This document shows, in pieces, positions 1 through 64,000 of a stretch of 64,000 nt of DNA (its first letter is position 1; every line of letters begins with the position of its first letter). The position numbers were made by a program, and so were the translations under genes. Source of the DNA: Mycteria americana (taxonomy: Eukaryota; Chordata; Aves; Ciconiiformes; Ciconiidae); contig NC_134368.1 of NCBI RefSeq assembly GCF_035582795.1, positions 496,001-560,000 on the forward strand, in the 5' to 3' direction. Under the pieces are notes generated by a model. That model saw only the letters and a list, made by a program, of their open reading frames with translations, had not been told where the DNA came from and made no database searches.

Positions 1-139
1 CTGTGGCTGCCAGGGAGCGAGGCGTTAGCTGTGTCCCAGGAGGAGAGAGGTTCCGACTTTCTAAAACGCTGACGGGGCTGGGATGCACTGGGCTGGGGAG
101 GGGACCGCGCGGGCTGCCTTGACCGTGCGTCTCCCGCAG

Positions 140-12283
<12,144 letters not shown>

Positions 12284-12614
12284 GCCGCCCCGCGCTCCCG
12301 CCGCCCCGCCCTGCGCGTCCCCCGGAGCCGGGGCCCCGGCGGCTCCCCCCGCCGTGCCGCCGCCCCGCTCCCGGGGCACCCCGCCGCTTCCCCCGTCCCC
12401 CTCCCCGGGAGCCGCTTTCCCCCCCCGCCCCGGGGCGAGCCGGGCCCTGCCGCGCCCCGCCCCCCCCCCAGCGCCGTCAGACGCTGCGGCCGCCGGGCCC
12501 CCGGCCTGGGCTGCACCGGGGCGCTGGAGCCCCCCGCTCCCGCGGGGCTGGGGCTGGGCCCGGGGCTGCGGCCCCCCCGGCCTCGGCACTCGGCCCTCGG
12601 CCCTCGTGCTCGCC

Positions 12615-12620
12615 AATAAA
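12615..12620 (+). terminator. DCTN1: DCTN1 poly(A) signal AATAAA
   Basis: Canonical AATAAA about 330 bp after the DCTN1 stop codon, in an otherwise very GC-rich 3' UTR. It is the only AATAAA between the stop and the NOP56 promoter, giving a short 3' UTR. Confidence 0.85.
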
Positions 12621-12639
12621 GCTGCCCTGAACCTGCCCG

Positions 12640-13100
12640 CGGCCCCGCGCCTGCCTGCGCCGGCACCGGGGGGCTGGGGGGGACCGGGGGGACGGGGCCG
12701 GGGGGGGAAGGGGGGGGGCCGGGGGGCTCGGGGGGCGTGGGGGGGGGGCCGGGTCCCGCTGCGGGGGGGAGGGGGGGACGGGGACGCGCATCGAAGCGCG
12801 CGGCGTGGGGTGGGGAGCGGAGCGCGGGAAGGAACGGGCGGCGCGCGGGCGGCCCCCATTGGCCGGGGGGCAGGAAGGGGCGGGCGGCCGCGGCAGTTCT
12901 TGGGCCCGATTGGCAGAGGCGGCAAAGGTAGGTGGGACCGCCCCCTTCTCTACCTGACTGGCTGGCGGCAGCTCCGTCGAGGACAGCGTGCGCTGATTGG
13001 TGGGAGGCGCGGAGGGGTGGCCGCTGATTGGCCGTGGGCGGGCTTCCGGCGGGGCTCTGCCAGTTCCGGGCGGCGGCGGCGGCGGCAGCGGCGGCGGCAA
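12640..13100 (+). promoter_or_regulatory. NOP56: NOP56 CpG-island promoter with four inverted CCAAT boxes
   Basis: GC-rich, CpG-dense stretch between the DCTN1 poly(A) site and the NOP56 start. Four ATTGG (inverted CCAAT, NF-Y type) sites at 12858-12862, 12909-12913, 12996-13000 and 13027-13031. No TATA box seen. The GGC-repeat 5' UTR (13070-13100) leads to the initiator ATG at 13102. Confidence 0.65.
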
Positions 13101-13101
13101 G

Positions 13102-16100
13102 ATGGTGCGTGTCCGGCGGGCCGGGCCGGCCGCATCCGCCCGCATCGGGCCGGGCCGGGGCCGGCGGGGGCCGGGGAGGGGCGTGCGCGGGCTCGGGGCG
13201 CCGCGGAGCCCGGGGCCGGGGCTCCTGTGCCGCGCCGGGGCGGGGGAGCGCGGGGCGGGCCGGCAGCGGGGCCCGCGGCCGCCCCGAGCCCCCGGTGACC
13301 GGTGCCGGTGCAGGTGCTGCTCCACGTGCTGTTCGAGCACGCCGCCGGGTACGCGCTCTTCGCCGTGCGGGAGGTGGAGGAGATCAGCCTGCTGCTGCCG
13401 CAGGTACGGGCCGGGGCCGGGGAGCCGCGGAGGGGAGCGGGTCCGTCCTGCCCGGGGGGCTGGGCCGGCGCCGGCGGGGGGGGGGGGGGGCGCGTGCCCT
13501 GGGGCGGCCCCGCGGGCCGGGTGTTCCGCCGGCCGCCCCGTCCCGCCGCGGGCCTCACCGGGCCGCCGCGCCCCGCAGGTGGAGGAGAGCGTGCTCAGCG
13601 TGGGCAAGTTCCACAACGTGGTGAAGCTCGCGGCCTTCGCGCCCTTCAGGTCGGCCCAGAGCGCCCTGGAGAACATCAACGCCGTCTCCGAGGGTGAGCG
13701 GGGGGCGGCGGCCGGGGGCGCCGGGGTCCCCTCCGCGGGGAAGCGCCCGGCCCCGCTGACCCCCCCCCCCGCCCCCCCGCAGGGCTCCTCCACGAGGACC
13801 TGCGGCTCCTGCTGGAGACCTCCATGCCGGCCAAGAAGAAGAAGGCGCTGCTGGGAGTCGCCGACGCCAAGATCGGGGCCGCCATCCTGGAGGAGCTGGG
13901 CTACCAGTGCCAGACCGGGGGGGTGGTGGCCGAGATCCTGCGGGGTGAGTCCGGCGGCGGAGGGGACGCCCCGCCGGGGCCCCTGCTCCTGCCGGGACTG
14001 GGCCGGGGGGGGGGGGCTTCAGGAGCCGGGGGGCACCGGCTGCCATCGGGGGCAGCGCTCGGGGCCGTCCCCGGAGCCGCGGCGGTGACGGCTCGGTCCC
14101 CGCGCAGGGATCCGCCTGCACTTCCACGCGCTGGTGAAGGGCCTCACCGCCCAGTCGGCCTCCAAGGCCCAGCTGGGCCTCGGCCACAGCTACTCCCGGG
14201 CCAAGGTGAAGTTCAACGTGAACCGCGTGGACAACATGATCATCCAGTCCATCAGCCTCCTGGACCAGCTGGACAAGGACATCAACACCTTCTCCATGCG
14301 CGTGCGGTGAGCGGGGTCCCCGGGGCGGGAGGTGGGGGCGGCAGGGGCCCGTCTCCCCACGCTTACCGCAGGCAGCTGCCGCTCCGGCTGCCTGTACAGA
14401 ACGGGGAGGGAGAGCAGCGCCTCGAGCACGGCCCGGCCGGGGCGACGGTGCCGTGGCTGGGCCGTGCCTGGGGGGACACGCGGGGCGAGGGTCGGGCTGC
14501 GGCGCTGACGCTGTCCCCGCAGGGAGTGGTACGGGTACCACTTCCCCGAGCTGATCAAGATCGTCCCGGAGAACTACACCTACTGCCGGCTGGCCAAATT
14601 CATCGGGAACCGCAAGGAGCTGAGCGAGGAGAGCCTGGAGGGGCTGGAGGAGATCGTCATGGACGGCGCCAAGGCGCAGGCCATCCTGGAAGCCTCCCGC
14701 TCCTCCATGGGTGAGTGGGGACAGGCGGCGGCGGCGGCGGCTCCGCCGCAGCGCTCCAGCCGGGGGGCGAGCCGCGGCAGGAGGGGTCCTCTCCGCCCTG
14801 GGAGGTGCTGCTCAGCCCCCGGTGCCCGTCCCTCCAGGGATGGACATCTCTCCCCTCGACCTCATCAACATCGAGAGCTTCTCCAGCCGGGTCATCTCGC
14901 TCTCCGAGTACCGCAAGGGCCTGCAGGAATACCTCCGCTCCAAGATGAGCCAGGTGGCTCCCAGCCTCTCGGCCCTCATCGGGGAGGTGGTGAGTGCCAG
15001 CGCGTCTGCGCCCCGGGCTGCCCCAGGCCGCGGAGATGATGTCCGAGTGAATCTGTCAATCCACTGAGCCGTCCTGCTGACACCTCACGCTGCTGATCCC
15101 CGGCCTGGGGGCTGCGCGCGGCCTGGAGCCGAGCTCCTGGGGTGGGGGCAGCCGTAACCCCCACCCTCTTCCGTCCCAGGTGGGCGCCCGCCTCATCTCC
15201 CACGCCGGCAGCCTGACGAACCTGGCCAAGTACCCGGCCTCGACGGTGCAGATCCTGGGGGCCGAGAAAGCCCTTTTCAGGTACCGCTGCGGGGTGGTTG
15301 CGGTGATGGCAGGCCCCTGGGCCGCTGGCTGTGACGCGCCGGGCCCCCGTGGCCTCGGCCGCGAGTGATCGGCCAGCCCCAGGCTCTGAGCGACCACCGT
15401 GGCTTTGTGTCTCGCCCGGCGGGGCCGTGCCCGGGGCACCCCTGGAGGTTAGCGGGGCCGTGGGGGAAGGCGTCTGTCCCGTGGGTCGTGCTGTGCTCCC
15501 GTGGGCGAGACTTGGGGTGGCCGGTGGAGGGGTGGCAGCTCCGGTCTGGGGGTGCCCTCGGCCCCGGGCGCTCCCGTGCCGCCCCTGACGTCTCCACCGG
15601 CCGCTTCCAGGGCTCTGAAGACGCGAGGGAACACCCCCAAGTACGGGCTCATTTTCCACTCCACCTTCATCGGGCGAGCGGCCGCCAAGAACAAGGGGCG
15701 CATCTCCCGCTACCTGGCCAACAAGTGCACCATCGCCTCCCGCATCGACTGCTTCTCAGGTGCCCGCGGGGCCGGGGCGGGCAGGGGGCCGGGGGCCCGG
15801 GCGGCCTCTGCGATGATGGGAGTATTTTTCGTCAACAGCATCTCACTGCGTGAATGGTGACGCCTATGGTCTGAGCAGAGCGCGGGGCGGGCGGGCGCTG
15901 GGGCAGGCTGGGCGGGGGTGCTGAGCCCCTCTCCTCTCCTCGCAGAAGTCCCCACCAGCGTTTTCGGGGACAAGCTGCGGGAGCAGGTGGAGGAGCGTTT
16001 GGCCTTCTACGAGACGGGGGAGCCGCCCCGCAAGAACCTGGAGGTGATGAAGGAGGCCGTGGTGGAGGTGAGGCTGCTGGGGCCGGGCGGGCAGGCCCCG

Positions 16101-16853
16101 CTGTCGGACGTGATGTCAAAGTGCCGTCCTGACCCGCTGTGGAGGGAAAAGACTGATTTAATGAGGCTGATCCGACCGGTGCCGCGGGCGGGGACGGGTC
16201 CTGGGCTGGGAACGCTCCCCGGCTGATGAGCTCCCCCTCTGCTCTGGCAGGCGAGCGAGGTGGTGGCCGAGGTCAAGAGGAAGCAGGAGAAGAAGGAGAA
16301 GAAGAAGAAAAAGAGGGAGAAGCGGCGGCTGGAGGCCCTGGCTGCGGCCGCAGAGGAGGTGGAGAACTCGGTGCTGGAGCCGGAGGTGAAGGCGGGGGCT
16401 GCGGGTGGGCGCCCTCCTGTGAGGGGGCCGTGACGGGCTCGGCCCTGTCCTGCTGCCTGCCGGGCTGCCGGAGCAAGGGGTGCCGGTCATTCCTCGGCCA
16501 GCCGTCCCGTCCCGCAGCCGAGCGGGGCTGGTGGGATGGGGCCTGAGCCCCGGCCCCGCAGGGGGAGGGAGGCAGGAGCTGGGGCGGCTGCCCGGGTGGG
16601 TCAGGGCTCCCGCCGACCTCAGGTTTCCCCTCAGGAGAACGACGTAGAGCCCAAGAAGAAGAAAAAGAAGAAGAAGCAGCAGCAGGAGCTGGAGGCTGAA
16701 GTGGAGCTGGAGGAGAATGGGCTGGAAGAAGAGGCCTTGCCCAAGAAGAAAAGGAAACGAACGGTAGAGGCTGACCAGGAGGAGGAGGAGGAGGAGAAGA
16801 AGAAAAAGAAGAAGAAGAAGAAAGAGAAGGCCAGGGACTTGGAGGAGGACTAG
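13102..16853 (+). CDS. NOP56: NOP56 nucleolar box C/D snoRNP core protein, complete, 12 exons
   Basis: Core protein of box C/D snoRNPs, which guide rRNA 2'-O-methylation in the nucleolus with fibrillarin, NOP58 and SNU13. Exons: 13102-13104, 13314-13403, 13579-13693, 13783-13944, 14108-14306, 14523-14710, 14838-14989, 15180-15280, 15611-15759, 15946-16067, 16251-16385, 16635-16853; they join in frame to 544 aa (human about 594). Exon 1 codes only the initiator Met; the protein starts [18 protein letters not shown] after it. The N-terminal domain is followed by a coiled coil and the Nop domain ([24 protein letters not shown]-type core and [20 protein letters not shown]). The C-terminus is a long Lys/Glu tail of KKKKKK and EEEE runs, shorter than in human. 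Same strand as DCTN1, convergent with IDH3B. Confidence 0.98.
15024..15107 (+). ncRNA. SNORD110: Box C/D snoRNA SNORD110 in NOP56 intron 7
   Basis: C box ATGATGT at 15036-15042, D' box CTGA at 15064-15067, D box CTGA at 15093-15096. The flanks ccaggccgcgg and ccccggcctgg form a terminal stem with one mismatch. The guide upstream of D' (gaatctgtcaatcc) is antisense to the 18S rRNA segment GGATTGACAGATT. By the D'-plus-five rule it points to the U in GGAU, the residue attributed to SNORD110 (18S U1288) in human. Intron position also agrees. Confidence 0.8.
15293..15398 (+). ncRNA. SNORD86: Candidate box C/D snoRNA in NOP56 intron 8 (SNORD86 position)
   Basis: Terminal stem ggtggttgc (15293-15301) pairs with gcgaccacc (15390-15398) through one G-U pair. 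C box GTGATGG at 15303-15309 and D box CTGA at 15386-15389 lie right at the stem. About 106 nt. No clear rRNA guide was seen. In mammals the intron between SNORD110 and SNORD56 carries SNORD86, an orphan snoRNA reported to regulate NOP56 splicing in cis. The assignment rests on boxes, stem and position, not on sequence identity. Confidence 0.6.
15805..15878 (+). ncRNA. SNORD56: Box C/D snoRNA SNORD56-like in NOP56 intron 9
   Basis: C box ATGATGG at 15813-15819, D box CTGA at 15871-15874, terminal stem ctctgc/gcagag. It contains tatttttcgtca, antisense to the 18S rRNA segment TGACGAAAAATA, which covers the methylated residues around human G509-C517. Intron 9 is where SNORD56 lies in mammals. 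The exact methylated base was not resolved. Confidence 0.75.
16103..16176 (+). ncRNA. SNORD57: Box C/D snoRNA SNORD57 in NOP56 intron 10
   Basis: Perfect terminal stem gtcgga (16103-16108) with tccgac (16171-16176). C box GTGATGT at 16110-16116, D' CTGA at 16129-16132, D CTGA at 16167-16170. The guide actgatttaatgag upstream of D is an exact complement of the 18S rRNA segment CTCATTAAATCAGT. The fifth base before D pairs with the A of CTCA, which is 18S A99, the known U57 target. Confidence 0.9.
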
Positions 16854-17164
16854 GGGAGCAGGGTGGAGCTCCAGCAGTATGGACTCACGGACTGGCCAGA
16901 GGTCAGCTTGGCGTTGGCCCTTCCTAACCCGCCAGCGTTTCACGGCAGCCGCGTGCCCGGCAGCGTAACGTAGCGGGGCAGCCGCATTAAACGCGTTTTG
17001 ATCAGGGCAAGTCCCTGTGGCCCAGCCAAGGCCCCAGCAGCCCCTGGGGCTCCTCGGCCCCCCCGTGGCCCGGGCTCTGGCTGCCTGTGGCGTCGGTCGT
17101 GGGGCCGTGCTCGCAGCCTGCGCCGTGCAGGGGGGGCAGGAAACCGCTCGCATGATGGAACCTC

Positions 17165-17170
17165 AATAAA
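17165..17170 (+). terminator. NOP56: NOP56 poly(A) signal AATAAA
   Basis: AATAAA about 310 bp after the NOP56 stop. A weaker ATTAAA lies upstream near 16987. The convergent IDH3B poly(A) signal is only about 260 bp further on. Confidence 0.8.
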
Positions 17171-17429
17171 GGGCTGAGGCGATCATTGATCCTCGTCTGT
17201 CTCTGTTTGCTGCGGCTGGGAGGCCACAGGTAGGAGCCTGGAGAGGCTGTGGGGGGCCCTGGCGTGGCTTTGCCTCCCCTCGCCCAGGCAGGAGGTGACC
17301 GCGCTGTCCCCGCTCCTGGCACAGGGGCTGCAGCTCACACTGCCGCGGCTCGGCTGGGCGAGGAGGGAGGAGATGCCGCCGCGCGTGTTCGGAGCGCTCG
17401 GGGCAGACCCGTCGTGCTGCAGCGGCCAC

Positions 17430-17435
17430 TTTATT
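17430..17435 (-). terminator. IDH3B: IDH3B distal poly(A) signal
   Basis: tttatt on the + strand, AATAAA on the - strand, about 65 bp after the distal stop codon. Confidence 0.8.
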
Positions 17436-17497
17436 AGAGGGAAGCAATAAATTACCGGGCGGGCAGGGCGGGAGCGGGGAGGACGAGGCGAGGGGCC

Positions 17498-17575
17498 CTA
17501 GGCATCCAGGGCAGCTATCACGGCTTGGGTGAAATCCAGGGACGTGGCGTAGCCCCCCATGTCCGCCGTGCGCAC
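17498..17575 (-). CDS. IDH3B: IDH3B distal alternative terminal exon
   Basis: Encodes [20 protein letters not shown] then AALDA and stop, also phase 0, so it can replace the proximal exon. The AALDA-type ending matches the second mammalian IDH3B isoform class. Poly(A) signal AATAAA on the - strand at 17435-17430. The two exons share the VRT.D.GGY core and look like an old exon duplication. Confidence 0.88.
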   Translation of the reverse strand: MRTADMGGYATSLDFTQAVIAALDA

Positions 17576-20500
17576 CTGCAAGGAGAGGGGAGCGTTAGCG
17601 AGGAGGGAGGGGGTCCCTGCAGCAGGGCGGGGACCCCCTGGTCCTGTGCTGGGGGCTGGCGCTGCTGGGAGGTCCCCAGGGACTGTCCCTGCGCCCCAGC
17701 GAGGCGGAGCGGTGGGGACGGCCTGCTGGAGGACGGACGATGCCCCAGGCCGGGGGAGAGGGGCTCCGAGCGTTGGTGCCCCCCGTCTGCGCTTGTGCCG
17801 GTGTCGGGGTGGGCCCCAGCGCGGGGCCTCCTGCCCCCGGTGCCAGCGCGGGCGTCCCAGCTACCTCGGCCCCACGGGGGGGCCTCCGCAGCCCCACACC
17901 AGAGGTGGTCAGTAAGGGCAGGGGCTGCCGGCCCCTGGGCCTGCTTCCAGGGAGGCTGTGGTGGGGACAGGACTTGAGGCAGCAGAGGGTTTCTCGTGGC
18001 AGCCCATCCCCAGGCAGAGCCGCTCCCCGGGCTCGCCCACCCCAGCGGGCTGGAGGGGACGGTGAGGGGCTGGCAGCGGTGGTGGTGCGGGAGCAGTGCC
18101 CGGCCCTGGCCCTTCCCCTGGCTGAAGCCCTGATCCCACTGCTGCAGGCACGGCCCCGCGCTCGCTGCCAGCCCGGCTGCCGGCCCCGGCCAAGCGCCCT
18201 CGGCAGTTGCCCTACAAGCTGCCCCGGCTCCCCCAGGCCTGGGCCAGCCCTGAGCCGCGCTGGTGTGGGGCACAGCCGGGTGGGGAGCAGCACCCGGCCG
18301 GGCAGGGGCGGAGGGAAGTGTTGGACCCTTTATTTGCAAACACGAATACAAAGCACAGCGTTAAACGCAGCCCCAGTCGCTCTCTCACGCACACGGTGCC
18401 CTGCCCACAGCAGCCGCCTGCCAGGGCTGAGCTTCCCTGGCCCCACCAAGCGCTTCTGCAGCCCAGCCCCACGCCGCTGCTGGTCCCCAGCCCCCCGGGA
18501 GCCACACTGGCTCCAGGGGCTTACACCGCCGGGCAAAGAGCTCAGGGTGCTGCCGTGAGGGAGGGCAGCAGTTTGGAGAGCCCTGGGCACCCTGCGGTGG
18601 GGCAAGCATTCGCTGCACGCAGAGGCGCTGCCCTACCCCGCGTGGCTCCGCTCAGAGCCCTGCGCTCACCAGGCAGATCCCCCGGCTCTCAGAAACCGGC
18701 CACAAACTCACAGTGGGGGGCAAAGCACCGGTCCCCAGCAGGCAGGTGACAAAGCCGCACAGCCTCCTCTCCCGACACACGGGCTTGTGCCAGAGAGGGG
18801 AACCCTCACTCTGCGTGAGCAGCTTGCCCTTGCGCGTTCCCGGATGTGGGGCCTCAGCCCTGTGGTCCCATTTATTGCTAAAGCCTCTGAGGGCAGGAGA
18901 AGGCTCCTACAGTAACCGTGGTCCCGCTGTCCCTGGGAGCTGCCTGCCGAGCTTGGGTTGCTGCCCGGCCACCCCCGAGTCGCCCCAGCAGGCCCCGAGA
19001 TCCGCACTGCCCTCCTCGCACAGAGGGCACAGCGGAGACGCTGCCTACGTGAACCGGAGGGACCCCAGGATCCTCGCTCCGAACGGAGCCCTGCCTTCGG
19101 TCCCTCCAGCAATCCCCGCTGGTGGTGACTGGGGGTGGTTACTGGGGTCCGGGCCGGGCAGGACGAGAGCCGCCCTCGCCCTCCTCCTCCTCCTCCTCCC
19201 CCGGGGCACCAGGGAACCTCGGCCAGGGCGAGCTGTGCCGGGCGGGGAGGGGGAAGGCCGCGCTGCTGGGCTGTAAGCTACGGGAAGCTGCCGCAGGGTG
19301 CAGTGAAGTCCCCGACGCCCCGGGGCGAGCGGGGTTCCTAGGCACCATAGTGGGGGTGCAGGTTGTCAATCACAGATTTCACGAAGTCAGAAGTGGTGGA
19401 GTAACCGCCCAAGTCCCGTGTCCGAACCTAAAAATCCAACACAGGGAAGGGGAGAAACAAGGGAGAAACGTGATCGTGAACTGAGTGAAGTGACTGCGAG
19501 AAGGGAGAGGAGAGCAGCTTCCCTCTACGCACCCTGCCAGAGACCCCAGCGGGGCGGCACGCGAGAAAGAGGCCGTCCGACGTCCCCCAGCCCTGCCAGA
19601 CCGTCCCGAGCCAGCAAGCACCGCTACGGGCAGCAGGAGCAATCCCCGAGCCAAGCGCAGAGGCTGACTGCAGCCGACTACAGCCGCAGCGGCACGCACG
19701 GGGGTTTTGAGCTGGACACGGGTGAGGAGGTCCGAGACTCGCACGTGTCCGTCAGGGAGAACGCAGAGCAGCTCGCTACCACCAACGCTCACGCAGCTAC
19801 AGACACGCGGCAAGGCCGGCTGCCCAACACTCACTTTTCCGACTTTGATCACCTTCTTCACCGCATCCGCGATCAAATTGGAGTGAAATTCCAAGCTGGT
19901 GAGAGGAGAGGAGCCGCGGGTCAGTCCCTCCGTCAGCCCCTGCTGCCCACACGCCCCGGCAGGGCGGAGGCAGCGCCGCCCACCCCACCGCACCCGCCCG
20001 CGAAAGGCACCTACTTGAGATGCCGCAGCATGTTGGCGGCCGAGAGCAGCATGGCAGTGGGATTGGCGATGTTCCTGCCCACGGCCTGGGCGAAGGGGTG
20101 GCGGGCGCCCTGCGGGAGGAGAAGCCACGGTGACGGACCGTCTTCCACGCCCCTGTCCCCAGCAGCCCCCCAGATAACCCGGGGCGCTGGTACGGCACAG
20201 CAGCCTCCGGGGAGCCGAGACTCCTCACCATCTCGAACACGGCGTACTCGGCGCTGTAGCTCTCCCCAGGAACCACGCCGGCGCCGCCCACCAAGCCGGC
20301 CGCCAGGTTATCGATGATGTTCCCATAGAGGTTCGGCATGACCAGGACGTCGAACTGGTAGGGGTTCTGCACCAGCTGCACAGAGGGAACGGGAGGATGT
20401 GAGGCCCCCACACCTAACACGGCTGCAGGCAGCTCGACAGCCCTCGGGACAGGGCAGGGTACACAAATCCGGTGGAGCAGCAGGACCCACCGTGTCTGAA

Positions 20501-23500
20501 AACATCCCCAAACTGGGCTCAAGTGACAGCCGGGAGCAGGGGGAGCCCTGCTGAAACGGCTCGGGAGCCACAGACCTACGTCACCTGGCAGAGTTCTGCA
20601 TGCCCAGATGAGACAGAGTTGCGCCAGGGGAGGTTTAGGTTGGATATCAGGAAAAAATCTCTTCACCAAAAGGGTTGTCCAGCACTGGAACAGGCTGCCC
20701 AGGGGAGTGGTGGAGTCACCATCCCTGGGGGTATTTAAAAGCCGTGTAGATGCGGCACTTCGGGACACGGTTTAGTGGGACTTGGCAGTGCTGGGTTAAC
20801 GGTTGGACTCGACGATCTTAGAGGTCTTTTCCAACCTAAATAATTCTGTGACTCTAAATGCCCCTACCACCTTCAATCCCTGCAGCTCCGGCCCTCACCT
20901 GCAGCAGAGCAGGGAGAAGGCTCCTGCCTTGTGCAAGGAGCAAACCTCGGGCCCCGGTGGCCACCTGGACCTGCCGCGCTGTCCGTGGCAGCAGCTTTTC
21001 AGGTTTCAGATCTCCATGGCTTGCCCCAGCAGCAGCAGGCGGTGCAGAGCGGCTCTGGGGCAGGGAAACGGGATCCTCACCTGCATGCAGCAGTTGTCGA
21101 TGATCATGGTGTCAAATTTGATCTTGGGGTACAGTTCTGCCACTTCTTCACAGCACTGCAGGAAGAGCCCATCGCCTAATTTCCTGCGAGACAAGAAGCA
21201 CATCGAAGGGTTTGCAGGACAGCAGTGAAGTCATTACAGCAGCAGGTAATCCATTAGCAACTGGCGTCCCACCGCAGCGGGGCAGGGGGAGGCAGGCAAC
21301 CCAGAGCGCCCCACACCACTGCACACCCACAGCCACAGATGGCGAAACGGGGCCCAGGGGGAGCAATGAGGGATCAGCTTTCGATGCCAGAGCCTTTCCC
21401 CTTCTCAGCTGAAAGCCTCCAGGACGCAGCTGTCGGGCCTCGTGCTGGAGACGAGACCGTACAGAGAGGAAAAACCGCTGTTCCCAGGGAAAGCCCAGCC
21501 CCGCTGGAACCAGACTGGCACTGCTCCGATCGGGATCAAAAGCCGAGAGCAACAAGGTCCCAGACGTGACAGCAGCCGCGTGTCTGATGATCAGACTGCG
21601 CTCCAGCCCCGCTCCTGTGGCACTCACATAATGTTGGCTTTGTGCACAGCCGTGACCTTAGAGCGCCCTTTTTTGGTGGCGTAGTCAAAGGCGAACTTGG
21701 CAATGCGCTGCGACTTGGCCCGGGTGATGATCTTCAGGCACTCGATGACTCCCTTTGCGCTCTGGACAGGAAAGGGAGTGTGAGCAGCCGTCGCGTGCGC
21801 CATGCAGCCCGGCACCCTGCCTCACCAACCCACACCACGCCGACAGTCCGGCACTTCGAGACAGAGATGAGGTGTCTGCCTGACGCCGGATCACCCCCCG
21901 TCAAGAGGTTCCTTAATACCCACGTCCCGTTTTTTTCTGGCATTATCCCTCCTGCAGCCATCACTGTCTGCGTGTACGCACATCCCTAAATACTCTCCTA
22001 ATTCCATCGCTGTCACCCAGAGCACCCGCGGGCTGGAGGGAGGCTCCCGTACCTCGTGTTCCAGAGAGCTGTACTCCCCCTCCGTCTGCTCACGAATGAT
22101 CACGAGGTCCAAGTTGTTGTGGCGTGTTTTATAGCCTGGTAAGCTCTTCACATGGACAACATTTGCAAACAAGTCTAATTTGCGCCTGCGAGAGAAGCAG
22201 CAGCAGAGCCGGCATTTCATCATCAGCGATTTCTGGGGCAGTGGCTGTTCCCTACAAGTACTGGGGGTAACAGCTGGTGATGGTGCAAACAGCTCCCCAC
22301 CTCCTAAGATGCCTTCCCATCGCTATCTATCTGTCTGTCTGTCTGTCTATCAATCTACCTTTCCCCTCACAGCCACACCTCGTCACAGAACGGCTTTTTG
22401 ACGACCCTCTGTCGAGGCGGGCCACCACTGTCCCTTTTCCCGCCACCCTCCCCTCCTCCCCAGGACCCCAAGGAAGCGGGCAGCAGGATCGCTCATCGGA
22501 GGCAGCTCCTGGCCACAGACAGTCCCTCAGGATCTTTTGCTTCCCGATAACACACTAATTTCCCATCTGCCCTGGACTCGCTTCCTTCAGCCCCCGGTTC
22601 GGTGGCAGAACACCACGACCAAGCGCAACACGGTTTTCCCAGCGACTGACGTGTCGGTGCCCAGCCCTGGCAGCCGAGCAGGGGACTGAGCTCACCTGAG
22701 CCTCATGTCGTAAGAAGCCAGCTCTCCCTTGTACTCCATGGGGGTGTGGATCTTGCCTGCGGGACAACATTGAGCAGGAGTAAGAACACAGAGCGCGGAG
22801 CGTGCTGGCGGCCGCTAAGGACATCGCCTGAACCCAGGGGACAGGGCAGCAAGGGCTGGGACAGGGGGTGCTTCAAGAGAACCTCAGCCAAGCGTGGAGA
22901 CGGACCTCTCGCTACACAGGACCGTGACGAGGCCCTTTGCTTCTCTGGGCCATACTAGGAGATCTCGTTTCAAAAGCAGAAGCCAGATACAACCTCCCCT
23001 TTGGTAGAGTTCAGTAAGTACTTCAGTAATTTGCTGCTTAGCTTACAGACAGCGTGCTTCCTTCTCCAGGCCCTAACCACAGAAATTCCTCTGAATTTCT
23101 GAAAGCACCTAATGGCGTTTGAGATAAGGCAACGTTTCCTGCAGGCAGAGCAGAGCCCCTCCTTGCTGCACAGCCAGCCAGCGCGCGTCCTTACCTATAA
23201 GGGCCACTTTACTTTCCTTCATAGAGTCAACCACCTGATCCAGTTTTTCTTCCGACGCCATGTTCTGCACCTCACTCAGGTGATGCTCATCGAAGACCAC
23301 AGGCACGCTGGCAGCCTGCGCGAGAGATGCAGAGAAAGAGCCGCCGCCCCGTCAGATCAGAGACTCGGCAGGGAAGTTACGCTACACGTTAGGGGGCCGC
23401 CGTCAGCGGGCTCGGAGAGCGGGACATGACGCCTTAAACCAGCCCGACTGCCTGCTCAGCAAGAAGAGGGAACCTGGACCTCTGGGTCACTTCAGTTCCA

Positions 23501-26379
23501 ACTGAACAATGATGTTTTCTGTCACCTTTAACACCAGGACTCCCTTTCCTTACTGTAATTACAGTTTCAGCTGCGTAACCGATATCGCAGCAGACAACCC
23601 CACGTTTGCTGCCTTTGAAGTGACAGAACTCGTGGGTTAGAAGACGGAACTACTAACTCCTGACTTCCTCCTCGAGTTCTGACGCTGCTGCCCGAGAGCA
23701 GGGCTCATCACAGATTAGGAAGGAGGTCAGAAGGACATAAAGGGTCTGGGACAGCCGGGCAACGACAGCCCTGCGGCCATGTTCCCGACAGGAGCAGCGA
23801 GGATGGCCCGTGTCCTCCCTGTCACCGGCCCGGACAGCATCAGTGCTTGCTGCTGCCTCAGCAGAGGGAGGAGGACTGAGCGGGCGATGGACCCAGCCTC
23901 TGCTGGCTCCAGGACACAGTCCCAGGCTGGGAATATTTTCACACCGAAGAACGAGACAGTTTGCAAGACTGCTGCTCAGGCTGAACCTATTTATGGAAAG
24001 GGTGGGATCCCAGGGTTTTCACAACCGGCTCTCCTCTGCACCGGAGGAGACAGACAGGTTGGTCCCGGAGGGTCTCTGGATCAGCAGCATCTTTAGCCAA
24101 CTCTGCAGCTGCTGCTCCTCCCTCCTCCGTCCACCCCGTCCCACCGAGGGGCGGGAGCCGTTACCTTGAACACCTCCTTGACGGCGTGCATGAGCTCCGG
24201 GCCCACTCCGTCTCCGGGCAGCATGGTGACCTGGAACGTGCTCTCAGACTTTGCATTTTCTGACTGCACAGAAGGCAAAGAACAGTCAGACCGTCTGCTG
24301 CACCCCAGAGCCTAATCCCAACGCGACCCCTAACCTGCCAGCAGCGAACTACAAGGAGGTTACTTACAACCTGAAGAATACCCGCACCCCTAGCACAGTT
24401 TTTAGTAACAAAAGTTTACTGCAGTACTAACAGCGAGCATTAAGTTAGAGAGGTCCCGCTCCTGTGTCGTTATGAACACGCCGTGCAGCAGAGACACCCG
24501 ATATCCCGCGACCCACTGGCAACTGAAGACCCTTTCCTCAAGCAGCATTTCCAGGTACGGTCTCTCCCTCTGTACAGCAGAAATCCTTACTGGGAGCTAA
24601 GAGCACAATCTCACGTTATTAAGTTTTCCCTCGTTTCTACTTCACGTCCTCGGGGTCTCCTAAGCCTTCCTGTGCAACAGTCTCCTCTTCCTCTTGTATT
24701 CACATTGCCTCGCAGATTTTCGTTGAGCATGCCTTTTTTTTTGGTCCTGAAGACAGAATCAGTCTCAAAGATAATTCTTGAGACCTTCCACAGGAATCCA
24801 CCTCCAAATCAATGCTGCCTGCTCCCCCACCGCAGCTGCCTCCTATTTTCACACAGTCCTTTTACTAATCCCCATCTTCTTTCGCAAGTAATTCCCTGTA
24901 CAGAGCTGACCTCCAGGCAAGAGATTTCACAGAACCAGCCTCAGGGACTAGAGAGTCACAGTCAGAGACGGGAACCGCGCCCAACAGTTTCATCGGACAA
25001 CAAAAGGAGTAAACAAGCAGCAACGCCGTAGGACGTGGGAAAAGCACGTGTGTCAGGGACACGAAGCGTAGGCAAACGGCGATCACGGAAAGGCGAAATG
25101 AAAGAGCACGTGGGAAAAGAAAGACAAGATAGCCTTTACTTTTGATTTTTAATATCTCAGAATCAAGTTCCAGGGCAGAAAACCTCGCCTACCTAAATTT
25201 CAAGCAGAAGCAAAGCATCTGCAGAGGGAACGGCGGCACGGGCCCCAGCTCAAGGTCAAACGAGCAGTCTCAGGGCTGAGCCTTTCCCTTCAGTGTCTTA
25301 AACAATACCGTAAGGCGCCTTCGCTTACTAAGGGGAACTCACCATCCTGTCGGTCTGAACGCGACGAACACGACGCCAATTTGCTACCTGGCACTTCGGT
25401 TGTTTCTTCCACCCTTAGTCCCACAGAAAACAACTCGTCTCTCCATCGCAACTCTTATCTCCTGACCACAGAGTCTGAATAACGCTTGGGTGTGCTAAGC
25501 TACCGCTCGCTCTTACCTTACTCAATCCCTAATAATTATTGCGTTATTTCCTGTATTATTTATGTTAACTACTACAGGTAGCTACGGTAAACTTAGGACT
25601 AAGTAGGAAGGGCTGGATCAAACGGATTTTCACTACTGCAATCAATGCTGCACTCCGGCTACTGGTTTTAGCTGTAGCAGCAGAAAAACACTCGCCATCG
25701 CAACCCTGCCGGCAACCCCTGCACACAGGGGAGGCCGAGCCGGGGGCCGGAGAGGAACCTCCGAGGAAGGAGGGGGGAGGCCGGAGGACACGCCGCCCCG
25801 AGAGCAGGAAAAGCTGCTTCCGCCGAGCGGAGCCTGCCGGGGAGCGCTTCCACCGCCCGGGGGCTGCCGCTGCCCGCCCCTCGCTCTCCCCCCTTCCCCT
25901 GCCCCCCACGGCAGCTCCGCGCCCTGCCGCGAGGGCTGGGGGCTCACCGCGCTCGGGGGGGGCCCGGGGGCGCCGGGAGCCCCGCTCTCACCTTGGCCCG
26001 CGGGATCTGCTGGAGGGCGGCGGGGGCACGCAGGCCCCTCCAGGCCCCGAGGCTCTGGGCGCGCAGGAGGCCCTGGGGCAGAGGCAAGGGGACGGTCAGA
26101 CAGCCCAGCCCGGACGGGCCCCCACCCACCCCGAACCCAGGCCGACCCTTGCTCCGGGCTGAGCCCCCCCGGCCCGGCCCGGCCCGGCCCGGCCCCGCAG
26201 CCCCCAGCCCGAAGCCCCCGCCCCGGTCTGTGCCGACCAGCCCCAGCCCACACCGACCCTTCACCCCTCAAGCCCACCCCCCCCCACCCGGTTTGACGCC
26301 CCCAGCCCGGACTGACCCCCCCAGCCCGACCCCCGCCCCTCACCCGGGCCGCCGCCCGCCCCACGCTGAGCGCCGCCAT
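17498..26379 (-). CDS. IDH3B: Isocitrate dehydrogenase 3 (NAD+) subunit beta, complete, two alternative last exons
   Basis: Beta subunit of the mitochondrial NAD-dependent isocitrate dehydrogenase of the TCA cycle. Exons (high to low): 26379-26344, 26072-25992, 24263-24165, 23315-23195, 22756-22696, 22185-22053, 21761-21628, 21183-21081, 20375-20229, 20109-20015, 19895-19835, then either 19427-19338 or 17575-17498. The N-terminus [12 protein letters not shown] plus the following Arg/Ala-rich residues look like a mitochondrial targeting peptide. Family landmarks: [94 protein letters not shown] and [20 protein letters not shown]. The two products are 386 aa (proximal exon) and 382 aa (distal exon), close to the human isoforms. 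VPS16 ends about 400 bp upstream of the start. Confidence 0.97.
18329..18334 (-). terminator. IDH3B: IDH3B proximal-isoform poly(A) signal
   Basis: AATAAA on the - strand about 1 kb after the proximal stop codon at 19338. A second AATAAA at 18876-18871 could give a shorter 3' UTR. Confidence 0.6.
19338..19427 (-). CDS. IDH3B: IDH3B proximal alternative terminal exon
   Basis: Encodes [20 protein letters not shown] then DNLHPHYGA and stop, phase 0 after the exon ending at 19835. It corresponds to the mammalian isoform ending in the GGYSTTTDFIKSVI type. Its own poly(A) signals (AATAAA on the - strand) lie at 18876-18871 and 18334-18329. Confidence 0.9.
   Translation of the reverse strand, partial: VRTRDLGGYSTTSDFVKSVIDNLHPHYGA
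20598..20858 (+). mobile_element. CR1 LINE 3' end fragment
   Basis: About 260 bp in the IDH3B intron between exons 20375-20229 and 21183-21081. Contains gagttgcgccaggggaggtt, aacaggctgcccagg, ggttggactcgacgatctta and ccaacctaaataattctgtg, the hallmark of avian CR1 3' tails ending in repeats of an ATTCTGTGA-type 8-mer. A 5'-truncated copy. Confidence 0.93.
22322..22358. repeat. TATC/TGTC tetranucleotide microsatellite
   Basis: About nine tetranucleotides (tatctatctgtctgtctgtc and onwards) in the IDH3B intron between exons 22185-22053 and 22756-22696. Confidence 0.9.
24264..25991. other. Large IDH3B intron 2, lower GC, nothing recognised
   Basis: This 1.7-kb intron is noticeably less GC-rich than the rest of the window. 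I see no coding exon, RNA gene or clear transposon in it. Confidence 0.6.
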
Positions 26380-26794
26380 TTCGCCGCCCCACAATGCACC
26401 GCGGCTGCGGCACGGCGGGAGCAGGTGGGGCGCAAGGGGCGGGGCCGAGGCGAGCCCTGCAGCGCCCCCTGGCGGGCGGGCGGGCGGGGCACGGAGGGGA
26501 CTCCCCCCCGCCCCCCCCCCCCCCCAAGGGTCCCAGAGACCCCCAGGTCCCCCCAGCGCTCGCCCAGGGCACCCTGGGGCCACCCAGGGATCCCCCCCCG
26601 CCCTTCCAGAGCTCCCCAGGCCCCCTCCGGGCCCCCAGCACCCCCCGAACGCCCTGCAGCCCCCCCGGTAACCCTGCCCCGGGCCGGTGTCCCCGGGAGC
26701 CCCGCGGCCCCTCGCTGGGGTGCCCAGCAGGCTGGGGGTGCCAAGGGGGGTGCCCAGCATTTCCCACCAGGAGACAGGACGGCGAGCTCCGCTC

Positions 26795-26800
26795 TTTATT
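26795..26800 (-). terminator. VPS16: VPS16 poly(A) signal
   Basis: AATAAA on the - strand (tttatt on +) about 310 bp after the VPS16 stop. The IDH3B start codon lies only about 420 bp downstream, so the IDH3B promoter fits in this short GC-rich interval, which includes a poly-C run at 26508-26525. Confidence 0.85.
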
Positions 26801-27111
26801 GAACAAGAAGGGAGAGGGCGGGGGGCCCCCCCTGCCCTCCGCGGGGTGGGGGCCGCGCAGGCACGGGGGGTCCCACCGCTGTACTTCACAGCCAGCGAGA
26901 AAGACCCCGGCCGCGGGGCAGCTGCGAGCTGGCGCAGGACACGGACCCCTTCTGCCACCCTGCCCTCGTCCCCGGGCACAGACACCCCGCAGCAAGGGGG
27001 AGGCGGGGGGGGCCGGGGGGAGCAGCGAGCCTGGGCTGGGGGGGACAGGGCTGAGAAGCCCGGAGTGGCCCCAGTGGCAGGACGGGGGGCTGGAGCCCCC
27101 CCGCAGTGGGC

Positions 27112-30100
27112 TCACTTCTTCAGGAGCTGGGCTCGGGCCCGGTTCAGCTTCTCGGCCACGGCGGCGTCGGTGCTGGCGGTGCACTTGGACAGGACGAAGT
27201 TCATCTCCGTCTCGTTCTTGTGCTCGATGGCAGCGTCGGCCGCCTGGTCCAGGTCCCTGCGGCAGAGCGGGGAGCTGGGGGGGCGTGCGGGGGCCCAGGG
27301 TGCCCCGCCAGCACCACCCACCTGCTCCTGGGGGTCTCACCCACCCCCTGAGCCCCCCGAGCCCCCAGCCGCGCTGCACAGGGCACCAGCCGCTCCCACG
27401 GGCTCCGACCCTTCCCCGCGCACCCCCAGCCGCCCCCGGGCTGGGGCCAAGCCGACGCACCCCACCAGGACGAAGGCCTTGACGCGCTGCTCGGGGGTCA
27501 CGCGGGGCGCGTACTTCTTGGCCTCGTAGCGGTTGTGGTGCTTCACCGAGATCTCCACAAAGGGCTGGGGAGGAGAGGAGGGGGGCGGGAGCGCGGGGGG
27601 GCTGGCGGCTGGGACCTCCCGGCTCCCAGCTTCAGCCCTTGCCCCACGCCAGCCTGCCTGGGCTGCTCCACGCAGTGCCCTCCTGCTGCCCCACGGTGTG
27701 GCCCAGCCCCACAGCCACCCACGGGGCAGGGCTGGCCCCCCTCCGGCAGGGAAATCTCTTACCAGGTACCCGATGGGCGACTTCTTGCTCTTGGAGAACT
27801 TCTCCATCTCCTCCCAGTCCCCGCGGGTGGCCAGGGCGCTGATCTTCAGCCACCAGTACCTGGAGACGCAGGTCAAGCCGGCTCCTGGAGCTGCTGGTGC
27901 CCCGCAGCCCCCCGACCCCAGCCCCACGGCACGGTTCCTGCCTAGGCTGAGCCCCCGGGGCTGCACCAAGGAGCCCCCCCCCAGGACCGACCTCTTGTCC
28001 GGGATCTTGAACTCCCGGTAGAGCTGCTCAGCTCGCTTGTGGTGGCCATCCAGGATGAGGTTGGAGACGGTGTCGTGCAGCGAGAGGTCAAGATAGGGCT
28101 TGTCAAAGTCCTCCTGGAGGTGTCGCTGGAGCCGCAGGAGCTTGATCTGATCCTCTGTCACCTGGGGAGCAGAGTGCCAGCCTAAAGGGTCCCCCTCCCG
28201 GCTCTGCCCGTGGGGCCCAGAGGGTCCCTGCGCCAGCAAGTGACGGCAGCAGCCCACCCCACCGTGGTGGCGGAGGAGGGGAGGGGGACCTGTGGTGCCA
28301 CGCCAAGCGGAGGTGGCCCCGTGCCCGCCAGCGATGCCCAGCTCTGCTCCTGCCCAGCCCCAGGAGAGCGGGAGCCCCCCCGGCACCTCCCCGGCCCCAC
28401 GGCTGCGCTCACCTTGGCCGCAAACTCGTTCTTGGCTTTGTAGTACTCGTCCAGGGCGTTCTGCAGAGCTCCTACTCGCCCTTCGATGCGCTGAGGACAG
28501 AGAGCACGGCCACCTCACCCCCTGCCAGCACGGACAGCGTGCTGCGGGGACGGGGCAGCACCCTCAGAGCCCCCCAGGTGGGGCAGGAGGGGTGCCTGGT
28601 GCCGAGGCACGGCCAAGGCGAAGCTCCGGCTCTGCGAGGCCTTGCTTTGATCCCCAGAGAGGGGCAGAGGGCCCTGGCCTCCCAGCACACGCAGGGCAGG
28701 TTGGGCACCCGCTAGCACAGAGCCCCGAGGGGACGACGGCCCTGGGACACGAGTCGGGGAGCTCCCTTCCCACACCCGGAGCCCGCCAGCCCTTCCTCCC
28801 CTCTCCTCCTCCCGCCGCCGGGCACAGACCTTCTCCGAGTAGCTGGAGTGGACGTGGAAGTTGCCGAGCTCCTGGTGATTGTCGTCCTGGTTATACAGGT
28901 CCTTCAGCGTCTCCCGCTCCTGGTGCTTGCAGAACTGGGGAGCAACGGGGGGGTTAGGGCACACGGGGACGGACGCCGCGGAGGCTCCTGGGGGCCGGGC
29001 GTGCGGTGGCAGCTCCTACCTGGCGGTACAGGCTCAGGGCCACCGGCTGGTTCTGCAGCGTCATGAAGAAGGTGCCGCGATTCAGCTCATTCTTCAGGTG
29101 GAGCACGACGGTGTAGACTGGGGCAGACAGCGTGGTTCAGGAGGGGGGGACAGGTCCCTGTGCCCGGCCTGGCTGGCCCCAGGGAGCAGCACCGGGAGGG
29201 GAGCGAGGGGACGTCCAGGCGCAGGGCAGAGCCCTGTGCTGAGGGCGAGCACCGCTCTGAGGGCTCGAGCAGCTCCCGCCACCCTCACCCCACAAGGCAC
29301 AGCCCATGAACAGGCTCCCCCAGACCCCAAATCCCTCCCCTCCTCTGCAGAGCCCCTCCTCTGCCCAGCCCCGACCCCTACCCAGGTCGGTGTCCCCGCT
29401 CTCGATGGCTTTGCTGAGGGCCAGCTTGCTCCGCTTCATCTTCAGCAGCAGTGGGACCTGCTCCCCGGAGCGCGGCTCGTACTCCAGCAGCTGGAGGTGG
29501 CAGAGGGGTCGTCAGCGCGCGGCCGCCACGTGCGGCACCCCCCCAGCCATCCCACCACGGCCCCAGCCAAGAGACCTTGATGGCCAGCTCCGTCCTGCCG
29601 CAGTCGTAAGCCCGGGCAGCGATCTCCGAGTAGGAGATGCCCGGCGTGTCACCCAGCTTCTGGTTGATGGCGTGGGCCACCTCCTCATCGGACTTGTCCT
29701 TCTGCTGCACCTGCAAGGGCGCGAGCAGAGAGGTCTCCGCACCGTCCCCGACGGGCAGAGCCCTCCAAGCTGCCGCCTTACCTTGTAGCAGGCCCAGTGG
29801 GCCAGGATGCGGCTGACGCCCTGGATCTCCGAGAGGCGCAGGTACTCGCAGATCCTGATGGCCAGGGGGTAGAGCCGCCGCAGGACCAGCCTGGCGTGGC
29901 ACACGGGGGGTCAGCGGCACGGCCCCGCACGGGTCCGAGGAGTTGGGCATCTCGGCCGGCCTCGCGGGGGGCCCTGAGCTCACTCGGCGCCCGGCCGGGG
30001 GGACAGAGACCGCGGGGACGGGGACTGCAGCGTGGCCGGACGCCGCCTCGGCCCAGGCTGCTGAGGGACGGGGCTGTCATGCCCAGCTCACGGGGACCCT

Positions 30101-33100
30101 TACCTGTCCAGCAGGACCTCGATGGTGAGCCGCTTGTATCTGTGGGGACAGTCAAGGGACCACAAAACCCCACGGAGCCCAGGCCCCCTCCTGGCAGCAC
30201 CCCCGAGCCGGCTGGGCCAGCCCCGGCGCGTACGGCGGCAGGGCCAGCTCTGCGGGGTGCGATGAGCGTAGGGGTCTCAGCTACGAGGCGGCCGCCCCAG
30301 CAGGGCCCCGAGCCCCCAACAGCACCGATCCTGCCTGGGCCAGACCCCGCACCCGCCCCAGGGTCCCGGCTCATGCACTGTCCCATGGAGGATACTGGGT
30401 GAAGGTGAGGGGGATGCCGATCTGGTAGTCCCGGATGGCGTTGAGCACCCGCAGATCCTGGCACATGCGCACGAAGCTCTCCGGGGGGAACTTGTCGATG
30501 AAGCACTTCCCGAAGGAGGCTGCCTGCGGGAAGAGGCGTGCGGCGCTGGGGCCGTGCCGGCCATGGCACGACCGCCAGCCGGGAGGGAGATGCTTTTGGC
30601 CGCAGCCAAAGCCTCCCTGCGCCTCGCTCACCCTCAGCAGCGACTTCTGGGTGTCCGGCTCGTGCTCATAGCCGGCCGCCTCGATGCACTGGCTCACCGC
30701 CTCCGGGAGCAGCTTCTGGTCCTTGATCTCCCGCAGGTACTCGTCTGCCTTCTGGCTCTCCTTCTGCAAGGGAGCACAGCCCATGGGGAGAGCGGTGGGG
30801 TGCTCACCGGCCAGGGTGAGCCCTGGGAGCCCCAGCACCCCGGGGACTGGGGGCCAAGGGAGCCCTCGTCCCCAGCGGGGACCTCTGGGATCTCCCCCTT
30901 CCCATCACCGCAGCATAACGCTGGCAGCGGTTTGCACCGGAGCCACCCCAACCTTCCCGGGGCAGGCAGGACCCGGAGCGGGGCAGCGGGCCGTACCTCG
31001 TACTCCTTCTGCGCCTCCAGCAGAAGTGCCCCGGGGGCCATGGAGGCGATCTTGAAGATCTCCTGGCTGGCCTCTGCAGAGAGGGGAAAAAAAACCGTGT
31101 GAGAGAAGTGCCCCAGCCCAGGCACATCACCTGCACCCGCTGCAACCTGCTCCCCACCCTCCCTGCCCGCAGCTCTGGGACCCCAGGAGAGCCCGTGCCG
31201 GCACCGTCCTTCGGCAGGGCTGAGCTGTGTCTACGGGCAGCTCGGGGCCGCTCTTCCAGCCCTGGCGACTGCAGCCCCCAGTAAACGCCAAGCCAAGGGT
31301 CCAACAGACGGAGGCAGGGGCGGCTGCCAGGACACGTGGGTCCCGAGGAGCTATATTCCCCCACCCAGAGCCGCGGCAGCTCCCGGGCAGCTCCCCTCTG
31401 GAAGCGCGTCGGCGGCAGCAGTGCAGGAGGTGAGGAACAGGCGTGCCGAGCTGTGCCAGGCCTCAGCTCAAAGCGCAGGGGCTCCGGCGAGGCGGCAGCC
31501 TGCGGCCCCGCTCAGGACACAGGGACACGGCAGAGCTGGCAAAGCAGGGGACCAGAACCGGCGCGGTGCCGGGGAAGGAGGGAGCCCAGGGCCAGGCGAG
31601 GGACTGGGTTCAGAGCCCTGCGCTAGACAGCTGGGGGGGCTCAGGGCACGGCTCTACTCCGCTGTGGGGCTCTTGCCGCCTCCTGAGCCTCCAGAAAGGG
31701 CTGGGGAGGCCGGACCCCCGCACACAGAGCGGGGCACAGTCACGGGTCGCATCCTGGGCGCCGAGCAGCGCAGGAGAGACCTGCCTGCCCGGGCGCAGGG
31801 GGTCCCGCTCAACCTCGCCGCCCGGTGCCGTCTCACCTGGGATCTCGTGCAGGAACTCGTGGGAGGTGCGAGACAAGATCCGGACCCCGTCCAGCTCCGG
31901 CACCAGGTAGGAGTCCTCATCCAGGACAAACCTGCGCTCCCTGCTAAGGGCTCGCGGGAAGAAAGCGGCTCCGGGGGCAGCCCAGCCCTGCTGAGGGCCA
32001 GCCCCAGCGATGCCAAGGAGCGACCCCCTGGAGCCCCGTCCCCCCTCGGCTCGCACCCCCCCTTTCCACGGAGAGGCAGCAGGGCATGGGATCGGCACGT
32101 GGGAGGGCCAGGGATCCCCCCCACCCACGGCAGCCCTCGCCCCTGGGGAACTGGGACTGGACCTCGGCAGGGACGGCGCTCCTAGCCACGGGGGCTTCGG
32201 TGGCTCCCAGCACCAGCGCTGCTCTCGGAGCTGACGGGGAGCGGGATCCCCTCAGCAGGAAGGCTTGGGGCAGGGGGGCAGGGGCTGGGGGGGCAGGCGG
32301 GAGGGCTTTTCACTGCTGTACAGGACCAGGTTAGCCAGGGCCGGGCAGGGGAGACTGTGACAAGAACGCAGAGGAGAGGAACAAGTTCAGCCTCCTCTGG
32401 CTGTCCCGGGGGGCTGCTGACACCACTGCTGTTCCTGGAGCCCCCCCCACCCATGACACAGACGGCGGTGGCCCAAGGAGGGCCCACGGAGGCCTGCAGT
32501 TTGGGCCGGCCTTCGGATATGACACCTCTTCCCAAAGGATACTGGATGCACTCCGTGGAGTTCCCCACCACCATCAGCTGCCGGTCCCAGGCCACCACCA
32601 CGGCACGCTGCCGGCTCCGGGGACGCATGCACCTGCCAGGGAGCCCCAGCCCCGGCTCAACCCCGGCCCGGCTGCAGCCCCCCACGCCTGGAGCGGGGAC
32701 GCGAGAGGGTCCCGCTCGCCCCGGGAGGCAGCGGGGTGGCCGCAGAGCCGAGCGGACCCCGGCAAAGGCTCAGGGTACGGGGGGAGCGCAGGCGGGCACG
32801 GCCGGGGGCAGAGGGGGCTGGCGGGGAGACCACTCACCAAACCATCTGCTTGGGCGCGGATCGGATGCTGCTGGTGAACTCGCAGAGCTTCTCCTGCGGC
32901 AGGAGAGAGCTGGGTCAGGGGGACAGAGGCACAGGGACGGGCGGCATCGCCTGCGCTGCCGGGGCCGCGCGCCGAGGGCAGCTGCCGGTGGATGAGCAGC
33001 ACAGACCAGGCTGGGCACCGGGAGCGCGGGTGCCACACCGTGAGCGGGTCCTGCGGGAGCACCCGGCCCCGTCTCTAGCTCTGGAAGCAGCCAGGGCTGC

Positions 33101-36100
33101 GGCTGACGCAGCCGAAGGGCGAGGATGCTGTGTGAGCACTTAAACCGAGTGTGAGAAACATCCCTCCGTTGCTGCGGCACACAGCCTGCCTGCACGTAGA
33201 GCGAGAAGCTGCTCGTGCTCAACTGAGACCCGGTGAGCGAACGAAGGCGGAAGGAGAAGGATTGGTCTCGGAGGGCATGGAAGGCACCCAGCACCTCACC
33301 AGCACGAGCCCCGCAACGCGGGGGAGTTTGCAGGGCAGAATCAAGACTCGCAAGCAAGGCCCCTACACCAAAGTGACCACGTCGGCAGTGGTGATAAGGC
33401 TGTGGCTACCCAAGAAACAGTTCTAGAACCACCGAGTTTGGGTATGGCTGTAACACAACTGTGGCTGATAGGGAAAAAGTAACTAGTGGTGGGCTGTTTA
33501 TCTGGGGAGGGTTTGGACAGAGAAAGGGAGGTGCGAGATCAGCAAAAAGGTAGGTTTGGAAATAGAAAGAGTGGGGAGTAAGGTATAAAATCAGGCGAAG
33601 AGCAAAAGAGATCCCCCGAGGATCCAGGAGCGCAGATGCCTGCGGGCAGCAGCGAGGCTGCCCTGCAGACCCGCGTCCACGGGGACCCCGAGGGAACCTG
33701 CGTGGACACCGCACCCCGCCGGATCTGTCTGCCAGACGGGAAGAGAAGGGGTGAGCTGAGACTCTAATGCCCCGCGACGGGGAGGGAGGGGAGACGCTCA
33801 CCTTCAGCGTGGCCAGCCCCATCCAGATGTAGCCGGTGTCGGTGAAGAGTGCCAGGCAGCGGTAGTTGAAAGACACGGCCATCTGCAGATAGGCGCCGGC
33901 GGAGGGGCTCATTCCAGGGGGGGTCTGGGACAGGGAAAGGGAGAGGGTCACTCCCGGGGGGCACGGGACATGCCACACACCGGCACCAACGCTGCGTAAG
34001 GGGCTGAGGACTGGTCGGAGCGAGGGCATCCCTTCCCACCCCGCGCCTGCTCAACCCTCAGCCCTTTGCCCCTGCCCAGGACGGGGCCGGGTGTCCCTGC
34101 TGTACACGCCTGCCCGTGGGACGGGGGACGGACGGACCCGCCAGCAAGGTGGCAGCTGGAGAGCAGCCCGTGGGACAGCGGGGGACAGGGGAAGGACCTG
34201 CCAGTGCGTGCGGGGGCTGCAGACCGCCCTGCTCCCCGTGGACACCCGCCACAGCTCGCTCACCACCACGGAGCAGGAGGTGTTGTCCAGGAGGTAGAGG
34301 TCTTGTCCGACCGCCAGCAGGACGATGGTGACTCTGTCCTGGGACAGCACGGCCCAGCAGGAGGGTGGCTTCTGCAGACCTGCCGGGCACCAGCGTCAGG
34401 CTCCCGCGCCCGGCCGGAGCCGAGGGCAGCGGGGAGGGGACGCACCGGGAACCTCGGGCATCCTGCGCAGCTTCAGGTCGTCGATGTTGGTGGTGAGGGA
34501 GAAGCGGTGTGCCCCGGTGAGGATGGCCACGCCGGTGCCGTACTCCGTGTGAAAGACCTTCGCCTCCAGCACGTGGTTCTGCAGCACCTCCTGTGCCACC
34601 GAGAGAGAGCTGGGCCAGGCCGGGGCAGCCGGGGCTCGGCACCGCGCTGCCGCCGCTCCGGGAACGAAACCGCCCCGGGGAGGAGCGAGCCCAGCCCTGT
34701 GCTGTGCTGCTGGCCGGTGCCCCAGCTCAGACAGGCCGCGCTCCTGCAGTGAAGAGGGGATCGTTCTGGCCCCAGGGGCCATGGGGACGGCTGCCAGCTC
34801 ATTCCCAAAGGCAGGCAGCCCTGCAGGGAGGCTGGGAGAGCCCCAGGCTCCCCACTGTGCCCCACGGGGCTGGGGGGATGCTCAGTGCGGCCTCACAACG
34901 TTTCACTTCTCTGTCGCACAAACCCAACCCCGGGCATCTCTCGAGTTCCCGGTCCTGCCCCACTCACGTTGCCCATGCTGAAGTGGCGCTTGAACTCGCA
35001 GAAGAGGTTGTAGATGAGAACGGTGCCGTCCTCCTGGATGCACAGCAGGTCCTCGCTGGCCGTCCAGCCCAGCTGCACCAGCTGGCCGCTCTTCCACTGC
35101 GGGCAGGAGACACGTGAGCACGCCACGGGGCTGCTCACCTCCCGGCCGGCCCAGCCCCAGAGACGTCCCTCCAGGAGACGTACGTGAAACCAACGGCCAC
35201 AGCTGGGCATCCGCAGCTCCAGTGCCCTGGCTCCGCAGGGCCCGGCCCTCGCGGCAGCTCTCCCCATCCCTCCACGTCCTCGCTGCCCTGTGTCTGCCCC
35301 GGCCAGCGGGGAACGGAGGATGCTCCTGCGGCCCCAACGCTGCTGCTCCCATCCCCTTCTCCCAGGGCTGGGCAGCCTCCCTCTCCCTACAGCTCTCCCC
35401 GTTCCCCCCTCGCAGGCAGCACCACTCCCGAGCAGCTTCTCCAAAGCTTTCAGGGGGCTGCACGGAGCCATCGCCCCGGACAGCTTAGGGTGCCGAGGAC
35501 ACATGGCAGCATCCTGCTTCCCCACGGAGAGACCAGAGGGGCTGCCCAAGGGCACGCAAGCGAGTGGCACAGGCAGAGGTGACTGCCAGCCTCGCAGCCC
35601 AGTGATTCACCTGCAACAGCCAGCTGGAAACCCAGCCGGTGCCACCGGCGAGCCCTTTCCGTCCCCCTGCCCGTGGGCTTATCGCTGCGAGGGGCAGAGA
35701 GCTACAGCCTCCGGCGTCCTCCGAGGGGCGGCTGGGACTGTCCCAAGCTCCCTGGCACATCGCAGACCTCCAAGGAGCACCCGGGGCGCAGCTTAAAGGA
35801 GGGGGCGGCCGACCCCGGGGCGGCTCACCGGGATGCCGGCCAGGAGGAGCCCCGAGGCCGAGTAGATCTCCAGCAGCGGGCGGGCAGTGGGGGATTTCTC
35901 TTTCCGGGCGTTGTTCTTCAGCAGAGCTGCGGGCGGGATGGGACGCTCCGGCTGAGCCGCGGCCCCTCTGCCGTCACCGCGGGGGCCCGGGACGGCCCCC
36001 GTCCCGTGGCTCCCGCCCCAGCGCGGGGTCTCGGGGGGCCGGGGCCCGGCCCTACCTATGGGTCCCCCGTACGGGGCGGCTGCCACCAGGCAGTCCCGCA

Positions 36101-36443
36101 GGTCCTCCTTCAGGCTCCACTCCATGGCGTACAGCTCGAACCTCCTGCGGGTGACGGACAGACGGATGGACAGGCGGCAGAGCCAGGGACGGGGGGGGGG
36201 GGGCGAGGGACGGTGCCCACCCCCTGACCGGCCCCGGGACCCCCCAGCCAGCCCCAGGGCCCGCGACCAGCCCCGAGATCCCCCGAGCAGCCCCGGCCGG
36301 CCCCGGGGCCCACCCCACCGGCCCCAGGGACGGGGAGGGGCTGCCTCTGGCCGGTGCCGGGCCCGGGCCCGGGCCCGGGCCGCCCCTCACCGGTAGAAGG
36401 CCTCCTCGCCCAGCGGGTTCCAGTTGGCCGTGTAACAGTCCAT
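27112..36443 (-). CDS. VPS16: VPS16, core subunit of CORVET and HOPS tethering complexes, complete, 24 exons
   Basis: Class C Vps protein that binds VPS33A and is shared by the CORVET (early endosome) and HOPS (late endosome/lysosome) complexes. Exons: 36443-36391, 36144-36056, 35926-35829, 35096-34968, 34590-34446, 34379-34264, 33924-33802, 32893-32838, 32632-32543, 31931-31837, 31073-30997, 30763-30632, 30523-30396, 30139-30104, 29890-29782, 29710-29576, 29490-29382, 29117-29020, 28934-28830, 28490-28413, 28161-27992, 27859-27763, 27564-27461, 27256-27112. They join in frame to 838 aa; human is 839. Start [12 protein letters not shown]. The N-terminal half is the beta-propeller ([48 protein letters not shown]). 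The C-terminal half is the alpha-solenoid ([77 protein letters not shown]) ending RARAQLLKK. Confidence 0.98.
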
Positions 36444-36660
36444 GGTGCCGGGCCGGGCCGGGCCGGGCGCTGCCGGCGGCACGGCCTCTGCCTGCACTTC
36501 TGCCTGCGCTTCCGCCCGCCCCGCCCCGCCCCCCGTGACGCCGGCTTGGCCGCCGCCATCTTGAGTGAGGGCACGGGGAGAGGGGAAAGGGAACCGCCGC
36601 CATTTTCAGTGAGGGCACGGTGGTGCGGCGCCGCCGCCATCTTCAGTAAGGGCACGGCCA
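36444..36660 (-). promoter_or_regulatory. VPS16: VPS16 promoter with three tandem YY1-type modules
   Basis: Three copies of a roughly 45-bp module, each with gccgccatctt or gccgccatttt followed by (g/c)agt(g/a)agggcacgg, at about 36551-36577, 36594-36620 and 36631-36657. On the - strand these read AAGATGGCGGC, the YY1 core. CpG-rich and without TATA, as expected for a housekeeping promoter. Confidence 0.6.
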
Positions 36661-37091
36661 CCTGCCCGCTTCCAGGCCCCGGGGTCCCCTGTCCCCGGGG
36701 TGTCCCCTGTCCCCGGGGTGTCCCCTGCCGCCATCCCAGGATGACACGCCCCCAGCACCCCGGGGGTCCCTGGTCCCCCCTGTCCCCAGCACGGGGCCCT
36801 CCTGCCCTGGGCACCCGCGATGCCCCTGTCCCCAAGGTGTCCCCCGGGATGCCCCGGGACAGCTCCGGGCCGGCCCCGGGCCCCTCCCGCGGGCGGAGCG
36901 GGCACTGCCGGGCGGCGGGCATCGCCCGGGCACGCGCGCACACGTGGACGCGGGTGTGCAGGCGCATGCGGGCACGTGCGCGTACGTGAACTTGCATGCA
37001 CGGCCACGCGCACGCAGGCAACGCAGGCTTGCGCGGGCACGCACGCACGCACGCACATACACCCCCCACGCGGCTTGCCCACGGCGCTCTC

Positions 37092-37097
37092 TTTATT
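37092..37097 (-). terminator. Poly(A) signal of NAT8-like copy 1
   Basis: AATAAA on the - strand about 240 bp after the stop codon. A CG/CA-rich stretch with gcacgcacgcacgcac lies just upstream of it on the + strand (36925-37060). Confidence 0.8.
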
Positions 37098-37337
37098 TCT
37101 CGCCGCTGGAAAACTAGGAAAGGCCCCGGCAGCCTGAGCAGGGACAGCCTCCGTCCCCCGCTGCCGACCCCACGTGGCGGTGCCTCGCGTGCCGGGGTCG
37201 GGCGTGCCGTGGTCAGGCGTGCCGCGGCGGTGCCTCGCGTGCCGGGGATGCTGCAGCGGTGCCTACCGTGCCGGGGCTAGCGTCAGCGGTGCCGCGGCGG
37301 TGCCTGGCGTGCTGGGGTTGGGGTGCCGCGGCGGTGC

Positions 37338-38024
37338 CTAGCGTGGCGGGGCTGCGGCGCGGCCGGGCAGGTCGCAGCGGTAGTGGAAGATGTGGAAGCA
37401 GAGGAGGCTGCCGAGCAGCGAGGGGCTGGAGGCGCCCACCTTCCTGAAGCCCTGGCCCTCGTAGAGCCGCTGGGCCGCCACCTGCACCATGGAGGTGGAG
37501 AGGACCACCGCCCCGTAGCCCCGTGCCCGGGCGAAGCGCAGCACCTCCCCGCAGAGCGCTTTGGAGACGCCCCGGCCCCGGTAGTCCCTGCTGACCGACA
37601 TTCGCTTCAGCTCCAGGGCCACCCCTCTCTCGGCCGGGTCTTGCGGCGCTGTCACGGCCACCATGCCCACCACGGCCCCCCCGGCCTCTGCCACCCAGAA
37701 GCAGGAGTCGGGCGCCCGCAGGTAGCTGGCGGAGATGTTGCGGAGGTCGGTGCTCAGCGCCTGGTGCACGTAGGAGGTGCTGAAGGAGCGGACCAGGAGC
37801 CAGGTGGCCACCAGCGCCAGCGCCACGGCCCCCAGCCCCAGCACCCAGTAGCCGGCAGCTGCCCGCGCTGCCACAAAGAGGACCAGCAGCCCCAGCTGCG
37901 CCCGTGCCGAGCGCAGGACGTGGCGGTAGCCGGCCGGTGCGTGCTCCAAGATGCCGTGGGCGAAGAGGGTCCGCACGGCGTCGTAGTCCTGGTCCTGGTA
38001 CTGCCGGATGCGGTAGGATGCCAT
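37338..38024 (-). CDS. NAT8-like membrane N-acetyltransferase (GNAT), copy 1
   Basis: 228-aa member of the NAT8/CML family, ER or Golgi membrane GNAT enzymes that use acetyl-CoA (mammalian members act on cysteine S-conjugates or on protein lysines). Single coding exon, start MASYRIRQYQDQDYDAVRTL; an acceptor ctgccgcag just 5' of the ATG suggests an upstream non-coding exon. After a cytosolic N-terminus comes a two-pass hydrophobic hairpin (about residues 43-80), then the GNAT core with LELKRMSVSRDYRGRGVSKA, where R-G-R-G is the acetyl-CoA loop, and a C-terminal FHIFHYRCDL. It neighbours a second paralogue at 40829-41497. The exact orthology to mammalian NAT8, NAT8B or NAT8L was not resolved. 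Confidence 0.9.
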   Translation of the reverse strand: MASYRIRQYQDQDYDAVRTLFAHGILEHAPAGYRHVLRSARAQLGLLVLFVAARAAAGYWVLGLGAVALALVATWLLVRSFSTSYVHQALSTDLRNISASYLRAPDSCFWVAEAGGAVVGMVAVTAPQDPAERGVALELKRMSVSRDYRGRGVSKALCGEVLRFARARGYGAVVLSTSMVQVAAQRLYEGQGFRKVGASSPSLLGSLLCFHIFHYRCDLPGRAAAPPR

Positions 38025-38039
38025 GGGCTGTTGGCACCT

Positions 38040-40240
38040 GCGGCATGGCACGGGGGTGTCAGGGCAGCGCCCGCCTCGGACGGGGACCCCCGGAGTATCC
38101 CCAGACCCCATCGCTGGGATGGCACAGCCGGCAAACGGGCAGGGATCGCTGCCCGAGCACCGTGCAGCTGCGGTAGCTCCCGTCGGCTGGGCACCAGCCT
38201 GCGCCCCGCATTGCCCCGCCGGCACAATTCCCCTCGTCTCACCAAAAATCACCATCGCCAGCCTGGCCTGGGGTGGGCATCTGGGAATCCCGTCCTCCCG
38301 GCCCCTTGTGCGGTTCCTGCCCCGACCCCCCCCTCACTCCTCCTCCCGCCCCCTCTTTCCCCTCGGGACCCCATGAACCCCTCCAAGCATCGCCCCTCTC
38401 GTCCCGGTTTTCCCTGCTCCCCCCAGGGCTGGAGCACCGGCCATGCCGCGGCCGGTCCCACGCAGGGGTCCCTGTGAAGGCAGGGGCGAAGGGGGCCGGG
38501 GGTCCCGTCTCCCCCTTGATGGGACCCCAGAGATTCACCCCACCCGCCCCAGGCTGCAGGGAGCGGGTTCGGGCTGGGACACCCAGGAGGGGGGAGCAGG
38601 GCCTGGGGGGGACGAAGGGAAGACCGGGAGGATGTGGGGGTGCCTGCCCCCCCTGCTCCCCGAGCAGCCCCGGGCCCCCGGCACTCACCGGCGGCGGTGC
38701 CGGCTCCCACGGCACAACGAAACCCGGGCAGAGGCGGGCAGCTGCCTGTCCTTTGCCCCGTGGTGCCGCGGCGGGAGCAGGACAAAGGGACACGGGGGGG
38801 CTGACGGACACAGAAACCCGCGGGGGCTGCTCGGGACGCGCCGTGGGCTTGTGCCCCTGCTTGCGGTGGGGGCTGAGCCACCCTGGGCACGGGGACCCCG
38901 GGCGGGGACGGCTCCCCCTGCCCCAGGGAAGGGGTTGGGGGCCCTGAGCTGCCGAAAACCCCGCGGGGGTCTGCACTGGCCTCGTCACTGGGGGCTAAGG
39001 GGGAGCGTGGCCTCAGCCCCCCCCCCCTCCCGGGGTCCCGGCACCCCACACCCCCCCCGCCTGCTGCTACCGGCTCTGCCGCTCCTCAAACCGGGGACCG
39101 CGGCTGTGCAGGTCCTTCGGGCAAACGAGGGGGGGGGGGGGGGTCCCTCGCCAGACCCTGGGGGTCTGGCAGCCCCCCCCTGCACGGGGGGAGGCCTTTG
39201 CTTCCCGCAGCCCCGGCGCTGGCCTGTGCCGATGGCTCCCACCGCTGCCGCAGAAAGATGCCGGCTGCGCTCAGCTCATCGTTCAGCAACCCTTGGGGGG
39301 GGGGGGGACTCGCCCAGCTTTTTTTTTGGGGGGTGGGGGGGGTCTGGTGACAGCACTGGGCTGTACCCACCAGCACGGCCCTTACCCAGGCTGACGGTGG
39401 CTCCGGGGACACGGCAAGCGCAGGCGCCGAAGAGGAAGTGCCGCCCCTGCCGATGCCGGGATGCTGCCATAAACTGAGCCCTGAGAAGGTTGTGGGGTCA
39501 CGCTCAGCCTTGGCTGGGTGAATGGCGGGGGGGCCACTTCTGCGTGGGGACGGGGGTCCCGGGCAGTGGCGGGGGACGGGCAGAGCCCGTCCCCCGCCAC
39601 TGCCCGGGACCCCCGTCCCCACCAAATGGAGGAGATGCTTTGGCACTGGACCCCCGCAGCGGGGGAAGCCCTTGGCGGGGGGGGGGGGGGAATCCCGGCA
39701 CATTTAAGCCCTCGGCCAGCCCCCTCCACCCTGAGCTCCCCTTTGGGGGGGGACGACACAGGCTGAGCCCCACGGACGGCACCCACCCAGCCCAGCCCCA
39801 CCGGGGACTTTGCCTGGACCCAACCGCAGGCAAGCGGCGGTGCCCGGTGCTGCCAGGCTCCCTGCCAGGGGGCTGGGGCTTGGTTTATGGCCAAGTCATC
39901 TTTCATCCCTCGAGCGAAGACCGTCGCGGTCCAAAGCGGGGCCACAAGGAGCCCTTGGGGACGGCCAGCCCCCAGGAGCGGGTGTCCTCACCCCGGGGGA
40001 CCAGCTGGCAACCGGCTGACCACCGTCCCCTGCCCAAAGACGCCCACTGGCACAGGGGGAAACGTGGGAGGGTTGTCCCCGTGGGCTTACGGTGACGCTC
40101 CGTGGGTGCAGGTCCTGGACCCTTCCCGTGGGGATGCCGCAGGGGTCCTTGCAGTGCCGGGGACCCTCATCACCCCGCTGGCGTGGCCACCCCGGGACCC
40201 TGCGCCAGCGCGGGAAGAACGACCCAGCCCAGCGCTGCGG
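38040..40240. other. GC-rich spacer between the two NAT8-like genes
   Basis: Apart from the likely 5' non-coding exon(s) of the 37338-38024 gene and the palindrome at 39544-39622, I see no gene. Several poly-G runs occur (39130-39143, 39297-39307, 39678-39691). Confidence 0.5.
39544..39622. repeat. Perfect inverted repeat, 38-bp arms, 3-nt loop
   Basis: Left arm 39544-39581 and right arm 39585-39622 are exact reverse complements, starting gtggggacgggggtcccg; the loop is aga. Either strand would fold into a very stable GC-rich hairpin. It lies between the two NAT8-like genes, outside any recognised exon. Confidence 0.95.
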
Positions 40241-40247
40241 ATGGTCC

Positions 40248-40253
40248 TTTATT
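40248..40253 (-). terminator. Poly(A) signal of NAT8-like copy 2
   Basis: AATAAA on the - strand, about 580 bp after the stop codon, giving a long GC-rich 3' UTR. Confidence 0.75.
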
Positions 40254-40828
40254 TCTCCACCCTGTACGAGGGCAGCGCCCGACCCGCAGGCACCCCGGAG
40301 CGGCCGGAGGGCGGGGGACACGGCCGGGGGTCTCCCTCAGGCAGCCACGTGCCGCCCAGGGGACGCGGGGGCACCAGGGCCCGGCAGAGCACGGCCTCCC
40401 CCCGGGAAACCCCTCCCGGGGGGCCGAACCCCCTGCGCAGGGCTTGGTGGGGAGCGGTGCGGCACCTCCACCTCCCGGCGGGGTGGCGGTGGCTCCCCGG
40501 CCCCTCCTCTGCGCCCCGCAGACCCCCCGCCGCGCGTGGCACGAGGGTCCCTACCCCCCGTGCCGCCCCCGCGCCGGCGTGCAGCACACTCCCTGAGAAG
40601 CAACGCCTGCACGGTGCTGCGGCAAGGCACGAGCCGGGGCAGACCCAGCGCCCCGCGGCAGCGCCGTGTCCGGCAGGCACGGTCAAGAGCAGCAGCCCAC
40701 GGCACAGCCAGCGCGGCAGGGCTCCGGGCACAGGCTCCCTCCGCGCCCCTCGGCCCCAGGCGGGGCCGACGCCTGGCCGTGCCGGCGCCCGGGCGCGATG
40801 CCCGCCCTCCCCGGGGCTGCCGCGGGGC

Positions 40829-41497
40829 TCAGGGCGTGCCGGACAGGTCGTAGCGGTAGGTGGTGACGGTGCAGTTGGCCAGGTGGCCGTAGGCGGTGGG
40901 CAGGACGTAGCGGCGGTGCCGGCGGAAGCCCAGGCGCTCGTAGAGGGCGCGAGCCTCGTGCTGCACCATCAGCGTGTTGAGCACCACGGCCCGGCAGCCG
41001 CGCTGCCGCGCGAAGGCCAGCGCGGTACGGCCCAGCGCCGTGGCGATGCCCAGGCCCCGGTAGTCCTTCCGCACCGACATCCTCTTCAACACCAGCTCCC
41101 CCTCGGCGCCGTCGTCGGCCGGCCGCACGCCCACCGTGCCCACCACCCGCTCGTCCGCCTCCGCCACCCAGAACCGGGCGCCGGCGCTCTCGGCGTAGGC
41201 GGCCCCGATGTCCCGCAGGTCGTCCCCGAGGCAGCGGTCGATGTAGGTGCTCCAGGCGCAGCCCAGGAGGTGCCGGGCCAGGGCCAGCAGCAGGGTGAGG
41301 GCCAGGACGGGCAGCAGGAGGGAGCGGGCGCTGGCCAGCAGCAGGCAGAAGGTGCAGCCCAGCGCCAGCAGCACCCAGGGCTGCCGCAGCACGTGCAGGC
41401 ACAGCGCCGGCGCGTGCTCGCTCATGCCGGTGGCGAAGACCTCGCGCGCGGCCTCCGAGTCCTCGTCGCGGTACGGCCGGATCCGGTACTCCGCCAT
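40829..41497 (-). CDS. NAT8-like membrane N-acetyltransferase (GNAT), copy 2
   Basis: 222-aa paralogue of the gene at 37338-38024, same strand, single coding exon, start MAEYRIRPYRDEDSEAAREV. It has the same plan: N-terminal segment ending MSEHAPALCLHVL, a hydrophobic two-pass hairpin (about residues 40-80), then the GNAT core VLKRMSVRKDYRGLGIATAL with the Y-R-G-L-G-I-A acetyl-CoA loop and QHEARALYERLGFRR. It ends in a TVTTYRYDL strand. An acceptor cccgccccag immediately upstream of the ATG suggests a 5' non-coding exon. The overall identity to copy 1 is moderate, so this is an old duplication. Confidence 0.9.
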   Translation of the reverse strand: MAEYRIRPYRDEDSEAAREVFATGMSEHAPALCLHVLRQPWVLLALGCTFCLLLASARSLLLPVLALTLLLALARHLLGCAWSTYIDRCLGDDLRDIGAAYAESAGARFWVAEADERVVGTVGVRPADDGAEGELVLKRMSVRKDYRGLGIATALGRTALAFARQRGCRAVVLNTLMVQHEARALYERLGFRRHRRYVLPTAYGHLANCTVTTYRYDLSGTP

Positions 41498-42086
41498 GCT
41501 GCGCGCTGGGGCGGGAGCGGGGGGGCTCAGCCCCGCGGACCCCCCGCCCCACAGCCCACCCCACCCCCCCCGCAGGCGCCCCGCGGCCCTGTCCTGCCCC
41601 CCCCCCCAGGGATCCTTCCCCACCCCCCGCAGTGACCCCGCACGCCTCCCCCCCAGTCCGCCCCCCCGCACCCCGCGGGCCCCCCCCCGCCCCCCCGGCC
41701 CCGCCCCCGCTCACCGCGCCCTCCGCCCGCACCCGCGCCGCCGCCAGCGCCCGCCTGACGCTGAGAGGGCTCGCGCCCCATTGGCCGCCGCGCCTTCCGG
41801 GGACACGCCCCTCCCGCCGCCACGAGCCAATAGGCGCCCAGCGAGGGGCGGCGGGGCGGACCCGCGGAGGGGACGGGGGACGGGGGCGGGACAGCTGGTC
41901 ACGTGGATTGGAGGCGGGAGTGGGCGTGCGGACGGGGCGGAGCAAAGGGGCGGAGCCAGGGCGTGGAGGCGGGACCTCCTTCTGCGGAGGCGCCATTGAC
42001 CTTCAGGGCAAGGGGTGGGCGGGGCCTCCGGAGGGGCGGGGTTTGCTGGGGGCCCCGGGCTGGGCTGGGCTGGGGCGGGACCCGTC

Positions 42087-42143
42087 CCGCTCCCGCTCCC
42101 GCTCCCGCTCCCGCTCCCGCTCTCGTCCCGTCCCGTCCCGTCC
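42087..42143. repeat. (CCCGCT)n and (CCCGT)n simple repeat
   Basis: Six CCCGCT units followed by four CCCGT-type units in the spacer between CPXM1 and the NAT8-like gene. The spacer 41500-42215 otherwise shows CCAAT/ATTGG sites (41778, 41826) of the NAT8-like promoter region and no gene. Confidence 0.9.
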
Positions 42144-42216
42144 CCCGCCGGCCCGGGCAGCACCGGCCCCGCGACAGAGCCCGCCGCAGGCGCAGGCGCA
42201 GGGGCAGCACAGCGGC

Positions 42217-42222
42217 TTTACT
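42217..42222 (-). terminator. CPXM1: CPXM1 variant poly(A) signal AGTAAA
   Basis: AGTAAA on the - strand about 125 bp after the stop codon. No canonical AATAAA is present nearby, so this variant hexamer is the best candidate. Confidence 0.5.
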
Positions 42223-42343
42223 GGGAGGCGTCCCGCACAGCGGCGACGCAGGGAGCACCCGCTCCGCACCCGGCCCCCGCGGGCCCCCGCGCCTTCCCGG
42301 CCCCGCCGCCGGCGCGGGCTGCGGCCCCGGCCCCGGCCCCCGG

Positions 42344-50402
<8,059 letters not shown>

Positions 50403-50640
50403 GGCCGCGGCGGAGCGGAGCGGAGCGGCCCCCGGCCCTGCCTGCCCGGCGCTGCCCGCCCCGGCCCTCCCCCGCCGCTCTCGCCGCCCCTCCCCGCCCC
50501 CGCCCCCCGCGCCCCCCGCCCGCTCCCGCCCGGCCGGGACCCCCGGGGGGCGGCACCGGGGCCGTGGCGGAGCCGGGCCGGTCACGGACGCCCCCCCGGG
50601 CCCCGGGTGGGCTCCCACCCCCGCGGGCTCTCTTCTCTCC
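50403..50640 (-). promoter_or_regulatory. CPXM1: CPXM1 CpG-island promoter region
   Basis: CpG-dense GC-rich sequence directly upstream of the CPXM1 ATG at 50402. No TATA box seen. Transcription start not resolvable by eye. Confidence 0.45.
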
Positions 50641-50779
50641 CGCTGAGCCCGTCGCTGGCCCCAGCAGGCGAAGTGCCTCTGCCCGCACCCCTGCCCGCAG
50701 CGCTGCGCCGGGCCGGGCAGGGTGGCAGGGCCGGGGTCCCGCCGGGTGCCCGGGGGTCTGCGGAGGGGTTGGGTAAAAA

Positions 50780-50803
50780 TGCCCCCCCCCCCCCCCCCCC
50801 CCC
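50780..50803. repeat. Poly-C run
   Basis: About 23 consecutive C, interrupted by nothing visible. Length is likely variable or uncertain in the assembly. Confidence 0.85.
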
Positions 50804-50872
50804 GTGTCACCAGCTGCTCCGAGAGACCCTCGAACAGGGGACACCGGGTCCTGCCTGCTCACCCTGCAGTCC

Positions 50873-51075
50873 CTGCACCGTGTCCCCCACAGTCCTTGCA
50901 CCGTGTCCCCACCGTGTCTGCACCATGTCCCTGCTGTCCCCAGCACCATATCCCCACTGTCCTTGCACCCTGCAGCGTCCCTGCCACCCTTGCACCATGT
51001 CCCCACCATCCCCAGCACCGTGTCCCCACTGTCCCCAGCACCCTGCAGTGTCCCCGGCAGTGTCCCCTCTGCCCC
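50873..51075. repeat. Degenerate minisatellite (ccttgcaccgtgtccccac units)
   Basis: Seven or so diverged copies of a roughly 28-bp unit, tgtccccac.gtcc..gcacc, between CPXM1 and the downstream small gene. No coding role. Confidence 0.75.
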
Positions 51076-51079
51076 AGCA

Positions 51080-54000
51080 CAGCCGGTGTCTGACCCTGCT
51101 CCCGGGGCTGAAGGGGAGCAGCCGCTCGGCACCCCAGGGCCGATCCTGCCGGCAGCCCCCGGCATCGCTGCGCAGGGGAGGGGGCTGCTGGGCACCGGCA
51201 GGATGAGGCCCCAGGGGTTGTGGCCGCTCGCTGGCCACAGGAAAGCCCACAGTCCCTTCCTCCCCGCGTGCGGCAGCGTGCCGGGGCGCTGGGCTGCGGC
51301 CAGGCGGCTGCGGGGCAGCCGGACACGGGGCTGGTGGGTGCCCACCGTCCCCCAGTGCTGCCCACTGTCCCTCGGTGCTGCCAGCCGTCCCCGGTGCTGC
51401 CCGTGCCTGCCGGGGAACGCGCCCCGGCTCTGCGGGGCTGTTCCCGGAGCGGTGCCTGCACATGGCCCTTTGCTGCCACCCTTGCAGGAACGCCTGAGCT
51501 GCTTACGCAGCAGTTCTGGGAACAAAACCCTCCCTGGCTGGGATCAGCTGCTTGGCGTGTCCCCCCCCAGCCCACTCCCACTCCCCCCAGGCCATCCTGG
51601 GGTGGCCGCGGCTGCACCCCGTGCCGGGGGGGGGTGCGCTGGGCGATGCGTGGGCCCTGTGCTGTGCTGCCCTGGCCCCCGGCTGCTCCTGGCCCCGGCT
51701 CCCCCCTGCCAGGAGACCCCCAGCGTTTCCGGGCCGAACCTGGCCGTGCTCCCCGCCAACGCGGCCGGAGGCAGCTGGAGCGGCTCAGCCCTTTCCGACA
51801 GCGAGGGCAGGGAGAGTTGCGGGGGGCTCCGCCATCCCTGCCTCGCCGCAGCCGTCAGTGCCGCCGGCCGAGCCTGGGGACCCGGGAGGCCCCGGGAACC
51901 GCCTGCGCGGAGCAGAGCCTGCTCGGGCTTCGCAGCCAAGTCCCGGCGCAGAGCAGGCGCCAAGCAGAGGGATCCAGCCCTGGCCCCCGGCCCTGCCAAG
52001 CGGCGGGGACGCCCTGCCTGGTGCCCTGCCTGGGAGGGACCCCGGGGGAAGGTGGTGCCCACAGTGCCCGGTGCCCCAGGGTATTCCTGGTGGGACCACG
52101 GGCCGGGGCACCAGGCACAGGCGCTGCCGGACGGCTGTGCCAGCACCGCGGTAGGTGTGAGCGGGCCCTGCCCTGCCCCAGGTCACCTCCCTGCCGTGCC
52201 TCCCCTGGCAGCTCCGGCTGAAGCCTGCGGTGAGGTTTGAGGGGTGCGTGGTGCTGGAGCCGCTGGCCGGGCAGCGCTGGACTCGCTTCCCTGTGCTCCC
52301 TGAAAGCCCGGACTGCGCAGGCAGCGCCAGGCTCGGCACCGCCCGGGCTGCCACCACGGGCAAGGAGTGAAGCACCGCAAGGACGGAGGCGCGGGCAGGG
52401 GCCGTCAGCCCGGTGGGGTGCCCAGGGTGGGAGGTGGGGGTCCGGGTGGGAGTGCCCAGGGGTCACGGTCACACCAAGGGGGAAGGTCTCTGGGTCCTGC
52501 CTCTCCCCCCACCCAGAGCGGGATCCTCCAAAAAGCCATGACTGTGCTGCTGGCACTGCCGCCTACCTCCCATGAGCTCATTTTCCACCCCAAAAGGACT
52601 TTCCCGGCCTGACTTTTACTTCTTTTATTGGGATTTTCTACAGCCTCCAGCCGCAGGGCTGGGCCGAGGGGGTGGGAGGGAGCGGGCTGCGCTCAGGCCA
52701 CCGGCACCCTTTGGTGACAGCTCTGCATTCACCCGGCTCGTGCCCGGCTGGAGTGGGCAGGGGAGCGGAGCTGGCAGCTCAGGGCGCTGGTCCCATCCCC
52801 ATCCCCGTCCCCGTCCCCATCCCTGTCCCCTCTGCCAGGTCCCTGTGGGGCTGTCCCAGAGCCCGCTGCAGCCCGTGGCACTCGCAGCCAGCCCAGGACC
52901 CCCGGATCCCCATGCCCAGGGGCCGCAGAGGCAGCGCAGGACTCGGGGTGGTGCGGGAGGCTGCGTGGCCACCCGGCCGCTGCACGGCTGCACGCTCCTC
53001 CCGGGTGAGAGCAGCCCTCCCGGGACGGGCCAGCACCGAGAGGGGCTGTGCTCGGCTGAGGGGGGAGTGGGACGGGGTCCTCCAGCCCTGCAGCACCCAG
53101 AGGTGCTCCCATGGGACGGGGTCCTCCGTCCCAGCAGCGCCTGGGGACGTTCATTCCACATCACTGGCCGAGAGCGGGGGACGGCTGGGACCAGACCGGC
53201 GCTGGCGCGGGGCCCCGATGTCTGGCGCGCAGGATGATGCTTTGTTTCATGCCTGTCTCGGGGGGCTGGATGGTGGGAAGGGTTTTGCTATGAGCTGAGC
53301 CATCTCCCGCATCCTGCCGAGAGCTCTGGAAAGGGGCCAGGAGGGGAGGCCGCGCTCGCTGGCATGATTCAGCCCCCATGTGATGGGACTTTCTAGGTTT
53401 GCTGAAGACCTCTCTGCACCCTCCCGGCTGGGGTGCTGGGCGCAGTGCCTGGCTCCAGGGCAGGAGAGGCCAGCTGGGCTGGCCCCACTCCCGGCTTCCC
53501 GGGCCAAGGCACACAGCTCGGCAGGCTCCGGCTCTCCGATTCAGCCCCACTCAGCACTTCCAGGGATGTTATGAATTTCCCCATGCAGCTTGGCTCGGAG
53601 TCAAGCCGGCCGCGTCCGCACCGCCGGCAGCTGCCAGCTCCCACTGCGGGACATGCCTTAAAGGCGCCGTAGCCTGTCCTGGCAGGGACGTCGCTGGATG
53701 GCTGCCGCGGACCCCCCTGGCACCCCGCAGCCGGAGCGGGCGTGGCAGCGGGGCCAAACCCACCAACTCGGCATTGGAGCTGATGGCACCACCGGTGCCG
53801 GTGCTCCTGGGAAGGTCTGCTGTGGAGAAGCCCCCCTGGGATCCCTAGTGCCGGGGTGTCCCAAAAGGGGGGGGGGTCTCCCTCGGGGTGGAATGGCTGA
53901 ACACCGCGTTCCCACGCTGGGTCCCGCAGCGCCCTGCCCCCAGGGATGCCGGTGCCTTGCACCCAGTGCCGGTGCTGCCGCCTGCCTGGCTCGCTGCCCC

Positions 54001-54840
54001 GAGCTGCCCCGGCACGGGAACCACAGGCTGCGGCTGAGGCTGGGGCTGCCAGCCAAGGCAAACGCTTTGGCAGCTTCCGGGCTGGCCACGGGGCTTGTGC
54101 CCAAACCGCCCGGCCGTGCCACATCCACCCGGTGGTGCCCGGGCGGGTGGCTAAGTGCTCGGGTGCGCAGGCCGGGTGAGGGGTCCCAGGGCTGGGGGAA
54201 GGGTCCCCGGGCCAGCCTGGCCCCGTTTCTCCTTGTCCCTGTCCTGGCAGTGCCCCGTCCCACGGTGGGGGGACACGGGCTCCGCGGGCGGGCAGCGTGG
54301 GACAGAGCCCTCCTGCGTCCCCCGCGCTGGCGGGGACGGAGGCGGTGGCTGCGCGCGTGTGTGGTGTCACTGTGGTCTGGGGAGGGGCGAGGGGCTGCGA
54401 GGTGCTTTGCAAGGGGAGCTCGGGGCTGGCCCTGGCCACTGCTGCCCCGCACCAAGTGCCACAGCCCTCTGCCCACGCCTGCTCCGCAGAACCTCGGCGT
54501 GGGGGCAAGAGGGGCCGGCAGCCGCCCGGGTCCTGCCATGGCCCCCTGGCCCCAGGGAGGCCGGGCTGCAGGGCTGTCCCCTCCCTGGGGACGGCGTCAC
54601 CCCAGAAGCCCCGGTTGTGACCACCCTCTCTGCTGTCCCAGCCGGGACCTGGCCGTGCCGGGCTGGGGGGACGCTGCTGGCCACAGGATCAGCCCCAGGA
54701 CCCCAGTAGGAGCAGAGCTGCGTGTGTATCAGCCCGAGCAGGGGCTGGAGGTGCCGGGGGGGGGTCTCAGGTGCTGGACACCCTCTGGGAGCATCCCTGG
54801 GGGGCTTCCCAGCTGCAGCGCAGGCGATGCTCCACGGCTC
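51080..54840. other. GC-rich intergenic stretch without recognised gene
   Basis: Reading frames here are long only because stops are rare in GC-rich DNA; none resembles a known family. A lone AATAAA on the - strand at 52629-52624, in an AT-richer patch, could mark the end of an unrecognised minus-strand transcript. A (CCCCAT/CCCCGT)n patch lies at 52793-52828. Confidence 0.5.
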
Positions 54841-54886
54841 GGTGTCTCTGCAGGACGGATGCGGCTCCTGGGGCTGCGCAGGCACG

Positions 54887-55036
54887 ATGGGGCTGCACGG
54901 CAAGAACCAGCGGCTACTGGAGGTGGTGGCCTGCGCTGTCCTGGCCTGCTGCCTCTGCCAGGCAAACCTCTTCTTCTTCTACCTGCTCCTGCTCCTGCCC
55001 CTCATCTTCCTCTTTGAAGAGCCCATCAGAGGATGA
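54887..55036 (+). CDS. Candidate 49-aa single-pass membrane micropeptide
   Basis: Reads MGLHGKNQRLLEVV, then a long hydrophobic run rich in Ala, Cys, Leu and Phe (about residues 13-42, including NLFFFYLLLLLPL), ending EEPIRG. A splice acceptor tctctgcag at 54845-54853 precedes it, and a variant poly(A) hexamer AATACA at 55067-55072 follows the stop by 30 bp with a GT-rich tract behind it. That arrangement (acceptor, compact coding exon, poly(A)) is that of a last exon of a small gene. I do not recognise the family. The upstream exon was not identified. It could also be a chance open frame. Confidence 0.4.
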   Translation: MGLHGKNQRLLEVVACAVLACCLCQANLFFFYLLLLLPLIFLFEEPIRG

Positions 55037-55689
55037 GGATGGCCCCGGATCTTGCTTGTGCTGCTCAATACAGAGCCCTGCCCTTGCCAGCTCAGTGTCT
55101 TTGCTGGGTGCGGGTGGAAGGGTGGATGTGGGCACCCCGCTCCTGCAGCAGCTCTGTGCCCCCCCTGCTCCTCCCTGCAGCCCGTCCTGCTCCCGGGACC
55201 TGCGGACCCGGGACCATCTCCTCCACCTCCGTGGTGCCGGGTCAGTAGCCAGGGACGGGACTCGGCACTGACGGGGTCCTGCCTGGGGATGGTCTAAGCA
55301 GGACTGGCTCCAGAATCGGTCCCTCCAACCCCCTGGGCTCTGCCTGGCCCCATTCTGCTCCCCATGGGCAGCTGCAGTGGGTGATCCCCCCAAAAGTGGC
55401 TGTTGCATGGGGTGGGTGGGGGACCACGGCGGGGGGAGAGTCGGGAGCGGCGGGGTCCTGCCCAGGGACGTGCTGGAAGGGCCAGGCAGCCTCCTGGGTG
55501 CAGGGGTTAGCCCCGTGCCCAGCTTCTGCCCCTTGTAGCCCCGGTGGTGCCGGGGCAGAGGGCAGGAGGCCCCGAGTGCTCTGCTCTGCGCGGGCTCCGC
55601 TTGGACACCTAGGACCCCGCAAAGGGACAGACCCAAAAAGGGAAGCCCAGGGGACCAGTGGCAGGATCAGAGGACATCCATGTGGCTTT

Positions 55690-56030
55690 GGTCACGTGCA
55701 CCCTCCGGGCATGCACAGCCACTGGCCCCAGATAGACGCACACCCCATCCCAGACACGTGCACCCCTGGACATGCACATCCCGGACATGCACAGCCGATG
55801 GACGTGCAAACTGGGTGGACTGGGATGTGCACACGCAGTCCTGGACATGCACAACTGTTGGACACACACTTGGTGGCCCCAAACACTCCCACCCGTTGGA
55901 CACCCGCAGCTGGTGGACATGGATGCTCTCACCCATGGGCCAACCACAGACTTGGGACATGGATTGACACCAGGGGACACACACAGCCAGTGCACGGGGA
56001 CACCAGGAACACACCCCCCTTGTGTGATCA
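55690..56030. repeat. Degenerate tandem repeat (tggacatgcacaac units)
   Basis: Diverged copies of a roughly 30-bp unit containing ggacatgcaca or ggacacacac, for example around 55763, 55783, 55846 and 55858. Between the micropeptide gene and the inverted protamine-like end. Confidence 0.65.
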
Positions 56031-56150
56031 TTCCAGACTTTATTAATGGAGCTGGGGCCGCGGTGGTGCGCTGACCTGGAGGCAGCGGTGGCCGGGAGTC
56101 TCGGGGGCGTGGGATCTGCAGGTGCCTGGTGCTGGGGTCAGGTCATGGGT
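56026..56150 (-). pseudogene. Inverted protamine-like 3' end (diverged copy or relic)
   Basis: On the - strand this reads gtgggacacgcagccacccatgacctgaccccagca, then ccaccgcggccccagctccattaataaagtctggaatgatcaca. The protamine copies at 58015-58140 read gtgggacgcgcagacgccgctgctgacctcaccccagca, then ccacggtggccctggctccctcaataaagctggaatgattgca. The match spans the last codons, 3' UTR and poly(A) signal. Upstream on the - strand no Arg-rich frame of protamine length is visible, so this is either a relic or a gene that shares only its 3' end. It points the opposite way to the array. Confidence 0.55.
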
Positions 56151-56599
56151 GGCTGCGTGTCCCACGCTGCCAATGGCTCTTCCCATACCAGTGGTGTTGG
56201 CTGCACAGCCCATGGGGCCAAAAGTAGCCCATACCTGGGTCTGGCGGGGAGCTCTATCCTGTGCCGCGGTCAGGCACCAAGGGCCGGGCCAAGGCTGGGG
56301 GCAGGGGTCACCCCACGCAGGGCAGGGGGCCGGGGAAGAGCTGGGGGGCAACTGGGTGCGGATCAGCAGTGCCAGAAAGTCTGGAGGTGATGGTGTGGGA
56401 AACATGCCACGGTTTAATGACAGACGTGTCACTGAGAGCCTGGGGGATCATGGAGAGGATGGGAGACCTCTTCTCCCCGCTACAGTAGTAGATGGTGTCT
56501 ACTGGGGGTGCGTGTCCCGCGTGTGCACATGTCCAGGACCAGCGCACGTCTCCAGGGATGCAGGTGGCCCAGCCTGCCTGCTCCCGTGCTGGCTCTCGC

Positions 56600-56845
56600 C
56601 CCCGTCTCCACGTGCCAGCCCGTCTCCACGGCCCCAGTACGTCTCCATGGCCCCAGCCCATCTCCACGTCCCAGCCCATCTCCACGCCCCCAGCCCGTCC
56701 CCGCATCCCCGGCCCATCTCCACCTCCCAGTCCACCTTCACCTCCCCACACCGTTGCCGTATCCCAGCCCAGCTCCACGTCCCAGCCTGTCTCCACGTCC
56801 CCAGCCCACCTGCATGTCCCCAGCCCATCTCCAGGTCCAGAAGGG
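56600..56845. repeat. About 22-bp minisatellite inside each array unit
   Basis: Some ten copies of a unit close to cccagcccatctccacgtcc. The same tract recurs at +1,710, +3,420, +5,130 and +6,840. It carries most of the A/B diagnostic bases. Confidence 0.9.
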
Positions 56846-56863
56846 CATGGGGCTCTTGGAGCC

Positions 56864-57092
56864 GCGCCAGAGGAGGGCCACCAAAATGATGCGAGGGCTG
56901 GAGCACCTCTCCTAGGAGGACAGCCTGAGAGAGTTGGCCTTCTTCAGCCTGCAGAAGAGAAGGCTGCGGGGAGACCTTCTAGCAGCCTTCCAGTACTTCA
57001 AGGGGGGCTCTAGGAAAGACACGGACAGACTTTTTTTAGCAAGGCCTCTTGTGACGGCACGGGGAGCCATGGTTTGAAGCTAAGGGAGGGCA
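56864..57092 (+). mobile_element. CR1 LINE fragment captured in the array unit
   Basis: Contains agaggagggccaccaaaatg, ggctggagcacctctcc, aggctgcggggagaccttct and cagactttttttagcaaggc, typical of the avian CR1 3' region just upstream of its terminal tail. Amplified with the unit; further copies start at 58574, 60284, 61994 and 63704. Confidence 0.93.
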
Positions 57093-57457
57093 GGGGCTCC
57101 ATTTGGGGAAGCCCTGTGGGGACAGCCCGTCCCCATGGCACCGTGAGGCAGGCGGGGGCTTGGGCAGGACCCGGCTCAGCCCCCCGTCCCCGAGCCCACC
57201 AGCCCCAGCGCTGCCAGCCCTTGCGCCCCGGGACTGTGTCCCCGCCAGCCTGGGGGACCATGGCGGCGGCAGGTGACCACGGCACCCATGGCTCTCCCCA
57301 GGCTCCAGCTGTGGGACCCTCCTCTTCCTCCTGCACTACCACACGCTCCTGGCATCCACACCCGGGGGACAAGCAACGCTGAGCGCCTGCGCCCGTCACC
57401 CTTCCCAGCCCCGCCTGCAGGCACCAAGAGCTGGGACCATGGCGACAGCCAGCACCA

Positions 57458-57488
<31 letters not shown>

Positions 57489-57759
57489 TGCTCCCGGCAC
57501 CTCTGGCCCTTTGCCGCCTCCTCCCGCCGCGCTGCCTGCGCTGCCGCTCGGCCCGGGGGCTCCTTTTGCGTCTCCTGTGCCGGGGCAGTGACCAGCGCAC
57601 CTGCCGCCACACGGTGCCGGTGACGCGGGGCCGGTGCTGCTGCGGTGCCGCCACCCTCCTCCTGCGGGCTGGGGCTGGCCGGTCGCCATGGAGCCCGCTC
57701 GTCGCCGGGCGGCACCGTGGGGACACTGTGATGCCACCGGTGAGGTTGACGCTGTAACG

Positions 57760-57802
57760 CGCTGACATCACAAAGGGCCTCGCCCGGCACCCCCATAAAA
57801 GC
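57760..57802 (+). promoter_or_regulatory. Protamine promoter, copy 1: CRE-like site and TATA box
   Basis: TGACATCA at 57763-57770, a one-base variant of the cAMP response element, and CATAAAA at 57794-57800, 57 bp before the ATG. Mammalian protamine promoters use a similar CRE-like element read by the testis activator CREM-tau together with a TATA box; the parallel is inference. Confidence 0.75.
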
Positions 57803-57856
57803 GGGCTGGGGGGCGCAGAGCCACAGCTCCCTGTCAGGACAGGGTGGCCGGCCAGC

Positions 57857-58045
57857 ATGGCCCGGTCCCGGCGCAGCAGGCTCCGCAGCAGGAGCCGGCG
57901 GCGCCGCCACCACCCAGACCATGACGGGACGCGTCCTCGCCGCCGGTACAGGAGGACCTCACGCCGGCCTGGGGTACTCAGCCGCAGGCGGCGGTATAGG
58001 AGGACCCGCCGCCGGCGGCGTGGGACGCGCAGACGCCGCTGCTGA
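57857..58045 (+). CDS. Protamine (galline-like sperm nuclear basic protein), copy 1
   Basis: Intronless 62-aa protein, 33 Arg (53%), which would replace histones and compact sperm DNA. Starts MARSRRSRLRSRSRRRR, like the MAR.RR.R start of chicken galline, also about 62 aa. Then HHPDHDGTRPRRRYRR, TSRRPGVLSRRRRYRR and an RRRRRGTRRRR tail ending in Cys. Two Tyr lie in RRRY contexts as in galline. Odd points: an acidic/His patch (DHD) in the middle and a single C-terminal Cys, whereas galline ends in Tyr and has no Cys. TATA box 57 bp upstream and AATAAA 75 bp downstream make this a compact complete transcription unit. The DNA and protein are identical in all four copies. Confidence 0.93.
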   Translation: MARSRRSRLRSRSRRRRHHPDHDGTRPRRRYRRTSRRPGVLSRRRRYRRTRRRRRGTRRRRC

Positions 58046-58119
58046 CCTCACCCCAGCAGTGGGCGTCTGCGGAGCCGGTGGCCCCGTGACCGCCACACCA
58101 CGGTGGCCCTGGCTCCCTC

Positions 58120-58125
58120 AATAAA
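58120..58125 (+). terminator. Protamine poly(A) signal, copy 1
   Basis: AATAAA within ctccctcaataaagctggaa, 75 bp after the stop codon. Confidence 0.9.
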
Positions 58126-59167
58126 GCTGGAATGATTGCATGTGCTGTGTTGTGTCTTCCTTGTGTCCCCGTGCGCCGCCCGCGTGGACCAGGGCTGGCA
58201 CTCCGTGTCTACTGGGGCTGCGTGTCCCCTGTGTGCACGTGTCCAGGACCAGCGCACGTCTCCAGGGATGCAGGTGGCCCAGCCTGCCTGCTCCCGTGCT
58301 GGCTCTCGCCCCCGTCTCCACGTGCCAGCCCGTCTCCACGGCCCCAGTACGTCTCCATGGCCCCAGCCCATCTCCACGTCCCAGCCCATCTCCACGCCCC
58401 CAGCCCGTCCCCGCATCCCCAGCCCATCTCCACGTCCCAGTCCACCTTCACCTCCCCACACCGTTGCCATATCCCAGCCCAGCTCCACGTCCCAGCCTGT
58501 CTCCACGTCCCCAGCCCACCTGCATGTCCCCAGCCCATCTCCAGGTCCAGAAGGGCATGGGGCTCTTGGAGCCGCGCCAGAGGAGGGCCACCAAAATGAT
58601 GCGAGGGCTGGAGCACCTCTCCTAGGAGGACAGCCTGAGAGAGTTGGCCTTCTTCAGCCTGCAGAAGAGAAGGCTGCGGGGAGACCTTCTAGCAGCCTTC
58701 CAGTACTTCAAGGGGGGCTCTAGGAAAGACACGGACAGACTTTTTTTAGCAAGGCCTCTTGTGACGGCACGGGGAGCCATGGTTTGAAGCTAAGGGAGGG
58801 CAGGGGCTCCATTTGGGGAAGCCCTGTGGGGACAGCCCATCCCCATGGCACCGTGAGGCAGGCGGGGGCTTGGGCAGGACCCGGCTCAGCCCCCCGTCCC
58901 CGAGCCCACCAGCCCCAGCGCTGCCAGCCCTTGCGCCCCGGGACTGTGTCCCCGCCAGCCTGGGGGACCATGGCGGGGGCAGGTGACCACGGCACCCATG
59001 GCTCTCCCCAGGCTCCAGCTGTGGGACCCTCCTCTTCCTCCTGCACTACCACACGCTCCTGGCATCCACACCCGGGGGACAAGCAACGCTGAGCGCCTGC
59101 GCCCGTCACCCTTCCCAGCCCCGCCTGCAGGCACCAAGAGCTGGGACCATGGCGACAGCCAGCACCA

Positions 59168-59198
<31 letters not shown>

Positions 59199-59469
59199 TG
59201 CTCCCGGCACCTCTGGCCCTTTGCCGCCTCCTCCCGCCGCGCTGCCTGCGCTGCCGCTCGGCCCGGGGGCTCCTTTTGCGTCTCCTGTGCCGGGGCAGTG
59301 ACCAGCGCACCTGCCGCCACACGGTGCCGGTGACGCGGGGCCGGTGCTGCTGCGGTGCCGCCACCCTCCTCCTGCGGGCTGGGGCTGGCCGGTCGCCATG
59401 GAGCCCGCTCGTCGCCGGGCGGCACCGTGGGGACACTGTGATGCCACCGGTGAGGTTGACGCTGTAACG

Positions 59470-59512
59470 CGCTGACATCACAAAGGGCCTCGCCCGGCAC
59501 CCCCATAAAAGC
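59470..59512 (+). promoter_or_regulatory. Protamine promoter, copy 2
   Basis: Same TGACATCA (59473-59480) and CATAAAA (59504-59510) as copy 1, no base difference in this segment. Confidence 0.75.
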
Positions 59513-59566
59513 GGGCTGGGGGGCGCAGAGCCACAGCTCCCTGTCAGGACAGGGTGGCCGGCCAGC

Positions 59567-59755
59567 ATGGCCCGGTCCCGGCGCAGCAGGCTCCGCAGCA
59601 GGAGCCGGCGGCGCCGCCACCACCCAGACCATGACGGGACGCGTCCTCGCCGCCGGTACAGGAGGACCTCACGCCGGCCTGGGGTACTCAGCCGCAGGCG
59701 GCGGTATAGGAGGACCCGCCGCCGGCGGCGTGGGACGCGCAGACGCCGCTGCTGA
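59567..59755 (+). CDS. Protamine (galline-like), copy 2
   Basis: Identical 62-aa frame to copy 1, 1,710 bp downstream, in a B-type unit. Its promoter and 3' end are intact, so it looks functional. Coding identity while the flanking minisatellite differs between A and B units points to recent duplication or gene conversion, possibly with selection. Confidence 0.93.
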   Translation: MARSRRSRLRSRSRRRRHHPDHDGTRPRRRYRRTSRRPGVLSRRRRYRRTRRRRRGTRRRRC

Positions 59756-59829
59756 CCTCACCCCAGCAGTGGGCGTCTGCGGAGCCGGTGGCCCCGTGAC
59801 CGCCACACCACGGTGGCCCTGGCTCCCTC

Positions 59830-59835
59830 AATAAA
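59830..59835 (+). terminator. Protamine poly(A) signal, copy 2
   Basis: AATAAA 75 bp after the stop of copy 2. Confidence 0.9.
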
Positions 59836-60877
59836 GCTGGAATGATTGCATGTGCTGTGTTGTGTCTTCCTTGTGTCCCCGTGCGCCGCCCGCGTGGACC
59901 AGGGCTGGCACTCCGTGTCTACTGGGGCTGCGTGTCCCCTGTGTGCACGTGTCCAGGACCAGCGCACGTCTCCAGGGATGCAGGTGGCCCAGCCTGCCTG
60001 CTCCCGTGCTGGCTCTCGCCCCCGTCTCCACGTGCCAGCCCGTCTCCACGGCCCCAGTACGTCTCCATGGCCCCAGCCCATCTCCACGTCCCAGCCCATC
60101 TCCACGCCCCCAGCCCGTCCCCGCATCCCCGGCCCATCTCCACCTCCCAGTCCACCTTCACCTCCCCACACCGTTGCCGTATCCCAGCCCAGCTCCACGT
60201 CCCAGCCTGTCTCCACGTCCCCAGCCCACCTGCATGTCCCCAGCCCATCTCCAGGTCCAGAAGGGCATGGGGCTCTTGGAGCCGCGCCAGAGGAGGGCCA
60301 CCAAAATGATGCGAGGGCTGGAGCACCTCTCCTAGGAGGACAGCCTGAGAGAGTTGGCCTTCTTCAGCCTGCAGAAGAGAAGGCTGCGGGGAGACCTTCT
60401 AGCAGCCTTCCAGTACTTCAAGGGGGGCTCTAGGAAAGACACGGACAGACTTTTTTTAGCAAGGCCTCTTGTGACGGCACGGGGAGCCATGGTTTGAAGC
60501 TAAGGGAGGGCAGGGGCTCCATTTGGGGAAGCCCTGTGGGGACAGCCCGTCCCCATGGCACCGTGAGGCAGGCGGGGGCTTGGGCAGGACCCGGCTCAGC
60601 CCCCCGTCCCCGAGCCCACCAGCCCCAGCGCTGCCAGCCCTTGCGCCCCGGGACTGTGTCCCTGCCAGCCTGGGGGACCATGGCGGGGGCAGGTGACCAC
60701 GGCACCCATGGCTCTCCCCAGGCTCCAGCTGTGGGACCCTCCTCTTCCTCCTGCACTACCACACGCTCCTGGCATCCACACCCGGGGGACAAGCAACGCT
60801 GAGCGCCTGCGCCCGTCACCCTTCCCAGCCCCGCCTGCAGGCACCAAGAGCTGGGACCATGGCGACAGCCAGCACCA

Positions 60878-60908
<31 letters not shown>

Positions 60909-61179
60909 TGCTCCCGGCACCTCTGGCCCTTTGCCGCCTCCTCCCGCCGCGCTGCCTGCGCTGCCGCTCGGCCCGGGGGCTCCTTTTGCGTCTCCTGTGC
61001 CGGGGCAGTGACCAGCGCACCTGCCGCCACACGGTGCCGGTGACGCGGGGCCGGTGCTGCTGCGGTGCCGCCACCCTCCTCCTGCGGGCTGGGGCTGGCC
61101 GGTCGCCATGGAGCCCGCTCGTCGCCGGGCGGCACCGTGGGGACACTGTGATGCCACCGGTGAGGTTGACGCTGTAACG

Positions 61180-61222
61180 CGCTGACATCACAAAGGGCCT
61201 CGCCCGGCACCCCCATAAAAGC
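61180..61222 (+). promoter_or_regulatory. Protamine promoter, copy 3
   Basis: TGACATCA (61183-61190) and CATAAAA (61214-61220), identical to copy 1. Confidence 0.75.
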
Positions 61223-61276
61223 GGGCTGGGGGGCGCAGAGCCACAGCTCCCTGTCAGGACAGGGTGGCCGGCCAGC

Positions 61277-61465
61277 ATGGCCCGGTCCCGGCGCAGCAGG
61301 CTCCGCAGCAGGAGCCGGCGGCGCCGCCACCACCCAGACCATGACGGGACGCGTCCTCGCCGCCGGTACAGGAGGACCTCACGCCGGCCTGGGGTACTCA
61401 GCCGCAGGCGGCGGTATAGGAGGACCCGCCGCCGGCGGCGTGGGACGCGCAGACGCCGCTGCTGA
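61277..61465 (+). CDS. Protamine (galline-like), copy 3
   Basis: Identical coding sequence to copies 1 and 2, in an A-type unit, with intact promoter and poly(A) signal. Confidence 0.93.
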   Translation: MARSRRSRLRSRSRRRRHHPDHDGTRPRRRYRRTSRRPGVLSRRRRYRRTRRRRRGTRRRRC

Positions 61466-61539
61466 CCTCACCCCAGCAGTGGGCGTCTGCGGAGCCGGTG
61501 GCCCCGTGACCGCCACACCACGGTGGCCCTGGCTCCCTC

Positions 61540-61545
61540 AATAAA
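61540..61545 (+). terminator. Protamine poly(A) signal, copy 3
   Basis: AATAAA 75 bp after the stop of copy 3. Confidence 0.9.
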
Positions 61546-62587
61546 GCTGGAATGATTGCATGTGCTGTGTTGTGTCTTCCTTGTGTCCCCGTGCGCCGCC
61601 CGCGTGGACCAGGGCTGGCACTCCGTGTCTACTGGGGCTGCGTGTCCCCTGTGTGCACGTGTCCAGGACCAGCGCACGTCTCCAGGGATGCAGGTGGCCC
61701 AGCCTGCCTGCTCCCGTGCTGGCTCTCGCCCCCGTCTCCACGTGCCAGCCCGTCTCCACGGCCCCAGTACGTCTCCATGGCCCCAGCCCATCTCCACGTC
61801 CCAGCCCATCTCCACGCCCCCAGCCCGTCCCCGCATCCCCAGCCCATCTCCACGTCCCAGTCCACCTTCACCTCCCCACACCGTTGCCATATCCCAGCCC
61901 AGCTCCACGTCCCAGCCTGTCTCCACGTCCCCAGCCCACCTGCATGTCCCCAGCCCATCTCCAGGTCCAGAAGGGCATGGGGCTCTTGGAGCCGCGCCAG
62001 AGGAGGGCCACCAAAATGATGCGAGGGCTGGAGCACCTCTCCTAGGAGGACAGCCTGAGAGAGTTGGCCTTCTTCAGCCTGCAGAAGAGAAGGCTGCGGG
62101 GAGACCTTCTAGCAGCCTTCCAGTACTTCAAGGGGGGCTCTAGGAAAGACACGGACAGACTTTTTTTAGCAAGGCCTCTTGTGACGGCACGGGGAGCCAT
62201 GGTTTGAAGCTAAGGGAGGGCAGGGGCTCCATTTGGGGAAGCCCTGTGGGGACAGCCCATCCCCATGGCACCGTGAGGCAGGCGGGGGCTTGGGCAGGAC
62301 CCGGCTCAGCCCCCCGTCCCCGAGCCCACCAGCCCCAGCGCTGCCAGCCCTTGCGCCCCGGGACTGTGTCCCCGCCAGCCTGGGGGACCATGGCGGGGGC
62401 AGGTGACCACGGCACCCATGGCTCTCCCCAGGCTCCAGCTGTGGGACCCTCCTCTTCCTCCTGCACTACCACACGCTCCTGGCATCCACACCCGGGGGAC
62501 AAGCAACGCTGAGCGCCTGCGCCCGTCACCCTTCCCAGCCCCGCCTGCAGGCACCAAGAGCTGGGACCATGGCGACAGCCAGCACCA

Positions 62588-62618
<31 letters not shown>

Positions 62619-62889
62619 TGCTCCCGGCACCTCTGGCCCTTTGCCGCCTCCTCCCGCCGCACTGCCTGCGCTGCCGCTCGGCCCGGGGGCTCCTTTTGCG
62701 TCTCCTGTGCCGGGGCAGTGACCAGCGCACCTGCCGCCACACGGTGCCGGTGACGCGGGGCCGGTGCTGCTGCGGTGCCGCCACCCTCCTCCTGCGGGCT
62801 GGGGCTGGCCGGTCGCCATGGAGCCCGCTCGTCGCCGGGCGGCACCGTGGGGACACTGTGATGCCACCGGTGAGGTTGACGCTGTAACG

Positions 62890-62932
62890 CGCTGACATCA
62901 CAAAGGGCCTCGCCCGGCACCCCCATAAAAGC
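62890..62932 (+). promoter_or_regulatory. Protamine promoter, copy 4
   Basis: TGACATCA (62893-62900) and CATAAAA (62924-62930), identical to copy 1. Confidence 0.75.
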
Positions 62933-62986
62933 GGGCTGGGGGGCGCAGAGCCACAGCTCCCTGTCAGGACAGGGTGGCCGGCCAGC

Positions 62987-63175
62987 ATGGCCCGGTCCCG
63001 GCGCAGCAGGCTCCGCAGCAGGAGCCGGCGGCGCCGCCACCACCCAGACCATGACGGGACGCGTCCTCGCCGCCGGTACAGGAGGACCTCACGCCGGCCT
63101 GGGGTACTCAGCCGCAGGCGGCGGTATAGGAGGACCCGCCGCCGGCGGCGTGGGACGCGCAGACGCCGCTGCTGA
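62987..63175 (+). CDS. Protamine (galline-like), copy 4
   Basis: Identical coding sequence to copies 1-3, in a B-type unit, with intact promoter and poly(A) signal. A fifth unit begins at 63335, but its gene position lies beyond the window. Confidence 0.93.
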   Translation: MARSRRSRLRSRSRRRRHHPDHDGTRPRRRYRRTSRRPGVLSRRRRYRRTRRRRRGTRRRRC

Positions 63176-63249
63176 CCTCACCCCAGCAGTGGGCGTCTGC
63201 GGAGCCGGTGGCCCCGTGACCGCCACACCACGGTGGCCCTGGCTCCCTC

Positions 63250-63255
63250 AATAAA
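63250..63255 (+). terminator. Protamine poly(A) signal, copy 4
   Basis: AATAAA 75 bp after the stop of copy 4. Confidence 0.9.
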
Positions 63256-63334
63256 GCTGGAATGATTGCATGTGCTGTGTTGTGTCTTCCTTGTGTCCCC
63301 GTGCGCCGCCCGCGTGGACCAGGGCTGGCACTCC

Positions 63335-64000
63335 GTGTCTACTGGGGCTGCGTGTCCCCTGTGTGCACGTGTCCAGGACCAGCGCACGTCTCCAGGGATG
63401 CAGGTGGCCCAGCCTGCCTGCTCCCGTGCTGGCTCTCGCCCCCGTCTCCACGTGCCAGCCCGTCTCCACGGCCCCAGTACGTCTCCATGGCCCCAGCCCA
63501 TCTCCACGTCCCAGCCCATCTCCACGCCCCCAGCCCGTCCCCGCATCCCCGGCCCATCTCCACCTCCCAGTCCACCTTCACCTCCCCACACCGTTGCCGT
63601 ATCCCAGCCCAGCTCCACGTCCCAGCCTGTCTCCACGTCCCCAGCCCACCTGCATGTCCCCAGCCCATCTCCAGGTCCAGAAGGGCATGGGGCTCTTGGA
63701 GCCGCGCCAGAGGAGGGCCACCAAAATGATGCGAGGGCTGGAGCACCTCTCCTAGGAGGACAGCCTGAGAGAGTTGGCCTTCTTCAGCCTGCAGAAGAGA
63801 AGGCTGCGGGGAGACCTTCTAGCAGCCTTCCAGTACTTCAAGGGGGGCTCTAGGAAAGACACGGACAGACTTTTTTTAGCAAGGCCTCTTGTGACGGCAC
63901 GGGGAGCCATGGTTTGAAGCTAAGGGAGGGCAGGGGCTCCATTTGGGGAAGCCCTGTGGGGACAGCCCATCCCCATGGCACCGTGAGGCAGGCGGGGGCT
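63335..64000 (+). repeat. Protamine tandem array, unit 5 (partial, cut by window end)
   Basis: A-type in the minisatellite (ccccggcccatctccacctc, gttgccgtatcc) but B-type at the later site (cagcccatcccc near 63964). The array therefore continues past the window and unit 5 is a mosaic. Confidence 0.95.

Follow-up and report, generated by a model that had tools for sequence, protein, structure and literature searches.

A tandem array of putative galline-type protamine genes, probably of recent origin, beside a decayed inverted copy in GC-rich bird DNA

How many protamine genes does a bird carry, and what is to be made of a locus at which one such gene seems to have been multiplied head to tail? 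A single sentence in PMC7126135 speaks of 'two identical copies' of the protamine gene in birds and backs the figure of two. At the end of the window (the whole 64-kb stretch of DNA analysed here) at least four copies stand in a row. We consider here whether they encode a protamine, how the array may have arisen, and whether neutral expansion, genetic conflict or faulty assembly could account for it as well. The array and the genes and motifs that it carries are as follows.

56495..64000, + strand: tandem array; four full 1,710-bp units followed by 666 bp of the next (periodicity, copy comparison, TRF)
57857..58045, + strand: protamine gene copy 1, ORF of 62 aa
59567..59755, + strand: protamine gene copy 2, identical ORF
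61277..61465, + strand: protamine gene copy 3, identical ORF
62987..63175, + strand: protamine gene copy 4, identical ORF
57763..57770, also 59473, 61183 and 62893, + strand: CRE-like TGACATCA, 94 bp upstream of the ATG (consensus match)
57794..57801, also 59504, 61214 and 62924, + strand: TATA-like CATAAAAG, 63 bp upstream of the ATG (consensus match only)
58120..58125, also 59830, 61540 and 63250, + strand: AATAAA with a GT-rich stretch just downstream (motif)

Periodicity analysis of the window places a head-to-tail repeat of period 1710 bp from 56495 to the window end, which interrupts the fifth unit, and TRF counts 4.4 copies with 99% matches. The initial 35 bp of copy 1 differ from the other unit starts at four positions (89% alike), which places the strict start of the unit after about 56529. 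The four ORFs are equal in every letter, and their identity extends 325 bp upstream and 375 bp downstream; period and ORF comparison together confirm the original prediction of a 1,710-bp protamine array with at least four identical coding copies.

The galline gene has a short, intronless, arginine-rich ORF and a promoter of the CRE/TATA type. Each ORF of the array, unbroken from ATG to stop as read from the DNA, specifies 62 aa with 33 Arg, and is thus short and about half arginine, as in a galline-type protamine. Requiring a length of 50 aa or more and an Arg content of 40% or more leaves four ORFs in the window, compared with none in 60 order-1 Markov shuffles of 64 kb, although these four are copies of one thing and count as a single occurrence. 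The N-terminus, which shows the conserved pattern MAR.RRSR.RSRS, agrees with chicken galline at 11 of its first 13 residues, a level reached by none of 20000 shuffles. The claim of a tandemly amplified protamine-type gene is supported. The full-length alignment with galline is modest, with 16 of 2000 composition shuffles scoring equally high; a Pfam search of the 62-aa protein returned no family, and a PDB search no match. Very probably, judging from the predicted protein, the ORF is an avian protamine.

Around each ORF, TGACATCA (7 of 8 letters of the CRE consensus, with one mismatch), CATAAAAG and AATAAA lie at constant offsets in all four complete units, as matches to consensus. The predicted trio of CRE, TATA and AATAAA in every complete unit is thus borne out at the level of motifs. 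On the + strand of the window, TGACATCA and CATAAAAG occur four times each, always in array units, and TGACATCA occurs once on the − strand. AATAAA is weak evidence because it is frequent in the window (eight times on +, nine on −).

Two further elements recur within the unit, and a relative of the gene lies to the left of the array.

56601..56838, no strand: minisatellite with a 19/56-bp period, in all five copies, containing three A/B-type columns (see below; repeat analysis)
56838..57060, limits approximate, + strand: sequence similar to the 3' portion of a CR1 retroposon, in each unit (by eye against the CR1 consensus)
55961..56312, − strand: inverted, decayed protamine copy (gapped alignment; BLASTN)

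A BLASTN search of the window for unit-like places found the inverted copy with an E of 9e-8; the lowest E, 2e-9, joined the unit minisatellite to another minisatellite at 42.6 kb, a match that we take to be simple-repeat similarity. The gapped alignment of the inverted copy scores 135, whereas the best of 500 base shuffles reaches 50; the match begins at about codon 15 and is clear over the last 17 codons, the 3' UTR and the downstream flank. The 5' end is not recognisable, and on the promoter side similarity does not exceed chance (score 37; 95% value 45 and maximum 60 in 200 shuffles). In the frame that matches the protamine end, WYGKSHWQRGTRSHP stands against RYRRTRRRRRGTRRRRC, and two in-frame stops lie further up. 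We rejected the idea that a second protamine gene survives intact on the minus strand at this place, given the two stops and the chance-level promoter side. Of 32 CpG sites in the protamine, 13 read TG or CA in the inverted copy, against 3 of 14 in the reverse direction, and CpG observed/expected is 0.38 there and 0.83 in the gene region. By these sequence signs, the inverted copy is an old, decayed protamine gene with apparent CpG loss.

The surroundings are those of ordinary vertebrate genes: DCTN1, NOP56, IDH3B, VPS16, two GNAT genes and an M14 carboxypeptidase. This gene list is partial, as Pfam was given 31 stop-free stretches, some overlapping and some start-to-stop, in a window with 674 stop-to-stop ORFs of at least 60 aa. 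Six of the long overlapping ORFs around copy 1 (for example 282 and 248 aa, minus strand) had no Pfam match at an E threshold of 0.01; we take them to be by-products of GC-rich sequence and reject further genes within the unit.

Differences among the copies are few. In total, 11 of 1710 columns vary, with columns 667–1710 covered by four copies only. Seven of these are inner columns, and three of the seven alternate A-B-A-B-A along copies 1–5. Mismatches number 8 of 4086 at lag 3420 versus 23 of 5796 at lag 1710. Over the 1675 bp that remain when the initial 35 bp are excluded, copies 1 and 3 differ at two bases, 2 and 4 at one, and A–B pairs among the four complete copies at five or six; over its 631 bp, partial copy 5 differs once from copies 1 and 3 and three times from 2 and 4. 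Column 635 departs from the A-B pattern in copy 5. The A-B order hints at a dimer pattern, resting on three tightly linked columns in an arrangement that three A and two B copies would show by chance 1 time in 10. Identity of the coding sequences had been offered as a special feature of the array, a claim that is not supported. Seven random variants all miss the stretch from CRE to AATAAA in 18.7% of 20000 trials, and five variants (the linked three counted as one) in 29.7%; a variant-free gap of at least 889 bp arises by chance in 8% and 24% of cases, respectively. Because random placement spares the gene in about 19–30% of trials, the lack of differences among the four genes does not point to selection, and we reject it as a mark of purifying selection or strong homogenisation.

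We consider it probable that an avian galline-type protamine gene was recently amplified in tandem at this locus, which is GC-rich and dense in genes, and that its partner in an old pair died. Ancestrally, two divergently oriented protamine genes would have been present. One would have decayed into the inverted copy, and unequal exchange between short stretches of similar sequence flanking the other may have duplicated it; the initial 35 bp of copy 1, similar but not identical to the other unit starts, are what would be expected of such a flank, and the adjacent minisatellite may help exchange. The A-B-A-B-A order could stem from a later doubling of a two-unit block, with column 635 altered by conversion or by mutation. 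With the right array edge beyond the window, the breakpoints in this scheme are guesses. Each unit would be transcribed in spermatids under CREM-type control, and the array would supply more of one protamine, a protein that spermatids require in quantity and that would replace histones in sperm. The array suggests a recent, possibly ongoing, gain of copies. Sperm competition as its driver, put forward in the original prediction, finds no support in the present evidence.

Expansion could also have been neutral and satellite-like, with the gene carried along by a GC-rich repeat that is unstable, contains a minisatellite and drifts in number without benefit. This is a serious possibility. Its anatomy is that of the preferred reading, and the sole difference is the selection step. 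Every copy has the minisatellite, GC is at least 65% in 50 of the 64 one-kb windows, coding identity is explicable without selection, and strong local repeat turnover is described for chicken dot-chromosome regions (PMC12954441). The presence of one whole transcription unit, by motif, in each complete unit, with all four genes intact, nevertheless speaks against a mere passenger. An artefact, in which the assembler multiplied one or two real units or interleaved two haplotypes, strikes us as improbable. Assemblers notoriously struggle with near-identical repeats, A and B could represent two alleles, and a single base separates copies 2 and 4. However, inner columns that vary in an A-B-A-B-A order argue against simple assembler duplication; all copies are pairwise distinct (minimum distance one base), five of the seven inner variable columns are CpG transitions, a signature expected from germline mutation and not from random error, interleaved alleles would more naturally yield blocks than alternation, and the window is without N throughout. 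The caution voiced in the original prediction is weakened on these grounds (distinct copies, mostly CpG transitions, no N) but not removed.

Conflict could likewise drive amplification, with additional protamine copies acting as transmission distorters or suppressors in spermatids, a role suggested for SNBP genes in Drosophila, but we regard this as highly improbable here. Male birds are ZZ, so X-versus-Y drive is inapplicable, and the protamine copies are identical, not diverged. Drosophila does offer 19 independent SNBP amplifications, with many amplified genes in tandem arrays (PMC9917458), and a dominant-negative, Y-linked Mst77Y (PMC10120018); those amplifications, however, favour sex chromosomes (PMC9917458).

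Under the preferred reading of a young amplification, identical intact copies beside a dead inverted one would constitute a natural experiment on the dosage of a sperm chromatin protein; male fertility depends on protamine dosage in the case of the two human protamines (PMC10120018). Array and dead copy would also inform the birth and death of protamine genes, and the array would test sperm nuclear protein amplification outside sex-chromosome conflict. The locus further suggests that, in GC-rich regions, copies may go unseen in older bird assemblies. More speculatively, and in our view rather unlikely, the protamine gene would be a macrosatellite unit with dozens or more copies and a dimer higher-order structure, running from housekeeping genes into heterochromatin and varying in number between individuals. 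If so, the dose of a sperm DNA packing protein would be a fast-changing quantitative trait in this bird.

Among the matches listed in the open-licence PMC literature, judged by title and the start of the abstract, none describes a protamine array in a bird. In the available text of PMC10360393, PHF7 is named as an expanded family, and protamine appears once, in the description of PHF7. With chicken galline, the present gene shares the short arginine-rich ORF, the MAR-RRSR-RSRS start and the CRE/TATA-type motifs. In contrast, its protein contains a His/Asp stretch, HHPDHDG, unlike chicken galline, and ends in Cys where galline has Tyr; the four or more copies contrast with two (PMC7126135). The testis amplicons of chicken dot chromosomes also consist of genes multiplied in tandem in GC-rich avian DNA (PMC9974502), testis expression being presumed for the array, but they occupy pericentromeric heterochromatin and one has 386 copies, whereas our view spans 64 kb; section 9 of that paper, on these amplicons, does not name protamine. 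A word search of the main texts of PMC12954441 and PMC13192246 finds none of DCTN1, NOP56, IDH3B and VPS16. Fish protamine multigene families illustrate that one fish species can have several protamine genes (PMC7126135). The Drosophila SNBP amplifications (tHMG, Mst77Y, Dox relatives) are of recent origin, as this array probably is, and likewise multiply genes for sperm nuclear basic proteins, many of them in tandem (PMC9917458), but they involve other proteins, are preferentially sex-linked and in some cases have diverged from the parent gene.

The tandem repetition at the right end of the window is confirmed. A repeat search of positions 50000-64000 recovered five copies at a spacing of exactly 1710 bp, the first starting at 56495, and TRF with a long period limit returned 56495-64000 with a period of 1710, 4.4 copies and 99% matches, in agreement with the 1,710-bp tandem array of the original prediction. 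Compared column by column, the copies vary at 11 of 1710 columns, four of which fall in the opening 35 bp of the leftmost unit, copy 1; the window contains no N. In all likelihood, this protamine tandem array is real and young, and it exceeds the two protamine copies described as typical of birds (PMC7126135). Its full size would decide between a modest gene cluster and a protamine macrosatellite. One piece of the unit resembles a CR1 repeat, judged against what we take to be the CR1 consensus; this resemblance, the GC level and the protein are the grounds for assigning the DNA to a bird. The four coding copies expected from the original prediction are indeed identical, and each complete unit has the promoter motifs and AATAAA at constant distances.

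57857, 59567, 61277 and 62987 (starts), + strand: four putative protamine ORFs of 62 aa, identical in sequence

By subtraction of positions, TGACATCA sits 94 bp and CATAAAAG 63 bp upstream of the ATG, and AATAAA 75 bp past the stop codon, in all four copies. On the window's + strand, the two upstream motifs are confined to the array and AATAAA occurs 8 times. The ORFs also share 325 identical bp upstream and 375 downstream.

The 62-residue product, MARSRRSRLRSRSRRRRHHPDHDGTRPRRRYRRTSRRPGVLSRRRRYRRTRRRRRGTRRRRC, contains 33 arginines, two tyrosines and a single, C-terminal cysteine, with mixed arginine codons (CGC 13, CGG 10, AGG 7, CGT 2, AGA 1). ORFs of at least 50 residues with at least 40% arginine number four in the window and none in 60 order-1 Markov shuffles. 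Against the sequence we assume for galline, the chicken protamine, 11 of the 13 N-terminal residues agree, a level that none of 20000 composition shuffles attained; full-length alignment to the same assumed sequence is less telling, as 16 of 2000 shuffles score equally high. The features that we presume for galline (N-terminus, promoter layout and uninterrupted ORF) all fit, and we take the ORF as a predicted avian protamine. The protein has no match in Pfam or among PDB sequences, which would be unsurprising for so low-complexity a sequence.

The copies fall into an A type (1, 3 and 5) and a B type (2 and 4). When the initial 35 bp are set aside, two positions separate copies 1 and 3 and one separates copies 2 and 4, whereas A and B types among the four complete copies differ at five or six per 1675 bp; partial copy 5, compared over 631 bp, has one difference from either A-type copy (1 or 3) and three from either B-type copy (2 or 4). 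Across copies 1-5, columns 217, 230 and 265 read A-B-A-B-A, and column 635 reads G-A-G-A-A. Mismatches number 8/4086 at a lag of 3420 and 23/5796 at a lag of 1710, four of each belonging to the left edge of copy 1. The simplest account may be doubling of a two-unit block, followed by conversion or mutation at column 635, but this is suggestive only, because three A and two B copies would alternate perfectly by chance 1 time in 10. At five of the seven variable columns outside the first 35 bp, CG is set against CA or TG; such changes are typical of germline mutation and not of random assembly error. The avian mutation rate is near 2e-9 per site per year, at which the 0.3% A-B divergence points to less than ~1 million years, or to recent conversion.

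Left of the array lies a decayed, inverted protamine copy on the - strand. BLASTN matched unit columns 1520-1592 to 56171-56102 (opposite strand, 71%, E 0.002) and 1602-1680 to 56068-55992 (opposite strand, 75%, E 9e-8). The same search gave a lower E (2e-9) for minisatellite similarity at 42.6 kb, which we take as simple-repeat resemblance; a CCCCAT-type minisatellite at 42642-43144, beside carboxypeptidase exons, is ~67-70% similar to that of the protamine unit. Gapped alignment of the inverted copy spans 55961-56312 with a score of 135; the highest score among 500 base shuffles was 50. With large gaps, it begins near codon 15 and continues past the stop codon and AATAAA into the flank, and is clear in the last 17 codons. 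In the frame that corresponds to the end of the protamine, the inverted copy encodes WYGKSHWQRGTRSHP-stop and has two stops farther upstream. Of the protamine's 32 aligned CpG sites, the inverted copy retains 7 and has TG or CA at 13; in the reverse comparison, the protamine has TG or CA at 3 of the inverted copy's 14 CpG sites. Because loss is skewed in this way (13/32 versus 3/14), the inverted copy is the decayed one. On its promoter side, similarity to the protamine unit is not above chance, so its 5' part is lost or no longer recognisable.

The neighbouring genes, from left to right, are as follows.

Leftmost: dynactin subunit 1, one exon
Right of dynactin subunit 1: NOP56, containing SNORD56 and SNORD57
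15808-15878 and 16105-16173, + strand: SNORD56 and SNORD57, as expected within a NOP56 gene
Right of NOP56: IDH3B, Pfam Iso_dh slightly below cut-off
Right of IDH3B: VPS16
37341-38333 and 40832-41710, - strand: two adjacent GNAT acetyltransferase ORFs, right of VPS16
Right of the GNAT pair: M14 carboxypeptidase, PDB matches including carboxypeptidases D, N and M
Right end, in order: M14 carboxypeptidase, stretch with no gene identified, inverted decayed protamine copy, array

The GNAT pair is apparently NAT8-like, a name we presume, and we take the carboxypeptidase to be CPXM1 from its presumed motif and human neighbours. No gene was identified from the carboxypeptidase to the inverted copy. 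A small ORF between carboxypeptidase gene and array (54827-55036, + strand), ending ...QANLFFFYLLLLLPLIFLFEEPIRG with a strongly hydrophobic terminal segment, reached no Pfam family at cut-off and is possibly a small membrane protein gene. A GC-rich minisatellite occupies 49808-50211 (24/72-bp period, ~17 copies of 24 bp), and GC content is at least 65% in 50 of 64 one-kb windows (range 53-82%).

How could such an array arise? A single gene flanked on both sides by short similar stretches would be a substrate for unequal exchange. The proposed left flank is the opening 35-bp stretch of copy 1 (31/35 identical), and the 19-bp-period minisatellite beside it could form part of the substrate; once two units were present, more exchange would be easy. 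Additional copies may be advantageous as extra template for an mRNA that is required briefly and in large amounts, by analogy with histone gene arrays. Neutral drift in copy number is at present nearly as good an account of the array. The original prediction gave weight to coding identity. With the few variants placed at random, the gene stays free of them in 19-30% of trials, and identical coding sequences are therefore no evidence of selection.

Among the literature matches listed, drawn from open-licence papers, we found none on a bird protamine array. In the complete chicken genome, amplified genes on 7 of 10 dot chromosomes are described as testis-biased or testis-specific and tend to lie close to the edge of pericentromeric heterochromatin; the section on these amplicons does not name protamine (PMC9974502). 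Strong local repeat turnover within introns is described for chicken dot chromosomes (PMC12954441). More broadly, 19 SNBP amplifications are reported in Drosophila, with a preference for sex chromosomes (PMC9917458).
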